64,000 bases of DNA from Actinomycetota bacterium (GTDB lineage: Bacteria; Actinomycetota; Acidimicrobiia; Acidimicrobiales; Microtrichaceae). A program made the position numbers and the translations under genes. The stretch is taken from NCBI GenBank assembly GCA_016870275.1, contig VGBZ01000003.1, positions 1-64,000 on the forward strand, given 5' to 3'. Below, in pieces: positions 1 through 64,000 of this stretch. The notes beneath the pieces were generated by a model, which was not told the origin of the DNA, ran no database searches, and saw nothing but the letters and a program-made list of their open reading frames with translations. Within the stretch, counting starts at the first letter, position 1, and every line of letters begins with the position of its first letter.

Positions 1-102
1 GGCGGCGCCTCAGACGACGGCGGCGCCTCGGACGACGGCGGCGCCTCGGACGACGGCGGCGCCTCAGACGACGGCGGCGCCTCGGACGACGGCGGCGCCT
101 CA
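1..102 (-). repeat. 18-bp tandem repeat encoding PPSSEA
   Basis: At least five near-identical 18-bp units run to the window edge and probably beyond it. All are in frame with the gene on the minus strand and encode the hexapeptide PPSSEA. Third-position changes (TCC/TCT) differ between units, so the array is older than a fresh slippage event. Confidence 0.95.
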
Positions 103-788
103 GGTGGCGGCTGGGTCGTTGCTGGTGCGCCGTTGGACTCCGGATCGGAGAGGGCGGCCACCGTGGGCGGGAGAGCCGGCGTCTGACCCTCCGGGACGAA
201 TGCGAGCACGAAGATCTGACCGTCCTCGGTGAAGCGCTCCTCTCCGAGTCCGGTCGTGACGATCCGGGGATCGGAGTTCTCATTGGCCTGCGGGGGCCAC
301 ACGACGAGCACCGCCCTGCCGTTCTGGGCCGGTTGCCCCTCCACGGCCGGGCAGGGCTGACCGCTGGTGTACGTCTCACCGGAGGGGAGCGTGAAAGAGT
401 CCGAGCCGAGGGTGATTCCGACTGCCTCGGCGAACCGCCCGAACGTGGCGTTCTGTCCGGCGTCCTCCGGAGTGGTCGGCGCCACCTTGATCAGGCCGTT
501 GTCGAGGATCACGAACGGACCAGTACCGTCGCCGACGTTGGCCACCGGAGGTTGAACCTGGCCGCAGACGTCGATCCCGAACGCGTCGTACCAGACGTCC
601 TCGGTGGTCGGGCTGACCAATGCGGTCTGCTGCCGGGAGTCCCGGGCGAAGTAGACCAGCACCAGCCCGACGATCACGATGCCGGCAATGAGTGCGGGGT
701 ACGCCAGTTGGCGTCGTTGACCCGGTGCCCGACTCACACCCGCCTGTTGGACGCGCTTGATCTTTTTAGCCTGCGAGGCCTTGCCCAT
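1..788 (-). CDS. membrane-anchored protein with Pro/Ser/Glu repeat tail (3' end outside window)
   Basis: Reading leftward from the ATG at 788, the frame stays open to the window edge (at least 262 codons). The start is MGKASQAKKIKRVQQAG, a basic head, followed by one hydrophobic segment at about residues 30-47 (YPALIAGIVIVGLVLVYF). A soluble domain of about 180 residues with two cysteines follows. The last visible 34 or so residues are a hexapeptide array (PPSSEA). The layout suggests a single-pass protein with its domain outside the membrane and a flexible tail. A -10-like TAGGTT lies nine bases upstream of the ATG (about 798-803), so the leader would be very short. I do not recognise the family. 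The basic MGKAS-AKK head is a style I associate with actinobacterial membrane-anchored proteins, which is only a weak clue. Confidence 0.75.
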   Translation of the reverse strand, partial: MGKASQAKKIKRVQQAGVSRAPGQRRQLAYPALIAGIVIVGLVLVYFARDSRQQTALVSPTTEDVWYDAFGIDVCGQVQPPVANVGDGTGPFVILDNGLIKVAPTTPEDAGQNATFGRFAEAVGITLGSDSFTLPSGETYTSGQPCPAVEGQPAQNGRAVLVVWPPQANENSDPRIVTTGLGEERFTEDGQIFVLAFVPEGQTPALPPTVAALSDPESNGAPATTQPPPEAPPSSEAPPSSEAPPSSEAPPSSEAPPSSEAP

Positions 789-841
789 ACGGCTGCCAAC
801 CTAGCGGCTGTCGACTCCGGCCACGGAACCCCTCGGGGCAC

Positions 842-2089
842 TCACCTGCGTCGGCGGCGATGCGCCGTGCTCACCTCGGAGAACAGCGACTCGTAGGCCT
901 CGGCCACCCCGGCAGGTGAGATCCACTCCTCGACGAAGGATCTGCCGGAGGCTCCGGCCTCCCGTCGCCGCTTCGGGTCGTCGAGCAACTCCACCAGCGC
1001 AGCGGTGAATGCATCCGGGTCGTCAGGGGGCACTGCGATCCCGGCGGACGCCGAATCGATGGTGCGCGCGACCTCACTCCCAACATCCACGCTCGCCACG
1101 ACCGGTCGAGCCGAGGCCAAGATCGAGTAGAGCTTCGACGGCACGCTCGCTCGGGCGAGGCCGCGACGGAGCAGCACCACATGGATGTCCGCGCTAGCGA
1201 GCACCTCACCGAGTCGCTCCCGGGGCTGGAGACCGACGAAACGTACGTTCGGCAACGCGGCGGCCTGCTCCTCAAGCGAAATGAGCGCCGACCCTCCGCC
1301 GTTGACCACGAACACGACGTCGTCACGGTCCCGGAGTCGGACGGCAGCCTCGACGAGCAGGTCCAGCGACTGCGACATCCCGACGTTGCCGGCGTACATC
1401 ACCACGAGCCGATCGCCGAGATCGTGCTCCTGCCGGTACATCGTGAGTCGGTCGAGCGGAGCAATGCGCCGGGTGTCGACGAAGTTCGGGATCACCCGGA
1501 CACGTTCGGGCCGATGCCCCTGCAACTTGCCCGCCACGTTGCTGCGGAGGTCCTCCGACAACACGGTCACTGCGTCGGATCGCCGGTAGAGCCAGCGTTC
1601 GAGGCCGGAGGCAGCTGTGATCACTCGGCGATTCGTGATCGCTCCCACCTCGACGGCGGCATCGGGGAACACGTCCTGGATGTTGAACACAAGTGGGCGG
1701 CGCCGGAGTACGGCTGCGAGCCAGCCACTCACACCGAGCGGGAGCGGCGGGGACATGACGAACACCACATCCGGACGGATCCGTGCAGTCACCGCAGCGA
1801 GCGCCGCCAGCCCGGTGAACCCGACGAAGGCCAGAGCCCGGGCGGGAATGTTGCTCTTGTCGGTAGGAAACGGATGAAGGCGGGTCACCGACCCCCACGA
1901 CGTCCGTTGCGTCGACCACCGCTTCCCACGCCAGTCCGGTTCGATTGCGTGCAGTCGGTACCAGGGCAAGGCAGTGACCACCGAGATCCGGTGTCCACGA
2001 TCTGCGAGGGCATTCGTGATCGCCGACATCACCTCACCGGTAGGGGCGGTGTCGGGAGTGAAGTGGGGACAGACGACCAGGATGTTCAC
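842..2089 (-). CDS. glycosyltransferase family 4 (WbuB-like)
   Basis: 415 residues, the normal length for a GT-B glycosyltransferase. The N-terminal half opens with MNILVVCPHFTPDTAPTGE, the usual first strand and loop of this type, and has a TM-like stretch near residue 95-115. The C-terminal half carries the sugar-nucleotide domain with VMYAGNVGMSQSLDLL and VPSKLYSILASARPVV, typical of WbuB-type GT4 enzymes that add a residue to a lipid-linked or surface glycan. It is the last gene of a four-gene operon; its start overlaps the stop of the upstream glycosyltransferase by 4 nt. Donor and acceptor cannot be read from the sequence. UDP-sugars are plausible because the operon begins with UDP-glucose dehydrogenase. 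Confidence 0.88.
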   Translation of the reverse strand: MNILVVCPHFTPDTAPTGEVMSAITNALADRGHRISVVTALPWYRLHAIEPDWRGKRWSTQRTSWGSVTRLHPFPTDKSNIPARALAFVGFTGLAALAAVTARIRPDVVFVMSPPLPLGVSGWLAAVLRRRPLVFNIQDVFPDAAVEVGAITNRRVITAASGLERWLYRRSDAVTVLSEDLRSNVAGKLQGHRPERVRVIPNFVDTRRIAPLDRLTMYRQEHDLGDRLVVMYAGNVGMSQSLDLLVEAAVRLRDRDDVVFVVNGGGSALISLEEQAAALPNVRFVGLQPRERLGEVLASADIHVVLLRRGLARASVPSKLYSILASARPVVASVDVGSEVARTIDSASAGIAVPPDDPDAFTAALVELLDDPKRRREAGASGRSFVEEWISPAGVAEAYESLFSEVSTAHRRRRR

Positions 2090-3210
2090 GACACAGATTC
2101 ACGGTAGGCGTCGTACAACCCCGCTGCTGTGACCGTTGGAGTGAACTCCTCGGCGCGCCGTCGTCCAGCGAGTACGCAAGTCCGACGTTCCTCTGGCGAC
2201 TCGCACAGCACCTCGGCAATGGCCCGGCTCCAGTCGGGGGCACTGTCGGGATCGACCACATCATCGGGATTCGCCACCTCCGGAAGCGACCCCGCAGCCG
2301 AGACCAGCACGCGCACGCCGTCGCGCATCGCCTCGAGAACCGGGAGGCCGAACCCCTCGTAGGCCGATGGCACCACCACGAGCGTTGCGTCCCGCCGTAG
2401 CCAGTTCAGCTCCGATCGGGGCAGTCGTGGGGTCCGCAACACCCGACCGGCGAGATCGGGCTGAGCGATGCGTTCAGCAATCTCGGCGTCGAGCGGACCG
2501 GGGCGACCGGTCAGGACGAGTCGGACATCGTGGTGGTCGGCCACCACCCGGGCGAACGCCTCGAGCAGGACGGAGTGACCCTTGTGGACGTAGGGGATGG
2601 CCGGGTAGAGCAGGTAGCGGTGGTCTTCGAGTTCGGCCGCCAGTCGCTCGTTGACTCGCACATCGACCGCAGAGGGCGGCGGAACGGTCCACGGGACGAT
2701 GCGCACCGGCGTTGTGGGCGGGGCACCGTGCATGCGGACACGCTCGGCGGTGAATCGACTCGGTGTCACGATCACGTCCGCCGCCCGGAACGACCGCTGC
2801 GACATCACCCGGAGGTAGGTGCGCTTGAGGAGCGAGAAGTTGCCGGGCGAGTCGAGCGGTTGGGTGTCGTGAACGGTCAGGACCACTCGACCGGGATGCC
2901 GGAACGGCACGGTCCCACCGGCGTGGTGGACGACCTCGGCACGACATCGCTGCGCCTGTGCGGCCAGCCAGGTCTGATCGGCCCACACCCGCCGGACCCG
3001 ATTGGAGCCGCTCTGGTCGAGCACCACCGACTCATAACGGTCGAGCAGGTCGGGATGAGCGGCTCCGAACGGCTCGAGAACGGCGAGGACCAGTTCGAAA
3101 CGGGGATCGGGGTGGTCGGCGAGCGCTCGGAGGGCGCCGGTGGACGCCTCCTCGCTCCCACCCACCACGCCCGGGACCAGCCACGTCAGGTTGACGAGCA
3201 CCCGTTTCAT
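2086..3210 (-). CDS. glycosyltransferase family 4
   Basis: 374 residues with two Rossmann halves. The start MKRVLVNLTWLVPGVVGGSE is the acceptor-domain entry loop. The C-terminal half has the GT4 E-x7-E motif in VVPSAYEGFGLPVLEAM, where the glutamates contact the donor. The resemblance is to mannosyl- or rhamnosyl-transferases of surface-glycan clusters, but specificity is not readable. It sits third in the operon, overlapping both neighbours by 4 nt, which suggests translational coupling. Confidence 0.9.
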   Translation of the reverse strand: MKRVLVNLTWLVPGVVGGSEEASTGALRALADHPDPRFELVLAVLEPFGAAHPDLLDRYESVVLDQSGSNRVRRVWADQTWLAAQAQRCRAEVVHHAGGTVPFRHPGRVVLTVHDTQPLDSPGNFSLLKRTYLRVMSQRSFRAADVIVTPSRFTAERVRMHGAPPTTPVRIVPWTVPPPSAVDVRVNERLAAELEDHRYLLYPAIPYVHKGHSVLLEAFARVVADHHDVRLVLTGRPGPLDAEIAERIAQPDLAGRVLRTPRLPRSELNWLRRDATLVVVPSAYEGFGLPVLEAMRDGVRVLVSAAGSLPEVANPDDVVDPDSAPDWSRAIAEVLCESPEERRTCVLAGRRRAEEFTPTVTAAGLYDAYRESVS

Positions 3211-4343
3211 GACTGACCCCTCGTCGAACCGCCGAGCACCGAACGGTAGACCGCGATCGTGGCATCGGCTGTGGTCCGCCAGGAGAAGTCGGCAGCTCGT
3301 TGCGGACCACGGAGACGGAGATCGCAGGCGAGTTCCGTAGAATCGAGAATCTGTTCGATCGCCGCGGCGAGCGCTACATGGTCACCTGGAGGTACCAACA
3401 ACGCCGCCGTTCCCGCCACTTCCCCACACGCGGTTCCCGACGTGGTGATCACCACTGCCCCAGCGGCGAGCGATTCGAGCACGGGGAGCCCGAAGCCCTC
3501 CGCCAGCGACGGCAACACCACAGCAGCTGCACCGGCTTCGAGGATGGTCAGGTCGGCACGGGAGAGGTGGCCGAGTTCGACGACTGCGCCGGGAACCTCG
3601 CCGAGGCGATCCATGCCCGCCTCCCCCCAACCGGGCGGTCCCGCCAGCGCCAGGGCGACGTCCGGCCGTCCCAGTCGAACAAGAGCATCGATCAGCACCG
3701 AGAGCCCCTTGCGTGGCTCCGGCGTGCCGACGAAGCAGACGTAGGGACCGGAAAGTCCGAGTCGCCCCCGCAGCCGGGCTACCTGATCCTCGGACGTGGC
3801 GTCCACCGATTGGGAGCCCCACGGGACAACGCTGAGTTGTGCCGGATCGAAACCCTGATCGACACAGGCCCGGCGAGTCGCCTCGGAGGGGACGATCACC
3901 GCTGCGGCGGTCCGGGCGATGGCACGGAGACCCCGCCTCATCAACGCAGCACCGCGACCGGTGAACCACTCCGGATGCGTGAGCGGCAGGACGTCGTGGA
4001 CAGTCACCACGATCGGCAACCGTTCCCTCGGGGGCACGATCGGCACGCTCAGGTGGATCAGGTCGGCCTCGGGCACGACCCGACCGATGCTCGGCCGACC
4101 GGTCCACGTCCACGCGTCGTAGAGGAGCGGCAGGCCGAGACGGAGGTGCCGCATCGGACAGACCGGTTGCTCCGGTCCGGGTGGCCGGTTGGACCGTGGA
4201 CCGACACCCACAACGCCGACAGCGTCGTCGGCGACGAGTGCTGCTGCGAGGTCGAGAACTGAGGTCGCCGTGCCACCGGGCACCCGATGCCAGCACTGGG
4301 TGAGACCGAGTGCGACGGTCACGGACCCGTCGGCTCGACGCAT
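3207..4343 (-). CDS. glycosyltransferase family 4
   Basis: 378 residues from the ATG at 4343 (MRRADGSVTVALGLTQCW). The frame is open further upstream, but that part is antisense-like, arginine- and proline-rich, and would overlap the dehydrogenase gene. Starting at 4343 gives a 1-nt TGATG overlap with ugd, which is why I chose it; a GTG eight codons later is an alternative. GT4 signatures are VTVHDVLPLTHPEWF in the N-half, YVCFVGTPEPRKG at the domain linker and VLPSLAEGFGLPVLES (E-x7-E) near the C-terminus. The HDVLPLTHPEWF stretch resembles mannosyltransferase-type GT4 enzymes also seen in the protein at 39762-42467. Second gene of the ugd operon. Confidence 0.9.
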   Translation of the reverse strand: MRRADGSVTVALGLTQCWHRVPGGTATSVLDLAAALVADDAVGVVGVGPRSNRPPGPEQPVCPMRHLRLGLPLLYDAWTWTGRPSIGRVVPEADLIHLSVPIVPPRERLPIVVTVHDVLPLTHPEWFTGRGAALMRRGLRAIARTAAAVIVPSEATRRACVDQGFDPAQLSVVPWGSQSVDATSEDQVARLRGRLGLSGPYVCFVGTPEPRKGLSVLIDALVRLGRPDVALALAGPPGWGEAGMDRLGEVPGAVVELGHLSRADLTILEAGAAAVVLPSLAEGFGLPVLESLAAGAVVITTSGTACGEVAGTAALLVPPGDHVALAAAIEQILDSTELACDLRLRGPQRAADFSWRTTADATIAVYRSVLGGSTRGQS

Positions 4344-5623
4344 CAGGAATCGAGCCGGGCCACCTCGAACCCGCATCGCTCGATGGTCTGCCGATCCAGG
4401 AAGTTGTGGGCATCGAGCAGACGAGGCGAGGCCAGGAGGTGAGCCACACGGTCGAGGTCGAGGTGGCGGAATTCGGCCCAGTTCGTGAGGACGGCGAGAA
4501 CCGAGGCCCCGTCGCACGCCGTATAGGGGTCACCAACGGTCTCCACACCGGGGAGCACGTTCGCTCCGGCCTCGACGGTCGGGTCAAACGCCACGACCTC
4601 GGCACCAGCGGCAACGACCCGCTCGAGCACCGACAGCGACGGGGAGGCGCGGAGGTCGTCGGTCCCACCCTTGAACGTGAGCCCCCACGCTGCGATGCGG
4701 ATCCCGTTGAGCGAACCGCCGGCGAGCCTGGCCAGACGCGCCGTCGTCTGGTCGAACCGTGTCTCGTTGACGGCCACCACAGCTTCGAGCAGCTCCATGC
4801 GCTGTCCGACCTTCTCAGCCATGTGGAGCATTGCCCGGGTGTCCTTCGGCAGGCAGCTCCCACCCCATCCGGGGCCCGGCCGCAGGTGGTTGGCGCCGAT
4901 GCGGGGATCCGACCCGACGCCGATCACGACGTCGTCGATGTCGGCTCCGAGAGCCCGAGCGAGATCAGCGATCTCGTTGATGAACGACAGCTTGGTGGCG
5001 AGGAAGGCGTTCGAGGCGTACTTGATCAACTCCGCCGACGCCGGGTCGGTCACGACGATCGGTGCAGTCAACCCGACGTAGAGCGACACCATCTTCATGG
5101 CGGCGATCTCGTCGTCGGCTCCGACGACGACCCGGTCCGGGTGGAGGAAGTCGTGCACCGCTGAGCCCTCCCGGAGGAACTCAGGGTTGGACACGACACT
5201 CACGTCGTTCCGGCTGAGCGCTTCGGCCACGACACCGGTCGAACCGACCGGAACGGTGGACTTGTTGATCACGACCGCACCGGGTTTGAGGTGGGGCCCC
5301 ATGGTCATTGCAGCCGTGCGGATGAACGACAGGTCGGCAGAGCCGTCGGGGGCCTGCGGCGAAGGCACACAGAGGCAGACGAACCCTCGGCCAGCGACCG
5401 CTGCGGCGGTGTCGGTGGTGAACCGGAGTCGATTGGCACGCAGTCCCTCCACCACGAGTTCCTCCAGACCGTCCTCGAGGATGTGGATGTCGGCCTGCTC
5501 GAGTCGAGCGATCTTGTCGCTGTCGACGTCGACGCACGTGACGTCGTGGCCGAGATGCGCCAAGCACGCTCCAGTGGTCAGTCCGACGTACCCGGTGCCG
5601 ACGACAGCGACAGTGCTCCTCAT
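4343..5623 (-). CDS. ugd: UDP-glucose 6-dehydrogenase
   Basis: Oxidises UDP-glucose to UDP-glucuronate with two NAD+ and so supplies an acidic sugar for the glycan made by the following transferases. 426 residues, the family norm. The start MRSTVAVVGTGYVGLTTGA holds the GxGxxG nucleotide-binding loop. The motif GGSCLPKDT contains the catalytic cysteine, and AELIKYASNAFLATKLSFINE is the conserved central helix (shown here in part only). An upstream GTG at 5662 would lie inside the presumed -10 box; the ATG at 5623 has an AAGGGG ribosome-binding site, so I prefer it. First gene of an operon with three GT4 genes, all overlapping. Confidence 0.95.
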   Translation of the reverse strand: MRSTVAVVGTGYVGLTTGACLAHLGHDVTCVDVDSDKIARLEQADIHILEDGLEELVVEGLRANRLRFTTDTAAAVAGRGFVCLCVPSPQAPDGSADLSFIRTAAMTMGPHLKPGAVVINKSTVPVGSTGVVAEALSRNDVSVVSNPEFLREGSAVHDFLHPDRVVVGADDEIAAMKMVSLYVGLTAPIVVTDPASAELIKYASNAFLATKLSFINEIADLARALGADIDDVVIGVGSDPRIGANHLRPGPGWGGSCLPKDTRAMLHMAEKVGQRMELLEAVVAVNETRFDQTTARLARLAGGSLNGIRIAAWGLTFKGGTDDLRASPSLSVLERVVAAGAEVVAFDPTVEAGANVLPGVETVGDPYTACDGASVLAVLTNWAEFRHLDLDRVAHLLASPRLLDAHNFLDRQTIERCGFEVARLDS

Positions 5624-5660
5624 GTTGCCCCTTGAGTTGGTCGACGACTTTCGACCCTTC

Positions 5661-5666
5661 ACCGTA
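5661..5666 (-). promoter_or_regulatory. -10 box of the ugd operon
   Basis: TACGGT on the minus strand, 37 bases before the ugd ATG. Transcription starting 7 bases downstream would give a leader of about 30 nt containing AAGGGG. This is a conventional leadered start, unlike many others in the window. No clear -35 is visible. Confidence 0.5.
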
Positions 5667-5749
5667 TCGGGCCGTCGGTCGCCAGAGGTCCGTTACAGAA
5701 CTCTCGAGTCACCTCGTGGCTGATTTCTCGAGGGAGCAGCGCGGTTGGA

Positions 5750-7243
5750 TCAGCGACACGATGCCGCCTTCTCAGGGTCGGTCGGCAGGATCACGCCCTC
5801 CGGCACGGTCGTGGCCGGAATCCCGGACGGATCGACCGGCGGAGCAGCGTCGGCTGGAACGGTCGTGGTCGTGGTCGTGGTCGTCGATTGCGGTTGGAAC
5901 TCCTCGGGCAGGTCCTCGAGCGGCTTGGCTTCGTTGAGGATGCCACCCGGGTCGTCGCCGACCACGAGGACGACCCGATTGCCGACGATCTCATCGTCCT
6001 CCTCGAGTTCTGGAACCCGCTCCATGTGCCGGGCGAGGAGCACGGCAGCATCACGTCCATCCGGTCCGTGAATGATCGTCGTGGTGTCCTCTGCCCGATC
6101 GGTGAAGGCCTCAGCGTCGAAACCGATCTGGTCGAGCGCCACGGTGATCAGGTCCGCTGCGTCGCGGCCGCGGCTGTTGGACTCGACGTCGACGATGACG
6201 TCGGACGGCAGTACCCCGGTCGCCGGATCAACACCCCAGAACGGCCTGATGACGGGGATCGCCTGGTCCCAGAGCACCCGTTGGTAGGCCACGCCATCGT
6301 CTGGCGCCGATTCGGTCGGGATCTGGACGGTGGCGAGTTCGTCAGGGTTGAACTGTCGGAACTGCGAGAGCAACTGCAGGATCAGGTCGACATTGAGGCG
6401 ATCGTCGATCACCACGGCGCTCACCGCAGCGTCGACGATCCCCACAGCGGTCTGCGGGTTTCGGATGCCGCGGTCCGATGCCGCCCTGATCGCTCGCTTC
6501 ATGAAGTCCTGCTGCCGGGTGATCCGACCGAGGTCACCCGTCGGGTCGTAGGTCCACTTGCCGAACGCATTCACCTCGAGCGAGCGGGACCGGGCGTAGG
6601 CGAGCGCCTGATCAGGGCCGAGTTGCACGCACCCCGGCTCGGGGACGTCGAGGCCGGTCGTTCGATCCCGCACCGGAGCTGCGAAGTACACCGGCACCGT
6701 TCCGAGCACCTCGATGAGTTGCTTGAACGAGGCGAAGTCGACCTGAACGTAGTTGTCGATCGAGATGCCGAAGTTCCGCTTGATCGTCTGGATGAGCGAA
6801 CGTGGACCGTTGGCGAGCATCGTTGCGGCATTGATCCGCTGGTTGGATCCATCGGGGAGTTCGAGCCGGGTGTCCCGTGGGATCGACAACAACTGCGCCG
6901 TGCCCGCCTTGGGATCGATTCGAAGGACCATGATCACGTCGGCGAGCTTCTGGCCGAGTGGGCGACCCTCAGCGACCGGGTCGTCCTCAGCGAGCCCCTC
7001 GAACGCATCGGTGCCGATGATGAGGATGTTGCGCGGTTCGTCCACAGCCTGCGGAGCACTCAGGGAGGAACCCACGTCGACCACCGGAACGGACTCGAGC
7101 GTGGTCCTCACCTTGGTGAGGGCGAACGCCAGCCCGAGGCAGGCAATGACCAGCAGGATGTTGAACCCGAGAAGGAGCCGCTGGGGCCACGTTCTCGAAG
7201 CCCCACCGGGCTTGGCTGCAGAGGACGGACGGGCCACGACCAT
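5750..7243 (-). CDS. LytR-CpsA-Psr (LCP) family glycopolymer ligase with LytR_C domain
   Basis: 497 residues. One membrane anchor lies near residues 22-42 (LLLGFNILLVIACLGLAFAL), followed by the extracellular LCP domain: NILIIGTD, QKLADVIMVLRIDP, SIPRDTRLELPDG with the active-site arginines, and QALAYARSR. Residues about 340-430 look like the LytR C-terminal domain (GVLPSDVIVDVESNS, ADLITVALDQIGF). A Thr-run and proline-rich tail follows. LCP enzymes move polyprenyl-phosphate-linked glycopolymers onto peptidoglycan, so this is the likely wall ligase for the glycans made in this locus. TACCGT lies four bases before the ATG; a GTG two codons in would fit a leaderless start slightly better. It is a separate unit from ugd, 126 nt away. 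Confidence 0.92.
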   Translation of the reverse strand: MVVARPSSAAKPGGASRTWPQRLLLGFNILLVIACLGLAFALTKVRTTLESVPVVDVGSSLSAPQAVDEPRNILIIGTDAFEGLAEDDPVAEGRPLGQKLADVIMVLRIDPKAGTAQLLSIPRDTRLELPDGSNQRINAATMLANGPRSLIQTIKRNFGISIDNYVQVDFASFKQLIEVLGTVPVYFAAPVRDRTTGLDVPEPGCVQLGPDQALAYARSRSLEVNAFGKWTYDPTGDLGRITRQQDFMKRAIRAASDRGIRNPQTAVGIVDAAVSAVVIDDRLNVDLILQLLSQFRQFNPDELATVQIPTESAPDDGVAYQRVLWDQAIPVIRPFWGVDPATGVLPSDVIVDVESNSRGRDAADLITVALDQIGFDAEAFTDRAEDTTTIIHGPDGRDAAVLLARHMERVPELEEDDEIVGNRVVLVVGDDPGGILNEAKPLEDLPEEFQPQSTTTTTTTTVPADAAPPVDPSGIPATTVPEGVILPTDPEKAASCR

Positions 7244-7314
7244 GACGACGGTAGCAGCGGTCGGACTCCGGCAGATGGCAGTGCGCCCGGTGTCAGGTCG
7301 TAGTCTCAGGAGGA

Positions 7315-8379
7315 GTGGTCAGCACTCGACGCACCGATGTGGCCGAGCCCCTCGCCGTGGTGGGGGGATGGCTGTGCACCGACCTCATCGACGTCACGAG
7401 CGACCTCGGCGCCCTTGAATCGAGTGGGTTCTGGGCGGTGGTCCTGCCGTACGACGGATCGCCGATCTGCGCCCGTTTCGCCAACGTGCGCCAGGCGGTG
7501 CCGTGGCCCGGGGCACCGTGGCTCGGCCCGGAGATCGACCAGTGGGAGAGTTCGCTCGACGAGGCCGAATTCCGCCGGGGCGTGGAGACCATCCGGCAGC
7601 GGATCGCTGCCGGTGACGTGTATCAGGTCAACCTCACCCGGATCCTCTCCGCCGACCTCCCGCCCGCTCCACTGGGCCGCAGCGACGATGTGGCGGCGCT
7701 CGGCGCCGCTCTGGCCATCGGCAATCCGGCACCCTTCTCCGCAGTCATCCGGCTCCCGCGACACGGTGTCGAGGTGGCGAGCGCGTCACCGGAACGGTTC
7801 GTCAGTCGCAACGATACGATCGTGCGATCCTCCCCCATCAAGGGAACCGCCGCCACGCCCGACGGGTTCCTCGCCAAGGATCGGGCCGAGAACGTGATGA
7901 TCGTCGACCTGGTCCGAAACGACCTCGGTCGGATCTGTGAGTGGGGGTCGATCCACGTGCCCGACCTGCTCGAGGTCGAGACCCACCCCGGACTCAACCA
8001 TCTGGTGAGCACCGTCGAGGGACGGTTGCGACACGGGGCGGGTTGGCCCGAGATCGCAGCAGCCACCTTCCCGCCGGGATCGGTCACCGGTGCACCAAAG
8101 CTCGCTGCGCTCGAGATCATCGACGCCATCGAACCCACGTCGAGACGCTTCTACTGCGGTGCCATCGGTTGGGTCGACGCCGACCGTGCCATCGGGGAGC
8201 TCAACGTGGCCATTCGCACGTTCTGGGTGGAACACGGCCGCATGCACTTCGGCACTGGCGGAGGAATCACCTGGGACTCGACCCCGGCGGGCGAATGGGC
8301 CGAGACCGAACTCAAGGCCCGTCGCCTCCTGCAGGTCGCTGCCGGATCGACAACGATCCCGGAAGGAGCGTCGACATGA
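7315..8379 (+). CDS. pabB: aminodeoxychorismate synthase component I
   Basis: 354 residues; a chorismate-binding enzyme that makes 4-amino-4-deoxychorismate for folate synthesis, using ammonia from a glutaminase partner that is not in this window. Motifs are AAGDVYQVNLTR, SSPIKGTAAT with Lys176 of the PIKGT signature that separates PabB from anthranilate synthase, DLVRNDLGR, and FPPGSVTGAPKLAALEII. The N-terminus is shorter than in E. coli PabB. GTG start at 7315; a TAGTCT -10 box lies at 7301-7306, eight bases upstream, so the AGGAGG just before the start may be leader rather than a working ribosome-binding site. Overlaps pabC by 4 nt. Confidence 0.93.
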   Translation: MVSTRRTDVAEPLAVVGGWLCTDLIDVTSDLGALESSGFWAVVLPYDGSPICARFANVRQAVPWPGAPWLGPEIDQWESSLDEAEFRRGVETIRQRIAAGDVYQVNLTRILSADLPPAPLGRSDDVAALGAALAIGNPAPFSAVIRLPRHGVEVASASPERFVSRNDTIVRSSPIKGTAATPDGFLAKDRAENVMIVDLVRNDLGRICEWGSIHVPDLLEVETHPGLNHLVSTVEGRLRHGAGWPEIAAATFPPGSVTGAPKLAALEIIDAIEPTSRRFYCGAIGWVDADRAIGELNVAIRTFWVEHGRMHFGTGGGITWDSTPAGEWAETELKARRLLQVAAGSTTIPEGAST

Positions 8380-9278
8380 GAAGTGATCCCCGAGCGATCG
8401 TGTGGATCAACGGATCCATCCGCCCACCCGAGGACGCCGGCGTCAGCTGGGCCGACCACGGCCTCACCGTGGGCGACGGCGTGTTCGAGACGATCAAGCT
8501 CCGTGGCGGCTCGCCCTTCGCCGTGCGACGACACCTCGATCGCCTCGAGCGCTCCGCAGTCGGCATGGGACTCCCGGTCCCCGATCGCTCACGGATCGAG
8601 TCAGCCGTGACCGAAGTGACCCGGGCGTGGGGCGGAGACCTCGGGAGGCTGCGCATCACGCTCACCGGCGGGTACGGGCCGATGGGATCAGATCGCAGCG
8701 GATCCGAACCGACGCTCCTGCTCGTCGCCGTGGCGTCCTCGGAGCCGGCGGCGGTCTCGACCGTGGCGCTCGTGCCGTGGACCCGCAACGAGCGCGGGGC
8801 GCTCGCCGGACTCAAGACGACGTCCTACGGGGAGAACGTGGTCGCGCTCGCCGCCGCGCACGCCGTCGGCGCCGACGAGGCGCTGTGCACCAACACCGTT
8901 GGAGCACTCTGTGAGGGGACCGGTTCGAACGTCTTCGCTGCGATCGACGGCCACGTCGTGACGCCACCGCTCAGGTCAGGGTGTCTGGCGGGGATCACCC
9001 GTGAACTCGTGATCGAATCGGCCGCCGCACACGGGTTGGTGATCGAGGAGATCGACATGACGCCTGACGAACTGCTCGGGGCCGACGAGGTGTTCCTCAC
9101 CTCCTCGATCCGCGACGTGCAAGCGGTCGGCCGACTCCTCGACCTTCGGCACGACACACTTCCGGGCCCGGGCGGAACACCGGCGGTCCACGAGTGGCCG
9201 ACGCCCGGGCCCCTCACCGCTGCGTGCGCCGGTGCCTGGTCCTCGGCATTCGGAGCCGACGGAGACTCCGACCCCTGA
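8376..9278 (+). CDS. pabC: aminodeoxychorismate lyase (class IV PLP enzyme)
   Basis: 300 residues from the ATG at 8376, which overlaps the pabB stop as ATGA and is preceded by GGAAGGAG. The frame is open upstream but that part is a shadow of pabB. It releases pyruvate from aminodeoxychorismate to give p-aminobenzoate. Class IV aminotransferase features: VWINGSIRPPEDAGVSWADHG, GDGVFETIKLRGG, the PLP lysine at about Lys147 in LKTTSYGENV, and DEALCTNTVGALCEGTGSNVF. A branched-chain or D-amino-acid aminotransferase is possible from sequence alone, but the coupling to pabB makes PabC by far the best call. Ends 5 nt from the convergent birA. Confidence 0.92.
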   Translation: MRSDPRAIVWINGSIRPPEDAGVSWADHGLTVGDGVFETIKLRGGSPFAVRRHLDRLERSAVGMGLPVPDRSRIESAVTEVTRAWGGDLGRLRITLTGGYGPMGSDRSGSEPTLLLVAVASSEPAAVSTVALVPWTRNERGALAGLKTTSYGENVVALAAAHAVGADEALCTNTVGALCEGTGSNVFAAIDGHVVTPPLRSGCLAGITRELVIESAAAHGLVIEEIDMTPDELLGADEVFLTSSIRDVQAVGRLLDLRHDTLPGPGGTPAVHEWPTPGPLTAACAGAWSSAFGADGDSDP

Positions 9279-9283
9279 GACGG

Positions 9284-10102
9284 TCAGCCGGCGGCGGAGC
9301 GGAGATGGACGACGTCGCCGACCCCGACCGTCCGTCGCACACGTTGATCGTCCTCGATCACGAGTCCGCCACCCGAGTCGATGTCGACTGCTGCACCTAT
9401 CAGCTCGGCACCTGTGAGTTCGACGCGAACCCGACGACCCAGCGTCGCTGAGCGAGCCCGATAGGCGCCGAGGAACTCATCGGTGGGCACCGCCAGCACC
9501 TCGATGAGCGGGAGCCAACGCTGGTCCAGACCGACCAGGAGATCGAGGAGCACGACCTCGCGATCTACCGCACCGCCGAGCACCTCGTCGAGCGAGGTGG
9601 CCGTGGCTGTGAGGTCAGGAGGAATCGCATGCCAGTTGAGGTTGATGCCGACGCCGACCACGGCGAACGGCCCTGCGCCCTCGACGTCGACCATCTCGGT
9701 CAGGATCCCGCCGACCTTGAGGTCCGCACCGTCTGCATCCGGGTTCGGGACCACGAGGTCGTTGGGCCACTTCAGTCGCGTGGTGGCGCACGCATCGACT
9801 GCAGCAACACCGACAGCGGCGGGGACGAGCGTCCATCGATCCTCGGCGATGCCGGCGAGTCCGACGGCGATGCTGACCAACAGCGATGATCCCGGCTCGT
9901 CCTCCCAGATCCGATCCAGCCGACCGCGACCCGCCGTCTGGTGATCGGCGACCAGCACCAGCGGCCGGGCTGGGGCGTGTTCCGGCAGCCGCTCAGCTAG
10001 GAGCCGGGGCACGTCGGCGTTGGTCGATCCGGTCACAGTGACGTGCCGGAGGTCGGCGAACCGGGTGCCAGTGAGTGCTGCTTTGGCGCGATCGAGGTTC
10101 AT
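9284..10102 (-). CDS. birA: biotin--[carboxyl carrier protein] ligase
   Basis: 272 residues, a BirA of the short type without an N-terminal DNA-binding domain. Ligase motifs: VTGSTN near residue 25, HQTAGRGRLDRIW (biotinyl-5'-AMP loop), SSLLVSIAV, LKWPNDLVV, KVGGILTEM, and VVGVGINLNW. It attaches biotin to the lysine of BCCP domains. The gene is divergent from the biotin carboxylase/BCCP gene that encodes its probable substrate, with only 18 bases between start codons. TAGTTT on the minus strand stands exactly six bases before the ATG, so translation is likely leaderless. Confidence 0.94.
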   Translation of the reverse strand: MNLDRAKAALTGTRFADLRHVTVTGSTNADVPRLLAERLPEHAPARPLVLVADHQTAGRGRLDRIWEDEPGSSLLVSIAVGLAGIAEDRWTLVPAAVGVAAVDACATTRLKWPNDLVVPNPDADGADLKVGGILTEMVDVEGAGPFAVVGVGINLNWHAIPPDLTATATSLDEVLGGAVDREVVLLDLLVGLDQRWLPLIEVLAVPTDEFLGAYRARSATLGRRVRVELTGAELIGAAVDIDSGGGLVIEDDQRVRRTVGVGDVVHLRSAAG

Positions 10103-10108
10103 CCGGCG

Positions 10109-10118
10109 AAACTAGTTT
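10109..10118. promoter_or_regulatory. palindromic AAACTAGTTT between birA and the biotin carboxylase gene
   Basis: A perfect 10-bp palindrome in the 18-base divergent gap. On the minus strand it supplies TAGTTT followed by six bases and the birA ATG. On the plus strand TAGTTT is only two bases from the GTG of the carboxylase gene, too close for the same geometry. It may serve as a -10 for birA alone or be part of an operator that links the two genes. Confidence 0.45.
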
Positions 10119-10120
10119 CT

Positions 10121-11899
10121 GTGTTCACCAAGGTACTGATCGCAAACCGTGGAGAGATCGCCGTCCGGGTCATCCGGGCGTGCCGGGAGCTGGGGATCTC
10201 CACCGTGGCCGTTTACTCCGACCTCGACCGGGACGCCCTGCACGTACGACTCGCCGACGAGGCCTATGCGCTTGGCGGTCAGACGGCAGCCGAGAGCTAC
10301 ATCGACCCCAAGAAGCTGCTCGACGTGATCACCCGCTCCGGAGCCCAGGCCGTCCACCCCGGCTACGGCTTCTTCTCGGAGAACTCCGACTTCGCCAAGG
10401 CGATCACCGACCTGGGGGTGGCGTTCATCGGTCCGGGGCCGGCCGCGATCGACGTGATGGGCGACAAGATCTCTGCGCGCCACGCGGCGGAACGGGTGGG
10501 CGTCTCCGGTGTACCGGGGACCACCGACATCCTCACCGACTCCCAGCAGGTCGTCGACTTCGGCAACGAGTTCGGGTTCCCCGTGGCGATCAAGGCCGCG
10601 TACGGCGGTGGTGGTCGCGGCATGAAGGTGGTCAACGCAGCCGATGAGGCCGCCGCGGCGCTCGAGTCCGCCCAGCGCGAAGCGGTTGCGTACTTCGGTC
10701 GTGACGAGTGCTACATGGAGCGGTATCTCACCAAGCCGCGCCACGTCGAGGTGCAGCTCATCGCCGACACCCACGGCAGCTGCGTCTACCTGGGGACGCG
10801 CGACTGCTCCGCGCAGCGACGTCACCAGAAGCTGATCGAGGAGGCGCCTGCGCCGGGGATCCCCAACGAGATCCTCACCGCCATGGGCGAGGCCGCCGTG
10901 AAGGTCGCGCAGGGTTGCGACTACGTCAACGCCGGAACCGTCGAGTTCCTCTACTCCGACGGCGAGTTCTTCTACCTGGAGATGAACACCCGCCTGCAGG
11001 TGGAGCACCCCGTCACCGAGCTGGTGACCGGGATGGACCTGGTGGAGCTCCAGCTCCGCGTCGCCGCCGGCGAGCCACTCCCGTTCAGCCAGGCCGACGT
11101 GACCATCACCGGCCACGCCATCGAGTGTCGGATCAACGCCGAGGACCCGGCCGGTGGGCAGTTCCTGCCATCCCCCGGTCCGATCACCGCGCTCACGGTA
11201 CCGAGCGGATTCGGGACCCGCTGGGACGGCGGCTACGAAGCGGGCGACGAGATCAGCCAGTACTACGACAACCTGGTCGGGAAGCTGTGCGTGTGGGGGC
11301 GCGACCGTGACGTAGCGGTCGCCCGCATGGTCCGGGCGCTCGAGGAGATGCGCGTCGAGGGCATCGCGACCGTCATCGACGCCGATCTGGCGATCCTGCG
11401 CCACCCCGACTTCCAGGCGATCGACCACTCGACCAAGTGGGTCGAGGAGGTCCTCGACCTGAGCGGCGTGGGTGGCGCCGCCACGACGGGCGAGGACACA
11501 GACGCCGAGCCCAAGGTCGAGCGCAACCTCGATGTGGAGGTCAACGGCAGGCGCTTCGCCGTCAAGGTCTTCGTCCCGGAGTCACAGGTGGGGGCCGCCG
11601 CGCCGGCGCCCGGCGCCAAGCCCCGACCCAAGCGTGGCCGGTCGAGCGGCGCAGCGGCGAGCGCCGCGGGCACCGGTCAGATCACCGTCCCGATGCAGGG
11701 CACGATCGTCAAGGTGGTCGTCAAACCCGGCGACGAGGTCGCCGTGGGTGATCCGCTCGTCGTGCTCGAGGCCATGAAGATGGAGAACAACGTCGCCGCC
11801 GACGTGGCCGGCACCGTGGCCGAGGTCCGCGTGTCGACCGGTGACTCCGTGGCCTCCGGTGACATCGTCGTGATGATCACGCCAGCCTCTGGGAGCTAG
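10121..11899 (+). CDS. acetyl-/propionyl-CoA carboxylase alpha subunit (biotin carboxylase fused to BCCP)
   Basis: 592 residues from GTG 10121 (VFTKVLIANRGEIAVRVIRA), matching the length of mycobacterial AccA3-type subunits. The first 450 residues or so are a complete ATP-grasp biotin carboxylase: HPGYGFFSENSDFA, AAYGGGGRGMKVV, ERYLTKPRHVEVQL, RDCSAQRRHQKLIEEAPAP, and LEMNTRLQVEHPVTE. An Ala/Pro/Lys/Arg linker follows. The C-terminal 75 residues are a biotinyl domain with EAMKMEN; the biotinylated lysine is about Lys553. It carboxylates biotin with bicarbonate and ATP for acyl-CoA carboxylases; the beta subunit is not in this window. The annotated frame extends upstream of 10121, but that stretch overlaps birA and is not family-like. 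Confidence 0.95.
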   Translation: MFTKVLIANRGEIAVRVIRACRELGISTVAVYSDLDRDALHVRLADEAYALGGQTAAESYIDPKKLLDVITRSGAQAVHPGYGFFSENSDFAKAITDLGVAFIGPGPAAIDVMGDKISARHAAERVGVSGVPGTTDILTDSQQVVDFGNEFGFPVAIKAAYGGGGRGMKVVNAADEAAAALESAQREAVAYFGRDECYMERYLTKPRHVEVQLIADTHGSCVYLGTRDCSAQRRHQKLIEEAPAPGIPNEILTAMGEAAVKVAQGCDYVNAGTVEFLYSDGEFFYLEMNTRLQVEHPVTELVTGMDLVELQLRVAAGEPLPFSQADVTITGHAIECRINAEDPAGGQFLPSPGPITALTVPSGFGTRWDGGYEAGDEISQYYDNLVGKLCVWGRDRDVAVARMVRALEEMRVEGIATVIDADLAILRHPDFQAIDHSTKWVEEVLDLSGVGGAATTGEDTDAEPKVERNLDVEVNGRRFAVKVFVPESQVGAAAPAPGAKPRPKRGRSSGAAASAAGTGQITVPMQGTIVKVVVKPGDEVAVGDPLVVLEAMKMENNVAADVAGTVAEVRVSTGDSVASGDIVVMITPASGS

Positions 11900-11946
11900 T
11901 TCTTCTGCCGCAGCGCGCCCGACGCAGTCGAGTTGGACTCTGCGCC

Positions 11947-12591
11947 TCAGGCCGGCGTGAGCAGCATCAGGCAGTGCAGCGGACCACCGATGACCACGTT
12001 GAGCGGATTCGGGTAGACCCTGACCGAAGAGTGGAAGTCCTCGATCCTCAGGTCCGCCTGGCGAAACGCCCGCTCCCACTCCGAACGACTCCAGTAGTCG
12101 TAGGGCAGCGAGACCCCGTTGTGCCGGTTCCCGACGTAGTCCATGACACGCAGCCGCCACTCATCGATCCGACGTTCGTTGATGTGGTCCTTTATCACCA
12201 CGCTGGCGGACGCCACCCGGCCGGCGTCAGTCAAGAGCTCCACCTGATTGGTCGAGTGGTGCAGCACGTCGCTGAAAATCACCGCGTCGAATGAATTCGC
12301 GTCGAACGGGAGACGGTGCCCGTTGAAGAGCTCCACCGGGATGAACGCCTCCTTCCGTGCCAGGACGTCGACCCCCCTGAACTCGAGCTCCGGTCGACGG
12401 CGCACCACCTCGGAGGCCAGGAGACCGTCACCACTACCGACGTCGAGCACGGTCCTGGTCCCGACTGGGATGATGCCGGAGAAGGCCTCCGCTAGGTGAT
12501 CGATCCGTCGTCCGTGGATCAACGAGAAGTGGAGAAGATGCATCGCCTCGAGCAGCCGGACCCTGACCCCGGGCGGAGCGGAATCAGCCAC
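11947..12591 (-). CDS. class I SAM-dependent methyltransferase
   Basis: 214 residues. Motif I is TVLDVGSGDGLLASEVV (about residues 45-61). FRGVDVL is motif II, and FDAVIFSDVLHHS covers motifs III/IV. The C-terminus has YDYWSRSEWERAF, which I have seen in small methyltransferases next to polyprenyl-glycosyltransferases. It overlaps the GT2 gene by 8 nt, so the two are probably co-translated and may act on the same lipid-linked intermediate. The substrate is unknown. GTG start at 12591. Confidence 0.85.
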   Translation of the reverse strand: MADSAPPGVRVRLLEAMHLLHFSLIHGRRIDHLAEAFSGIIPVGTRTVLDVGSGDGLLASEVVRRRPELEFRGVDVLARKEAFIPVELFNGHRLPFDANSFDAVIFSDVLHHSTNQVELLTDAGRVASASVVIKDHINERRIDEWRLRVMDYVGNRHNGVSLPYDYWSRSEWERAFRQADLRIEDFHSSVRVYPNPLNVVIGGPLHCLMLLTPA

Positions 12592-13825
12592 CGACGTCGT
12601 CCAGTTCAGGATCCTGAGACCCTGCCGGCGCCGTCGGTCGATGTCCCCCGTCGCCGACGGACATCGGGAGCACCGCAGGGGCCTGGGGTGCGGTCTGGAT
12701 CTCCATGACGGCCTTCAGCATCCCGGAGAAGATCGTCTGCATGCCGAGCATGCCGAGCAGCACCGCGGGAACGGTCAACCGGAGGGAATTCCTGGGGTCG
12801 AGCGGGCTGAAGTTCCAGTCGACGGTGGCGAACACGAGCAGCGCGAGGCCGACCAACAACGACAGCGCACCGGCGAGCAGCACCCGCTCGAGCGGGAGCC
12901 GTCGTGAGAGCCGTTCGATGCGGGCGTCTGCCGGCAGCAGGCCCTCCCGGATCGCAACTGTCTTGGACAGGACGGCGAACCACACCGCCTGGTAGCCGAC
13001 CACCGCCATCGCCGCGCACACCACCAGCGTGTTGACGTCGAGTGTCGCCGGACCGACCCGCACCGAGGTGATGCTCACCAGTAGGCCGCCGAGCAACCCG
13101 GCCGCCATGAGCGCCAGACCGGGGTTCAGGAAGAGCCACCGCGGGCTGCAGAGGAGGAGGAATCGGAGGTGGCGCCATCCGTCCCGCCAACTCCTGAGGT
13201 GCGGCGGTCGGGACCGTCCATCCGGGTGCAGGCGTGTCGGAACCTCGACGATGTCCTGCCCCCTGAGCGTCGCCTTGACGACCATTTCACTGGCGAACTC
13301 CATGCCGGTCGACTGGAGGTCGAGTCGAAGGACTGAGTCACGGCGGAAGCCCCGGAGTCCACAGTGGAAGTCCCCGATCGGGCTGCCGAAGAACAGCCGG
13401 CCCAGGAAGCTGAGGACCGGGTTGCCGAGGTAGCGGTGCAGGGGCGGCATGGCGCCCGGCTCGATACCTCCGCGGAACCGGTTGCCCATCACGAGATCGG
13501 CACCGCCGCGGAGCGCCTCGACGAAGGGGTCGATCGAGGAGAAGTCGTAGCTGCCGTCAGCGTCTCCCATGATGATGAACCGGCCACGCGACTCGGCGAT
13601 GCCTCCCCGGAGGGCTGCCCCGTACCCGCGCTCGCAAATCGTGACGACACGGGCTCCACCGGAAGCTGCGAGCTTCTGCGAGCCGTCGGCGCTCCCGTTG
13701 TCCGCAACCACGACCTCGCCGACGATCTCTCGATCGGCCAGGTAACGCGTGGCCTCCTCCACGCAGCTGGGCACGGTCTCCGCCTCATCGAGGCACGGCA
13801 TCAAAATGGTCAGTTCCTTCTCCAC
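12584..13825 (-). CDS. glycosyltransferase family 2, polyprenyl-phosphate glycosyltransferase type, with C-terminal membrane domain
   Basis: 413 residues. The catalytic GT-A domain covers about residues 1-230: ELTILMPCLDEAETV, VVADNGSADGSQ, GDADGSYDF (DxD-type), and GLRGFRRDSVLRL. Four predicted membrane helices follow between about 240 and 390. This is the DPM1/GtrB arrangement, which loads a sugar onto polyprenyl phosphate so that GT-C enzymes can use it outside the membrane; the gene directly upstream encodes such a GT-C enzyme. GTG start at 13825. A TAGGTT overlapping the stop codon of the upstream gene lies seven bases before it, so an internal leaderless promoter is possible. Confidence 0.9.
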   Translation of the reverse strand: MEKELTILMPCLDEAETVPSCVEEATRYLADREIVGEVVVADNGSADGSQKLAASGGARVVTICERGYGAALRGGIAESRGRFIIMGDADGSYDFSSIDPFVEALRGGADLVMGNRFRGGIEPGAMPPLHRYLGNPVLSFLGRLFFGSPIGDFHCGLRGFRRDSVLRLDLQSTGMEFASEMVVKATLRGQDIVEVPTRLHPDGRSRPPHLRSWRDGWRHLRFLLLCSPRWLFLNPGLALMAAGLLGGLLVSITSVRVGPATLDVNTLVVCAAMAVVGYQAVWFAVLSKTVAIREGLLPADARIERLSRRLPLERVLLAGALSLLVGLALLVFATVDWNFSPLDPRNSLRLTVPAVLLGMLGMQTIFSGMLKAVMEIQTAPQAPAVLPMSVGDGGHRPTAPAGSQDPELDDVGG

Positions 13826-13835
13826 CCGGGCGAAC

Positions 13836-15641
13836 CTACTCGCTCCTCAACTCACCCGGGGGCACCTCGGGAGCAGCCGGAACGGGACGGAACGACTGGA
13901 GGAGGAGCACCGCTCCTCCCACGCCGGAGCCGAGTAGCGGCACCAACAGGACGAACACGACGGGCGAGGAACCGGTCGGGCCCACCCACAGCCACCAGAA
14001 GTCGATCCTCGGCGCCGATGCAAAATAGCCGTAGTGCTTCACAGGATCCGAGGTGTAGGTGCCGCGGGTCCGGTCCCCGGGACGCCTCTCGTCGAGGACA
14101 TCCCGCACCGCCTCCGGGAGCAATTCGAGGTGACCCAGCTGGGGCTGCCACTGGATCTCGTGACGGGTCACGGGTGAGACGCGTCCACCACCGACCGTCT
14201 CGCCGACTCTGACCAAGAACATATGGAAACTCAGCAACACACCGAGGAGCGCCGGGACGAGGAGCCCGAAAACCGAGAGCCCGACGAGGCCACGGGTCAG
14301 CACTCGTGACCCGGCGGCTCCCAGCCCTGCCAGCACGGCGAGCGCGGGCAAGATGATATTGCCGTAGCGACCACCCCACGAGGCGTCGCCACCCCACCAT
14401 GGCGTCCGGGCGAAGAGCGCCAAGTTGGCCAGGATTACAGCAGACAGCAACAGGGACTCAGCCAGCCAGTGCCGCGCCGAACGATAGATGCCGAGTACGG
14501 CGACCACGCCGAGCGGTGCGAACAGGAGGAGGGACTTCCCGGGGCTGACGAGTTGGTTCACGAAGCCCTCAACGAACGGGTAGTCCAACGGTACCGAGTC
14601 GCCATAGCCGCTCGCCAACGGGTCGCCGAAGCGCCACCACGTCACGAGGCCGAGCACCAGAATCATCGGGGCGACCCAGCAGGCGGCCACGGCTGCGGCC
14701 GCAGGAATTCGCCTCACTCCCTCCCGCTGGACAACGGCCCAAATCAGAAACATGCCGACGAGCGGCACGAAGACCAACGCTGAGACCCTGAACATCACCG
14801 CCAACACGGCGACGGAAGCTGAAGCACCCAAGAGCACGAGTCGGCCGGTGGCGCGGTAGCGGAACGCCAGGTAGACCGAGGCGATAACACACAGTGACGT
14901 CCCCGGCTCCGAGGCAAAGGTCTTGGCGTGCGGCCAGGCATATGTGCACAACGCATAGGAGAGCGCGACGAGGACGCTCAGACGCCAACGCCGCGTCAAC
15001 TCGAACACCGAGAGCAGGACCACCACGGCAATCGCGGGGGTGACGAGCGAGTTCGCCATGAAGGTGGTCGTCCTGACCACGAAGTCTCGCTGTTCCGGCG
15101 GAGCCAGTCGGGCAAGGCCCGAACCGAGAACGTACAACGGGACGGCCAAAACAGACTGGGCGATCCCGTACTGCCCCGCGTAGGAACCGTCCGGACGCTC
15201 CCGATACACAAGCGGATGGTTGGGGTCAAGGGTCCTCAGTGCCGGCTCGCCGTGAAGGAGGCTACGGGTCGTCTGGAACATCACCTCCTCGTCGATGTTG
15301 TACACGTGACCTCCCGAGGTGATGCCGTAGACCCCGACGAGCAGGAGAAAGAGGCCCAGCACACCGAGCCTGCGCCCCCGAGTGAGCCCACCCGGGAGGA
15401 GCCCGGTTCGACCGGCTCGGCGCTGCCGACGGACTCGCCCGGGCGGACCGACAACGAGGTAGCGAGACCCAGAGCCGCCCCGCTCGACGGTCTCCCCTGC
15501 AGGAACCGTCCGATCGAGATCCCACGACGTGCGCGGGTCTGACTCCGAGGTCGATACCCCTGCGGAACGGCTTGGTTCCGTTCGGCTCCCTCTGGGGAAG
15601 CCCTGAACACCGGCAGATGACTTGCGGCGTCTTCCATCCAC
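13836..15641 (-). CDS. GT-C fold membrane glycosyltransferase (ArnT/GT39-like)
   Basis: About 601 residues with a soluble head of roughly 90 residues and 10 or more hydrophobic segments from GLFLLLVGVYGITSG onwards. After the first helix, YNIDEEVMFQTTRSLL sits where GT-C enzymes carry the acidic catalytic motif in the first periplasmic loop. Such enzymes take sugar from polyprenyl phosphate, consistent with the adjacent GT2 gene. The frame stays open to 15842, but I place the start at GTG 15641 because TACATT stands exactly six bases upstream; the extra upstream part is arginine-rich shadow. The start is still uncertain, since the head is poorly conserved in appearance. A decayed copy of the first third of this gene lies at 18257-18600. 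Confidence 0.8.
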   Translation of the reverse strand: MDGRRRKSSAGVQGFPRGSRTEPSRSAGVSTSESDPRTSWDLDRTVPAGETVERGGSGSRYLVVGPPGRVRRQRRAGRTGLLPGGLTRGRRLGVLGLFLLLVGVYGITSGGHVYNIDEEVMFQTTRSLLHGEPALRTLDPNHPLVYRERPDGSYAGQYGIAQSVLAVPLYVLGSGLARLAPPEQRDFVVRTTTFMANSLVTPAIAVVVLLSVFELTRRWRLSVLVALSYALCTYAWPHAKTFASEPGTSLCVIASVYLAFRYRATGRLVLLGASASVAVLAVMFRVSALVFVPLVGMFLIWAVVQREGVRRIPAAAAVAACWVAPMILVLGLVTWWRFGDPLASGYGDSVPLDYPFVEGFVNQLVSPGKSLLLFAPLGVVAVLGIYRSARHWLAESLLLSAVILANLALFARTPWWGGDASWGGRYGNIILPALAVLAGLGAAGSRVLTRGLVGLSVFGLLVPALLGVLLSFHMFLVRVGETVGGGRVSPVTRHEIQWQPQLGHLELLPEAVRDVLDERRPGDRTRGTYTSDPVKHYGYFASAPRIDFWWLWVGPTGSSPVVFVLLVPLLGSGVGGAVLLLQSFRPVPAAPEVPPGELRSE

Positions 15642-15647
15642 GAGGGG

Positions 15648-15653
15648 AATGTA
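15648..15653 (-). promoter_or_regulatory. leaderless-type -10 box before the GT-C gene
   Basis: TACATT, then six bases (cccctc), then GTG at 15641. This is the same geometry as at eight other starts in the window. No convincing -35. Confidence 0.6.
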
Positions 15654-16105
15654 GCCGTGCGCGACGAGTCCGATCGCTCCAGTCGTCGTCAGCCGACACC
15701 GGACCCGGTCGGCGGTACGCCGCAACGACTTGGTCGACCATCGACGCAATTGCGTTCTGAGCCTGCCCCGCCGCAGACACATCGTTCCCTGAGCGATGAG
15801 CGCCACTCTGACACCCCGTGCGTCCGGTCTCGGCCGCCGCATGCACCGGCTGCCCGCCGACTCGAGCGATGTGATTCAGAGCCAACTCGACTCATCGTCG
15901 CAGCAGCGTGATCTGGTGTTGATCCTCGGCGCCTACGCAAAGCCGGGACTCGCAATCCTCTTCGTGGCCATATCAGCGACGTGATTCACGCGCCCGCCCT
16001 CCATCGGGAACGGCTTCACCGGGTGGGGTTCCTGCTAGGACCCCAAGGCCCATCTTGCTGGTCAACTGGGCGAGGGCGTTGGACGGGGAATCCTCGGAAT
16101 AGGTA
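15654..16105. other. region without a recognisable gene
   Basis: Open frames exist on both strands, but none has a family signature. A minus-strand stretch at about 16010-16115 reads like real protein (TYSEDSPSNALAQLTSKMG, then LGVLAGTPPG) and may be another gene fragment; I could not assign it. The region borders the pseudogene cluster and is visibly less GC-extreme than its neighbours, as expected for DNA no longer under coding selection. Confidence 0.5.
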
Positions 16106-16500
16106 ATGACTGCTCCAGTTGGTGCAACCGCCGTGATCGCTGTGTACCGCGTCGGTCGCGCAGTGTTCGGCCGAGAGATCACACCAACGGCTGCAGTTGC
16201 ATTCCGTTTCCTGCATGACGCTCGCATGCAAAGCATGGCGGTCAGTGATGGGCTCATTGGGGGCCTCGGAGTCGCACTCTGGGACCGGACTACGGAACTG
16301 CTCACCGCCGCGCTCGTAGTCGTCGACCGACTGCCGATGACGGGTCAAACACCACTGATCTCCGCAACGGGCGTGTTGATGGAGGGTGCTGGCGCTCGGG
16401 ACCTTCACCTCGATCGTCACCTGGCAGAAAGCGCCGCTCACCCCGCGATCAGGCTCCCGGAGGGGGATCGAGGGGTTGCACCGAGATGGGCATGGCAAGC
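16106..16500 (+). pseudogene. remnant A of a PIG-V-like mannosyltransferase gene (internal deletion, frameshift)
   Basis: The reading starts with AVIAVYRVGRAVFGREITPT, which matches AAVYLAVRAVLGREIATAT of remnant B. It then jumps to sequence matching the 3' end of B: TPLISATGVLMEG against MPLVAASGVMMGA. After a frameshift it ends FTSIVTWQKAPLTP against FSSIVTWQTAPLAP. Relative to B about 470 bp are missing near 16290. The offset between A and B is about 1180 bp on the 5' side and 1650 bp on the 3' side. It cannot make a functional protein. Confidence 0.8.
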
Positions 16501-17307
16501 CGCGCCGGACGGCTGACGCAGTCGGCCGTCCGGCGGATCATCAGGGCGAAGACCAGGTTCGGACGCTCGAATTCCCAGGAGATGCGTCGGTCGGACACCT
16601 CCACCGGGTCGTCCAAGCTGTTCATCACCTGGTCGCCGGGGGCCATGATGTCGACGTGGAGGCCCGGGAGGTCCGACAGGGCACCTTCGATGAGTTCGAG
16701 CGTGAGCCGCCAACGTCCGGGGTGCAGCATCATGGGGAGGCCGGTGACCGTCAGCTGTTTGCGATCCGGATCCAGATCCAGTCCGTCGCTGTCGGGGCCG
16801 CTCCACATCCCGCGGCAGACTCGGGTGTTCCAGTGTGCGTCGAAGAGCTGCTGGACCCGCGCCGCCAGCTCACGCTCTCGTGGCTCCCGGTCGGTTCGGA
16901 CGGCGTCCATCCACCACACGAACGAGTCGTCGGGACGTTCGCCTCCCTCGACGATGCGGCGAACGACCAGTGCAGGGTCGGAGACTCCCTCCTCTAGCTC
17001 CATGACGCGGTCGTCGAAGCGGCACCGCCACACACCGCGCACCCGTTCGACGTCGAAACCAGCGAGATCAACCAGTTCACCCATCTCCGGAGCTGAGATC
17101 TCGATGGTGTGGCCCCCGTGGGTCCACGTGAGGTGTTCGGTCACCAATCAGTTCGGACTGTCCATCACCAGGAGACCGTCCACATGGAGCACGCGGTGGG
17201 CCTGCAACAGAAACCCGGTGAGCTCGTGGGCCCACAGATGCTCGGTGGTCTGACCTGCAAACACGAGGTCAACCGAATCATCCTCGACACCCTCGAACCG
17301 GTCCGCC
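16449..17307 (-). pseudogene. methyltransferase pseudogene (5'-truncated, premature stop)
   Basis: Reading left from about 17307, the frame begins inside a class I methyltransferase: DDSVDLVFAGQTTEHLW, then HRVLHVDGLLVMDSPN. A TGA at 17150-17148 then interrupts it, and the same frame continues LVTEHLTWTHGGHTIEIS to the end at 16449. DSPN-R-LVTEHL is the usual continuation in this family, so the stop looks like a CGA-to-TGA change. The SAM-binding motif I is absent because the first 90 or so codons are missing. The truncation point coincides with the beginning of PIG-V remnant B. The 232-codon part after the stop is intact but lacks the cofactor site. Confidence 0.82.
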
Positions 17308-18101
17308 GTGGCCGCCGTGTACCTCGCCGTGCGCGCAGTGCTCGGCCGAGAGATCGCAACAGCGACCTCTGTTCTGGTCTGCTTCCTGCCCACCTCGTAC
17401 ACGCTCAGCATGGTGTACACGGGAGGCATCTTCATCGCCAGTGCCGGGTTCTGCCTGTACTTCCTCGTCCGCAAGAAGTGGGAGTTAGCCGGTCTGGCTG
17501 CGCTGCTTGCGGGTACGACGAGATCAACGGCCGTGGTACTCATCGCGTGCTGCTTCTTCGAAGGAGTCAGGGTTGCCCTCAGGGATTGGTCGGCGCGGCC
17601 ACTGACCGCCCCGCTGATCGCCCCGCTCGGTCTGCTCGGGGTCATGGCTCCCGGGTGGGCTCGGATCGGGGAGCCCTTGGCTTTCGTCAAGGCCCAAGAG
17701 GCATAGAACAACGAGTTCGACTGGTTCCGACCGATCTACCGAGGAGTGACGAAGGTCTTCACAGAACGCGCATCCTGGCAGGGCGCCCAGGCTGTACCTG
17801 CGACGCTTGCGGTCTCAGCGGTGCTCGTCGGCCTCGTCGTGATGTGGCGGACGAGAGGCATACCCGCTGTCTGGCGGGTCTACTCGATTGGAATCCTGAT
17901 TGTCGCACTCAGTCCGTTCTGGCTGTCGAGCATTCCCGCTACCTCCTGCCGTCATTTCCGTTAGCTGCCGCAGTCGTAAGCCGGTTGCCAGCGGCGGCTC
18001 GGATGCCGCTTGTCGCCGCCTCCGGCGTAATGATGGGAGCACTGGCACTCCGCGCCTTCAGTTCGATCGTGACCTGGCAGACAGCGCCGCTCGCCCCGTG
18101 A
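17308..18101 (+). pseudogene. remnant B of a PIG-V-like mannosyltransferase gene (nonsense and frameshift)
   Basis: One frame runs VYLAVRAVLGREIATA, then LPTSYTLSMVYTGGIFI, then WELAGLAALLAGTTRSTAVV. This is the membrane topology and 'sY-gg-F--a--al--l--a--tR-ta' pattern of PIG-V-type mannosyltransferases. A TAG at 17704-17706 follows KAQEA, probably a former tryptophan codon. The frame resumes NNEFDWFRPIYRGV and continues to a TAG at 17962. About 30 bases before that the true frame shifts by one and reads YLLPSFPLAAAVV to the natural stop at 18101. The 5' third of the gene is absent. Confidence 0.82.
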
Positions 18102-18103
18102 TC

Positions 18104-18262
18104 AGGCCTCCGAGGAAGAGCGAGGGGCTACACCCGGTTTGAATGGGAAGCTTCGCCAGGCGGACCATCGTGGCGATATCCATGTCGGGCCGTGCCAATT
18201 CGGCGGTGACCCTCTGGTCAGGTACGCGAACTAGTTGGCTCAAGCCGGTCGTGACGTGGTCG
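18104..18262 (-). pseudogene. 3' stub of a second copy of the methyltransferase gene
   Basis: Plus-strand sequence from 18101 onward aligns with 16450 onward (shared stretches such as gatcaggc, cgaggggt/cgaggggc, cgccggacgg/cgccaggcgg), with a 22-nt gap, to about 18250. Translated on the minus strand, PDQRVTAELARPD parallels SDRRISWEFERPN of the longer copy. The rest of the gene is missing and the sequence passes into a GT-C gene remnant. Confidence 0.5.
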
Positions 18263-18600
18263 TCTGGCCCACCGAATCCTCGTGGTTCGGCGGGGCAGGC
18301 GGGCCGGGCACGAGACGGACTCGTTCGCCAGGACCGCCACCCGGGGCCGGCCGAATCCACTTACCGTGGAAGAGGAACAGCCCGAGGTCTTCCGCTGCAC
18401 AACCGGATGCTCAGGATTCTCGCTCCGCAGTGCTGGCCCGCAGCGGGAGGAACCACTGTCGTCCAGCTCGCGAGAGGTTCGCCGGTCTTGCTTGTTCGTG
18501 GACGCTCCCGAGACGATGTCGGAGATCCCGACGAGCTGGAGGAAAAGGCCCCGCGCATCGCGTCGGCACGCTCAAGTGGCCTCGTCCAGGAGAAGGCGGG
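18257..18600 (-). pseudogene. remnant of the 5' part of a GT-C gene, paralogous to 13836-15641
   Basis: Minus-strand sequence aligns collinearly with about 15070-15390. GLFLQLVGISDIVSG parallels GLFLLLVGVYGITSG. GPALRSENPEHPVVQRK parallels EPALRTLDPNHPLVYRE. The DNA encoding RDFVVRTT of the intact gene (15055-15110) is recognisable around 18257-18295. Several frameshifts interrupt it and everything after the first 100 or so membrane-domain codons is gone. Confidence 0.7.
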
Positions 18601-18668
18601 ACTGTCCTGCACTGCGCCATGCTCGGACTCACTCGGGCGACCCAACGTCGACGATTTCGACTGTCATG

Positions 18669-20015
18669 TCAGCGTCCGAGGAGCGATTGCGTCCTATGTC
18701 GTATCCGTCCGAGGATCCGACGGATACGACCAGTCACGGCACGAATTCCTGACACACCGGGGGCAGGCGCCGCAGGAGGGTCAGGCATTGAAGACACCGG
18801 CGCTGACGCCTCGGCGTAGACCGAACCCGCGATCGGTCGCAGCTCCTCCGATGGGGTCTTCTCGTCAATCTCTGCGAGCACCTCAAGCGCTAGCTGGAGT
18901 CGCTCCCTCCCGATCTTCTCCTCTGCACTGACGCACCTCCCCATCCACTCGAATGTGTCGTGCAACCCGGTGAATGTTCCCGACTCCCGCAGGTCCCAGT
19001 CGCGCAGCAGATACTCGAGCCCAAAGATCGTGACGTTGAAGTAGTGCGAGGGCACTGCGTGCAGAGGCTGCATGAAGGCGACCTCGCAGTAGAGGACCCC
19101 TCCCGGCTTCAAGACCCGTCGCATCTCGTCGACCGCCTGCTGGGGGTCGGGCACGTGCTCCAGAACCGCTTGGCTCAGCACGAGGTCGAGGGATCCGCTT
19201 CGGAAGGGAAGCCGGAGGCCGTCCGCAAACAAGTCGGGGAGCTCGAACCTCATGTACTCGAGGTTGAACACCCGTGGATCCCCGAAACGCCGGTCACCAC
19301 CGCCCAGATCGACGGCGATCCCGCCCTCTGGGAGCAGGTCCACGAGCTCCTCGAACCGGGGAGGGAACCCGTTCCCGCGATTGACCGGGTCCACCTGTGG
19401 CAGCGGCGCGTCGACCGGTCGGCGCAGTACGTCGAACCGGTTGAGAACGATCTGGTCGCCCCCCGCTGCGGGGTGCCGTTCACCGGTCGGGACGACCTCC
19501 AGTCGGTGGCCGCCGTTGGGAAAACCGACCAGGTCCACCACGACGAACTCGGTCTCGACCCGGAACAGGTCCACCTCCTGGACCAACTCATCATCGACCC
19601 ACAACTCCGCACGTCCGCTCCAGCTGTGAGCGAAGAACGTGATCGAGATGCCGACGCCGCGGAACGGCAGCACGGCCCGGTGAGACCCACCCGGCCCCGT
19701 TCGCAGTCCCTCCCATCCCGACTCCCAGCGACCAACGAGTTCCAGGCCGTCGTCGTCGATGCCGACCGGGACCCGGACCCGACCAGCCGGAACGCGGTGG
19801 GCGCGCGCCCGCTCGACATCTGGGGGGCGGAAACTGACGGCGTAGCTCTCCACCACGCCAACAGCGCCGTGCAAGGGACAGCTGAGGTCGGCGTCGACAA
19901 CCAGACCCTGATGGCGAGCGGCCGCAGCGAGCGTGAGCGGTCCGCCACAGACCGGACATGCCAGCGCACCGAGCAACAGGCTCTGCCGCTCCTGTGCCAC
20001 CCGTGGATCGGTCAC
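18669..20015 (-). CDS. SAM-dependent methyltransferase with N-terminal Trm112-like zinc-ribbon region
   Basis: 448 residues. The N-terminus has CPVCGGPL, then about 25 residues later CPLHG, like the small Trm112-type domain fused to glycan methyltransferases. Residues about 70-200 form a beta-rich domain I do not recognise. The methyltransferase core starts near 210: IAVDLGGGDRRFGD, FADGLRLPFRSGSLDLVLSQ, AVLEHVPDPQQAV, RRVLKPGGVLYCEV, which is the Methyltransf_11 pattern. The tail is basic and repetitive (RIRRILGRIRHR). The GTG start overlaps the stop of the large glycosyltransferase by 4 nt, so it belongs to the Wzm/Wzt unit and probably methylates the exported glycan or its precursor. Confidence 0.85.
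   Translation of the reverse strand: MTDPRVAQERQSLLLGALACPVCGGPLTLAAAARHQGLVVDADLSCPLHGAVGVVESYAVSFRPPDVERARAHRVPAGRVRVPVGIDDDGLELVGRWESGWEGLRTGPGGSHRAVLPFRGVGISITFFAHSWSGRAELWVDDELVQEVDLFRVETEFVVVDLVGFPNGGHRLEVVPTGERHPAAGGDQIVLNRFDVLRRPVDAPLPQVDPVNRGNGFPPRFEELVDLLPEGGIAVDLGGGDRRFGDPRVFNLEYMRFELPDLFADGLRLPFRSGSLDLVLSQAVLEHVPDPQQAVDEMRRVLKPGGVLYCEVAFMQPLHAVPSHYFNVTIFGLEYLLRDWDLRESGTFTGLHDTFEWMGRCVSAEEKIGRERLQLALEVLAEIDEKTPSEELRPIAGSVYAEASAPVSSMPDPPAAPAPGVSGIRAVTGRIRRILGRIRHRTQSLLGR
18698..18730. repeat. perfect 12-bp inverted repeat
   Basis: gtcgtatccgtc, a 9-nt loop, gacggatacgac. It lies inside the 3' end of the methyltransferase gene, where it encodes RIRRILGRIR, about 30 nt before the stop. 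No T-run follows on either strand, so it does not look like a standard intrinsic terminator. Confidence 0.8.
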
Positions 20016-23000
20016 CGATCGTTCCCCGGATTCACTGCGGTGAGTTCCATCTCGTGCGTCCCCACGTTGCGCCGGCCGACCTCGACCACCTCGACGTGCA
20101 CGAACCCGACACGTTCCAGCATTTCAGTGAGCGACGGGGCGTCGTACATGGCGAAGTGGTCGTCGCCGGAGTAGTCCTGAAGACCGAAGGTGGCCGTACG
20201 AAACTGCTCAAAGGAGATCCGACCGGACGCGACCAACTGGATCAACGCCGAGGCATCCGGACAGACGATACGGAGCGAGCCACCTGGCCGCAGGAGACTC
20301 CGCCAGTAGGGCAGCACCACGGTCTCCAGTTCGTGTAGCCGGAAGTGCTCGATCAGGTGCTCCGAGCAGACCTCGTCCGCAGATCCGGGGGGCACCGGCA
20401 ACCGGCGAACATCGCCGACCACGTCGACGCCCTCGAGGGGCCGGGCGTCCACATTGACGTAGCCGGCCTTCGGCTTCTCACCACACCCAAGGTTCAACCG
20501 GACCAGTCCGTTCTCCCGCTTCACCAGCTCGTCCCAACCACTGGACTCAAGGATCTTGGGCTCGGGAATTGCGAGTGACTCGTGGTCGACGGGCAGCCGC
20601 TCACGGAGATCGAGCGCCATGCCCTCCTGTTTCCGTTGAAGCACGTCGATCCATGCGATGAGCTGGTCAAAACCTTGGTGCTGCTGCGAGGTGAGCTCGG
20701 ACTGCTGCGAGGTGAGCTCGGACTGCTGCGAGGTGAGCTCGGACAGCCGGGCAGCCACGAGACGGTCGACCTCCAACGACCGGTCCCAGGCATCAGGACT
20801 CACCTCGGTACCGGTAGGCCTGTCGTCCGACGCGGCCAACCGGGTCAGCGACTCACTGAGCTCGCTGAGCCGCTGTTCCACCTGCGCCACCTCAGACTGA
20901 AGTCCGCCCAGCTGGCCCGTCATCCGGGGAACGCTGCGAACCGCTGATCGCAGTTCCGACAGACGCTGGCGAAGCTGGCGGGCCGTTGCGCCCACGGTGC
21001 GGACACCGCCATCACCTTGCCCCGCTGAGCCCGGGGTCGGTGGAGGCCCCACCACCTCGCTCAGCCAACCGGTCGGCACCTGCTTGGCACGAGCCTCGTC
21101 GCTCACGACCAGCGAGTGCAGCAACTCTGCACGTGACACTCCAGCATGCAGGGCCTCGACCACCGACCGGAGCTCGTCGGAGCTCGGCGTCCGGAACAGG
21201 ACCGTTTCGTAGAGGCGGGTCACGACGTGCGAATCGTCCGGGTCTGCGATGAACCACCGGACAGCATCGGCGAGTGCTTGGCCCCACAGCGGCACAACCT
21301 CCAGACGCCAGCCCGCACCGAGCCTCGATGGCGCCCACGGGTCCGCAGCGAGATCGCCGGCGACGACGAGTCGGGATCCCCCCCGGGCCAAGAAGGCCAT
21401 CTGGACGTCCAGCTCCCACTGCTCGGGTTCCCGGTCGCGCAGCAAACGGTAGAGCCCATCGACGAAGCGGTGGTCGTCAGAGACCAAGAGGCGGACCAAC
21501 TCGCCGGCCACGTTGTGGGGGTAGTTGGACGGATCGATGAGTGCGGCTGCAACGGAGGGTGCATCGTCGGCATCCAGGCCGGCGTCGATCAGCACCGGTG
21601 CGAGCCTTGACGGGGAGAGCTCCTCACCTGTCGACCCCGACGCCGCAAACGACACGTATGCCTGTTCCGTGCGGTGAATTGCAGCAGAGAGTTCCCAGAA
21701 CTCCTCGAAGAGCTGGCGACCACGGCGTCCCATCGACTCGCGCAGTCCCGGGTCGCGGAGGACCCGGTCGAGGGCCTCGGCCAGGTCAGCTACCTCCTCG
21801 GGCGGCACCAAGATCCCGTTCCCGTCCACAAGGTCGGTCATCCCGCCGGCTGCGCTCGCGACAACGGGCTTGCCGTGGGCCATCCCTTCCAGCACGACGA
21901 ACCCGAATGACTCATACCTCGATGGAACGCACAGCACGTCGCAAGCGGCGTACCTTCGAGCCAGCTCGTCGTCGGCTACCTCGCCGACGAAGTGGACGCG
22001 GTTGAGAAACTCGGCTCCACTGTGCTCCTGTTGGAAGCGCTCGCGATAAGTCGTGCCGATCTCAGTGTTCGTGGTGTCGCGACCAACCAGGGTGAGGTGG
22101 AGGTCGGGCAGGCGGTCCAGGAGCGCAGGCGCCGCGTCGAGCAGGACGTCGACCCCCTTGCGCCGCTCCAATCGGCCGACGAAGAGCAACTCCGTACCGT
22201 CGCCCGCCTCCCGGAGGGGCGATGCATTCGGCGCTGCATCGGTGAGGCCGTAGTGGAGGAGCTCGATCAGACCGTCGGTGAGCCCGGTCGTCTCCTCGAC
22301 GGTTGCTCGGCTGTTGGCCTGGAGGATTGGGCTCAGACGGAGTGAGTCGAGCTCGAGGCGGATTAGTGCCTGAATGTGCGGATTGCCTCCCCACGACGGA
22401 AGGAGTTCGGCCACCTTCCGAATGGTGGTGTGCAGCGAGGTGACGGTCGGGAATCGGCCATCCAGTGAGAGAAGCAGGTTCTCGCAGTTCCAGATGGGGG
22501 CGGACACGAGATCGATCGGCCGCCGTTCGTGGAGACGAACCACCTCGGCGTAGAGGGCGGCACAGTGGAGGAGGTTGTGACGGAGCACCGACGACTCGAG
22601 ACCCGGGATGTACGGGTCACGGACCAGGACCCGGTGGACCCACACACCGCGCTCGACGTCGATCCTGGCGTGGTCCTCGGTGCGGGTCACCACGTGGACC
22701 TCGTGCCCCAGCCCCGCAAGACCAACGGCGGTCTCCTCGGTGAACCGCCCGATCCCTCCCACATCTGGCGCGTACTCGCCGGAGACGAAGCAGAACCGTT
22801 GAGGCGGTGCGTGACGACGGAGGGTTGGGAACCTCAGGAACTCCGAGCTCGACGGCGGCCCGATCTCGACCGACTGTCGGACAGCGCGCAGTCCGAGCTC
22901 CAGCCCAGCGGCCACACCCTCGTGCACCCGGTCATGAAATCGCTCGATCTCAACGTCGTTGGCACCGTAATCCTGAAGCTCACGTGACCCGTTGACGAAC

Positions 23001-23779
23001 ACCCCTCGAACCCACTCGGACAGGTCTCCGAGAACGATGCTCCGTTCTCTGCCCCGCGAGTTGGCCAACGCAAAGTAGTACCGGTTCTTGACTGCCGGGT
23101 ACGGGTTCGTCCAGACCGTCCTCGTGGTCCGGAGGTGGCTCGGCAGGAACCGGTGGTGCACGGCCGCTCCGTCGAGCGGCACGAGGCGGTGGCCGGCATC
23201 GACCAGACGCATGCACACCTCCGTCTCGTCGAGGTAGTACTCGATGGTCTCGTCGAATCCACCGATCTCGACGAGTGCCGATCTCCGGAAGCTGCAGTTG
23301 GTCCCCTGCAGGTACAGGAACGGGTCAGCCCCGGGGTACAAGTACTCATCAAAGGGCGGGAAGATGTCGAACCTCGGGTGGCCACTCCGACTGCAGACCG
23401 AGTACCGGTACTGCAGCTCCATGCCCGTGTGGTCGAACACCAGCCCGCCGACACCAGCCACAGACGGATCGTCGTAAGCGGCGACGAGACTTTCGATCCA
23501 GTCTGGCTCTGGAATGGCGTCGTCGTCGATGAAGGCCACGACCTCACCGGCAGCAGCCATGATCCCGAGGTTTCGAGACTTCCCGAGGTGGACCGCAGCG
23601 AGGTCGACGACGCGGACCCGGCCCGACCACTCATTGAGGAGCTCGGCGGTCCCGTCGGCCGAGGGGCCGTTCACCACGACCACCTCGAAGTCCTCGTAGG
23701 TCTGGCGTGTGAGCCCGTCCAGCGTCGCCGGGAGGCTGGACGCCCGGTTGTAGGTGTTGATGACGACCGAACACGTCAT
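20012..23779 (-). CDS. multidomain glycan synthase: GT2 - GT4 - two DUF4214-like units - coiled coil - methyltransferase
   Basis: 1255 residues. Domains in order: GT2 at about 1-300 (CSVVINTYNRASSLPATL, FIDDDAIPEPDW near residue 83); GT4 at about 328-710 (CFVSGEYAPDVGGIGRFTEE, LLFVGRLERRKGVDVLL, SRYESFGFVVLEGM with E-x7-E); two DUF4214-like repeats at about 766-896 (FVDGLYRLLRDREP, then VVTRLYETVLFRTP); a coiled coil at about 925-1060 including three SELTSQQ heptads at 1013-1033; and a class I methyltransferase at about 1092-1255 (VRLNLGCGEKPKAGYVNVD, EHLIEHF). I chose ATG 23779 because GGGAAG stands six bases upstream; a GTG at 23818 is the alternative. It follows wzt by 95 nt in the same direction. 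It probably polymerises and terminates the glycan exported by Wzm/Wzt. Confidence 0.88.
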   Translation of the reverse strand: MTCSVVINTYNRASSLPATLDGLTRQTYEDFEVVVVNGPSADGTAELLNEWSGRVRVVDLAAVHLGKSRNLGIMAAAGEVVAFIDDDAIPEPDWIESLVAAYDDPSVAGVGGLVFDHTGMELQYRYSVCSRSGHPRFDIFPPFDEYLYPGADPFLYLQGTNCSFRRSALVEIGGFDETIEYYLDETEVCMRLVDAGHRLVPLDGAAVHHRFLPSHLRTTRTVWTNPYPAVKNRYYFALANSRGRERSIVLGDLSEWVRGVFVNGSRELQDYGANDVEIERFHDRVHEGVAAGLELGLRAVRQSVEIGPPSSSEFLRFPTLRRHAPPQRFCFVSGEYAPDVGGIGRFTEETAVGLAGLGHEVHVVTRTEDHARIDVERGVWVHRVLVRDPYIPGLESSVLRHNLLHCAALYAEVVRLHERRPIDLVSAPIWNCENLLLSLDGRFPTVTSLHTTIRKVAELLPSWGGNPHIQALIRLELDSLRLSPILQANSRATVEETTGLTDGLIELLHYGLTDAAPNASPLREAGDGTELLFVGRLERRKGVDVLLDAAPALLDRLPDLHLTLVGRDTTNTEIGTTYRERFQQEHSGAEFLNRVHFVGEVADDELARRYAACDVLCVPSRYESFGFVVLEGMAHGKPVVASAAGGMTDLVDGNGILVPPEEVADLAEALDRVLRDPGLRESMGRRGRQLFEEFWELSAAIHRTEQAYVSFAASGSTGEELSPSRLAPVLIDAGLDADDAPSVAAALIDPSNYPHNVAGELVRLLVSDDHRFVDGLYRLLRDREPEQWELDVQMAFLARGGSRLVVAGDLAADPWAPSRLGAGWRLEVVPLWGQALADAVRWFIADPDDSHVVTRLYETVLFRTPSSDELRSVVEALHAGVSRAELLHSLVVSDEARAKQVPTGWLSEVVGPPPTPGSAGQGDGGVRTVGATARQLRQRLSELRSAVRSVPRMTGQLGGLQSEVAQVEQRLSELSESLTRLAASDDRPTGTEVSPDAWDRSLEVDRLVAARLSELTSQQSELTSQQSELTSQQHQGFDQLIAWIDVLQRKQEGMALDLRERLPVDHESLAIPEPKILESSGWDELVKRENGLVRLNLGCGEKPKAGYVNVDARPLEGVDVVGDVRRLPVPPGSADEVCSEHLIEHFRLHELETVVLPYWRSLLRPGGSLRIVCPDASALIQLVASGRISFEQFRTATFGLQDYSGDDHFAMYDAPSLTEMLERVGFVHVEVVEVGRRNVGTHEMELTAVNPGNDR
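20681..20743 (-). repeat. three 21-bp direct repeats encoding the heptad SELTSQQ
   Basis: Three tandem copies, effectively identical, of a 21-bp unit within the coiled-coil part of the large glycosyltransferase. Seven codons equal one heptad, so gain or loss of a unit keeps both the reading frame and the coiled-coil register. Confidence 0.97.
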
Positions 23780-23874
23780 CGCACGCTTCCCTGCCTCAGC
23801 CTGAACCACGAAACTCACCTTCCGGAGACCCTCCGCTTAGACGCACCATGACCCCAGCACGTTCACGTCGGCGG

Positions 23875-25122
23875 TCAACCTGCATTGACCACCGAGTCCT
23901 GCTCGCTCAACACACGCCAGACACCCCGGAGGTCCGCCAGACCGGAACCTGGCTGGGCAGCACCTTCACGCACCACGAGCGGGACTCCGTCCCACCGGTC
24001 GAAGAGGTGCTGGACGAATCGGTCATTGACCGCCACGGTGACCTGGTAATGGCCCGGATAAAGGAACAAGGGGTCGAAACGACACACTGCGACGCCGTGA
24101 CTCTTCACCGAACCGGTTTTCAGTCCCTTGATCTGAGTGTTGGTCCCGTCAACCCACACGCCGTTCTCGGAGAAGAAACCGAATCCGAAGACTGGGTCCG
24201 ACACCGCCCGAACCACCTCGTAGTGAAGGTGGAGTTCGAACGGCTCCCCGTAGATCCCGTGCTCGACCTCCCGACCCGCCCGGTCGTGGAACGTGACTCC
24301 GGTGATCACGATGTCGTCGTCACGGCTCACTGATCGGAACCTGTTCGACTCCACCGGACCCACGGCCTCAGCTTCCTCCCGCTCCGAATCGTCCCGGTTC
24401 ACCTTCTCGAGATACGCCGCAGCAACTTCGGGGCCGTTCCCACACTTGACGAGTCGGCCGTGATCGAGCCAGGCGGCTCCATCGCACATCGTCCTGACGG
24501 TCTCGATCCCGTGGGTCACGACGACGATCGTCACCCCGTTCCGTCGCAGGTTGTAGAGATGGTCGTAGCAGCGGTTCTGGAACTCCTGGTCACCGACGGC
24601 GATCACCTCATCGATGATGAGGATCTCGGGGTCAACGTGGACGGCCACCGAGAATCCGAGCCGCACGTACATGCCCGAGGAGTAGATCTTCACCGGGGAG
24701 TCGATGAAGTCCTCGACGCCGGCGAACTCGACAATCTCGTCGAAGAGCCTGTCGATCTGACGCTTGGACATGCCCAGAATCGTTCCGTTCATGTACACGT
24801 TCTCGCGCCCGGTCAGATCCGGGTGGAAGCCTGCGCCGAGCTCCAGCAGCGTGGAGATACGACCCTGCACCGACACCGACCCCTCGGTGGGTCGGTAGAT
24901 TCCGGCGATGCAACGGAGGAGCGTCGACTTGCCGGAGCCGTTGTGACCGATCAGCGCGTACATCGAGCCCTCGGGGATCTCGAGCGAGACGTCCCGCAGC
25001 GCCCAGAACTCATCTATCGCGACATTGCGGTCGCGCCGGGTGATCAACTCCTTGACCGAGTGGGCCCGGTCCGTCTGGAGCCGGAATCGTTTGGACACGC
25101 TGTCGGCGATGATCTTGCTCAC
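23875..25122 (-). CDS. wzt: polysaccharide ABC transporter ATP-binding protein with C-terminal cargo-type domain
   Basis: 415 residues. The ATPase half is complete: Walker A GHNGSGKST at residues 59-67, signature YSSGMYVRLGF, and Walker B EILIIDEVIAVGD. It resembles the TagH/Wzt subfamily. Residues about 260-400 form an extra beta-rich domain (ITGVTFHDRAGREVEHGIY, PVFGFGFFSENGVWVDGTN) as in Wzt proteins whose C-terminal domain recognises the modified end of the glycan. It powers export of a lipid-linked polysaccharide through the permease encoded 2 nt upstream. The C-terminal domain suggests that export depends on a defined non-reducing-end structure, which fits the methyltransferases that follow. 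Confidence 0.93.
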   Translation of the reverse strand: MSKIIADSVSKRFRLQTDRAHSVKELITRRDRNVAIDEFWALRDVSLEIPEGSMYALIGHNGSGKSTLLRCIAGIYRPTEGSVSVQGRISTLLELGAGFHPDLTGRENVYMNGTILGMSKRQIDRLFDEIVEFAGVEDFIDSPVKIYSSGMYVRLGFSVAVHVDPEILIIDEVIAVGDQEFQNRCYDHLYNLRRNGVTIVVVTHGIETVRTMCDGAAWLDHGRLVKCGNGPEVAAAYLEKVNRDDSEREEAEAVGPVESNRFRSVSRDDDIVITGVTFHDRAGREVEHGIYGEPFELHLHYEVVRAVSDPVFGFGFFSENGVWVDGTNTQIKGLKTGSVKSHGVAVCRFDPLFLYPGHYQVTVAVNDRFVQHLFDRWDGVPLVVREGAAQPGSGLADLRGVWRVLSEQDSVVNAG

Positions 25123-25124
25123 GA

Positions 25125-25958
25125 TCAGAGCTCCTCAATGACGCGTGGAGCGTAGCGACCGAACGCCCACCAGCCGACGAGCAGGCTGACTGTGGCAGAG
25201 CCACCCATCATCAGCCACTCGTTGACAGTCGGCAGGTCGAGTTCGTAGACAGTCGCCCGCATCGCGCCCACGTAGCTAGTGAGGGGATTGAACTCCAGCA
25301 CCCGTTGGGCCAGCTCACCGATCTGGTCCAGGCGGTAGACGATCGGCGTGGCGTAGAAGGCCACCTGCAGTCCAATGCCGACGAGGTAGCCGACGTCGCG
25401 GAACCTGACGTTCCCAAGCCCGAGGACGAGGCCGATCCCGAAGGCGAAGCACGCGCCCAGGAGCATGACCGGGATCGAGACCAGGAAGGTCCAGGACACA
25501 TTTCCGAACGCAATCATGAACCCCCAGAGGATGGTGAGCTCCAAGGCCCCTTGGATCAGGACCGTGGTGAGACCGGCCACCATGGGCGCCTCGGGCGGGA
25601 AGTACGTTCGGGAAAGCAGATCGCCCGCTCCAAGGAAGGATCCGATCGAGTTGTTGACCACCCCGCTCGCCAGGTTCCACAGCACCAGCCCGCAGAAGAG
25701 GTAGATGGCGAAACTCGTGAGTCGTCCGTTGCCTGCCACGGGCGCGGTGCCCTTGAGGAACACGCCAAACACCAGCGTGTAGATCCCCAAGGTGACCGCC
25801 GGGTTGATCAGCGACCACGTCCAGCCGAGGAAGCTCTTCTTGTAGCGGGCCTTGAGGTCCCGTTGCGCCAGATTGGCGATCAGGGTCCGATACGACCAGA
25901 CCTCGGCGGGGGTGGACAAGCGCGATGCCTTTGGAAAGCTTGCGGGGAACTCGAGCAT
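25125..25958 (-). CDS. wzm: polysaccharide ABC transporter permease
   Basis: 277 residues of the ABC-2 type with six hydrophobic segments. LIANLAQRDLKARYKKSFLG is the N-terminal amphipathic helix typical of Wzm/TagG permeases. NPAVTLGIYTLVFGVF is helix 1. YFPPEAPMVAGLTTVL and FREDVGYL-like NVRFRDVGYLVGIGLQ are the conserved coupling and re-entrant regions. It forms the membrane channel of the glycan exporter. First gene of the wzm-wzt-synthase-methyltransferase unit, with only 2 nt to wzt. The ATG at 25958 has no strong ribosome-binding site. Confidence 0.93.
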   Translation of the reverse strand: MLEFPASFPKASRLSTPAEVWSYRTLIANLAQRDLKARYKKSFLGWTWSLINPAVTLGIYTLVFGVFLKGTAPVAGNGRLTSFAIYLFCGLVLWNLASGVVNNSIGSFLGAGDLLSRTYFPPEAPMVAGLTTVLIQGALELTILWGFMIAFGNVSWTFLVSIPVMLLGACFAFGIGLVLGLGNVRFRDVGYLVGIGLQVAFYATPIVYRLDQIGELAQRVLEFNPLTSYVGAMRATVYELDLPTVNEWLMMGGSATVSLLVGWWAFGRYAPRVIEEL

Positions 25959-26011
25959 GCTAGCAGTCCGGGTCCGAACCGACCGTCAGTGGCCCTCGAC
26001 GCGGGCACTCC

Positions 26012-27649
26012 TCAACCTGTCGACGGGACCAGCCCTGCGGGCCCGGTGCATCCGTCCGGGAACGGCCCCGCAGGACGCTCGAGCACTGCGACCACACCGG
26101 TTCCCGGATGGGTTGCCACCAGCCAGTCGGACCGGCCTCCACCGGTCGCCACATCGATCGCTCGCGCTGCATTGAGCGGATCCGCCGCGGCGGGCGGCGG
26201 CAGCACGGCGAGTCGACCCGGCCCCCGACGATCGACCGGGTTGACCGAGTCGAGACGGTCGGGTCCGAAGAACACCTCGCCGTCCAGAGTGGCGCCAGAA
26301 CCCCAGACCACCGGGTAGACCGCCCAGTAGTCACCGGCGACGGACGTGACGCCGCAGCGCAGGAGGTCCTCCGCCAGATCGAGCGTGAGCGTCTCCGCCG
26401 AACCGGCATCTCCACTCGGTTCAACCAGCAGACGACGGGCGCCGTCGACCACGACAACGGCGTGCAGCAGCAGGGCGGCCCCGATCGCCACGATCCCGAC
26501 GGTCCGGATCGGCGGCCGAAGGTCCACGACGGTCGCCGCGCCGACAGCGACCAACACGGCGATGGCGGGCCACCAGGCGACCGCGTAGCGATAGTCGACC
26601 TCGAGCGAGAGCGCGGGCAGGAGCGGCAGACCGAGGAGCAGCACCGCGCCGGCAGCCAGCAGCGGAGCTGCGGGCCGACCCACCCGGACCAACGCCACGG
26701 CGCCGATCAGGCAGAGGACCACCACCACGGCCACCACCACGACTTGGAGTGGTGACCACCACGAAGGAGGATCGAGTGACGCGTCACCGGAGATGACCCG
26801 GTAGGTGATCCGCAGCGTGTTGGCGAGGCGATCGACGTACCCCCACTCCGGGTGCTCCACCGGCTGCGCATCAGAGCTGAACGTGGCGAACGAGTTGCGC
26901 AGGTTCCACAGCAGGAGTGGCGACAGACCGACGACCCCACCGACCGCCGCTGCTGTCACTCGCACTGGCCGGGAGACGACGGAACCGCTCCATCCGAGCG
27001 CAGCAACACCGACCGCCACAACAGCGGCCAGGTGCATCGGCTGGGCGTAGAGTGCCGCGCCGGCGAAGAACCCGGCGGCCACCCAGTGCCACACCGACGT
27101 CGAACGGAGCGCCACGGCCACCGCCACACCAGACAGGAGGGCCCCGAGCTGGTAACCCGGGTAGATCCGGTAGAACACCGGCCAGCCTACGACCGAGCTC
27201 AGACCGATGAGTCCCGTCACGGACAGCGCCCCCCACCACTGCGCCACCAATGACCGGCCGGTTCGGCGCAGCAGGTCCGTCGCCACCCAGGTCCAGACCC
27301 CGAGCGCCGCCAACCACACGAGCTGATGAAACAAACGAGCGGGGATCGCCGTGGGACCGAACACCCACCAGAGCAGCGCATAGACGGGGGTCTCGAGCAC
27401 ACCCTGGTAGCTGTTCCCCGGGAACAGGATCGCCGGCCCGTTGCGGACGAACTCGAGAGGCAGCATCGCAGCCACCGCCTCGTCACCATTGATCAGGAGG
27501 CCGTCCCGCAACCCGGTCAGGGTGGCGAGGGCCGGGAGTGCCACGATCGCGCCGACGAGTGCGGCCACCGCCAGCTGCAGGGACCGAACCACCCGACGGG
27601 CTGCCGGGTTCGGCTCGACTCCGGAGGCGTCCACCGGACTGCTCGGCAC
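26012..27649 (-). CDS. multi-pass membrane protein, GT-C glycosyltransferase-like
   Basis: 545 residues with about 11 hydrophobic segments and a C-terminal extracytoplasmic part. After helix 1, INGDEAVAAMLPLEFVRNG places an acidic residue in the first loop as in GT39/GT83 enzymes. WPVFYRIYPGYQLGALL and PLLLWNLRNSF resemble the middle of that family. The sugar donor would be polyprenyl-phosphate-linked and action would be on the outer face of the membrane. GTG start 34 bases after the lpdA stop, so it may be read from the lpdA promoter. Resemblance to the GT-C protein at 13836-15641 is only topological. The function is not certain. Confidence 0.75.
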   Translation of the reverse strand: MPSSPVDASGVEPNPAARRVVRSLQLAVAALVGAIVALPALATLTGLRDGLLINGDEAVAAMLPLEFVRNGPAILFPGNSYQGVLETPVYALLWWVFGPTAIPARLFHQLVWLAALGVWTWVATDLLRRTGRSLVAQWWGALSVTGLIGLSSVVGWPVFYRIYPGYQLGALLSGVAVAVALRSTSVWHWVAAGFFAGAALYAQPMHLAAVVAVGVAALGWSGSVVSRPVRVTAAAVGGVVGLSPLLLWNLRNSFATFSSDAQPVEHPEWGYVDRLANTLRITYRVISGDASLDPPSWWSPLQVVVVAVVVVLCLIGAVALVRVGRPAAPLLAAGAVLLLGLPLLPALSLEVDYRYAVAWWPAIAVLVAVGAATVVDLRPPIRTVGIVAIGAALLLHAVVVVDGARRLLVEPSGDAGSAETLTLDLAEDLLRCGVTSVAGDYWAVYPVVWGSGATLDGEVFFGPDRLDSVNPVDRRGPGRLAVLPPPAAADPLNAARAIDVATGGGRSDWLVATHPGTGVVAVLERPAGPFPDGCTGPAGLVPSTG

Positions 27650-27683
27650 GGCTCAACCGGAGGCGGTCGGGCCGCCGACCGAC

Positions 27684-29045
27684 TCACTCGGCCGCATCAC
27701 TGAGCGCCTCGGCGAGCGCCGGGTGAACGAGGATGCTCTCCGCGAGGTCAGAGGTGCGGAGTCCGTTGGTGACAGCAACGGCGATGACCGAGATGAGCTC
27801 CGACGCCTGCCGGCCGACGATCGAACCGCCGAGAATCACGCCGGTCGCCGGGTCCGAGACGATCTTGACGAACCCTCGCGAGTCGCCGTTGATGAGCGCG
27901 CGGGCCGTGGAGGCGAACGGCACCTTGGTGACGCGCACCTTGCGTCCCTCCGCGAAGGCGTCGGCCTCGGCCAGACCGACGTCGGCGATCTCGGGATCGG
28001 TGAAGATGGCCGACGCGGCCTTCTCGTAGTCGAGGTGCCGGTGGTCGACCTTGTGCAGGCCCATGACGTGCTCGGCGATCTTGCGCCCCTGCATGGACGC
28101 GACCGACGACAGCGGCAGCTTCCCCGACACGTCGCCGGCGACGTAGATGTGGGGCACGTTGGTCCGCATGTGATGGTCGAGCTCGGCAACCCAGGAGCCG
28201 TCCATGTGCACGCCGGCCTCGGCCAGGCCCACGCCCTCCACGTTGGGGAGGGAGCCGATGGCCAGCAGCGCGTGGCTGCCGGTCGCCACCCGGCCATCGT
28301 CGCATCGGACCACCACACCCTCGTCGGTCCTGTCCAGATCAATCGCACGCGCCCCCTTGTAGAGCTGCACGCCCCGGGCGAGGAAGTTCTCCTCCAGCAC
28401 CGCGGCAACCTCCGGATCCTTGCTCGGCAGGACCTGCTGACGGGACACGATGAGCGTCACTCGGGCACCCAGATTCACGAACATGTGGACGAACTCGACT
28501 CCGGTGACACCCGAGCCCACCACCACGAGGTGGTCCGGGAGCGACGGCGGCGGGTAGGCATCGCGAGTGGTCAGGACCCGATCGCCATCCGGCTCGGCCC
28601 ACTCGGGGATTCTCGGCCGGCTGCCGGTCGACACCATCACGGCGTCGGCGAGGAAACTCCGCCCGCCTTCAGCCGTGGTGGCAGCAACCGTGTGCTGGTC
28701 GACGAGACGTCCCGATCCGCGCACGACCTCCACCCCTTGGCTCTCCAGGAGCCGGAGGTTGTGTGATTCGAGCAGCTCGGTGATTCCTGTCACCCGGGCA
28801 CGGATGACGTCGAGGTCGATCGACGCCGCTCCGACCGTGAGTCCCATGCCACGGAACTCAGCGATCTCGTCGAGTCGGTCACCGGTGGCGATCATGGCCT
28901 TGGACGGGATGCAGTCCCACAGGTGAGCAGCCCCACCTACCACGTCGCGCTCGATGAGCACGACCTCGGCACCGAGACGTGCTGCGGTGGTCGCGGCCTG
29001 GACCCCAGCGGGGCCGCCGCCAATGATGACGAATCGCATCGACAC
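27684..29045 (-). CDS. lpdA: LpdA-type flavoprotein disulfide-reductase family protein (probable NAD(P)H:quinone reductase)
   Basis: 453 residues. FAD site MRFVIIGGGPAGVQAATTA, NAD(P) site HLVVVGSGVTGVEF, second FAD motif HIYVAGDVSG, and the dimerisation domain at about 340-453. The redox motif reads GGAAHLWDCIPSK, so the first cysteine of CxxxxC is alanine and no active disulfide can form. The C-terminal motif is VHPALAEAL rather than HxHP. Both changes are those of mycobacterial LpdA, which reduces quinones and is not a lipoamide dehydrogenase. It is distinct from the true Lpd at the right edge. GTG start at 29045, exactly six bases after TAACCT, so leaderless. Confidence 0.9.
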   Translation of the reverse strand: MSMRFVIIGGGPAGVQAATTAARLGAEVVLIERDVVGGAAHLWDCIPSKAMIATGDRLDEIAEFRGMGLTVGAASIDLDVIRARVTGITELLESHNLRLLESQGVEVVRGSGRLVDQHTVAATTAEGGRSFLADAVMVSTGSRPRIPEWAEPDGDRVLTTRDAYPPPSLPDHLVVVGSGVTGVEFVHMFVNLGARVTLIVSRQQVLPSKDPEVAAVLEENFLARGVQLYKGARAIDLDRTDEGVVVRCDDGRVATGSHALLAIGSLPNVEGVGLAEAGVHMDGSWVAELDHHMRTNVPHIYVAGDVSGKLPLSSVASMQGRKIAEHVMGLHKVDHRHLDYEKAASAIFTDPEIADVGLAEADAFAEGRKVRVTKVPFASTARALINGDSRGFVKIVSDPATGVILGGSIVGRQASELISVIAVAVTNGLRTSDLAESILVHPALAEALSDAAE

Positions 29046-29051
29046 ACCGTC

Positions 29052-29057
29052 AGGTTA
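29052..29057 (-). promoter_or_regulatory. leaderless-type -10 box of lpdA
   Basis: TAACCT, six bases (gacggt), then GTG at 29045. It is divergent from the similar element at 29110-29115. Confidence 0.65.
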
Positions 29058-29109
29058 CGAGCTGATCCCCACTCCTTCATGACTTCGCACAACCGATCTC
29101 CCGGAGCGG

Positions 29110-29115
29110 TACGGT
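29110..29115 (+). promoter_or_regulatory. leaderless-type -10 box of the coiled-coil gene at 29122
   Basis: TACGGT, six bases (cgcgac), then GTG at 29122. With the lpdA element this makes a compact divergent promoter pair 52 bases apart. Confidence 0.6.
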
Positions 29116-29121
29116 CGCGAC

Positions 29122-29436
29122 GTGACCTCAGGAGCATCAACCGCAGGCCGCGAGCCGGCGAACGACGGCGATCGCGAACGTCGAATCGAGGAGCTCGAGT
29201 CCGAGCTGGCCGCGGCGAATCGGGACCTCTGGAGCGTGCGGGACGCGCTGATCGGCGCCCAGGCCGAGCAGGCCACGCTACGTGTCAGATACCGGGAGTT
29301 GGAGGTGCAGACTGCGCAGCTGCAACAGCTGCTCGACCAGCAGGACACGCTGCATCGCGTCGTCGGACGAATCCGGCGCGACGAACGGTTCCGGTCCGTG
29401 GCACGCTGGCTCAGGGCCCGTCTCGGAAGGGGCTGA
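29122..29436 (+). CDS. small coiled-coil protein
   Basis: 104 residues. A polar head is followed by a heptad-rich helix at about residues 18-75 (RRIEELESELAAANRDLW, then RYRELEVQTAQLQQLLDQQ) and a basic amphipathic end (RIRRDERFRSVARWLRARL). No enzyme motif. The leaderless-type promoter and coding-like composition support a real gene. Its end is convergent with rfbD 14 bases away. Two other short coiled-coil genes lie among the glycosyltransferases at 35336 and 37956; all three may be scaffold or membrane-association factors for glycan synthesis, but that is inference. Confidence 0.75.
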   Translation: MTSGASTAGREPANDGDRERRIEELESELAAANRDLWSVRDALIGAQAEQATLRVRYRELEVQTAQLQQLLDQQDTLHRVVGRIRRDERFRSVARWLRARLGRG

Positions 29437-29450
29437 TCGGCCGGATCACG

Positions 29451-30302
29451 TCAGGTGGGCCGCAGGGTCGTCACCAACTCCCGGAGTGGTTCCCGGAAGT
29501 CGCGGCTCGGATCGAAGCCGTGGAACCGCCACGCGAGGTTGTCGAGAACGGAGTTGGCCGGTCGCGGTGCCGGCCGGGGCGGATCGAGCTCCGCCGTGCT
29601 CACGGGCAGCACCCTGGTCGGATCGAGTCCCGCTGCAGCGAGCACCTCCTGGGCGAACTCGAACCACGACACCGCCCCGTGATTGGTTGTGTGGAACACC
29701 CCGGGGACTCTCTCGATCGCCAGGTGGGCGAGCATCGGGGCCAGGTCGGACACGAACGTCGGATGACCCCGCTGGTCGTCGACGAAGCGGAGCACCTTGT
29801 CATCCTCAGCGAGGCGGAGCACCGTCTTCACCATGTTCGAACCGTGGCGTCCGCAGACCCACGAGGTCCGGGCGATCGTCCAACCCGGGTCGATCTCCTG
29901 CTCGCCGCCCAGCTTCGTCCGTCCGTAAACGGACCGGGGCGACGGCGTGTCCCACTCCACGTAGGGATCAGGCTTCGTGCCGTCGAACACGTAGTCGGTC
30001 GACACGTAGACGACGTGGGCCCCAACGCGTCGGGCGCCATCGGCGACGAACCGGGTCGCCCCACAGTTCACGCGGAACGCCGTCTCGACATCCGTCTCGC
30101 ACGCGTCAACCGCGGTGAACGCTGCGGTGTGAATGATCGCTTCGGGACGGAAGCCTGCGATCAGTTCGAGCACCTGCGCCCGGTCCGTCAGGTCGACCTC
30201 GGGCAGGTCCACGCCGAGCAACTCATGCTCCGAGGCGCGCCCGAGTTGCTCGGAGAGCTCCGTCCCCAATTGACCCCGACTGCCCGTCACGAGTATTCGC
30301 AT
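29451..30302 (-). CDS. rfbD: dTDP-4-dehydrorhamnose reductase
   Basis: 283 residues; the last step of dTDP-L-rhamnose synthesis, NAD(P)H-dependent. MRILVTGSRGQLGTELSEQL carries the GxxGxxG motif. VYVSTDYVFDG and the catalytic tyrosine/lysine pair in SVYGRTKLGGE are standard for RmlD. I start at ATG 30302 rather than the frame's earliest start because the family begins at MRILVTG. Last gene of the rhamnose/glycosyltransferase operon, 8 nt after rfbB. Confidence 0.96.
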   Translation of the reverse strand: MRILVTGSRGQLGTELSEQLGRASEHELLGVDLPEVDLTDRAQVLELIAGFRPEAIIHTAAFTAVDACETDVETAFRVNCGATRFVADGARRVGAHVVYVSTDYVFDGTKPDPYVEWDTPSPRSVYGRTKLGGEQEIDPGWTIARTSWVCGRHGSNMVKTVLRLAEDDKVLRFVDDQRGHPTFVSDLAPMLAHLAIERVPGVFHTTNHGAVSWFEFAQEVLAAAGLDPTRVLPVSTAELDPPRPAPRPANSVLDNLAWRFHGFDPSRDFREPLRELVTTLRPT

Positions 30303-30310
30303 CGTCCCGC

Positions 30311-31279
30311 TCAGCGATTCCTGACCCTGGCTCGGAGCGGTTCCCACCAGTCCCGCCGAGTCACGTAGAACCGGACGGTCTCTTCCAGCGCGGTGTCGAA
30401 GTCAGTTCGTGGTCGCCAGCCGAGGGCGGCCACCCGGTCCCAGTTGATCGAGTAGCGACGGTCGTGGCCGAGCCGGTCCGCCACGTACTCCACCGAGGTC
30501 TCCGGGGCGCCGAGCAGAGCGAGCAGGCGGTCGGTCACCGCTCGGTTGGTCCGCTCGTTGCCGGCGCCGATGTTGTAGATCGACCCGATCTCGCCACGGC
30601 GGAGCACCAGATCGACTCCCTCGCAGTTGTCGCGGACGAACAGCCAGTCACGGACGTTCAATCCATCCCCGTAGAGCGGAACGGTCCCGCCGCCGAGCAG
30701 GTTGGTCACGAAGAAGGGGATGAGCTTCTCGGGGAACTGGTAGGGGCCGAACTGGTTCGAGGAACGCGTCACCACGACCGGCAGGTCAAACGTCTCGTGG
30801 TAGGCGAGCGCGATGAGATCGGAGCCGGCCTTCGACGCCGAGTAGGGCGATCTGGGCGCCAGGACGTCGTCCTCGTTGAACGACCCCTGCTCGATGGATC
30901 CGTAGACCTCGTCGGTGGAGACGTGGACGAAGCGTTCGACCTCGGCCACGACGGCCTGATCGCAGAGCACATTGGTCCCGAGGCAGTTGGTCCGCACGAA
31001 CACGTCGGGATCGAGCAACGAGCGGTCCACGTGACTCTCGGCGGCGAAGTGGACCACGACGTCATGTCCGGGGAGGGCTGCTGCGACCGCCCCCCGGTCG
31101 CAGATGTCCCCGTGCACGAAGCTGAAGCGCTGGTCGTCGTCGACATCGGCGAGATTCGCCCGGTTCCCGGCATAGGTGAGTGCGTCGTAGACGGTCACGT
31201 GGTCGTCGGATGTCGCGAGGACATGCCGAACGAAGTTCGATCCGATGAACCCGGCACCGCCGGTGACGAACAGTCGCAT
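30311..31279 (-). CDS. rfbB: dTDP-glucose 4,6-dehydratase
   Basis: 322 residues. It converts dTDP-glucose to dTDP-4-keto-6-deoxyglucose with bound NAD+. MRLFVTGGAGFIGSNFVRHV is the cofactor loop. VVHFAAESHVDRS, HVSTDEVYGS (with the Asp-Glu acid/base pair) and YSASKAGSD (YxxxK) are all present. ATG at 31279 has GGAG four bases upstream. It lies between rfbC and rfbD in one operon with gaps of 8-10 nt. Confidence 0.97.
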   Translation of the reverse strand: MRLFVTGGAGFIGSNFVRHVLATSDDHVTVYDALTYAGNRANLADVDDDQRFSFVHGDICDRGAVAAALPGHDVVVHFAAESHVDRSLLDPDVFVRTNCLGTNVLCDQAVVAEVERFVHVSTDEVYGSIEQGSFNEDDVLAPRSPYSASKAGSDLIALAYHETFDLPVVVTRSSNQFGPYQFPEKLIPFFVTNLLGGGTVPLYGDGLNVRDWLFVRDNCEGVDLVLRRGEIGSIYNIGAGNERTNRAVTDRLLALLGAPETSVEYVADRLGHDRRYSINWDRVAALGWRPRTDFDTALEETVRFYVTRRDWWEPLRARVRNR

Positions 31280-31289
31280 GGCTCCGACC

Positions 31290-31856
31290 TCAGCTCCTGA
31301 GCTGGTGGTGCGGACGAAGCTCCGACGGCAGATCGGCCCGCAGCGGGTTGGTCCGGTCCCGCTCGGAGAGCGTCGGATCCGAGATGCCCCAGTCGGCGCC
31401 GATCGCCGGGTCATCCCAGGCGACGCCGAGTTCGTCGGCCGGGTTGTAGTAGCCGTCGACGAGATACGTGATCGTCATGTCGGTGAGCGAGGCGAATCCG
31501 TGGGCGACACCCGGTGGAATGTAGACGCCGAGGTGCTCGACGGGCGCCCCGTCCCGCTCCCCCAAGTCGAGTTCGAGCGTGGCGCCGTCGGTCGCGCAAC
31601 CGACCCGCAGGTCGTGCAGGACGACCCGTGCGAGCCCCCTGGGCACGTACCAGTAGTCGGCCTGGTGCAGGTGGTAGTGCAGGCCGACGACGCACCCTGC
31701 GACTCGGTCCCCGCGGTTGGCCTGGACCATCTCCCGACCGCGCGGAAACCAGTCGCGACGGTAGGTCTCCACGAAGAACCCTCGTTCATCCCCGTAGACC
31801 TCGGGCGTGACGAGCACGACACCATCGATGACGGCGCTCGGTCGCAGATCTGGCAC
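31290..31856 (-). CDS. rfbC: dTDP-4-dehydrorhamnose 3,5-epimerase
   Basis: 188 residues, a cupin-fold RmlC. PEVYGDERGFFVETYRRDWF is the family N-terminal signature; GLHYHLHQADYWYV holds the active-site histidine; GVAHGFASLTDMTITYLV is the conserved C-terminal strand pair. The frame is open upstream, but GTG 31856 has a strong GGGGAGGAG ribosome-binding site. GLHYH in place of the commoner GLHYQ and the lack of the usual KLV after it make it a somewhat divergent member. The rfbA-C-B-D context leaves little doubt about its role. Confidence 0.93.
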   Translation of the reverse strand: MPDLRPSAVIDGVVLVTPEVYGDERGFFVETYRRDWFPRGREMVQANRGDRVAGCVVGLHYHLHQADYWYVPRGLARVVLHDLRVGCATDGATLELDLGERDGAPVEHLGVYIPPGVAHGFASLTDMTITYLVDGYYNPADELGVAWDDPAIGADWGISDPTLSERDRTNPLRADLPSELRPHHQLRS

Positions 31857-31875
31857 GTCGCCGCTCCTCCCCTGA

Positions 31876-32982
31876 TCAGTCCAACTCGATGGAACAGTGG
31901 TCGCCGACCATGAGACGGGTCGCCCTGGGTCGACGGTCGACACGGTGGATCTCCGAATCACGTCCGATCAGGGAGTCGACCAGCCTCGGAACCCCTCTGA
32001 TCGAGCACCGCTCCAAAATGACGGAGTGCTCCACCTCGGAGTCGATCAAGCGACATTCGGCGGCGATTGCGGTGAACGGGCCCACGTAGGAGTTCTCGAC
32101 CCGGGCGCCGGCCCCGATGATGGCCGGACCCCTCACCTGTGAGTTCACGATCTCGGCGCCCGGCTCGACCACCACCCGGCCGTCGAGGACCGAGCGGTCG
32201 TCGACCGAACCATCGATGCGAGCCTCGATGGTCTCGAGCACCCGGCGGTTCGACTCGAGCAGCGGGTCCTTCTTGCCAGTGTCGAGCCACCAGCCGGTGA
32301 GGGTGTCGTGCCGTACCTGTCGACCCCGGTCGATGAGCCATTGGATGGCATCGGTAATCTCGAGCTCTCCTCTCGGGGATGGCTCGATCGCAGCGACCGC
32401 TTCGTGGATGGCGGGGGTGAAGAGGTATACCCCGACCAGCGCCAGGTCCGACGGCGGTTCCTCCGGCTTCTCCACGAGCCGGACGACCTGGCCGGCCCCG
32501 TCCACCTCGGCGACCCCGAACCGGTGCGGGTCCGGGACCGGGCTCAGCAGGATCTGTGCCACCGGTGGCTCGTGGTCATCGTCGAGTTCCGGTGCGGCCC
32601 AGCGCGCCCGATCCTCCTCGAACGCCCGGACGAACTCCACCAGGCCCTGCTGGAGCATGTTGTCCCCCAGGTACATGACGAAGTCGTCGTCCCCCAGGAA
32701 GTCGCGGGCGACGAGCACACAGTGGGCGAGGCCCAGCGGGGCCGACTGCGGGATGTAGGTGACCTCGGCGCCGAATCGGGAGCCGTCACCGACCGCCTCG
32801 ATGATGTCCGGTCCGGTCTCGCCGGTGATGATGCCGATCCGGGTGATCCCGGCGGCCACCATGTCCTCGATTCCGTAGAAGAGAATGGGCTTGTTGGCGA
32901 CGGGCACGAGCTGCTTTGCGCTGGTGTGGGTGATGGGCCGCAGACGGGTACCAGCGCCACCGGAGAGGATCAGGCCCTTCAC
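31876..32982 (-). CDS. rfbA: glucose-1-phosphate thymidylyltransferase, long form
   Basis: 368 residues from GTG 32982 (VKGLILSGGAGTRLRPITHT). It makes dTDP-glucose from dTTP and glucose-1-phosphate. The nucleotidyltransferase core includes SAKQLVPVANKPILFYGIEDM and YLGDNMLQQGL. After about residue 240 comes a left-handed beta-helix region (VVVEPGAEIVNSQVRGPAII, DSEVEHSVILERC). That makes it the StrD/long RmlA type found in actinobacteria and archaea rather than the 290-residue enterobacterial form. The upstream open frame is a shadow. Confidence 0.94.
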   Translation of the reverse strand: MKGLILSGGAGTRLRPITHTSAKQLVPVANKPILFYGIEDMVAAGITRIGIITGETGPDIIEAVGDGSRFGAEVTYIPQSAPLGLAHCVLVARDFLGDDDFVMYLGDNMLQQGLVEFVRAFEEDRARWAAPELDDDHEPPVAQILLSPVPDPHRFGVAEVDGAGQVVRLVEKPEEPPSDLALVGVYLFTPAIHEAVAAIEPSPRGELEITDAIQWLIDRGRQVRHDTLTGWWLDTGKKDPLLESNRRVLETIEARIDGSVDDRSVLDGRVVVEPGAEIVNSQVRGPAIIGAGARVENSYVGPFTAIAAECRLIDSEVEHSVILERCSIRGVPRLVDSLIGRDSEIHRVDRRPRATRLMVGDHCSIELD

Positions 32983-32992
32983 AGGGGAGTGT

Positions 32993-35332
32993 CTACCAGC
33001 CGCCAACGGAGGAACCGGAGCGCACGACCCCCAACGTCGACACCAGGGTCTCGGCCGCATGCCGGTAGGAGTGCTCGGCTGCGTAGCGCCGACCGGCGTT
33101 GCGGAGCTCCTCCCTGCGGTCAGAGTCCGCAAGCAACTGCCGGAGGACGGCGGCGAGCTCCCGGGGCCCGAGGTCGACCGGGACCTTGACGACCACGTCA
33201 TCGGGGTACTCGGAGAACGTTCCGATGTCGGTCACCACCGTGGGCACACCGGCGGCGAGGGTCTCGGCCACCGACGCCGACGACTCGCCGTTCGAGTGCA
33301 TACGAAGCTGCACTGCGACGGTGGACCGGGCGAGCCACGCGTCGTACGCTCCCGCGTCGATCCGCCCGGTCACGTGCACACGGTCGCCGATGTCCAGCTC
33401 ATCGGCCCGCCGCCGGAGCGACTGGAGGAACTCCTCCCCTGAGTCACCGACCAGCGCCAGGTCGACATCCGGGAGCCCAACCATCGACTCGAGCACGAGT
33501 TCGCTCCGCTTGGCTGGGCTGACGAAACCGAACGAGGCGACGAGCTGCTCGCCGGGAGCGGGGTCCGCGTCGTTCACGGGTGGTGACGGAATCGGGAAGA
33601 CGACCTCCGGACGTCTGCCACAGTCGAGTTCGACCAGGTCGGCGGCGTGGGACGAGTGCACGAACAAGCGGGTGGCGAGTTCGGCGACGTCTCGGACCAT
33701 GAGGACGCCGTACAGGCCCTCCTCGGGGAGCGGAAGATATCCGGAGCCGCCCATCACCCCCGGGTAGCGACCCGGGTACATGCGATGCAGAGCTCCGCCG
33801 AAGCCGCCGGGCATCTCCTCGGGATGGCTCACGGCGAGTTCACTGTGGAGAATTGTCAAGCGCGCATCGTGGAGGATGACACAGCCTGGACGCCGTCGAA
33901 GCATCCGGAGCTCCTCCACGTGGAAGGGGCTGTTCCCGATGAAGTACACGACCTCGTCGAAGCGACCTTCGGCGAGTTCGAGGAGCGGCAGCGAGGTGAT
34001 CCGCTCCACCCGGATCCCAGCAGGGACGACCACGGCGGCCGGTTCGACGCTCGTCAGAAGCGTCACGTCGCAGAGGTCCACGAGGTGCTCGAGCAGGGCC
34101 GCCATGTACGCCGAGGGTCCCGACAGCTGCGGAGGAACCGGCGAGGCGACAGCGATCCGGGGCCGCCGACTCGCGACGATCCGGCCGCGACCGGTGGCCA
34201 GATCCCGGTAGACGCCGAGCACGAGTCGGCACACGGCATCGAGTTCGTAGCGTTCGGGCACCGGATCGGCGGCCAGGTCCGACCTCAGGGACGGGTCCCG
34301 GAGGTGCAGTTCGACCACCCGGGCGATGTCGGCCGGATCCATCGGGTCGAACCTCGCTTCGGGACGCTCGACGATCTCGGCCATGGACGACGAGTCGCTG
34401 CACACCACCGGGGAACCGCAGGCCCGGGCCTCGAGCACGGGCAGCCCGAGGCCCTCGTAGAGCGACGGGAAGACGACGAGCGTCGCCGATCGGTAGAGGG
34501 CCACGAGCTCGGCGTCGCCCACCTCGCCGGTCATCAGGACCGAGTCGCGCAGACCGAGTGAGCGGATGCGCTCGTCGAGGTGACACCGTGCATCCGGAGC
34601 GAGGTGACACTGGACGACGAGCGGAGTGCGGTGCCGAAGGGCCGGGTCGACCATCGACCACGCCTGGAGCAATCGGTCGAGGTTCTTGCGCCACTCGATG
34701 CCGGTCGGTACCAGGACGAAGCCCGAGGCCACCCGTTCCGGATCCACCGACGTCAGCTCCGCCCGGATCACGTCCGCCGCCAGCTCACCGGGACCGAAGC
34801 CCGGGCCGGCAGCGCCGTGGACGGTGACGATCCGGGAGTCGGGGACCCCGGCGAGTTCGATCAGGTCACGGGACGTCGACTCCGAGATGGAGAGGATCCG
34901 GTCGCACAACGGGAGCAGCGCGAGTCGATGCTGGTACCAGCGACGATCCGAGTCGGCTCGCAGGTAGACATCGGGGAATCGAGCCGGGATGAGATCGTAG
35001 GCGGTTGCGATCAACCGGACCTCTGCGGTGGCCCAGTCAGGCAGCGCAGGTGCGTCTCGGGAGCTCCCCTCGGCGAAGGGACTGGTCGTGTGGAACACCC
35101 GGGGAGGCGCATCGGTCAGTTCGACCGAATCGCTCCGACGGAGCTTGCCCGTCTGGAGTAACCGCTGCGCCTCTCGATGGAGCGGGAACGCCGGATCGAC
35201 CACGTAGGCCCGGACCGCTGAGGGATCCCGGGCCTCGATGCCCTCGATCAGCTGGAGGGTATACCTGCCGATACCCCGGGTGGCGTGGTCCGGGGCCTGC
35301 AGCGCCCGCAGGTCGACGGCGACGCCGTCCAC
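32993..35332 (-). CDS. tandem GT4-GT4 glycosyltransferase
   Basis: 779 residues with two complete GT-B units. Unit 1, about 1-385, opens VAVDLRALQAPDHATRGIGRY and has GFVLVPTGIEWRKNLDRLL and FPSLYEGLGLPVLEA (E-x7-E). Unit 2, about 390-779, opens RIAVASPVPPQLSGPSAYM and has VASFGFVSPAKRSELVLESM and RMHSNGESSASVAETLAAG. Unit 1 resembles WbdA/mannosyltransferase-like GT4 domains. Fused GT4 pairs commonly add alternate linkages of one repeat. Directly upstream of rfbA (10 nt), so at least one unit probably uses dTDP-rhamnose. Gap of 3 nt to the coiled-coil gene before it. Confidence 0.9.
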   Translation of the reverse strand: MDGVAVDLRALQAPDHATRGIGRYTLQLIEGIEARDPSAVRAYVVDPAFPLHREAQRLLQTGKLRRSDSVELTDAPPRVFHTTSPFAEGSSRDAPALPDWATAEVRLIATAYDLIPARFPDVYLRADSDRRWYQHRLALLPLCDRILSISESTSRDLIELAGVPDSRIVTVHGAAGPGFGPGELAADVIRAELTSVDPERVASGFVLVPTGIEWRKNLDRLLQAWSMVDPALRHRTPLVVQCHLAPDARCHLDERIRSLGLRDSVLMTGEVGDAELVALYRSATLVVFPSLYEGLGLPVLEARACGSPVVCSDSSSMAEIVERPEARFDPMDPADIARVVELHLRDPSLRSDLAADPVPERYELDAVCRLVLGVYRDLATGRGRIVASRRPRIAVASPVPPQLSGPSAYMAALLEHLVDLCDVTLLTSVEPAAVVVPAGIRVERITSLPLLELAEGRFDEVVYFIGNSPFHVEELRMLRRRPGCVILHDARLTILHSELAVSHPEEMPGGFGGALHRMYPGRYPGVMGGSGYLPLPEEGLYGVLMVRDVAELATRLFVHSSHAADLVELDCGRRPEVVFPIPSPPVNDADPAPGEQLVASFGFVSPAKRSELVLESMVGLPDVDLALVGDSGEEFLQSLRRRADELDIGDRVHVTGRIDAGAYDAWLARSTVAVQLRMHSNGESSASVAETLAAGVPTVVTDIGTFSEYPDDVVVKVPVDLGPRELAAVLRQLLADSDRREELRNAGRRYAAEHSYRHAAETLVSTLGVVRSGSSVGGW

Positions 35333-35335
35333 CTG

Positions 35336-35656
35336 TCAGCGGCCGACCGTCGGCGCCGGAGATCCACTCGACCCGGTGCCCGGTCGGTCGTGCCGTGCGG
35401 CGCGCAGCTCCTCTCGGAGCTCTCGGATCTCCGCCTCGAGACGTTCGATCGCAACCCGCTGCTGTGCCAGCGCCCGGCCGACAACTTCGACGTCGCCCTC
35501 GTGTGCCGCAACCTCGGTCCGGTGCCGAGCCAGGAGGTCGTCCTGGCGCTCCTGGATGGCGGCGATACCGAGCTCGATTACCTCGAGCTGTCCCCGGAAC
35601 CACCGCAGGGCCGGACCGAGCAGGGTGCGAAGCGCACTCCTGAACGACGACTTCAC
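35336..35656 (-). CDS. small coiled-coil protein in the rhamnose operon
   Basis: 106 residues. MKSSFRSALRTLLGPALRWF is a basic amphipathic start that could lie on the membrane. Residues about 25-85 are heptad-rich (IAAIQERQDDLLARH, RVAIERLEAEIRELREEL). A Ser/Gly/Pro tail ends it. GTG start overlaps the upstream glycosyltransferase stop by 4 nt, and the stop is 3 nt from the next glycosyltransferase, so it is certainly translated with them. No known family is recognised. Confidence 0.82.
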   Translation of the reverse strand: MKSSFRSALRTLLGPALRWFRGQLEVIELGIAAIQERQDDLLARHRTEVAAHEGDVEVVGRALAQQRVAIERLEAEIRELREELRAARHDRPGTGSSGSPAPTVGR

Positions 35657-37935
35657 CTTGACGACCCTAGCGCCCCGAGTCGCTGCCGCAGCGTCGCTCC
35701 GACCGCCTCCAGACTGAACGGTGCCAGCGCAGCACGTGCCGCACCAGCGAGCTGCTCCCTGAGCCCGGCGTCGTCACGGAGGCGGCGGAGCGCAGCGGCC
35801 GCGGCATCGAGGTCGGGGGAGGCCCAGTGACCGGTTGCCGGGTAGAAGCTGCCCGGTCCGATCAGTACCTCCTCTGCCGGCACCAGCATGGCCGACCGGT
35901 CGTCCATGAAGTCGAGGTTGCCGGAGTACGCGGTCGCCACGACCGGCGTCCCCACCGCCATGGCCTCGGCCATGGTGAGCCCGAGACCTTCAGAACGGTG
36001 GAGCGACGCATAGCAGTCCGCGGCGGCGACGAGCGCCAGACGGTCACGAGGCTCGAGGTACCGGTCCCACAGCTCGATGTCGGGCCGACGGGCCGCAGCG
36101 TCGAGAACCTCCTCGAGTTGTTCCGGGGTGCGATCGCCGTTGATGGTCTTCAGGATCAGTCGCACCCCTGCCGGTTCGGGGAACGCTCGACTGAAGGCCT
36201 CGATCAGGCCGAGCGGGTTCTTCCGCTCGGCGATCGAGAGGAAGTCGAACGAGAACAGCACCGTGAACCGGTCATCGAGGCCGAGGCGCTCACGATCGCC
36301 GGCGACCACGCCGGGGGCATCGAAGACGAGCGGAACCGGCACGTGCTCGACCGGTACCCGGTCGTAGCGGCGGAACACCTCACACAGGTACTCGGTCGCG
36401 CCCCAGACCTCGTCGACGTACCCGAAGGACGACTGCTGCCGGCTCGTCATCACGTCGGTCTCCCAGTACCACAGACCCACGTTGAAGCGATCCCGGAAGA
36501 ACTCGGGACCGACGTCGTCAGCGAAGTACGGCAGCTGATCCGGCGTGATCAACAGGAGGTTGACGCCGTAGGGAGCGTCGATGGTTCGATGCTGAGGGTG
36601 GCGTTGACGGCTCGCGGTCCGGTCGTAGACGACCTCGGCGACTGGAATGCCGGCGACGTCGAGCGCGGCGCGAAGGCGACGAGCTGCAACGCCCAGGCCG
36701 AGCTCGCCCGACAGGTAGCCGACCAGATTCACACCGGCCGACGACGCGGAACGGACGGACCGGATCGCTGGACGAGGTGCGGGGAGGTCGGGCAGGACGG
36801 CGAGCGAGCAGACCCCTTCGTCCAGGCCGTGCGTCCACATCCAGCGCACGAACGCGTCGCGGTCCGACCAACGCACCGACGGGAACGCAGCTGCGACATC
36901 GGGACGGTCGGCGAGGACCAGGTCGGCGAGTCTCGAGACACCACTGCCGTCCGGCTCGCCCGGACCGGTGAGAAGCTCGAGGAACGCGTCGGCTTCCTCG
37001 GCGACGAACGGGTTCGGAGGACGATTCGTGTCCTTGAGCAGCGACCGGAACCACGAGCGCATCGCCGGCCCGACCACGAGTCCGGGCAGCGGCTCCGGCT
37101 CCTGGGTCAGACCGGCGGCTCCGTCCAATGCCGCCGCGGCTCGGTGGAGCAGCCGCCGAAGCGACGGACACGTGCTGATCCGACGGGACGGTTCGCGTCC
37201 GGGTTCGGCGAACCAGTGCGGCCTCGCCGGGTCGAGACCGCTCAGATCGACGAGGGCGAGCGGCCGACCGTCGACGAGGAGCGCACCGTCGTCGGAGTCG
37301 GTGAGATCGAGCGAACCGGCCGTCGAGGCCCCGAGGCGAAGGGACGGATCGGCCACCAGCGTGACGCCACAGGACGCAGGCAGGTCCCGCCAGATCGACC
37401 GAGGATCGAACGCTTCGGGCGACCGGACCGCCGCGGCGCAACGTCGATCCCACCATCCCAGCAGTTCCGCCGAGGACGGTCCGACGGCGATTGCACCCGG
37501 TAGACCACCACCCCACGGCAGATCGCCATCGACCTCCGCCGCCCGGACGGCGGCTCCTCCAGCCGCAGCGACGACAAGTGGGTCGATCGATCCGTGCACC
37601 TCCATGGTGTCGGCCAGAACCACGACCACATCGGTCGGCCCTTCCGGCGGGAACTCCTCGACGATCAGCGGCAGTGCCGTCCACCCGGCATCTCGGCGGC
37701 CCAGAGCGAGCGCGACGTCCTCGTAGCGGACCCCGGCGACCTGCCGGCCCCGGAGCGCGATCCACGAGTCCGCCGTCGTGTCGAAGTGGGCGACGTGTCC
37801 ACCGTCCGCGAGCACTGCCGACACGGTTGCGTCGGGGTGATGACGCCGAACACCGGCGATCAGGTGCTCACACCACGCCAGCCGGTCGCTTCCGGTCACC
37901 ACAACGACGCGCACGCCGCCCATTGTGGTCCCCAC
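35653..37935 (-). CDS. large glycosyltransferase: N-terminal GT-A-like region plus GT4 domain
   Basis: 760 residues. The first 230 or so (VRVVVVTGSDRLAWCEHLIAG, then GPTDVVVVLADTMEVHG, GGGLPGAIAVGP) resemble a nucleotide-diphospho-sugar transferase fold, possibly catalytically altered since I see no clean DxD. The middle, about 230-390, is unassigned. From about 400 a GT4 module follows: VNLVGYLSGELGLGVAARRL, FSFDFLSIAERKNPLGLIEA, HRSEGLGLTMAEAMAVGTP (E-x7-E). The same 'GYLSGELGLGEAAR' entry is known in rhamnan and mannan cluster GT4 enzymes. First gene of the rhamnose operon. Start is GTG 37935 or the ATG at 37923, which has GGGGA five bases upstream. Confidence 0.87.
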   Translation of the reverse strand: MGTTMGGVRVVVVTGSDRLAWCEHLIAGVRRHHPDATVSAVLADGGHVAHFDTTADSWIALRGRQVAGVRYEDVALALGRRDAGWTALPLIVEEFPPEGPTDVVVVLADTMEVHGSIDPLVVAAAGGAAVRAAEVDGDLPWGGGLPGAIAVGPSSAELLGWWDRRCAAAVRSPEAFDPRSIWRDLPASCGVTLVADPSLRLGASTAGSLDLTDSDDGALLVDGRPLALVDLSGLDPARPHWFAEPGREPSRRISTCPSLRRLLHRAAAALDGAAGLTQEPEPLPGLVVGPAMRSWFRSLLKDTNRPPNPFVAEEADAFLELLTGPGEPDGSGVSRLADLVLADRPDVAAAFPSVRWSDRDAFVRWMWTHGLDEGVCSLAVLPDLPAPRPAIRSVRSASSAGVNLVGYLSGELGLGVAARRLRAALDVAGIPVAEVVYDRTASRQRHPQHRTIDAPYGVNLLLITPDQLPYFADDVGPEFFRDRFNVGLWYWETDVMTSRQQSSFGYVDEVWGATEYLCEVFRRYDRVPVEHVPVPLVFDAPGVVAGDRERLGLDDRFTVLFSFDFLSIAERKNPLGLIEAFSRAFPEPAGVRLILKTINGDRTPEQLEEVLDAAARRPDIELWDRYLEPRDRLALVAAADCYASLHRSEGLGLTMAEAMAVGTPVVATAYSGNLDFMDDRSAMLVPAEEVLIGPGSFYPATGHWASPDLDAAAAALRRLRDDAGLREQLAGAARAALAPFSLEAVGATLRQRLGALGSSR

Positions 37936-37943
37936 CTGCCCCC

Positions 37944-37949
37944 TACACT
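37944..37949 (+). promoter_or_regulatory. leaderless-type -10 box of the small gene at 37956
   Basis: TACACT, six bases (cgacac), then ATG at 37956. It lies in the 20-base gap to the divergent glycosyltransferase. Confidence 0.6.
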
Positions 37950-37955
37950 CGACAC

Positions 37956-38153
37956 ATGCCCGGTTCCGTCTCGGTCCGATCCATCGCCACCACCCCGGGT
38001 CGGGTCGCCGCCCTCGAACGGACCGTCGAGGATCTCCAGCTGCGGGTCGCCGACCTCGAGGCCTCGCTGGCGGCGATCCACGCCGTGCGGGACGAGGTAC
38101 GCCGCCTGGCCACGTCGTTCGTCGACGAGGGCGACCCTCCCGACATCGGCTGA
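37956..38153 (+). CDS. very small coiled-coil protein
   Basis: 65 residues, an independent start inside a longer open frame that is otherwise antisense shadow. The sequence begins MPGSVSVRSIATTPGRVAAL and continues with regular heptads (ERTVEDLQLRVADLEASL, then VRDEVRRLATSFVDE). The exact leaderless promoter geometry and the strong coiled-coil pattern argue that it is real. It is the only plus-strand gene between two minus-strand glycosyltransferase operons. No family is recognised. Confidence 0.68.
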   Translation: MPGSVSVRSIATTPGRVAALERTVEDLQLRVADLEASLAAIHAVRDEVRRLATSFVDEGDPPDIG

Positions 38154-38172
38154 GATCGAGTCTGCGCCACCC

Positions 38173-39765
38173 TCACGGGTACCGGAGCGGCAGGGGGTAG
38201 TTGTCGAAGGAGTCACCGTAGGACGGGTTGTAGTAAGGGTCGGACCGGAGTTCGACCAGCCACCGGTCCCGGAGGCGCTGCAACTCGGTGGACCCGACCG
38301 TCGGGTCACGGGACATCGACTCGAAGTGGTACAGGCTCGCCTGCGCCGAGACCACGATCCGATAACCGACCGATCGGAGCTTCAGGCACAGGTCGACATC
38401 GTTGTAGTTGTTGGGGAACTGGGCACTGAAGCCACCGACCTCCGCGAACACCGACCGTCGGATCCCGAGGCACGCAGCCGTCACGCCGGCGACCTCCCGG
38501 TCGAGCGAGAGCGCCATGCGATTCCTGTCGCTCTCGGGAGACTGTCCGAACATCAGATGACCCGGATTGCCGTTCAGGTGGACGTGGCCGGCGTGTTGGA
38601 TGCGCCCGTCCTCGAACAGCAGCCGGAGACCCGCTGCACCGACGTCGGGCTCACGCGCGAATCCGACGAGCACCTCGATCCAGTCGTCGTCGACCACCTC
38701 CACGTCGTCGTTGAGAAACACGAGGTACTCACCACGAGCGACGGAGGCACCGAGGTTGCACTCGGCCGAGAAGTCGAATGGACGGTCCCAGCGGACAGGA
38801 ACCACCCTGCCCCCGCCCAGCTCGAGCACATCCTCGACCACGGACTCCGGGGTGGACCGGTCGAAGATCACGACGAACTCGAGGTTCGGCCAGGTCGAAC
38901 GCTCGACGACGCTCCGCACGGCCTCGACCACCATGGTCCTGCTCAGACCCCAGACGGTTCCGGTCGAGCCCCGGGTAGGGATGACGATGCTGACGAGGGG
39001 GTGGGACCGATGACGACGACGAAGGTGGAAGTAGCCCCGTCGGTGCTGTTCGACCACCTCGGCGTCGATCCCGACGCGGGTGGCGTGTTCCTCCAGGGCC
39101 CTCCGGGCCGCGACGTACGCGTAGGGCTTCACGTGCTCTCCGGCGAGGACCGAACCGGGAACGACACGCCAGTGGTAGAGCACCTCGGGGACGTGCACGA
39201 CGGTGCCGCCCTGCTCGGTGACGCGTAGAACGAGGTCCCAGTCCTGGGATCCGTCGAGCTCGGATCTGAACCCTCCGACTCGGTCCACGGTCGAACGCCT
39301 CAACGCCGACAGGTGGCAGGTGTACATCTGGTTCCGGAACCGTTCCGGGGACCACGCCGGCTTGTAGAACGGATCGACGCGCCGTCCGTCCGCCGTGATC
39401 ACGTCCTCGTCGGTGTAGACGTAGTCGACCCCGGGGTCCGCGAACGGTGCAACCACACGTTCGATGGCCCTGGGGTGGAGGAGGTCGTCGTGGTCGAGCA
39501 GGGCCACCACATCGCCCGTCGCCGCTTGCAGTGCCGCATTGCTCGCGGCGGCGATTCCACGGTTGGGTTCGAGGCGGAGGTGGACCACCCCGGGAAGCGC
39601 GGCGGCCCGCTCGAGCACCGATCGGACCTCGACCGAGGTCGAGCCGTCATCGACCAGGACGTGCTCGCAGTTGGGGTAGGTCTGTCGCTGGGCGGAGTCG
39701 AGGCACTCGAGGAGCGCCGGAATCGGTGGGTCGTGAACCGGGGTCAGGACCGAGACGCGCCTCAC
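38173..39765 (-). CDS. tandem GT2-GT2 glycosyltransferase
   Basis: 530 residues from GTG 39765, which overlaps the upstream stop by 4 nt; the longer frame start lies in the neighbouring gene. Module 1, about 1-250: VSVLTPVHDPPIPALLECL, HVLVDDGSTS, ALLDHDDLLHPRAIE. Module 2, about 265-500: PLVSIVIPTRGSTGTV, FDFSAECNLGASVARGEYLV, FLNDDVEVVDDDWIEVL, GGFSAQFPNNYNDVDLCLK. This is the layout of O-antigen and rhamnan GT2 pairs. The C-terminal SDPYYNPSYGDSFDNY is typical of the second module. The function is probably rhamnosyl or related transfer; specificity is unknown. Confidence 0.92.
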   Translation of the reverse strand: MRRVSVLTPVHDPPIPALLECLDSAQRQTYPNCEHVLVDDGSTSVEVRSVLERAAALPGVVHLRLEPNRGIAAASNAALQAATGDVVALLDHDDLLHPRAIERVVAPFADPGVDYVYTDEDVITADGRRVDPFYKPAWSPERFRNQMYTCHLSALRRSTVDRVGGFRSELDGSQDWDLVLRVTEQGGTVVHVPEVLYHWRVVPGSVLAGEHVKPYAYVAARRALEEHATRVGIDAEVVEQHRRGYFHLRRRHRSHPLVSIVIPTRGSTGTVWGLSRTMVVEAVRSVVERSTWPNLEFVVIFDRSTPESVVEDVLELGGGRVVPVRWDRPFDFSAECNLGASVARGEYLVFLNDDVEVVDDDWIEVLVGFAREPDVGAAGLRLLFEDGRIQHAGHVHLNGNPGHLMFGQSPESDRNRMALSLDREVAGVTAACLGIRRSVFAEVGGFSAQFPNNYNDVDLCLKLRSVGYRIVVSAQASLYHFESMSRDPTVGSTELQRLRDRWLVELRSDPYYNPSYGDSFDNYPLPLRYP

Positions 39766-42467
39766 ACCCCTCCTCCCGGACCGTTGGCCCGAGCGGTGGG
39801 CGAGATGCCGACCCCGTCGATCGGATGATCGGAGGAGCCCTCCGCCTGACCGGTCGGTCTCCGCTGCGTACACCGAAGGATCACGTCGACGACGTCGGTC
39901 GCCACATCGCTCCACGAGGGAACCCTTGCGCCGCTCAGGGCGTCGAGCGCCGCTCGACGCGGCGCGGAATCGTTTGCCAGCTCACGGATCGCCTCTGCCC
40001 ATCCGACCGTGTCGTCCGGATCGACCACGCGAGCGATCAGTCGCGATTCGACACCGGGGGCTCCCGACGGAGAAGCAACGACTGGGACTCCGAGTCGAAC
40101 GGCCTCCGCCGCAGGCAGGCCAAAGCCTTCGGCCAGCGACGGAGCGAGGACGAGCCGGGCTCCGACGTAGAGCTCCTCGAGCACCTCGTCGTCGGCGTCC
40201 TCGATCCACACGACACTCCCGGCCGGACCGCCGCTGCGAAGCCGGGCCGCGACGTCCGCCGCCTGCCAACCCTCACGCCCGACGACCACGAGCACGAGGT
40301 CGTCGAGCTGCTCACGCCGCGCTAGATGATCGATGGCATCGAGCAGTCGGACCTGGTTCTTCCTGGGTTCGACGGTACCGACGACCAACACGTACGGGCG
40401 ATCACGCAGGTCGAGCAGCGAGCGCGACGCCTCTCCTCGTCGGCCACCGCCCACGCCTGATGCCAGACGGATCGGATGGATCGCCGGAGGGTCGATACCG
40501 TGACGTGCTGCCACCGAACGAACGGCCGCAGCGGTGGCCGGCGAGGCGACCAGCACGTCGGCGGCCACCTCCATCTGAGCCAAGACGGTGGCTCCGAAGG
40601 CACCGACCAGTGGAGGCACGAACCACTCGGGATGCTCGACGGGCAGGACATCGTGGATGAACGGGATCACTGCGACGTCGCCGGCTCGGAGTCGTTCGTA
40701 GAGGCGCCGGCGATCGGGCTCTGCCTGATTCCACACGGCGTCCACCTCGAGCAGGACGGACCCCGGCTCGAGTCGGTCGAGCAGGAGGTCCCGGTCGTGG
40801 CGGGGCGTCCGGGCGACCGCCAGACTCCGTTGCATCCATCGCACGGGCTCGCGGAGTCGCAGGGTCCGGAGGAGTGCGCCGATCGCACGACGGAGTCCGA
40901 CTGCGGCGCTGGCGGAGGGCTGTGACCGCATGAGCCGGACCGGACCGAGGAGCGCTGCCACCTCGGCGGTGTTCGCCCGGCGAAAACGTCCGTGAGGAGT
41001 GGACCAGACCACCGGAACGACTTCGATGCGGGGGTCCACCGCCGGGAGCTCGCGAACGAATCCGACGACGACGCGCTGGATCCCCGCCCGCCAACCCGAC
41101 GCGAGCGTGTCGGTGACATCGATGTAGGCGAGTTGGGGTCCCCCCGGCCTGCGACCGGGAGCGGCCGGAGCGGCGCGTGGCTGCCAACGACTGCGGACCC
41201 GGTCGGTCGCCCGGGCACCGACGACCGAACCTCGGCGGGTGAGGATCCCCGCAGCCGACCAACCGAGGACCGCAGCCCAGATACGAAGCCACGTGGCAGT
41301 CAGCCGCCAACGGGGGCGCCAGCCACGCCGGATCCGACCGATGAGGTTGGCCCGGACCGAACGCCAGGTCGCTTCCCGGGCCGCAGCGAGCACGGCGGAT
41401 CGCCGACGGCGGTCACCATTGCGTAGCGTCGTCAAGATCCAGTTCCGTCGGTCGAGGAACCAGAACGACGGCGAGCGGGATCCTCCGGCGGCTCCGAACG
41501 CGTGCCGGACGATCGAGTCCGGAACGACCACGACGCCCCAGCCGTTCCCTCGCGCCCGCCACGACAGATCGGTGTCCTCGTAGTACGCGAAGAACCCCGG
41601 ATCGAAGAGCCCGACGTCGTCGAGCATCGCCGATCGGAGGAGGACTCCCCCGCCGCAGAACCCATCGACCGGGCCGTCCGGCAGGCCAGCGGCGACAGGC
41701 CGACCGAACCCACGGTCGAAGCCCTCACCCAGGTCGGTCAGTCCGGTCCCGAGGCCGTTGAGGAGCTCGGTCCGCTCCGCCGCAAGGTGGGCGGAGCCCG
41801 AACCGGGAGCGCCAAATGCGACAGCCTCCGAGCCACCGCTCAGAAGTGTCACGCCGCCAGAGCCAGCGCACGTGACGGTGATCAGTTCGGCATCCGGGCC
41901 GGCTGGGACCCACAGGTCGGCGGTGCTCTCGACGTGGCGGCGCACGTCGAGCGGCCACGCCAGGTCCGCTTCGACTCGGATCCCGGTGGACACGAGCCGA
42001 CCGGTCACGTCCAGTCCGTCCACCTCGACCCGCTCCAGGGTCACCCCTTGCGTTGCGTGAATCGTGATCGCTGCAACCGAAGGTTCGAGCACCATGCGGG
42101 CCGCAGCGGCACCGGCCCGGCCATCACGCTCCAGGGCATCGACGAGCGGACGCAGCCAGCCCGGCTCGACGACGGCATCGTTGTTGACCAGGGCCACGTA
42201 GTCGACGCCGGATCGATCGCGCATCGCCCGGTTGCACCCCTCGGCGAACCCGAGGTTCTCCTCGAGCTGCAGATGACGAACCTCAGGGAACTCACGAGCC
42301 AGGAACAGTCCCGATCCGTCGATGGATCCGTTGTCAACCAGGACCAACTCCATCTCCGTCGCCGGGTAGTCGGTGGCCAACAGGGATCGGAGGCAGCGTC
42401 GGCTGTACCAGGCTCCGTTCCAGTTGATGACGATCACCCTGACCCGGGGTACCCACGACATCGCCAC
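39762..42467 (-). CDS. GT2-GT4 fusion glycosyltransferase
   Basis: 901 residues. Module 1, about 1-370, is a rhamnosyltransferase-like GT2: RVIVINWNGAWYSRRCL, VDNGSIDGSG, VNNDAVVEPGWLRPLV, YYEDTDLSWRARG. It contains an insertion of about 120 residues around 130-250 (beta-rich, SGGVTLLSGGSEAVAFG) that ordinary members lack. Module 2, about 445-870, is GT4: LAYIDVTDTLASGWRAGIQR, FIHDVLPVEHPEWF, VGTVEPRKNQVRLLDAI, PSLAEGFGLPAAEAV (E-x7-E). GTG start exactly six bases after TAGCGT. First gene of a two-gene operon with the GT2-GT2 protein. Confidence 0.92.
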   Translation of the reverse strand: MAMSWVPRVRVIVINWNGAWYSRRCLRSLLATDYPATEMELVLVDNGSIDGSGLFLAREFPEVRHLQLEENLGFAEGCNRAMRDRSGVDYVALVNNDAVVEPGWLRPLVDALERDGRAGAAAARMVLEPSVAAITIHATQGVTLERVEVDGLDVTGRLVSTGIRVEADLAWPLDVRRHVESTADLWVPAGPDAELITVTCAGSGGVTLLSGGSEAVAFGAPGSGSAHLAAERTELLNGLGTGLTDLGEGFDRGFGRPVAAGLPDGPVDGFCGGGVLLRSAMLDDVGLFDPGFFAYYEDTDLSWRARGNGWGVVVVPDSIVRHAFGAAGGSRSPSFWFLDRRNWILTTLRNGDRRRRSAVLAAAREATWRSVRANLIGRIRRGWRPRWRLTATWLRIWAAVLGWSAAGILTRRGSVVGARATDRVRSRWQPRAAPAAPGRRPGGPQLAYIDVTDTLASGWRAGIQRVVVGFVRELPAVDPRIEVVPVVWSTPHGRFRRANTAEVAALLGPVRLMRSQPSASAAVGLRRAIGALLRTLRLREPVRWMQRSLAVARTPRHDRDLLLDRLEPGSVLLEVDAVWNQAEPDRRRLYERLRAGDVAVIPFIHDVLPVEHPEWFVPPLVGAFGATVLAQMEVAADVLVASPATAAAVRSVAARHGIDPPAIHPIRLASGVGGGRRGEASRSLLDLRDRPYVLVVGTVEPRKNQVRLLDAIDHLARREQLDDLVLVVVGREGWQAADVAARLRSGGPAGSVVWIEDADDEVLEELYVGARLVLAPSLAEGFGLPAAEAVRLGVPVVASPSGAPGVESRLIARVVDPDDTVGWAEAIRELANDSAPRRAALDALSGARVPSWSDVATDVVDVILRCTQRRPTGQAEGSSDHPIDGVGISPTARANGPGGGV

Positions 42468-42473
42468 GCCGAC

Positions 42474-42479
42474 ACGCTA
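42474..42479 (-). promoter_or_regulatory. leaderless-type -10 box of the GT2-GT4 gene
   Basis: TAGCGT, six bases (gtcggc), then GTG at 42467. Confidence 0.65.
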
Positions 42480-42528
42480 GGGGCTGCAATCCGGGGAGCC
42501 GCGACCCTCGGTAGAGATCGACCCGGCC

Positions 42529-44328
42529 CTACTTGACGGGTGGCGGCCACGGCGCCGGAGCCGGCCCATAATCGACCCGCCCACTGGAGTAGCTGTCGCC
42601 GGTCTGTCCAGCGCGATGGAGCCTCACCACGATGTGGTACGAACCCGGTGCCGCAGGCCATCCCGTCCACCGGAAGGTGTTGATCCCCGGTCCCACGGGA
42701 ACACCACCGGCGAGCTGCACCAACCCGGGGTTTGATGCGTCACGGTCGGGGTCGGCGTAGATGTCGGCGAAGGTACCCGGTGCCCAGACATCGTCGATGA
42801 AGCGCACGTCGAACCCACCTCGGTTGTTGTCGACGAAGTCGTTGCGCAGGAGTCGGACCTCCTCGATCTGCCAGCTGCGATCTCCGCGGTCCTCGTGCGG
42901 GTGGAACTGAAGCCCCGAGACCCAGGTGGCAGCACCGACACCCCAGCCGATGAACCGACTGTTTCCCGCCGGATCGAGAACGGCAGTCGGCGGCCACGGC
43001 CGAAGGTCGACGTAGTAGGTGGCCCGACCCGTCCGAAGAACCAGATCATCGGAGACCTGGACCGGGGCGAGACCCGAGGGTTTCCACATGATGCGCCCGA
43101 CCATGCCACCCCCCGGCGCGTCCGCCAGACCCCACGGACCGTCGTAGGTGATGGTGATGGCGAGCTTCTGGTACAGCTGGGCATCGATCGGTCGGCCACT
43201 CAGGTTCATGAACACTGCTGGATCGTTCCGGACCGGACCTGTGGTCCAAGCGTTCAGCCGGCCCCAGGCGAACACTGATCCAGCGTTCGCCGTGAGAGCG
43301 TCCGTCGGCTGCTCCATGTCCCAGGGGTCGCCCCGAACCACCCCGGACCAGTCCTCCCCGCCTCCCTCCCAAGGGGTGAGCACCCGCGGCGACGGCGAGG
43401 ACGTCCGCGGCATGGCGACCTCGATCGATGACGCTGATCGAACCCCGTTTCGAACCGTATAGAAGGAAGCCGCTCGACCCCGACCGAGGACACCGTCGGG
43501 AACCACCACGGTTCCCTGCCCGTTGACCACACCGAGATGGGAGGCGCTCTCGCCGGCGCCCCCCGACCAGCCGTCGTTGTTCGGATTCCGGTCGAAATCC
43601 ATCCAGAGATCGACGTTCCCAGCACCGGCCGAGATGGAGAGTGGCAAGCCCGGCGTCGACTCCACGATCCCGACATCCTCGAGACTGAGGTTCGGGCGGG
43701 AGGAGTCGAAGCTCGTGATCATCCAGAGCATCTCGATGGAACCCGCCCACGGCGCACCACGGACCGCCGGCAACGACGACGAGGGAAGGCCGTCGAGGTC
43801 CCACGGGCCGGTCATGTCGAGGTCGTAGGAGTGCCATCCAGCCCGGATCCTGAAGTACTTGAGGCCATCGGCACAGCTGTTGCACTGACGGAAGAACATG
43901 GCCGCATTGGAGTCCCGGTCCGAGTGCATCCGCAGGGTGATGCGTCGAAAACGGTTCGCATCGAGGGGTCGGGACCTCGGATCACGGGTGGCGCTCGTCG
44001 GGTACGAGCCGGGGTCCGAGCGCAGGAGGAAGACCTGTTGCGCACCGGCCACGTTCAGTCGTCCGTCCAGAAGCGACGACCATCCCTGCACCATGTGACC
44101 GGGCGTCGCATCGAAATCCTCGGCGTCCGAGAAGTCCATCGGATCGTGCCAGCGCGACGCGAAGTACTCCTGGGGAGCGGTCACCGTCGAACGATGAGGG
44201 GTGACCGTGACCGCCGAGGAACTGACCCCCTCAGGAGATGCGGAGCTGACGCTCGCCCCGACCGTCAGCGGGGCGAGCGACAACCCCAGGGAACCCAGCC
44301 AAGCGAACCAACGCAGCGGAATGGACAT
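42529..44328 (-). CDS. large secreted protein of unknown function
   Basis: 599 residues from ATG 44328. MSIPLRWFAWLGSLGLSLAP with the following TVGASVSSASPEG is a good Sec signal peptide. The mature part is rich in tryptophan, aspartate and beta-strand patterns (FFRQCNSCADGLKYFRIRAG, DLWMDFDRNPNNDGWSGGAG) and ends in a carbohydrate-active-looking fold (GINTFRWTGWPAAPGSYHIV). I recognise no catalytic motif. It could be a lectin-like or surface-layer protein that binds the exported glycan. TACCAG lies six bases upstream of the ATG, a near match to the leaderless box. It follows the amidase gene by 49 nt. Confidence 0.72.
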   Translation of the reverse strand: MSIPLRWFAWLGSLGLSLAPLTVGASVSSASPEGVSSSAVTVTPHRSTVTAPQEYFASRWHDPMDFSDAEDFDATPGHMVQGWSSLLDGRLNVAGAQQVFLLRSDPGSYPTSATRDPRSRPLDANRFRRITLRMHSDRDSNAAMFFRQCNSCADGLKYFRIRAGWHSYDLDMTGPWDLDGLPSSSLPAVRGAPWAGSIEMLWMITSFDSSRPNLSLEDVGIVESTPGLPLSISAGAGNVDLWMDFDRNPNNDGWSGGAGESASHLGVVNGQGTVVVPDGVLGRGRAASFYTVRNGVRSASSIEVAMPRTSSPSPRVLTPWEGGGEDWSGVVRGDPWDMEQPTDALTANAGSVFAWGRLNAWTTGPVRNDPAVFMNLSGRPIDAQLYQKLAITITYDGPWGLADAPGGGMVGRIMWKPSGLAPVQVSDDLVLRTGRATYYVDLRPWPPTAVLDPAGNSRFIGWGVGAATWVSGLQFHPHEDRGDRSWQIEEVRLLRNDFVDNNRGGFDVRFIDDVWAPGTFADIYADPDRDASNPGLVQLAGGVPVGPGINTFRWTGWPAAPGSYHIVVRLHRAGQTGDSYSSGRVDYGPAPAPWPPPVK

Positions 44329-44377
44329 CACGACCTGGTATCGGCAGGTCGGGCCGACGACTGAAGCGGTGGTCTCG

Positions 44378-45832
44378 CTACTTGACGATCGTCTTGCAGT
44401 CGACCGGCTGGTTGCGGCCACCAAAGACGTTGATGCCGATGATGCACACCTCATTGGTTCCGGGGAAAGCGACATCGGAGACCACGAAGCGATAGCTGCC
44501 GCCGTTGGACGGGATCGTTACTCTGCGGTCCCGGTTCACGAACACACCGCTGATCGTGTCCCATGTGTCCTCGTCACGGAGCCAGCCGGTCACCACGACG
44601 TTGACCCCGGAGATCTTGATGCTGTCGATCGCGCCTGTTGGCGACGCGCCGCCGAGCGACTGGCTGGCCCAGAATCCGGCCCGAGCCCGCATCGACCCGA
44701 GCTGTTCCATGATCCTTCCGGGACACGACGTGGACGACGTCTCACGGTGACCGACGATCGTCGAGAGATTGGCCACGGTGCCCGCCGAGAAGAGGTTCGA
44801 GCCACTCCCAGCGGTGAAGGCGGTCCTCCCCGTCGGATCGACACCATTGGAGGCGAGCTTCCAGCCGAAGACCTGCGCTGCTCCCTCGATGGCCACATCC
44901 GGTGCGGTCGAGGAGATGTAGTCCCCGAGAATCGCCACCCCGACCGATCCGGTGTTGAAGGCAATGGCGTGGGCGCCGATGGCATTGGCGTCGACCGAGG
45001 TCGCTCGCATCTCCCAGACCGTTCCGAACTTGTCGACGGCGAAGTTGTATCCGGCGTCGGTCCATCCACGGCCGTCGATGTGGAACGCCTGGATTCCCCG
45101 GAGGATGCTCGGAACCTGCGCTGCGGTGTAGTTGTTGGATCCGGCCGTGTGGTGGATCACACCGAGGGTCAGCTTCTGCGCCGTCGCCACACCGGTCACC
45201 GGGCGGGCACCCCAGTCGGTGGTCCGCTTGATGCTGAACGGTGGCGGCGTGGTGGAGGCAAACGAGGTGGACTCCACACTTACACGCTGCATCCGGTCGT
45301 GAACCGTGACCACCTCTGCGTCTGCGCCGGACGGGAGGCTGACCTCGTAGCCGGTCGCCGAACCGACGAAGAGCGGATCGGTCGTGACACTGGCGCCAGC
45401 GGCCTCTGCGGTCCCCTCGTCGGGGCCCTCATCGGTGGGATCGAGTTGGTTCCACTCGCCGTAGGAACCATCGGATTGGATCAGACGCACGTAGACGGGA
45501 TCGGCGAGTGGTTCACTCAACCGGAACCCGATCGTGGTGAACGGTTCGACGGATTCGTCACCGCCGATGACCGATGACTCACCCGGGCGCTCTCCCGTCT
45601 CGGATTCGATCTCAGCGAGTTCCGACCCCGACGCGGCATGGAGTTCCGGCACCTCGGAGACCGCACCGGCGGAGCGCATCTCGAAGGCCACGAGCGGCAG
45701 TGGCAGGAACGAGAGAACCAGCCCACCGGCCGCCACGATCACGCCGGTACGCAGGCGCCGAACGGCACGCCGACGACGCTGGGCGCGTGCGCGCCGAGGA
45801 CGGACGACTTGAAGATGGCTGGGGGGTGCCAC
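44378..45832 (-). CDS. secreted N-acetylmuramoyl-L-alanine amidase, PGRP/amidase_2 type
   Basis: 484 residues. A twin-arginine-like basic head (RRARAQRRRRAVRRLR) precedes one hydrophobic helix (TGVIVAAGGLVLSFLPLPLV), so it is exported. Residues about 80-200 are a PGRP-associated beta domain (VRLIQSDGSYGEWNQL). The catalytic domain, about 205-390, has WGARPVTGV, LGVIHHTAG (zinc histidine), GWTDAGYNFAVDKFGTVWE and GHRETSSTSCPG (zinc histidine and cysteine). The last 90 residues form a separate beta domain. It cleaves the peptide from muramic acid in peptidoglycan and fits a locus that attaches glycans to the wall. GTG start exactly six bases after TAGAGT. Confidence 0.92.
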   Translation of the reverse strand: MAPPSHLQVVRPRRARAQRRRRAVRRLRTGVIVAAGGLVLSFLPLPLVAFEMRSAGAVSEVPELHAASGSELAEIESETGERPGESSVIGGDESVEPFTTIGFRLSEPLADPVYVRLIQSDGSYGEWNQLDPTDEGPDEGTAEAAGASVTTDPLFVGSATGYEVSLPSGADAEVVTVHDRMQRVSVESTSFASTTPPPFSIKRTTDWGARPVTGVATAQKLTLGVIHHTAGSNNYTAAQVPSILRGIQAFHIDGRGWTDAGYNFAVDKFGTVWEMRATSVDANAIGAHAIAFNTGSVGVAILGDYISSTAPDVAIEGAAQVFGWKLASNGVDPTGRTAFTAGSGSNLFSAGTVANLSTIVGHRETSSTSCPGRIMEQLGSMRARAGFWASQSLGGASPTGAIDSIKISGVNVVVTGWLRDEDTWDTISGVFVNRDRRVTIPSNGGSYRFVVSDVAFPGTNEVCIIGINVFGGRNQPVDCKTIVK

Positions 45833-45838
45833 ACGCCC

Positions 45839-45844
45839 ACTCTA
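45839..45844 (-). promoter_or_regulatory. leaderless-type -10 box of the amidase gene
   Basis: TAGAGT, six bases (gggcgt), then GTG at 45832. Confidence 0.65.
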
Positions 45845-45965
45845 GGTCGCAGCGGCGGCAATTGCACCTGTGTCGGAAATCTCCCGGATTTCAGCGCCTC
45901 AGCGGACGGATCGACCCGTGGGACCGCAGACCGGAGCGAACACCACAGCGACGGTGACGTCCCCC

Positions 45966-45971
45966 TAGGCT
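45966..45971 (+). promoter_or_regulatory. leaderless-type -10 box of the flippase gene
   Basis: TAGGCT, six bases (cgctct), then GTG at 45978. It is the divergent partner of the amidase promoter, with about 120 bases between the two boxes. Confidence 0.65.
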
Positions 45972-45977
45972 CGCTCT

Positions 45978-47387
45978 GTGGGAGTTGCCGACAATACCGA
46001 GCGGTCCGCCGGACACGCCTTCGGTCTCGGGCATGCGCCGGGGGAACTGAAGCGTGTCCTCTCCGGCGGTCGCCTCATCCTCGTGGCCGGGCTCCTCGCC
46101 GACGGTGTCGGCTCGTACCTGTACCTGAGCGCCAGCGGTCGGGCGCTCGGCCCGGACCGTTTCGCTCTGGTCTCAGTCACCTGGGCGCTGCTGTTCCTGG
46201 TGGGCAACGGCCTGTTCGTCCCGTTCGAGCAGGAACTCGCCCGATCGATCGCGAGCGACACCGCAGACCGTAGTGAACGGAGGCGGCTGCCGGGCGGAGG
46301 GTCGATCCGCCAGATCCTCCTCGTCGCAGCGGTCCTGACCACGACGGCATGCCTCGCTGCGTTGATCGCCGCCGCATCACTGCGTGCATCGCTTTTCCGA
46401 GGCGAGACGGGATTCGTGCTGGCGTTCGTCGTCGGGTTGATCGGCGTCGCTGCGACATTCGTGGTCCGGGGTGTTCTGGCGGGAACCGGGCGCTACATCG
46501 CGTACGGGGCCATGTTCGCCACCGACGCCATCGCCAAGGCCGTTCCGGCCGTGGGCCTCGCCGCCGCCGGAGTGGACTCACCGGTGGTCTACGCCTGGAT
46601 CATGGCGCTGAGTGCCTACGCCGGCATCGCCGTCGCCCTCCTCTGCGCCCGACCGACCGGGCTCCCGCCGGACCGGCGACCGGTGGCCTGGAGCGGCCTC
46701 ATCTCATCGCTGGGGTTCCTGCTGGTGACGTCGATCGCCAGCCTCACGCTCATCAACCTCGGCACGCTCACCGTCGAACTGCTCAGCGACCCGCGTGAGG
46801 GGACCGCAGCCGGCGTGTTCCTCTCGGCGCTCGTCATCGCCCGGATCCCGCTGTTCCTCTTCCAAGCGCTCCAAGCGGTGATCCTGCCTCGGCTCTCCGC
46901 TGCAGCGTCGATCGGCGACCGCTCATCGTTCGTGGTCGACCTCCGTCGACTCGCAGGCGGTCTGGCGGCCCTCACCGTGCTGGCCACGCTCGTCGCCGCT
47001 GTCGCCGGGCCCGCCGTGGTGGCCCTGTTGTTCGGCTCGGAGTTCGACCGGATCGACGGGTGGGACATGGCCCTGCTTGCGCTGTCCAGCATGCTGCTCA
47101 CCGCCACGCTCACGCTCAATCAGGCACAGATCGCGCTGCACCGCCAGCGTCAGGCGTGGTGGCCGTGGGTCGCAGGACTCGCCGTGTTCGCTCTCGTGGC
47201 CGCCAACCACCGCAGTGACCCCCTGTCCCGGGTCGAGTGGTCGATGGTGTGGTCGGCCGTTGCTGCACTGGGCGTCGCTGCGGCACTGCTCCGCAGAGGT
47301 CTCGATGACCTCCGTCCGGAGGGGGCCGATCAGGAGGAGGCCGATCAGGACACCGCTGGCGCCTGGAGCGGCGCCGGCGAGCAGTGA
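45978..47387 (+). CDS. Wzx-like polysaccharide flippase (MOP superfamily)
   Basis: 469 residues with about 12 hydrophobic segments. Starts LKRVLSGGRLILVAGLLADG; FPVPFEQELARSIAS-type loop is present as GNGLFVPFEQELARSIAS; FLSALVIARIPLFLFQALQA and LLFGSEFDRI are the middle and late conserved regions of Wzx/MurJ-like proteins. It may move a lipid-linked repeat or undecaprenyl-linked sugar across the membrane, giving the locus a second export route besides Wzm/Wzt. The last 43 nt overlap the convergent rhodanese-MoeB gene, and the encoded tail (DQEEADQD) contains a short duplication. Confidence 0.85.
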   Translation: MGVADNTERSAGHAFGLGHAPGELKRVLSGGRLILVAGLLADGVGSYLYLSASGRALGPDRFALVSVTWALLFLVGNGLFVPFEQELARSIASDTADRSERRRLPGGGSIRQILLVAAVLTTTACLAALIAAASLRASLFRGETGFVLAFVVGLIGVAATFVVRGVLAGTGRYIAYGAMFATDAIAKAVPAVGLAAAGVDSPVVYAWIMALSAYAGIAVALLCARPTGLPPDRRPVAWSGLISSLGFLLVTSIASLTLINLGTLTVELLSDPREGTAAGVFLSALVIARIPLFLFQALQAVILPRLSAAASIGDRSSFVVDLRRLAGGLAALTVLATLVAAVAGPAVVALLFGSEFDRIDGWDMALLALSSMLLTATLTLNQAQIALHRQRQAWWPWVAGLAVFALVAANHRSDPLSRVEWSMVWSAVAALGVAAALLRRGLDDLRPEGADQEEADQDTAGAWSGAGEQ

Positions 47388-48523
47388 CCGTCGAGCTCGA
47401 CGACCTGGATCAGCTCGCGGTTCTCCCACGTGATCTCGTTGCCCGGGTCGCGCCGGATCCGGTACTCACGGAACTCCATCCCGAGCGCGTCGAAGGTCAG
47501 GTAGCGCCCGATCAGCGGGTCGCCGAGGTCGAGGATCAACTTGATGGCCTCGAGCGCCTGGAGCGACCCGACGACGCCCGGCAGCACGCCCAGGACCCCG
47601 GCCTCGGCGCAACTCGGCGCCAGCTCCGCCGGCGGCGGCTCGGGCAGCATGTCTCGGTAGGTCGGTCCACGGCGAGGGTCGAACACGGTCACGTGACCCT
47701 CGAACCGGAAGATCGACCCGTGCACCACCGGGATGCCGAGCTTCACCGACGCGTCGTTGAGCATGTAGCGCACGGGGAAGTTGTCGGCACCGTCGACCAC
47801 CAGGTCGAAGCCGCTGATCACGTCGAGCATGTTGGACGCATCGAGCCGCACGTCGTAGGTGATGACGTTGACGTCGGGGTTGAGCGCGGTGAGCGTCTTC
47901 TTGGCCGAGTCGACCTTGCGCTCCCCCACCCGGTCGACGTTGTGGAGGATCTGACGCTGCAGGTTGGAGTCGTCGACCACGTCCATGTCCACGATGCCGA
48001 TCGTGCCGACACCGGCGGCGGCCAGGTAGAGCGCGGCGGGTGAGCCGAGCCCACCGGCACCGAGCAGGAGCACCTTGGCGCCGAGCAGCTTCTGCTGGCC
48101 CTCATCGCCGACCTCGGGCAGCAGGAGGTGCCGCTGGTAGCGGTTGCGCTGCTCGGGGCTGAGCGTCTCGGGGACACGCCAGTTGCGACCTTCGTCCTTC
48201 CAGCGGTTGAACCCGCCCGCCATGGACACGACGTCGGAGTAGCCGAGCTCGCCCAGCGTGCGCGCAGCGAACGCCGAGCGCACACCCCCGGCGCACATGA
48301 CCACCACCGGAACGGTCTTGTCGACGAGGCGGCTCTCCACCTGCGCCTCGAGGTGGCCCCGGGGCAGGAACACCGAACCGGGAACCGCGCCCTGTTCGAA
48401 CTCGTCGGCTTCACGAACGTCGAGCAGTACAGCGCCGCCGGCGAGGAGTTCCTCGGCCTCCGAGGTGCTCACCTCCGTGATCTGGGACTTGGCTGTGTTG
48501 AGGAGGTCCCGAAAGGACGGCAT
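47345..48523 (-). CDS. rhodanese-MoeB fusion (adenylyltransferase/sulfurtransferase)
   Basis: 392 residues. N-terminal rhodanese domain at about 15-115 (VLLDVREADEFEQGAV, active Cys77 in VVVMCAGGVRS). The C-terminal ThiF/MoeB domain is at about 120-385 (RYQRHLLLPEVGDEGQQKL, VLLLGAGGLGSPAALYL, DMDVVDDSNLQRQIL, APSCAEAGVLGVLPG with the conserved Cys). It adenylates the C-terminus of a MoaD/ThiS-type carrier and passes sulfur to it. The domain order is reversed with respect to MoeZ/MOCS3, where the rhodanese comes last. The 'RCLF' segment of MoeZ is RDML here. ATG 48523, with GGAG in a leader of about 40 nt. Confidence 0.92.
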   Translation of the reverse strand: MPSFRDLLNTAKSQITEVSTSEAEELLAGGAVLLDVREADEFEQGAVPGSVFLPRGHLEAQVESRLVDKTVPVVVMCAGGVRSAFAARTLGELGYSDVVSMAGGFNRWKDEGRNWRVPETLSPEQRNRYQRHLLLPEVGDEGQQKLLGAKVLLLGAGGLGSPAALYLAAAGVGTIGIVDMDVVDDSNLQRQILHNVDRVGERKVDSAKKTLTALNPDVNVITYDVRLDASNMLDVISGFDLVVDGADNFPVRYMLNDASVKLGIPVVHGSIFRFEGHVTVFDPRRGPTYRDMLPEPPPAELAPSCAEAGVLGVLPGVVGSLQALEAIKLILDLGDPLIGRYLTFDALGMEFREYRIRRDPGNEITWENRELIQVVELDGHCSPAPLQAPAVS

Positions 48524-48590
48524 GGTCTTGGTCTCCAGTCGATTGCCTTCTGGAGCCTAAACCCTATCGGACTGGTCAGGATTCCCGAAC

Positions 48591-49355
48591 TCAGGTCATC
48601 CGACTCCCCACCAGTACGGGCAGGACCTCGCTGATCGAGCTGCGGACCACTGCGTCGGCCAGATGGTCGTACTCGGTCGGCGACCCGTTGACGATCACGA
48701 GCGCCGCTCCGGCGTCGACAGCGATCGGGGCCAGGTGCGCCACAGGCGTCACCGCCAAGGTGGTGCCGACGGCCAGCAGCAGGTCGCAGTTCTGCGCCGC
48801 GTCGAACGCCCGGTCGATCCGCTCGGGCCGGAGCGACTCCCCGAAGAACACCGTGTCGGACTTGACGATGCCCCCACAGACCAGACACGGCGGGTCCGCC
48901 TCGCCGGCGCGCACCCGTTCGAAGACCTCCGGCATGGGAGCGGTCCATCCGCACGACACGCACCGTGCGTCCCGGATGGTCCCGTGCATCTCGACGACCA
49001 GGTCCGGGTCCGACCCGGCGGCCTGGTGGAGCCCATCGATGTTCTGGGTGACGAGCAGGTCGATGACACAGTGGCGCTCGAGGTCGACGAGGGCCCGGTG
49101 GCCGTCGTTGGGTTCGGCGGTCCACGCAGGGTTCTCGAGGCGGTGCTGCCACGCCCGCACGCGGAGGTCGGGGTCGGCGAGGTAGTGGCTGATCGTGGAG
49201 TACTTCTCGGCCTCAGGATTGCGGGTCCACACGCCGTCGGGTCCGCGGAAGTCGGGGATGCCGGAGTCAGTCGAGATGCCGGCACCCGTCAGGACCACGA
49301 TGCGTCGGGCGTCGGCGACCAACTCCGTCGCCCTGCTCAACCCGGGGACGCTCAC
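48591..49355 (-). CDS. cobB: NAD-dependent protein deacylase (sirtuin)
   Basis: 254 residues from GTG 49355; the frame is open to 49853, but the extra part is not sirtuin-like and overlaps the divergent gene. Motifs: VVLTGAGISTDSGIPDFRG, TQNIDGLHQAAG (catalytic histidine in the following VVEMHG), two CxxC zinc pairs (CVSC and CLVC), FFGESLRPERI, and VGTTLAVTPVAHL. FFGES replaces the FGE variant seen in some subclasses. It removes acyl groups from lysines, often on acyl-CoA synthetases. Confidence 0.93.
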   Translation of the reverse strand: MSVPGLSRATELVADARRIVVLTGAGISTDSGIPDFRGPDGVWTRNPEAEKYSTISHYLADPDLRVRAWQHRLENPAWTAEPNDGHRALVDLERHCVIDLLVTQNIDGLHQAAGSDPDLVVEMHGTIRDARCVSCGWTAPMPEVFERVRAGEADPPCLVCGGIVKSDTVFFGESLRPERIDRAFDAAQNCDLLLAVGTTLAVTPVAHLAPIAVDAGAALVIVNGSPTEYDHLADAVVRSSISEVLPVLVGSRMT

Positions 49356-49423
49356 CCCGGCCCCCGGCGACTGTGCCCGCACAGCGGGTCCACCTGCCCG
49401 GTGACGACCGGCTCGGGGATCTC

Positions 49424-49429
49424 TAGCGT
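49424..49429 (+). promoter_or_regulatory. -10 box of the gene at 49473
   Basis: TAGCGT on the plus strand. Initiation about seven bases downstream would give a leader near 37 nt containing AGGAG eight bases before GTG 49473, so this would be a leadered transcript. Confidence 0.4.
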
Positions 49430-49472
49430 CAGCGGGGCAACGAAGGCCTCCGACGAGACAGGAGCAACGCCC

Positions 49473-49925
49473 GTGGAAACCACCGTTGAGAGCGGCGATA
49501 CCGAATCCGGCACCACCACATCCGTCGTCGTGCGGGCGTGGTGGGATCCGGATCTGATCGGCGTCGGCCACGACCCGCGCGGTGAATACGCCGAGCGGTT
49601 CTGGCTCGGAATCATCGGACCATCCACCTTGCTGCTGCTGCGGCGATTCGTCCGCGGACTCGAACAACACCCGGGCGGGTTCCGGGTGGGCCTCACCGAA
49701 ACCGCCCGAGCGCTCGGCCTGGGTCATGGCACCGCACGGAACTCCCCCGTCGTGCGCACCATCGACCGAGCCCGCACCTTCGGCCTGGCCCGAACCCTGC
49801 CCAACGACGATCTCGCCGTTCGCACGCTGCTCCCACCGCTGTCTCGACGCCACGTCGCACGGTTGCCCGAGCCCGTGCGCCGCTCACACGACGCCTGGGT
49901 TCACCAGCACCGCCGCGCCGGGTGA
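49473..49925 (+). CDS. conserved actinobacterial-type protein of unknown function
   Basis: 150 residues from GTG 49473, with AGGAG upstream. After a Thr/Ser/Glu head of 20 residues the sequence reads VVVRAWWDPDLIGVGHDPRG, then FWLGIIGPSTLLLLRRFVRG, FRVGLTETARALGLGHG, LLPPLSRRHVARLPEPVRRS. I recall related 'HDPRSpYvErFWLgvLGPts' proteins in actinobacteria, all without assigned function. The regular helices and the ARALGLG--tGRNSP-like turn suggest a helix-turn-helix-like fold, but this is not certain. It lies between the sirtuin and pepA, divergent from one and convergent with the other. Confidence 0.75.
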   Translation: METTVESGDTESGTTTSVVVRAWWDPDLIGVGHDPRGEYAERFWLGIIGPSTLLLLRRFVRGLEQHPGGFRVGLTETARALGLGHGTARNSPVVRTIDRARTFGLARTLPNDDLAVRTLLPPLSRRHVARLPEPVRRSHDAWVHQHRRAG

Positions 49926-49943
49926 GTGCCCGAGCCGACAGGC

Positions 49944-51434
49944 TCACTCATCCTCCGCCGGGTTCCCGCCACCCCAGTTCTCGACGAGCGACAACAACGT
50001 GCGCACACCGAACCCGGTCGCACCGGGGCCCTGTTCGCCATCGACCTGGTCGAGGTACGCCGGACCGGCGATGTCGAGGTGCGCCCACGGGACGCCCTCG
50101 GCGACGAACTCCTGCAGGAACAGTCCGGCAGTCAGCGTGCCGCCGTAACGACCTCCGCCGATGTTGGCGATGTCGGCCACCTTGGAATCGAGCTGTCGTC
50201 GGTAGTCCGCGGGCAGCGGCAGCGGCCAGACACGCTCGCCCGCCCGAGCGGCGGCAGCGGCCACACGATCCCGGAACCCGTCGTCGTTGGCCATGAGCCC
50301 GGCGATGCGGTCACCGAGCGCCACCAGACACGCCCCGGTGAGCGTGGCGAGGTCCACGATGCCCGCCGGCTCCTCCTCGCAGGCCATCACCAGCGCATCA
50401 GCGAGGACCAGACGTCCCTCGGCGTCGGTGTTGAGCACCTCGACGGTCGTTCCTCCCCGGGCGGTGAAGACGTCACCGGGACGTTGGGCGTCTCCGTCGA
50501 TCATGTTGTCGGTCATCGGCGTGTACGACACCGCTGCGGTCCGGGCGCCGAGCGCCGGCAGTGCGCACATCGCAGCGATCACCGCAGCAGCGCCGCCCAT
50601 GTCCATCTTCATGCCGATCATGCCGTCGGCGGGCTTGATCGACAGGCCGCCCGAGTCGAAGGTGATGCCCTTGCCGACGAGTGCGAGCGTGTCGCCGGTC
50701 GGATCGAGCGACTCATCGGGACTGTAGCGCAGCACCACGAAGCGGGGTGGGTGGATCGAACCCTTGTTGACTGCGATCAGACCGCCGAGTTCCTCGTTGC
50801 GGATCCCGTCTTCGTCGAGCACCTCGACCTCGAGTCCTGCGTTCCGGGCCCGCTCTGCGGCTCGTTCTGCGAACACCTCTGGGGTGAGGGTTCCACCCGG
50901 CGTGTTCACCAGATCCCGGGCGAACGCCACGGCGTCGGCCACCACCGACGCCCGCTCGACCGCAGCCCGGAGGTTGCGCAACTCGGCGTTGGGAAGATCC
51001 CGCACCAGCGTCACGGTGAGTGCCCGACGGGGTTCGCTCGGAGGTGAGCGGAACTCGTCGAAGGAGTACGAGCCGAGCAGGATCCCTTCGGCGATCGCCG
51101 AGCACGCCGCTGCGGGGTCGAGACCGTCGATCTCGGGCCAGACGAGCGACGCCCGCCGATGGCGGGCCAGCAGTCGCGCCGCAGCAGCTCCACCCCGGCG
51201 CAGCGAATCGGTGCACACCCCGGAGGTCGGACCGAGCCCCACCAGGACCGTGGCGCGATCACCGTCGTCGAGGACGACCGACGTGTTCACAGCACCGGTG
51301 AACCCCGCCCGGTCGAGCGCCGCCCGGGACACCGACCGCTGACGGCCGAGTCCCTCGGTCGTCACGAGCGAAACGGCTGCCTTGACCGACGCCGGTACGG
51401 ACTTGGCCACCTTCACGCTGGCGAGTTCAGCCAC
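49944..51434 (-). CDS. pepA: leucyl aminopeptidase (M17)
   Basis: 496 residues. The catalytic C-terminal half has LVGKGITFDSGGLSIKP (metal-binding lysine and aspartate), MKMDMGGAAAVIAAM, and the M17 signature NTDAEGRLVLADAL. VWPLPLPADYRRQLDSKVAD and GGTLTAGLFLQEFV are the conserved end. The N-terminal macro-like domain is divergent, as usual. It is a cytosolic two-metal exopeptidase for protein turnover. GTG 51434 with AAAGGA nine bases upstream. Confidence 0.95.
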   Translation of the reverse strand: MAELASVKVAKSVPASVKAAVSLVTTEGLGRQRSVSRAALDRAGFTGAVNTSVVLDDGDRATVLVGLGPTSGVCTDSLRRGGAAAARLLARHRRASLVWPEIDGLDPAAACSAIAEGILLGSYSFDEFRSPPSEPRRALTVTLVRDLPNAELRNLRAAVERASVVADAVAFARDLVNTPGGTLTPEVFAERAAERARNAGLEVEVLDEDGIRNEELGGLIAVNKGSIHPPRFVVLRYSPDESLDPTGDTLALVGKGITFDSGGLSIKPADGMIGMKMDMGGAAAVIAAMCALPALGARTAAVSYTPMTDNMIDGDAQRPGDVFTARGGTTVEVLNTDAEGRLVLADALVMACEEEPAGIVDLATLTGACLVALGDRIAGLMANDDGFRDRVAAAAARAGERVWPLPLPADYRRQLDSKVADIANIGGGRYGGTLTAGLFLQEFVAEGVPWAHLDIAGPAYLDQVDGEQGPGATGFGVRTLLSLVENWGGGNPAEDE

Positions 51435-51502
51435 GGTTCACATCCTTTGGTTTCGTTGATTCCTGATCGTCGGATCGCTCCCGGCCGGATGAGCGGAGGG
51501 CC

Positions 51503-52084
51503 TCAGCGCTCGTCACGCTCGAGATCCTGAGCGGAACCGTCAGCAGGTGCCGGAACCGACCGGGTGGCGAGCGACGTACCCTCCTCGGCGCGGGCGAGCG
51601 TCCAGAGGAGATCCGACAGCCGGTTCAGGTACGGCCCCACCGAGGAGTTGTCGCCCACTGAGACCAACGCCGAGCGTTCCGCTCGCCGAACGACGGTGCG
51701 CGCCACGTCGAGGTGCGCTGAGAGCACCGTGCCTCCCGGGACCACGAACTCCGTCGGCGGGTCGAACCGCTCCGAGGCCTCGTCGATGAGGTCCTCGAGC
51801 CGAGCGACCATCTCTGGGGTCACCTGCGACTCCCCGGGGGTGAGCTTGGCGTGGTTCTCCGGCGCCGTGGCGAGTTCGGCCATGAGCACCCAGAGGTCAC
51901 GCTGGATCGACACGAGCAGAGTATCGAGTCGCGAATTGCCATTGTGCGCGCGTACGACGCCGAGGGTCGACTGGGCCTCGTCCACATCGCCGTAGGCGCT
52001 CGGGCGGGGATCGTCCTTGCGGACTCGACCCCCGTAGAACAAGCCGGTCGTCCCGTCATCACCGGTTCGGGTGTAGATCTTCAT
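51503..52084 (-). CDS. cob(I)alamin adenosyltransferase, PduO type
   Basis: 193 residues from ATG 52084 (MKIYTRTGDDGTTGLFYGG). It transfers adenosyl from ATP to cob(I)alamin. Family features: the N-terminal ATP loop TRTGDDGTTGL, FVVPGGTVLSAHLDVARTVVR seen in part as VVPGGT and RTVVRRAER, and LNRLSDLLWTLAR. Divergent from the cobalamin-dependent metH, so cofactor supply and use are neighbours. However, MetH needs methyl- not adenosyl-cobalamin, so another AdoCbl enzyme must exist elsewhere. TAGGCT lies eight bases before the ATG. Confidence 0.94.
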   Translation of the reverse strand: MKIYTRTGDDGTTGLFYGGRVRKDDPRPSAYGDVDEAQSTLGVVRAHNGNSRLDTLLVSIQRDLWVLMAELATAPENHAKLTPGESQVTPEMVARLEDLIDEASERFDPPTEFVVPGGTVLSAHLDVARTVVRRAERSALVSVGDNSSVGPYLNRLSDLLWTLARAEEGTSLATRSVPAPADGSAQDLERDER

Positions 52085-52129
52085 CGGTGGCGAGCCTACC
52101 CACGCTCCGTCCGCATGGTCACCGAGCAG

Positions 52130-52135
52130 TAGGTT
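52130..52135 (+). promoter_or_regulatory. -10 box of metH
   Basis: TAGGTT, ten bases before ATG 52146; transcription would begin about four bases upstream of the ATG. The gap between metH and the divergent gene is only 61 bases, so no cobalamin riboswitch can fit. Confidence 0.5.
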
Positions 52136-52145
52136 GACAGTACCC

Positions 52146-55100
52146 ATGGCTGACCCCGCCGATCCGTACCTTGAGGCAATTGCCGACCGGGTCGTCGTCT
52201 ACGACGGCGGCACAGGGACCTGGTTGCAGGAGCAGGGTCTCACCGCGGACGACTTCGGCGGCCCCGACCTCGAGGGGTGCAACGAGATCCTCGTCGAGAC
52301 CCGCCCGGACGTCATCCGTAGTCTGCACGCCGCGTACTTTGCCGCCGGAGCCGATGCGGTGGAGTCCAACACGTTCGGCTCGTTCGGCGTCCCGCTCGGC
52401 GAGTACGGGCTCGCCGGACGCACCCGGGAGCTCAACCGACTCGGTGCGGCCATCGCCCGGGAGGCCGCCGAGGACGCTGCGGTGGACGGACGGCCCCGAT
52501 TCGTCGCCGGCTCCATGGGCCCGGGCACGCGCTTCGCATCCCTCGGCCAGATCCGTTACGCCGACCTCCGTGACCTCTACGCCGAACAGGCCCGAGGCCT
52601 GATCGAAGGTGGGGTCGACCTGTTCATCGTGGAGACCCAGTTCGACCTGCTCGGCGCCAAGGCCGCCATGAACGGCGTGCGCGCCGCCATGGCCGAGTTC
52701 GGCGTCGACCTGCCCATCCAGGTGCAGGTCACGATCGAGCTCACCGGCCGAATGCTGCCCGGGACCGAGATCGGAGCAGCGCTCGTCGCCCTCGACGCCA
52801 TGCGGCCTGACGTCATCGGCATCAACTGCGCCACCGGACCCGAGGAGATGAGCGAACACCTCCGCCACCTCTCGCAGCACTCCCGGGTACCCGTGTCGGT
52901 CATGCCCAACGCCGGCCTGCCGTCCGTCGTCGACGGCCACATGCACTACGACCTCACCGCCGAGGCCTTCGTCGAACACCAGGTGCGCTTCATCGAGGAG
53001 TTTGGCGTCCGGGTCGTCGGCGGGTGCTGCGGCACCACGCCTGAGTACATCCGCCAGCTCGTCGAGGCCGTGGAGCGCACCACACCCGCCGAGCGGCAGC
53101 CCCGGTTCGAGCCGGGACTGGCATCCATCTACTCGCCGGTGTACCTCGGCGAGGACGGCGGCGCCGTCGGCACGAACCTGCTCCTCATCGGCGAGCGAAC
53201 CAACGCCAACGGCTCCAAGAAGTTCCGGGAGGCCATGCTCGAATCCGACTGGGACACCTGCGTCCAGATGGCCAAGGACCAGGTCAAGGAGGGCTCGGCG
53301 ATCCTCGACGTCTGCGTCGACTACGTCGGCCGCGACGGCACCGAGGACATGGACGAGATCGCCAGCCGATTCGCCACGCAGTCAGCGGTTCCGCTCGTGC
53401 TCGACTCCACCGAACCGGAAGTGCTCGAGTGCGGGCTCCAGTGGATCGGCGGGCGGGCCGTCCTCAACTCGGCCAACCTCGAGGACGGTGACGCCGAGGG
53501 GTCCCGTGCCGATCGAGTGTTCCGGCTGGCCCGGGAGTACGGCGCTGCGGTGATCTGTCTGCTGATCGACGAGGACGGGCAGGCCCGAGACGTCGAGTGG
53601 AAGCTCCGGGTCGCCCATCGCCTCCACGCACTCGCCACCGAGCGCTACGGACTCGAGCCGGCGGATCTGATCTTCGATCCGCTCACGTTCCCGCTCTCCA
53701 CCGGCGACGATGACCTCCGGCGTGACGGCATCGCCACGATCGAGGCGATCCGTCGGATCACAGCGGAGCTGCCCGGCGTGTCGTCCACGCTCGGCCTGTC
53801 CAACGTCAGCTTCGGCCTCAATCCGGCGGCCCGGCACGTCCTCAACAGCGTGTTCCTCCACGAGTGCGTCGAAGCCGGTCTGGACTCCGCAATCGTCCAC
53901 GCATCCAAGATCATCCCGCTCGCCCGGATCCCCGACGAGCAGCGCGACGTCTGCCTGGACCTGATCTGGGATCGACGTGGCGCTGTTGGTGCGTTGGCCG
54001 ATGGCAACGATTCCTACGACCCGCTCACCCGGCTGCTCGAGGTGTTCTCCGGTGTGGAGGCCACGGTCACCGTCGCAGAGGACCGAACCGGCTGGCCCGT
54101 GGACCGCCGCCTCAGCCAGCGAATCATCGACGGCGATCGGGACGGGCTGACCGAAGACCTCGACGAGGCCCTCAGCAGCGGACTCCCCGCCCTCGACATC
54201 ATCAACGACGTACTGCTCGAGGGAATGAAGACCGTCGGGGACCTCTTCGCCAGCGGCGAGATGCAGCTTCCCTTCGTCCTGCAGTCCGCCGAGACCATGA
54301 AGACCGCAGTTGCGCACCTCGAACCACACATGGACTCCTCCGGGAGCGGCGCCGGGAAGGGCAGCATCGTGTTGGCCACCGTCCGGGGCGACGTCCACGA
54401 CATCGGGAAGAACCTCGTCGACATCATCCTCACCAACAACGGCTACGAGGTCCACAACCTCGGTATCAAGATCTCGATCAGCGAGATGATCGAGAAGGCC
54501 GTGGCGGTCGACGCCGATGCCATTGGCATGTCGGGTCTGCTCGTGAAGTCCACGCTCATCATGCGGGACAACCTCGAGGAGCTCAACGACCGGGGTCTGT
54601 CCCACATCCCGGTGCTCCTCGGCGGCGCTGCGCTGACTCGAACCTACGTCGAACGAGACCTGAGAGAGGTCTACGAGGGGCGACTCTTCTACGGCAAGGA
54701 CGCCTTCGAGGGCCTCCGAGTCATGGACCGGCTCGGCGAGATCCGCCGCACCGGCGAGGACGATCCCGACTACGGACGGGCGCCCGGCGGACGCGACCTG
54801 CCGCCGAGGGCCTCGGAGCGTGAACGTCCCGACGCCGCCACCATCCCGCCGCGTTCCCCCGAGGTGGCCGACGACGTGGAGGTGTTCGTCCCCCCGTTCA
54901 TCGGCTCGAAGGTCGTCAAGGGCATCCCTCTCGACGACGTGACCGCCTTCGTCAACACCACGGCGCTCTACCGCAACCAGTGGCAGTTCCGCCCCGAGAC
55001 CCGCTCCGACGGCAGCGTCGAGACCGATGCAGAGTTCAAGGAGCGCCTCCTGCCGACGTTCCGCGAACAGCTCACAGCCGCCAGAGCCGAGAACCTCCTC

Positions 55101-55733
55101 GTACCGGCTGTCGTCTACGGGTACTTCCCAGTCAACGCCGACGGCGATGACCTGGTGGTCTTTGACGACGAATCACGAACGGTCGAACGAATGCGCTTCC
55201 GCTTCCCCCGACAGTCGGAGTCTCCGTACCTGTGCATCGCCGACTTCTTCCGCCCGCTCATCGATGGCGTCGCCGGAACCGGTGAGCCCGACTACGCCGC
55301 CTTCCACATCGTCACGATGGGCGCAGCCGTGTCCGATCGCGCCGCTGAGCTCTTCGCCGCCAACGCCTACCAGGACTACCTGTTGCTGCACGGCATCGGC
55401 GTCGAACTTGCCGAGGCGCTCGCTGAGTACTGGCACCAGCGGATCCGCGACGAATGGGGATTCGGCCACGAGGACCCCGACGGATCACGCGGCACCCCCG
55501 ACCCTCCGGGCCTCGTCGGGCTGTTCCGCCAGAAGTACCGCGGCGGCCGTTACTCCTGGGGGTACCCGGCGTGCCCCGACCTCGAGGACAACATGCGAGT
55601 CGCCGAACTGCTCGGCGCCGATCGGCTGGGCATCACCTGCGACGAGGACACCGGATTCCAGTACCAACCGGAGCAGACCACCTCGGCGATCGTCTGCCAC
55701 CACCCCCGAGCCAAGTACTTCGTCGCCCGCTGA
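52146..55733 (+). CDS. metH: cobalamin-dependent methionine synthase
   Basis: 1195 residues with all four modules. The homocysteine domain, about 1-320, has zinc cysteines Cys228 in NCATG and Cys294/Cys295 in GGCCGTTPEY. The pterin-binding domain, about 335-610, has IGERTNANGSKKF. The cobalamin cap and binding domain, about 650-870, has DVHDIGKNLV, with the axial ligand at His751. The activation domain, about 900-1190, has RYSWGYPACPDLED and the SAM-binding RFPRQSESPYLCIADF region. The order and length are typical. It methylates homocysteine from 5-methyl-tetrahydrofolate. ATG 52146 is preferred over the TTG at 52134, which lies in the presumed promoter. Confidence 0.97.
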   Translation: MADPADPYLEAIADRVVVYDGGTGTWLQEQGLTADDFGGPDLEGCNEILVETRPDVIRSLHAAYFAAGADAVESNTFGSFGVPLGEYGLAGRTRELNRLGAAIAREAAEDAAVDGRPRFVAGSMGPGTRFASLGQIRYADLRDLYAEQARGLIEGGVDLFIVETQFDLLGAKAAMNGVRAAMAEFGVDLPIQVQVTIELTGRMLPGTEIGAALVALDAMRPDVIGINCATGPEEMSEHLRHLSQHSRVPVSVMPNAGLPSVVDGHMHYDLTAEAFVEHQVRFIEEFGVRVVGGCCGTTPEYIRQLVEAVERTTPAERQPRFEPGLASIYSPVYLGEDGGAVGTNLLLIGERTNANGSKKFREAMLESDWDTCVQMAKDQVKEGSAILDVCVDYVGRDGTEDMDEIASRFATQSAVPLVLDSTEPEVLECGLQWIGGRAVLNSANLEDGDAEGSRADRVFRLAREYGAAVICLLIDEDGQARDVEWKLRVAHRLHALATERYGLEPADLIFDPLTFPLSTGDDDLRRDGIATIEAIRRITAELPGVSSTLGLSNVSFGLNPAARHVLNSVFLHECVEAGLDSAIVHASKIIPLARIPDEQRDVCLDLIWDRRGAVGALADGNDSYDPLTRLLEVFSGVEATVTVAEDRTGWPVDRRLSQRIIDGDRDGLTEDLDEALSSGLPALDIINDVLLEGMKTVGDLFASGEMQLPFVLQSAETMKTAVAHLEPHMDSSGSGAGKGSIVLATVRGDVHDIGKNLVDIILTNNGYEVHNLGIKISISEMIEKAVAVDADAIGMSGLLVKSTLIMRDNLEELNDRGLSHIPVLLGGAALTRTYVERDLREVYEGRLFYGKDAFEGLRVMDRLGEIRRTGEDDPDYGRAPGGRDLPPRASERERPDAATIPPRSPEVADDVEVFVPPFIGSKVVKGIPLDDVTAFVNTTALYRNQWQFRPETRSDGSVETDAEFKERLLPTFREQLTAARAENLLVPAVVYGYFPVNADGDDLVVFDDESRTVERMRFRFPRQSESPYLCIADFFRPLIDGVAGTGEPDYAAFHIVTMGAAVSDRAAELFAANAYQDYLLLHGIGVELAEALAEYWHQRIRDEWGFGHEDPDGSRGTPDPPGLVGLFRQKYRGGRYSWGYPACPDLEDNMRVAELLGADRLGITCDEDTGFQYQPEQTTSAIVCHHPRAKYFVAR

Positions 55734-55753
55734 ATCAGTTGCAGGCGCTGCGC

Positions 55754-55759
55754 TACGGT
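55754..55759 (+). promoter_or_regulatory. leaderless-type -10 box of the CMD-family gene
   Basis: TACGGT, six bases (cgctgc), then GTG at 55766, in a 32-base gap after metH. Confidence 0.65.
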
Positions 55760-55765
55760 CGCTGC

Positions 55766-56149
55766 GTGAGCGACGAGCAGCGGCAACGAGGCCTCGAGCG
55801 GATGGGCGAGGTGTACAGCTTCGAGGTCAGCGACGGTCCCGGAGACTTCTTCGGCTACACCGTCGAGCACCTCTTCGGCGACATCTGGGAGCGACCGGGC
55901 CTGTCGCTGCGCGACCGACGCCTGATGCTGATCGGGCTGATGGTCGCCGAGGGCCTCGGCGACACCCTCGGGATCCAACTCGAATCCGCCCTCGCCAAGG
56001 GAGACCTGACCGCCGAGGACCTGCGCGAGGTGGTGGTGTTCCTCGCCCACTACGCCGGCTGGCCCAAGGGCGCCGGTCTCAACACGATGGTCGAGACGGC
56101 AATCCATCGTCACGAACGCTCGCTCGCCACGAGCGACGAGAACCCCTGA
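55766..56149 (+). CDS. carboxymuconolactone decarboxylase-family protein
   Basis: 127 residues from GTG 55766. Features of the gamma-CMD fold are LFGDIWERPGLSLRDRRLM, IGLMVAEGLGDTLGIQLESA and LREVVVFLAHYAGWPKGAG. The cysteine pair of AhpD-type peroxidase relatives is absent, so a lyase-like or binding role is more likely than peroxide reduction; the substrate is unknown. Own leaderless-type promoter despite following metH in the same direction. Confidence 0.85.
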   Translation: MSDEQRQRGLERMGEVYSFEVSDGPGDFFGYTVEHLFGDIWERPGLSLRDRRLMLIGLMVAEGLGDTLGIQLESALAKGDLTAEDLREVVVFLAHYAGWPKGAGLNTMVETAIHRHERSLATSDENP

Positions 56150-56158
56150 CCGCCGTTC

Positions 56159-57025
56159 CTACACTCCCGACAGCCCCCCGGACAGCACCGCCCTCGCCAC
56201 CAGGTCCGTGCCGAACGCCGTGAGGATCGCCAGGTACAGCAGTCCCGTCGCCGCCATCACCGCCGAGTAGGCCCGCTCGTTGAGCGCCAGGCGGGTCACG
56301 CCGACGAGGATCCCGGTCGTGACGGCGCAGGCGATCCAGAACCACCCGAGCAGTCCTCCGTAGCCGTCATCGACGGCCCCGGTGATCACCGAGATCATTC
56401 CGGGCGGTACCAGCAACAACAGCACCTCGATCGGCCACAGCCACAGCAACCAACGAACCAGTTCGAGCAGCGGTGCCCGGGGCAAACCCGGCTGGGTGAG
56501 GTACCAGTGCCCGAGCAGCATGGCGTCGCTCACGCAACCGAGGAACGCCGCACCGACCACCGTGCGCACCAACGACAACCCGGCGGGATCGCCAGCAGCG
56601 ACGCCTCCGACGAGGAGGCCGACAACTCCGATCGCCGGGGCGACGAGATCGAGGGCCGGCGGGAACTCCGGGGCATCCGGGTCGAAGCGGACCGGTTCCC
56701 GTTCGATACCGGTCATCTCCTCCACGCGCGCCGAGCGGACGGCGACCCGCTCACGTTGGTGGAGCACCCCCGCAGAACGGCGGCGCCACGACACCACGCC
56801 CACAGCGGCGCACGCAGCAGCCACCCCGAGGGCCGAGAGATCCCGGATCAGTACCGGGTCGTAACGGCGGCCCACCACGAACGCCCCCAGGGCGAGCAGG
56901 CCGTAGACGAGTCGCAGCAGCCACCCGTAGCCGAGCGACACCTCCCGCCGGCGCGTCGTGAGCCAGCCGAATGCGAGCCCACCGACGCTCCACTGCAACA
57001 GGAAGGTCGCCACGTCGAGGTTCAC
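56159..57025 (-). CDS. integral membrane protein of unknown function
   Basis: 288 residues with about eight hydrophobic segments, from MNLDVATFLLQWSVGGLAFG to a C-terminal helix. A charged cytoplasmic loop with HQRERVAVRSARVEEMTGIE and EREPVRFDPDAPEFPPALD lies near residues 90-125. No enzyme or transporter signature is seen. TAGGTT lies eight bases before GTG 57025. The stop is 9 nt from the convergent CMD gene. Confidence 0.75.
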   Translation of the reverse strand: MNLDVATFLLQWSVGGLAFGWLTTRRREVSLGYGWLLRLVYGLLALGAFVVGRRYDPVLIRDLSALGVAAACAAVGVVSWRRRSAGVLHQRERVAVRSARVEEMTGIEREPVRFDPDAPEFPPALDLVAPAIGVVGLLVGGVAAGDPAGLSLVRTVVGAAFLGCVSDAMLLGHWYLTQPGLPRAPLLELVRWLLWLWPIEVLLLLVPPGMISVITGAVDDGYGGLLGWFWIACAVTTGILVGVTRLALNERAYSAVMAATGLLYLAILTAFGTDLVARAVLSGGLSGV

Positions 57026-57060
57026 CGACGCTGAACCTAGGCGCTGTGTGCGCCGGGTCG

Positions 57061-58209
57061 TCAGTCGGTGCTGTCGAGCGCACGGTAGATGGAGTCGACC
57101 AGCGTCACCCGCCGGAATGTCAAGCCGGTGTCGGCGTCGAGGCCGGCATTGAACAACACGCCGACGCTCACGTGGCGCTCCGGGTCGGCGAAGGCGAAGC
57201 TCGTCCCGCCCTGACCGGCGTGCCCGAACGCCGCCTCCGAGGGACGACGGCCGAAGACGTGTGTCGACAGGGGCACCATGAAGCCCAGACCGAATCCGGC
57301 CTCTCGCCCGAGCGTCACGTCGTGGGTGATCGGCAGCCTGGCTCGGGTGGCGTCAGCGAGCAGGTCGACTGGTAGGACCCGATCGGCACCATCGAGATCG
57401 GCGAGCAGACCCTCGTAGAACACCGACATCGCCGAGGTGCACCCGTACGCCCCGAATGCCGGGTTCCACTCGCCAGCGGTCTCCGGTCCGGCCTCCGCCA
57501 ACAGGGGAACCGGCTGGTCCAGAGTGAGGTCGTAGGTGACCGAGATTCGCGGTGCCACCTGCGGGTAGTCGCCCGGGGCGACACGCAACCAGAGGTCGTC
57601 GGGATCCACCCCGTAGGGCTCGAGCACGGCCCGGCGGCAGTACGCATCGAACGGTTCGCCGGTGAGCGATTCAATCGCCTCACCGAGCAGGAACCAGCCA
57701 CCGAACTCGGCGTAGGCCCGGTCGAGCCCGAACCGCCACACCGATGGAGGTTCGGACGCATGGAGCCAATCGACACGGAGGCTCGGCGGCAACACCCGGG
57801 CGAGGACCGTGTTGACTGCGTGCAGCCCGGCGGTGTGATTGAGCACCTCGGCCACCGTTCGCTCGGCGATCCACGGAGTTGACAACGAGTCGACCACATC
57901 ACCGAGTCGATCATCGAGGCTCAGTTCGTCCTCGGCGACGAGTCGGAGCACGGCCACGGCGATGATCGGCTTGGCCGTGCAGTACAGCGAGGCGAGCGTG
58001 TCGGTCGAATAGGGCTCGTGACGGTGGGTCCGACCGGTGGCGACGTCCACGAGGATCTCACCGTCTCGACGGACGGTCAGCTGCGCTGCGGAGTGGAAGA
58101 GGCCCTCGTCGGCTTCGTCGGCGATGCGTTCGACGAGTTCGCCGAAGGACTCACGAAAGACTCCTCGAACCCCGGTCCGCTCCGCTGAGGCCGTCGACTC
58201 GTCGGACAC
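57061..58209 (-). CDS. serine-hydrolase/beta-lactamase-family protein with Cys at the nucleophile position
   Basis: 382 residues of the class C beta-lactamase/EstB fold. The SxxK motif position reads CTAK (Cys77, Lys80) in LASLYCTAKPIIAVAVL; the codon is TGC at 57981-57979. The Y-x-N position reads YAE in RAYAEFGGWFLLGEAIES. GHAGQGGTSFAFADPE is the H-x-G motif. No signal peptide, so cytosolic. Members with such substitutions may be thiol esterases, transferases or inactive. It is 17 nt downstream of the acyl-CoA dehydrogenase and probably co-transcribed, so an acyl-CoA or ester substrate is a reasonable guess. Confidence 0.85.
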   Translation of the reverse strand: MSDESTASAERTGVRGVFRESFGELVERIADEADEGLFHSAAQLTVRRDGEILVDVATGRTHRHEPYSTDTLASLYCTAKPIIAVAVLRLVAEDELSLDDRLGDVVDSLSTPWIAERTVAEVLNHTAGLHAVNTVLARVLPPSLRVDWLHASEPPSVWRFGLDRAYAEFGGWFLLGEAIESLTGEPFDAYCRRAVLEPYGVDPDDLWLRVAPGDYPQVAPRISVTYDLTLDQPVPLLAEAGPETAGEWNPAFGAYGCTSAMSVFYEGLLADLDGADRVLPVDLLADATRARLPITHDVTLGREAGFGLGFMVPLSTHVFGRRPSEAAFGHAGQGGTSFAFADPERHVSVGVLFNAGLDADTGLTFRRVTLVDSIYRALDSTD

Positions 58210-58226
58210 CTGTTCGGGCCTGGGCT

Positions 58227-59468
58227 TCAGTCGTCGGCGAGCAGCGAGCGGGCCACCGCAGAGATCTGGATCTCGTCGGTCCCGGCGTAGATCTGGAGGA
58301 CCTTGGCGTCGCGAGCGAGTTGCTCCACCTCGTACTCAGCCATGTAGCCGTTCCCTCCGAAGAGTTGCACCGCCTCGAGCGCCACTTCGGTGGCGGCCTG
58401 AGCGGCGTACAATTTGGCGGCGGAGGCCTCGGCGTAACCCATGCCGACGCCAGCGGCGGTCATCTCGATGTGGCGGAACACCAGGTTCTGCAGGTTGATC
58501 CGAGCCACCTCCATCTTGGCGAGCTTGAGCTGGATCAGCTGGAACTGGCCGATCGGCTGGCCGAACTGCACGCGGTCCTTGGAGTATTCAATGGACAGCT
58601 CGAGGCAGCGGTCGACGATGCCGAGCGCCATGGCGGCCACGCCGGCCCGCTCCATGGAGAACGTCGCCTTGGACGCCTCACGGCCACCACGGCCGCGATA
58701 GGCATCGAGGGACTCACCGAGGAGGCGGTCCGACCCGACTCGCACGTCGGTCAGGAACAGCTGACCCGTGGGCGATGAATGAATGCCCATCTTGCGGAGC
58801 GGCTTGGACTGCTCGAGGCCCGCCATACCGGAGTCCAGGACGAACTGCACGATCGTTCGCTCCTCGGGCGGGTTGCCCTCGTCGAGCTTGCAGATGAACA
58901 CGATCGTGTCTGCGTGCGGCCCATTGGTGATGAACGTCTTGGATCCGTTCAGCACGAACTCGTCCCCGTCGATGCGGGCCGTGGACGTCATTCCACCGAA
59001 GGCATCGGATCCCGAGTTGGGCTCGGTGATCGCCCACGATCCGACCTTGTCCATGGTGAGCAGGTCGAGCGCCCACCGTTCCTTCTGAGCGATCGTCCCC
59101 TTGGACATGATCGCCGAGGAGGTCAGACCCATCGACACGCCCATGGCGGTCACCATCCCGGGACACACCCGGCACAGCTCGATGATCGGGATCATCGTGA
59201 AGGCAATCGCATCGGCGTTGGCACTCCGCTCGCCGGAGTCGACCTCGAGCGCCTCACCGTTCTCGGCGGCCCGCTCCCGCTCGATGCGCCGTTTGAAGCT
59301 CTCGCGCTGCATGGCGTCCATGCCGAACGTCGAGAACAGCTTGCGGAGGAGGTCGTAGGGCGGCATGTCGCCGAACTCGAGTTCATCACGGTGTGGACGG
59401 ATCTCGCGATCGACGAAATCCCGGACCGCCGTGCGGACCATCTCCTGTTCCTCGGACCACTGGAACAC
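58227..59468 (-). CDS. acyl-CoA dehydrogenase
   Basis: 413 residues. FAD and substrate motifs: SWAITEPNSGSDAFGGM (ACAD signature 1), LNGSKTFITNGPHAD, and QLFGGNGYMAEYEVEQLARD with KVLQIYAGTDEIQ (signature 2). The glutamate of the medium-chain YEGT motif is Ala (YAGT), so the catalytic base should come from helix G as in isovaleryl- and long-chain enzymes. A loop of about 30 residues (RIERERAAENGEALEVDSGE) near residue 60 is longer than usual. It oxidises acyl-CoA at alpha-beta and passes electrons to ETF. GTG start with GGAGG eight bases upstream. Confidence 0.93.
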   Translation of the reverse strand: MFQWSEEQEMVRTAVRDFVDREIRPHRDELEFGDMPPYDLLRKLFSTFGMDAMQRESFKRRIERERAAENGEALEVDSGERSANADAIAFTMIPIIELCRVCPGMVTAMGVSMGLTSSAIMSKGTIAQKERWALDLLTMDKVGSWAITEPNSGSDAFGGMTSTARIDGDEFVLNGSKTFITNGPHADTIVFICKLDEGNPPEERTIVQFVLDSGMAGLEQSKPLRKMGIHSSPTGQLFLTDVRVGSDRLLGESLDAYRGRGGREASKATFSMERAGVAAMALGIVDRCLELSIEYSKDRVQFGQPIGQFQLIQLKLAKMEVARINLQNLVFRHIEMTAAGVGMGYAEASAAKLYAAQAATEVALEAVQLFGGNGYMAEYEVEQLARDAKVLQIYAGTDEIQISAVARSLLADD

Positions 59469-59533
59469 TGCTCGACCTCCCGGGGTCGTCCGGCGGGGGC
59501 GATCCGCCGCCCTCTGCTGAGGCTTTCAGTCTG

Positions 59534-60301
59534 TCACCCCGACGGCGACAGCGGCCCATCGGTCCCGATCCACGGTGCCACCTCGCCCCACCAGCCCAAC
59601 TCGGCCGGCAGCACCGTCGAGGCGCGGTACGTCGCCACGTAGACCGGATCCTGGACCAGACCGTGCAGGAGCAGCATCAGGGTCCAACGGCCGTCGATCG
59701 ATCCGCCGTCCGCGATCGCCTCGAGCGCCGAGATCTCGCCGATTCGCATGCGGAGGTAGTTGCGGAAGGTCATCGACACCGCCAACTCAGGGGCATCCGC
59801 CGCCGGCGAACCCGGCTCCGGTGTGTCCCAGTCCTCGACGAGGTACCCCGTCCGCACGCAGTTGCGGTAGATGAACTCGGCCCGCTGCACTCCCGTCGGC
59901 GAGCCGGTCAACTCGAAACGCAGGCGGAGATCGGCATCAGGCACCTGCTCCACTCCGGAGAACCCCGGATCCTCGAGGTCGTCCACCATCGGGAGCGGAT
60001 GGATCTCGGCACCGATTCGGAGCCCGGTGTTCCCGATGCGCTCCGGTGACGCCACGTCACTCGGACACGGCTCGAGCACATCACCTTGACGCACCAACGC
60101 CCACGGTCCCGGGCGATCGTCGAGCTCCCACTCCTCGAGGCGGCCGACGGCGAAGCGCTGGTGGTGGTGCGTCACGGTCCCGTCGGGCGCCACGGCGTCG
60201 TGGTGGACCACGCCCGTGGCGTAACCGGGTGGGACGGGCGGCGCCGTCGCCGCCGGAGCCGCCGCTGCCGACTGCTCCCGGTAGCGGGCGATCAGCCCCA
60301 C
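59534..60301 (-). CDS. protein of unknown function downstream of lipBA
   Basis: 255 residues from GTG 60301, overlapping the lipBA stop by 10 nt; the longer frame is a shadow of lipBA. An Ala/Pro head (AAAAPAATAPPVPPG) is followed by beta-rich sequence (GVVHHDAVAPDGTVTHHHQR, LRLRFELTGSPTGVQR). A C-terminal helix region (RIGEISALEAIADGGSIDGR) is vaguely like SCP2 lipid-binding domains; that resemblance is weak. Translation coupled to lipoate synthesis suggests some link to the 2-oxoacid dehydrogenase unit, but no function can be given. Confidence 0.65.
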   Translation of the reverse strand: MGLIARYREQSAAAAPAATAPPVPPGYATGVVHHDAVAPDGTVTHHHQRFAVGRLEEWELDDRPGPWALVRQGDVLEPCPSDVASPERIGNTGLRIGAEIHPLPMVDDLEDPGFSGVEQVPDADLRLRFELTGSPTGVQRAEFIYRNCVRTGYLVEDWDTPEPGSPAADAPELAVSMTFRNYLRMRIGEISALEAIADGGSIDGRWTLMLLLHGLVQDPVYVATYRASTVLPAELGWWGEVAPWIGTDGPLSPSG

Positions 60302-62019
60302 GCCGGCACCCGGTGACGGGCCTCGAGTGCCCTCAGGTACGACGACCGCGCGTGGTGACTCGACCGTGTGAACGGTGAGGCCTCGACGTGGCGGAGACCG
60401 ACGCTCCGACCGAACTCGACGAGCGCCTCGAACTCCTCCGGTCGCCACCACCGGGCCACCGGGAGGTGACGGGCGGTCGGGCGCAGGTACTGGCCGATCG
60501 TCACGACCTCCACACCCACCGCTGCGAGATCGCACATCGTGGCGTGCACCTCGTCGGTGCGCTCACCCATCCCGACGATCAGACCCGACTTGACCACCAC
60601 TCCGGTCTCCGCCGCCCGGCCGAGCACCGTCAGCGAGCGGGCGTAACCCGCCGAGGGTCGCACAGCCCGCTGCAGTCGCGGCACCGTCTCCACGTTGTGG
60701 TTCAACACCTCCGGCCCGGCGGCGAGCACCGTCTCGAGCGCCGACGCACTGCCCCGGAGATCAGAGATGAGCACCTCGACACTGCACTCCGGAGCGAGGG
60801 ACCCGATCGCCGCCACGGTTCGAGCCACGTGGTCGGCGCCACCATCGACGAGATCGTCCCGAGCGACCATCGTGAGCACTGCGTGGTCGAGTCCCATGCG
60901 CTCGACCGCAGCGGCGACACGATCGGGTTCACCGGCGTCGAGTCCACCCGGGTGCCTCGTATCGACCAGACAGAACCCACAGGCACGGGTGCATCGCTCG
61001 CCGCAGAGCATGAACGTCGCCGTGCCCTCGGACCAGCACTCCGACAGGTTGGGGCAACCCGCCTCCTCACAGACGGTGACGAGATCGAGATCCCCGATCG
61101 TTCGCTTGACGCTGAGCACGTTGGGGTCGTGCCGCCATCGGGCCCGCATCCAGTCGGGCTTGGGGCCCATCGCCCCGTCACCGACCGCCACGCCGGCAGC
61201 CTCGAGACGACCACGGAGTCGCACCGAGACACCGGCAGGTTCGTTCCGACCGGCACCGGGATCAGGCGCTCCGAATCTGGAGAAGTCCGACAGATCCGCA
61301 CCGTCGGGATCGTGTCGCCACGCCACATCAGCCCGCTCGACCGCCATCGGCTCCCACGCCGCAGCGAACCGATCGACGAACTCCTCGGCCACCTCCCTCA
61401 GGTCGACCGCAGCCCCCTCGGCCGCCAACGACGTGACGCCATGCTCACTGATGCCACAGGGAACGATCGAATCGAAGTGCGACATGTCCGGGTCGACGTT
61501 GAGCGCCACCCCGTGCAACGAGCGCCCGCCGACGATCCGGACCCCGATTGCGGCGACCTTTCTGGGCCGGGAGCCGTCGGGGTCGATCCAGACACCCGGG
61601 TAACCGTCGAGCCGTCCGACCGGATCGATCCCGAGGGCACGGACGACGTCGATCAGCACACCCTCGAGCAGGCGCACGTGGGCGGGGGTGTCGGGCAGAT
61701 CGCCGGAGCCCTTTCCCGGCAGTCCGAGCAGCGGGTAGGCCACGAGTTGCCCCGGCCCGTGGTAGGTCACGTCGCCGCCGCGATCGACGTCGAGCACGTC
61801 GAACTTCGGCGTGTCCCGGTCGACGAGCAGGTGAGCCGGATTCGTCTGCCGCCCGAGCGTCAACGTCGGAGGATGCTCGAGCAGGAGGAGGTGGTCATCT
61901 GGACGACCGCCCGCTTCGGCCACGACGAGGGCCTGCCGGTGGAGCGCCCGCTGGAGCGACCACGCCTCCCGATACGCAACGGTTCCGAGCCACCGCACCC
62001 GGAGCGTGGCGTCGGTCAT
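60292..62019 (-). CDS. lipB-lipA: fused octanoyltransferase - lipoyl synthase (LipB-LipA)
   Basis: 575 residues in one uninterrupted frame. Residues about 1-235 are LipB: GGDVTYHGPGQLVAYPLLGL, the catalytic lysine in RKVAAIGVRI, HGVALNV and the catalytic Cys188 in IVPCGISEHG. A linker of about 45 residues follows. Residues about 285-575 are LipA: auxiliary-cluster cysteines 317, 322 and 328 (CEEAGCPNLSEC), the radical-SAM triplet Cys343, 347 and 350 (CTRACGFC), HNVETVPRLQRAVRP, and the C-terminal RSS motif as TRSSHHARSSY. The first half moves octanoyl from ACP to the E2 lysine; the second inserts two sulfurs. The ATG overlaps the E2 stop by 4 nt, so the enzyme is made with its substrate. Confidence 0.94.
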   Translation of the reverse strand: MTDATLRVRWLGTVAYREAWSLQRALHRQALVVAEAGGRPDDHLLLLEHPPTLTLGRQTNPAHLLVDRDTPKFDVLDVDRGGDVTYHGPGQLVAYPLLGLPGKGSGDLPDTPAHVRLLEGVLIDVVRALGIDPVGRLDGYPGVWIDPDGSRPRKVAAIGVRIVGGRSLHGVALNVDPDMSHFDSIVPCGISEHGVTSLAAEGAAVDLREVAEEFVDRFAAAWEPMAVERADVAWRHDPDGADLSDFSRFGAPDPGAGRNEPAGVSVRLRGRLEAAGVAVGDGAMGPKPDWMRARWRHDPNVLSVKRTIGDLDLVTVCEEAGCPNLSECWSEGTATFMLCGERCTRACGFCLVDTRHPGGLDAGEPDRVAAAVERMGLDHAVLTMVARDDLVDGGADHVARTVAAIGSLAPECSVEVLISDLRGSASALETVLAAGPEVLNHNVETVPRLQRAVRPSAGYARSLTVLGRAAETGVVVKSGLIVGMGERTDEVHATMCDLAAVGVEVVTIGQYLRPTARHLPVARWWRPEEFEALVEFGRSVGLRHVEASPFTRSSHHARSSYLRALEARHRVPAWG

Positions 62020-63410
62020 CCGAGCTCTGCCGCCCAGTCCCGGGTCTCGATGATCTCCCGCACCTTCGCCAGGAACGCCGCAGCGTACGCACCATCGAAC
62101 GCCCGGTGGTCCCAGGCGAGCGTGAGGTTCCCGACGGAGTGAACAGCAATCGCCTCCCCGCCGGCGCCATCGTCGACGACGACGGGGCGACGGCGCACAC
62201 CGTCGGTGGACAGGATCGCCACCTGCGGCTGGTTGATGATCGGGATCACGACCTCGGTGCCGTAACTGCCCGCATTGGAGATCGTGAACGTCCCTCCAGC
62301 GAGCTCGTCCGGGCCGAGCTGCCTGGACCGGGCCCGGTCAGCGAGGTCACGAATGTCGGCGGCAATGGCGCGGAGCCTCTGCTCGTGAGCGTTGCGGACC
62401 ACCGGAGCGAGGAGACCCTCGAAGTCGAGGTCGACAGCGATGGCCAGGTGGACCTCGTTGTGAATGACCAGCGACGCTCCGTCCACAGCGGCATTCATGC
62501 GGGGGAACTCGTGCAGCGCATCGATCACCGCCCGAGCCACGAACGGCAGGTACGTGAGCGAGAACCCCTCCGTGGCCCGGAACTCCTCGGCCGCAACGGA
62601 GCGGACCCGGTCGACCCCCTCATAGTCGACCTCGACGATCGTCACGGCATGTGGCGCAATCGCCTTGGAGGCGACCATGTGTTCGCCGGTGAGACGACGG
62701 ATCTTGTTGAGCTCCACGACCCGGTCGCCGGAGCCGTGGTGCATCGGTGCGGCATCGACCGCCGCCCGCGCCGGTGCTGGTGCTGCTGGTGCTGCCGGCG
62801 CTGTTGCTGCCGGCACTGTTGCTGCCGGCACTGTTGCTGCGTCAATCGCATCGAAGACGTCTTCGCGTGTAATCCGCCCGCCGACACCGGTACCGGTGAT
62901 CCGGGACACGTCGAGGCCGTTCTCGGCGATCAGACGTCGGACGAGTGGTGAGAGCACCTGCCCCGACCCAGCAGGCTCGGCCACCGGCGCAGCCTGGACC
63001 ACCGGCGCAGCCTCGACCACCGGCGCAGCCTCGACCACCGGCGCCGCCTCAACCACCGGCGCCGCCCCGACCACCGGCGCCGCCTGGACCACCGGCGCAG
63101 CCTCGACCACCGGCGCAGCCTCGACCACCGGCGCAGCCTCGACCACCGGCGCCGCCCCGACCACCGGCGCCGCCCCGCTCCCGCCGAGCACAGCGAGCAA
63201 CGTGCCCACGTCGACGGTGTCACCCTCGGCCACGAGAATCTCAGTCAGGACGCCACCGGCTGGAGCGGGCACCTCCGTGTCGACCTTGTCGGTGGAGACC
63301 TCGAACAGCGGCTCGTCCTCGGTGATCGTCTCGCCGACCGCCTTGAACCAACGGGTGATCGTTCCCTCGGTGACTGACTCACCGAGTTGCGGCATCACGA
63401 TGTCGGTCAT
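62016..63410 (-). CDS. sucB: 2-oxoacid dehydrogenase E2 (dihydrolipoamide acyltransferase, SucB-like)
   Basis: 464 residues. One lipoyl domain at 1-75 with Lys42 in STDKVDTEV. An Ala/Pro/Val linker of hexapeptide repeats spans about 78-145. The E3/E1-binding domain is at about 150-187 (LSPLVRRLIAENGLDVSRIT, GGRITREDVFDAI). A second Ala/Pro linker follows. The catalytic CAT domain is at about 230-464, with His435 and Asp439 in WDHRAFDGAYA. It transfers succinyl, acetyl or branched acyl groups to CoA; which one is not decided by the sequence, and in actinobacteria this gene order is often annotated sucB. ATG 63410 has AGGAGG four bases upstream. It lies between lpd and lipBA. Confidence 0.93.
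   Translation of the reverse strand: MTDIVMPQLGESVTEGTITRWFKAVGETITEDEPLFEVSTDKVDTEVPAPAGGVLTEILVAEGDTVDVGTLLAVLGGSGAAPVVGAAPVVEAAPVVEAAPVVEAAPVVQAAPVVGAAPVVEAAPVVEAAPVVEAAPVVQAAPVAEPAGSGQVLSPLVRRLIAENGLDVSRITGTGVGGRITREDVFDAIDAATVPAATVPAATAPAAPAAPAPARAAVDAAPMHHGSGDRVVELNKIRRLTGEHMVASKAIAPHAVTIVEVDYEGVDRVRSVAAEEFRATEGFSLTYLPFVARAVIDALHEFPRMNAAVDGASLVIHNEVHLAIAVDLDFEGLLAPVVRNAHEQRLRAIAADIRDLADRARSRQLGPDELAGGTFTISNAGSYGTEVVIPIINQPQVAILSTDGVRRRPVVVDDGAGGEAIAVHSVGNLTLAWDHRAFDGAYAAAFLAKVREIIETRDWAAELG
62981..63178 (-). repeat. 18-bp tandem repeat (APVVEA) with a 90-bp higher-order duplication
   Basis: Eleven hexapeptide units in the E2 linker. The order of the variable residue is G,E,E,E,Q,G,E,E,E,Q, that is, a five-unit block present twice. 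The same non-repeat landmark (cctggacc) occurs at 62993 and 63083, exactly 90 bp apart. Confidence 0.95.
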
Positions 63411-63436
63411 GGGTCCTCCTGGTTTCCGATGGAGTC

Positions 63437-63442
63437 AGCCTA
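63437..63442 (-). promoter_or_regulatory. -10 box upstream of the E2 gene
   Basis: TAGGCT in the 63-base gap after lpd. Initiation would give a leader of about 20 nt with AGGAGG before ATG 63410. Confidence 0.45.
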
Positions 63443-63473
63443 CGTCGCTGCCGGGAGCCGACGGGACGGTCGC

Positions 63474-64000
63474 TCAGCCGTGGAGTGAGCGTCCGGTCAG
63501 GGACAGCACCGTCTCACCGAACAACTCGCTCAGCGACGGATGGGGTTGGATGAACGCCGCCACCTCGTCCACGGTGGCCTCCCAGTTGACTGCGAGGTAG
63601 CCGCCGGAGAGTTGCTCGGTGACCCACGGTCCGACCATGTGCACGCCGAGAATCCGACCGGCTCGACCGTCGGCGTCACGTTCGGCGATCACCTTCACGA
63701 GACCCTCGGTCTCTCCGACGATCATCGCCCGACTGTTGGCGGCGAACCGGTGCTTGGAGGTCATCACCTCGTAACCGAGCTCACGGGCCTGCGTCTCGGA
63801 GTAGCCGGCGAAGGCGACCTCGGGATTGCAGTAGATGGCCCATGGAACGAAGTCGTCGTCGACCGGAGGAACGTCCTCCCCGAGCACGCGCCGCACCACG
63901 GCGATGGCCTCGGCGAAGGCCACGTGGGCGAGCTGGGGCGAGTCGATCACGTCACCGATCGCGTAGACGTCCTCGGCGTGGGTCCGGTAGTCCTCATCAA
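63474..64000 (-). CDS. lpd: dihydrolipoamide dehydrogenase, C-terminal part (5' end outside window)
   Basis: The frame is open to the window edge and reads DEDYRTHAEDVYAIGDVIDS, the second FAD-binding motif. Then PWAIYCNPEVAFAGYSETQA and the C-terminal dimer domain with the active-site HxHPSLSE (IQPHPSLSELFGETVLSL) follow. It keeps the histidine-glutamate pair that the LpdA homologue at 27684 lacks, so this is the true E3 that reoxidises lipoamide of the adjacent E2. The annotated frame start inside the window (GTG 63950) is only an internal codon. Confidence 0.95.
   Translation of the reverse strand, partial: DEDYRTHAEDVYAIGDVIDSPQLAHVAFAEAIAVVRRVLGEDVPPVDDDFVPWAIYCNPEVAFAGYSETQARELGYEVMTSKHRFAANSRAMIVGETEGLVKVIAERDADGRAGRILGVHMVGPWVTEQLSGGYLAVNWEATVDEVAAFIQPHPSLSELFGETVLSLTGRSLHG

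Follow-up and report, generated by a model that had tools for sequence, protein, structure and literature searches.

Tandem duplications that arise by illegitimate, short-homology recombination in bacteria include those of one report that used 9-bp microhomologies at their borders (PMC11111574), and a second report gives 0-5 bp of shared identity at the joins of Acinetobacter amplifications (PMC9997567). The locus that we analysed, in a window of 64,000 nucleotides (the whole stretch of DNA under study), is like these duplications in that a word of a few nucleotides links the end of one unit with the beginning of the following one, but it is unlike them in that the event is old, the copies differ by about 29%, none of them is functional and the breakpoint has to be read from relatives (PMC11111574, PMC9997567). 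In its setting the locus is like glycan loci of the teichoic-acid or galactan type with an ABC exporter of the Wzm/Wzt kind: Wzt-like (23875-25122) and Wzm-like (25125-25958) genes, for each of which an exporter model is the best NCBIfam match, below the named cut-off, are surrounded by glycosyltransferases and methyltransferases, and it is the accC-proximal end of this locus that we studied. We conclude that this end is probably the non-functional remnant of a tandemly duplicated convergent unit, truncated at a junction at 17303-17310 and then decayed. The event is of a known kind, an ordinary gene graveyard that reflects gene turnover in a fast-changing glycan locus.

Gapped self-blastn of positions 13500-19500 gave three off-diagonal matches, pairing 17303-17413 with 16128-16238 (73% identity, E 4e-14), 17969-18163 with 16315-16512 (71%, E 2e-27) and 18256-18651 with 15064-15457 (64%, E 3e-32); all remaining matches had E values of at least 8e-4. 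None of 500 dinucleotide shuffles reached the observed score for any diagonal (z = 23, 47 and 44, respectively), and the three diagonals on which a sequence-only reading of this DNA had staked its case are thus present. Ungapped repeats are spaced 1175 apart on the first diagonal and 1653 on the second, close to the offsets of about 1180 and 1650 bp proposed in that reading, and the part between the two blocks has 478 bp less in copy A than in copy B (456 nt when measured against the relative G001), in agreement with its predicted loss of about 470 bp. Because the second diagonal continues past the end of the glycosyltransferase and takes in the 3' end of the methyltransferase, the duplicated segment was the unit and not one gene only. 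The outcome is two collinear head-to-tail copies with the second methyltransferase reduced to its end, as expected of a pseudogenised tandem duplication, and the glycosyltransferase copies A and B differ by about 34% when compared by codon position.

An intact relative of the glycosyltransferase is encoded by G001, a genome of the same genus, as a single plus-strand gene of 404 codons that is flanked by accC and by the homologue of the window gene that starts at 18669 (stretch L053, 1697-2911). Among 119 genomes, its own included, the glycosyltransferase query had matches in 42, with only G001 close (73%; next best 36-37%), and no second copy was found elsewhere in its own genome. Using tblastn with the 404-aa G001 protein, DNA alignment and the positions of stops, we assigned glycosyltransferase pseudogene copy A to 15796-16448 on the plus strand. 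The protein matches lie at 15835-16026, 16043-16255, 16310-16381 and 16389-16445, the first piece beginning at residue 14, and at the DNA level the ATG at 15796 lines up with the start codon of the G001 gene, which moves the start 310 bp upstream of position 16106, where copy A had been taken to begin. Relative to G001, copy A is missing about 80 nt in one gap and 456 nt in an internal deletion, its reading is broken by in-frame stops and a frameshift, and the stop codon is lost. Copy B (17303-18101, plus strand), delimited by tblastn, alignment and translation, is 72% identical to G001 residues 140-404; it lacks the first approximately 139 codons, is interrupted by a TAG at 17704-17706 and a frameshift near 17937, and retains its stop codon. 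Measured against an intact relative, the window copies are thus disabled in the ways that mark a pseudogenised duplication, by stops, frameshifts and truncation. The G001 protein just passes the cut-off of PMT_2 (PF13231; 26.8 bits, cut-off 26.1) and fails that of PIG-V (PF04188; 18.9 bits, cut-off 22.4), two families of the GT-C superfamily. We therefore refer to it as a predicted GT-C-type glycosyltransferase and drop the earlier "PIG-V" label, a family name that a sub-threshold match does not establish. The copy B fragment gave no Pfam match at E up to 1, and a search of the PDB sequence set with the glycosyltransferase gave none at E up to 1.

The minus-strand gene between the glycosyltransferase copies is predicted to encode a SAM methyltransferase, as had been proposed: its intact homologues in G020 (473 aa) and G032 (405 aa) exceed the Methyltransf_11 cut-off (PF08241; 32.4 and 28.5 bits, cut-off 21.2), whereas the window fragment, at 17.9 bits, remains under it. 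Homology to these two proteins and translation place methyltransferase copy A, which keeps the C-terminal part but has been truncated 5', at 16449-17311. It is 50-51% identical to both homologues over 282-284 aligned positions, contains one in-frame TGA in 285 codons of an otherwise open frame and is missing the N-terminal portion of its methyltransferase domain. Methyltransferase copy B is represented by its last approximately 150 nt (18102-18262, minus strand), which align with copy A at 16449-16512 and 16527-16629 and end in a 6-nt overlap (TGGTCG, 18257-18262) with the remnant of a GT-C gene. The methyltransferase query matched 21 of the 119 genomes (own included), over most of its length only in G020 and G032, and no second copy was found elsewhere in its own genome.

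Methyltransferase homology extends to about 17311 and glycosyltransferase homology begins at 17303, the overlap at 17303-17310 being the 8-nt word CCGCCGTG, which recurs in copy A at 16128-16135. When the junction is aligned with the copy A glycosyltransferase, 8 of the 40 nt to its left match, compared to 32 of the 40 nt to its right. Random position pairs in the region show overlaps of at least 8 at 0.02% and of at least 6 at 0.2%, figures that serve as guides and not as tests, since the junctions were picked by alignment and the parental methyltransferase sequence is represented only by distant relatives. Two truncations had been claimed to meet at about 17307; the meeting point is real, but it appears to be one recombination junction and not two losses. 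The word itself is found in glycosyltransferase A, and the methyltransferase side of the breakpoint is known only via relatives at 50-51% protein identity; 17303-17310 is thus a putative duplication breakpoint. That a 5'-truncated methyltransferase A abuts a 5'-truncated glycosyltransferase B, while glycosyltransferase A keeps its start codon, is the pattern predicted by tandem duplication.

In the model that we prefer, the ancestral convergent unit would have consisted of a GT-C-type membrane glycosyltransferase on the plus strand facing a SAM methyltransferase on the minus strand, with accC on one side and the 18669 gene on the other, where a glycan locus of the ABC-transporter type ends. 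A single tandem duplication via a microhomology of approximately 8 nt at 17303-17310 would have produced a full glycosyltransferase A, a 5'-cut methyltransferase A, a 5'-cut glycosyltransferase B and a full methyltransferase B. All four would then have decayed, with copy A losing its 456 nt, point stops and frameshifts building up, and methyltransferase B being trimmed until approximately 150 nt of its end were left, fused with a fragment from a second copy of the GT-C gene nearby; the neighbouring GT2, GT-C and methyltransferase genes may have rendered the old pair dispensable. Against this model stands the finding that glycosyltransferase A and methyltransferase B, which it leaves whole, are more decayed than methyltransferase A and glycosyltransferase B, the reverse of the naive expectation. 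The far better preservation of the latter two (one stop in 285 codons, and one stop plus one frameshift, respectively) would fit an older duplication of two complete units, in which decay began with glycosyltransferase A and methyltransferase B. The other two genes would have persisted as a working, divergently transcribed pair until a single deletion at a microhomology took away their 5' ends and the intervening promoter region, killing both. This sequence of events, which requires two complete units and an extra deletion, is in our judgement unlikely, and the distribution of changes over codon positions bears on it in both directions.

Private changes were counted in well-aligned blocks, at 241 of the 320 sites aligned in A, B and G001, 79 sites near gaps having been dropped. 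By codon position they amount to 12/12/11 in A, 10/6/6 in B and 6/7/24 in G001 (third-position excess by Fisher's test, p = 0.007 for B and p = 0.005 for A, each against G001). Flat changes in A and B next to biased ones in G001 indicate that the G001 gene is constrained and that both window copies look unconstrained after parting; as is typical of pseudogenes, the changes since duplication carry no codon-position bias in either copy, on small counts. The flatness of B argues against a later deletion, as does the number of third-position private changes, 24 in G001 vs 6 in B (p = 0.001), which, if rates are equal, would group A with B and date their duplication after the split from G001. The single stop in B is compatible with neutral drift, under which at most one stop has a probability of 0.25-0.40 at 0.09-0.13 changes per site. 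The differences between B and G001 (.23/.15/.49 by codon position), in contrast, have the profile of a living gene, such as the neighbouring one with.20/.15/.50, and are unlike those between A and B (.36/.31/.34), which suggests either that the unconstrained time of B was short or that the flatness of its counts (22 changes) is noise. The protein trees, which do not settle the order, also count against the preferred model: they fail to group A with B (nodes separating B from A have support 51-69, with long branches), and in the full-length tree a weak node (support 60-69) unites B with G001. In the reading that we prefer, methyltransferase A and glycosyltransferase B would have been born truncated.

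We give hardly any credence to the notion that the open pieces, a 232-codon frame of methyltransferase A (16449-17147) and a 132-codon frame of copy B (17308-17706), are still used as small proteins. The former does stay open for all of its 232 codons, and the private changes of methyltransferase A (32/33/41) show no clear reduction in third-position bias when compared with those of G020 (p = 0.51); they are less biased than those of G032 (p = 0.035), however, the N-terminal part of the domain is gone, and copy B is flat. The self-comparison, the intact relatives and the lost codon-position bias all back the original proposal of pseudogenes of a duplicated convergent pair accompanied by a GT-C fragment.

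The source-like copy of that fragment is an intact gene for a GT-C-type membrane protein of 601 aa (13836-15641, minus strand), recognised by its open frame and its GC content by codon position (.68/.52/.79, similar to its neighbours). Its protein has a weak NCBIfam match to the LA_3751/LA_3752 putative glycosyltransferases (24 bits, cut-off 200), and it has probably arrived recently, since relatives occur in only 2 of 118 other genomes, at 28-31% identity. The remnant at 18256-18651 on the minus strand (tblastn match 18646-18332), which contains frameshifts and stops, matches the part of the 1806-nt gene at nt 185-578; a remnant of the 5' third had been claimed, correctly as to its existence, and it is longer than described. 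Intact gene and remnant are about 32% different, flatly so by codon position (.32/.34/.31; 9/39, 17/38 and 10/39 in good blocks). A third-position excess, expected because the intact copy should add synonymous changes, was not seen between the two, for which alignment noise may account, the sole explanation that we can offer.

The word TGGTCG at 18257-18262 is common to methyltransferase A (16630-16635) and the GT-C gene (15065-15070). Such a shared 6-nt word at the second junction, the presence of a GT-C scrap just past the second copy and the similar divergence, flat by codon position, of GT-C vs remnant and A vs B would all suit an amplified three-gene array (GT-C, glycosyltransferase A, methyltransferase A, a lost GT-C, glycosyltransferase B, methyltransferase B, GT-C remnant) that collapsed by microhomology deletions at 17303 and 18257. 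We consider such an array quite unlikely, as it requires a third partial copy and two deletions, and the self-comparison reveals no GT-C trace between methyltransferase A and methyltransferase B; under the preferred single duplication, the scrap would stem from a second copy of the neighbouring gene. It is very improbable that either junction, 17303 or 18257, reflects unrelated pieces joined in assembly: the draft genome is split into 137 contigs, but this contig comprises 143742 bases, there is no N in 10000-25000, the copies, at about 29% difference, are too divergent for co-assembled strains, and the region is flanked on both sides by synteny with G001.

We compared the context in 11 stretches, taken from the surroundings of accC and of the exporter genes in 10 relatives, and in the stretches L072 and L073. 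The graveyard is bounded by an intact methyltransferase-domain gene (18669-20015, minus strand). In G001 its homologue comes immediately after the intact glycosyltransferase, and the order accC, glycosyltransferase, 18669 homologue occupies the same place as the window remnants, without the methyltransferase of the pair. In G020 the methyltransferase lies beside the 18669 homologue, along with two other GT-C-like genes, and in G032 it occurs in opposite orientation with a GT2 gene and another GT-C-like gene. The G032 methyltransferase (L055, 7552-8769) is inverted relative to the remaining syntenic locus. A relative of the G032 GT-C-like gene sits beside the 18669 homologue in G009 and G013, together with a GT2 gene (weak in G013). 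G005, in which accC and Wzt/Wzm are both visible, has neither gene of the pair; in G002, G004, G006 and G019 accC is visible, and the stretches compared end before Wzt/Wzm. L073 (Acidimicrobiales MAG OFTM81) carries the methyltransferase near Wzt, and neither it nor L072 has the glycosyltransferase. An intact pair at the same place in related strains had been put forward as a check; none of these stretches contains one, the glycosyltransferase standing alone in G001 and the methyltransferase in G020 and G032. No methyltransferase remnant was detected in the G001 gap at 2909-3092 (239 of 300 shuffles as good against the window copy, 52 of 300 against G020), nor a glycosyltransferase remnant beside the G020 methyltransferase (285 of 300).

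The interval from accC to Wzm/Wzt (window 11899-18669; L053, L054, L055, L064 and L065) varies in length and gene content among relatives, and the different gene sets that it carries support, in outline, the earlier suggestion that the glycan locus has seen duplications and losses repeatedly. We tentatively entertain the possibility that the accC-proximal end is a replacement slot, where an incoming set of GT2, GT-C and methyltransferase genes displaced the older pair, caught mid-removal, with one recombination event disabling two genes at once. The graveyard alters no general picture; it is a readable record of gene swapping in a surface-glycan locus, by duplication, truncation at a short shared word and drift, and it is a warning for annotation, as the mechanical open reading frames of 130-330 codons at 15.8-18.9 kb are mostly debris rather than genes. 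No tRNA was found in 9000-27000. Beyond the bounding gene lies a large multi-domain gene (20012-23818) that combines GT2, GT4, DUF4214 and methyltransferase domains, and within it three perfect 21-nt tandem units (20681-20744) encode a repeated SELTSQQ linker.

Follow-up and report, generated by a model that had tools for sequence, protein, structure and literature searches.

A single gene in the window (the whole stretch of 64,000 nucleotides that was analysed), here called lipBA, very probably encodes a bifunctional octanoyltransferase/lipoyl synthase, as judged from its sequence, and would have arisen once, through the loss of a stop codon in an E2-lipB-lipA operon. The enzymes and their chemistry are already known, and lipBA is a class-wide conserved fusion of these two well-known enzymes. 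The features of the gene and its neighbors are collected in Table 1.

Table 1. Features of lipBA and the adjoining genes (positions are those of the window).
Feature	Position	Strand	Basis
lipBA, LipB/LipA fusion, 575 aa	60292..62019	-	Single frame; both family models above cut-off; fused in 98 fetched loci
LipB domain, ~residues 1-225, with Lys154 and Cys188	61345..62019	-	PRK14345 and TIGR00214 above cut-off; 1w66 match; residues invariant
Inter-domain linker, ~residues 226-286	61162..61344	-	Conservation in class alignment; codon-wise evolution
Linker motif DLxxFSR (here DLSDFSR, 242-248)	lipBA linker	-	In 59/101 fused linkers
Linker motif RLxxAGV (here RLEAAGV, 271-277)	lipBA linker	-	In 66/101 fused linkers
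LipA domain (~287-567), C-terminal tail and stop; Cys317/322/328, Cys343/347/350, Arg-Ser-Ser 552-554	60292..61161	-	PRK05481 and TIGR00510 above cut-off; 5exi/5exk match; residues conserved
E2 of a 2-oxoacid dehydrogenase: one lipoyl domain, E3-binding domain, acyltransferase core	62016..63410	-	Upstream of lipBA
lpd, 3' part (dihydrolipoyl dehydrogenase), runs off the window	63474..63998	-	Upstream of E2
Frame downstream of lipBA	59534-60376		No Pfam match

The gene starts with an ATG and runs through 575 uninterrupted codons on the minus strand; a plus-strand reading of the same interval was rejected as a gene, the original prediction having given no strand. The claim that LipB and LipA share one stop-free frame was borne out by the family models, each half scoring above its cut-offs. 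For LipB, the NCBIfam model PRK14345 gave 195.4 bits against a cut-off of 155 (residues 3-225), and TIGR00214 gave 136.1 bits against 83.55. For LipA, the corresponding scores were 366.5 bits against 203 for the NCBIfam model PRK05481 (residues 287-567) and 313.7 bits against 310.25 for TIGR00510. Pfam places LplA-B_cat at residues 16-218 and Radical_SAM at 339-493, and in structure comparisons the LipB half was 47% identical to LipB of Mycobacterium tuberculosis (1w66), while the LipA half was 46-50% identical to the lipoyl synthase of the same organism (5exi/5exk).

The catalytic residues had been named correctly. The Cys/Lys dyad of LipB is present as Lys154 and Cys188, the latter within the PCG motif Pro187-Cys188-Gly189, and LipA possesses both the CX4CX5C motif of the auxiliary cluster (Cys317/322/328) and the CX3CX2C motif of radical-SAM enzymes (Cys343/347/350). 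Cys188, Lys154, and both cysteine triads are invariant in all 99 aligned fused rows, and the C-terminal Arg-Ser-Ser of LipA is close to it (Arg552 in 96 of 99 rows, Ser553 and Ser554 in 95), with nearly all exceptions being gaps at truncated ends. Residue 555, just after this motif, is a His in the window protein and 14 of the 99 rows and a Tyr in 78. LipB transfers octanoate from octanoyl-ACP to the lysine of a lipoyl domain by way of a cysteine thioester, and LipA then supplies two sulfurs from its auxiliary cluster. Since the catalytic residues are conserved, the same chemistry can be ascribed to lipBA: its LipB domain would load octanoate from octanoyl-ACP onto Cys188 as a thioester, with Lys154 as partner, and pass it to the lipoyl-domain lysine, whereupon the radical-SAM domain of LipA would insert two auxiliary-cluster sulfurs into the octanoyl-lysine.

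The fusion is by no means peculiar to the window. Judged on stop-to-stop frames, an uninterrupted frame with both domains in the order LipB-LipA was found in 98 fetched loci, which correspond to about 96 genomes (L190 and L198 are the same place, and L032 and L112 look identical). Matches to lipBA at an E value of 0.001 or better occurred in 57 of 61 near relatives and in 231 of the 247 genomes sampled from the class, counting a weak match to another radical-SAM protein in G019. The matches listed for class genomes span both domains free of stops, apart from a few with a single stop, in which the alignment extends past the LipA end. Moreover, when class genomes with the match in pieces were searched again, most of those fetched proved to have one frame, and this was true also of genomes of about 1 Mb (family code f44). 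Within the class, then, lipBA is the rule and a fixed trait of nearly all members. The class itself is probably Acidimicrobiia, as the named fused loci are labeled Acidimicrobiaceae, Acidimicrobiales, or only Actinomycetota/Actinomycetes. Outside the class, lipB and lipA are separate and often adjacent, both in the examined genomes of the phylum's other classes and in the loci fetched from other phyla, although this survey is a sample and rare fusions could occur elsewhere. The statement that the two are normally separate genes holds for these outside genomes and fails within the class, where the fusion prevails.

A handful of class genomes depart from this pattern. Eight with a completeness of at least 90% (G019, G116, G120, G154, G199, G201, G224, and G248) possess no LipBA, and no LipA over the family cut-off was found in class genomes without a LipBA match; all eight are drafts, and the absence may represent either an assembly gap or a true loss of lipoate synthesis. 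In G262, LipB and LipA occupy overlapping frames, with the LipB frame running on into the LipA start and the E2 gene also broken across frames, and this split looks like the product of indel errors. G258 carries LipBA in pieces at contig ends. G110 possesses a fused copy plus a separate lipB/lipA pair that is probably foreign sequence, its LipA falling outside the fused group. Several candidate fusions were also rejected. A 604-aa open frame was reported for G324, a genome of another class, as a possible second independent fusion, and the fetched DNA contained two genes with a stop between them. In L147, L148, L151, and L152, the LipB and LipA matches lie in different overlapping frames and represent chance overlaps.

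The fusion apparently had a single origin. Trees were built for LipA (138 rows) and LipB (73 rows), and in each of them all fused rows fell on one side of one branch, with SH-aLRT supports of 94 and 88, respectively, both below the threshold of 95 and both from trees built on quick searches. Each tree requires only one change between fused and separate. One outgroup class has adjacent genes in the order E2, lipB, lipA. With lipB and lipA side by side and in that order in outgroups, one stop loss would be enough to join them. In the ancestor of the actinobacterial class, the lipB stop would have been lost in such an operon, and the fused gene would subsequently have been kept through vertical descent.

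The operon setting remains visible in the window. The predicted ATGA overlap is present, with the lipBA ATG (62019-62017) overlapping the E2 stop (62018-62016), and the end of lpd lies nearby, upstream of E2, as had been noted. The coupling to E2 is also general: of 66 fused loci, 60 have an E2 match upstream. Between its lipoyl and E3-binding domains, the E2 protein has a linker with 11 seemingly perfect six-residue repeats (AAPVVx) in a row. Of the same 66 loci, 18 have a relative of the downstream minus-strand frame alongside, and these 18 all belong to the window's own family. A scan of 59300-64000 for promoters and terminators found none and is uninformative here.

Elsewhere in the genome, one GcvH is encoded on another contig. 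Biotin_lipoyl has just one further match, in a carboxylase at 10043-11899 of the window, where it marks the biotin carrier domain (EAMKM). The substrates of lipBA are probably GcvH and the neighboring E2, which has a single lipoyl domain. Since GcvH is probably also served, a role dedicated purely to E2 is unlikely. The protein has only one full match in the genome, lipBA itself, and neither a second LipA nor a second LipB turned up there. The description of the locus as a complete lipoylation module is sound as regards the coupling to E2, but it was overstated, given that GcvH, which needs the same cofactor, is encoded on another contig and that two further proteins with LplA/LipB-type domains are encoded elsewhere in the genome. 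The first is a 373-aa LplA-like protein (L133:1456-2577, plus strand) that scores 56 bits with the LplAB model against a cut-off of 550 and has a weak LplB match at its C-terminus; its neighbors are two frames, one resembling a short-chain dehydrogenase and the other an AMP ligase. The second is a 224-aa protein (L134:1309-1983, minus strand) whose LplA/LipB-type domain gives a weak match to ligase models, and the adjoining frame (L134:695-1270, minus strand) looks MraZ-like by eye.

Why the class has kept the fusion can be explained in more than one way. The benefit is inferred to be equal dosage of the two enzymes and their co-localization near the E2 complex. One account, regarded as somewhat probable, is that the tether only fixes a 1:1 dosage of two enzymes which work at one common complex in any case, while motifs in the linker stabilize folding. 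Such an origin is in keeping with the conserved gene order of the outgroups, where a single lost stop suffices, and LipA and LipB of Escherichia coli reportedly co-purify with the dehydrogenases (Hassan and Cronan 2011). Retention across the class, down to genomes of about 1 Mb, suggests something more than neutral drift, though without proof. Against the reading as one bifunctional chain stand GTG/ATG codons in the linker at residues 266 and 284, from which a LipA chain might be translated on its own.

Another possibility is processive assembly, the handling of one lipoyl domain without release that the original prediction raised; here the linker would fix the geometry of the two domains, and a single docked lipoyl domain would receive first its octanoyl group and then the sulfurs before it leaves. 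Recurrent motifs in the linker speak for this idea. In the class alignment, the linker contains two such stretches, typically DLxPFSRGEGPG and VRLLGRLAEAGV, and in searches with the patterns DLx(x)F[ST][RK] and RLxxAG[VIA], the first was found in 59 of 101 fused linkers versus 1 of 105 standalone LipA/LipB frames (that one inside a LipB domain), and the second in 66 of 101 versus none of 105. AlphaFold2 predictions were likewise suggestive: the window protein, modeled with the class alignment, gave a mean pLDDT of 90.9 and a pTM of 0.92, and a relative of 42% identity, placed first in its own alignment, gave 89.5 and 0.89. By our own estimate, two such domains on a free tether would be expected to yield a pTM nearer 0.5, and the high values therefore imply that LipB and LipA are held in a defined, if modeled, arrangement. 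In the window protein, the second motif is predicted as a helix (266-274), which by our guess rests against LipA or sets how the domains are placed, while residues 244-252 have pLDDT values below 50. None of the solved structures among the matches listed spans both domains. These points, along with the coupling to E2, are weighed against a linker that varies from 36 to 92 residues across 66 loci and in many members lacks one or both motifs (e.g., L042, L043, and L044). In addition, octanoate is by then attached to the lipoyl domain, leaving no small free intermediate to channel, and GcvH probably has to be served too. Processive assembly is accordingly a rather unlikely reason for the retention of the fusion.

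It is also conceivable that one domain has lost its catalytic activity and survives as a scaffold. Nothing speaks for this beyond the His, rather than the commoner Tyr, after the Arg-Ser-Ser of LipA. As the catalytic residues are invariant in both domains and the genome yielded no further LipA or LipB, it is very improbable. Finally, an assembly or sequencing error that joined two genes can be dismissed, its likelihood being negligible: the source genome is a 137-contig draft, yet no support for an error was found, and it is excluded by the 98 unbroken loci, the failure to find a further LipA or LipB in the genome, and the codon-wise evolution of the linker. On this last point, the linker was checked for a missed frameshift or stop and none was seen; frames aligned with the same-genus locus L002 stay open, gaps are whole codons, and differences number 12, 15, and 36 at codon positions 1, 2, and 3. 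Within the genus, the linker evolves as coding DNA. Close relatives, which would have carried two genes had the assembly been wrong, are fused as well.

No prior description of a LipB-LipA fusion was found in the literature that could be searched. The nearest curated relative is NF053790 (LplA_LipA_fuse, bifunctional lipoate--protein ligase/lipoyl synthase), which by its name likewise joins a lipoate-attachment enzyme to LipA and shows that one fusion of this general kind was already known to curators. Its partner is named as the ligase LplA, unlike the LipB of lipBA, and the window protein failed the whole-protein test, matching through its LipA half only (323 bits against a cut-off of 800). 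Another bacterial arrangement for lipoate assembly, LipS1/LipS2 with sLpl(AB), uses a lipoyl synthase different from that of lipBA (PMC10332631); in that paper, fusion and fused refer to LplA/LplB units rather than to LipB-LipA, and the string "Acidimicrobi" is absent. lipBA is a fusion, natural and class-wide, of two enzymes that act one after the other in the de novo assembly of lipoate. It provides a shared derived trait for its class and one polypeptide in which an octanoylated lipoyl domain could be trapped on its way from one active site to the other, and it bears on the question of on-site assembly of lipoate at the dehydrogenase, reportedly seen with LipA and LipB of E. coli (Hassan and Cronan 2011). 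It also serves as a caution that naming proteins by one domain hides the second. Compared with the separate LipB and LipA of the de novo pathway, as in E. coli and M. tuberculosis, lipBA is alike in domain extents and catalytic residues, whereas it differs in being one polypeptide with a linker, often bearing motifs not seen in the standalone proteins.
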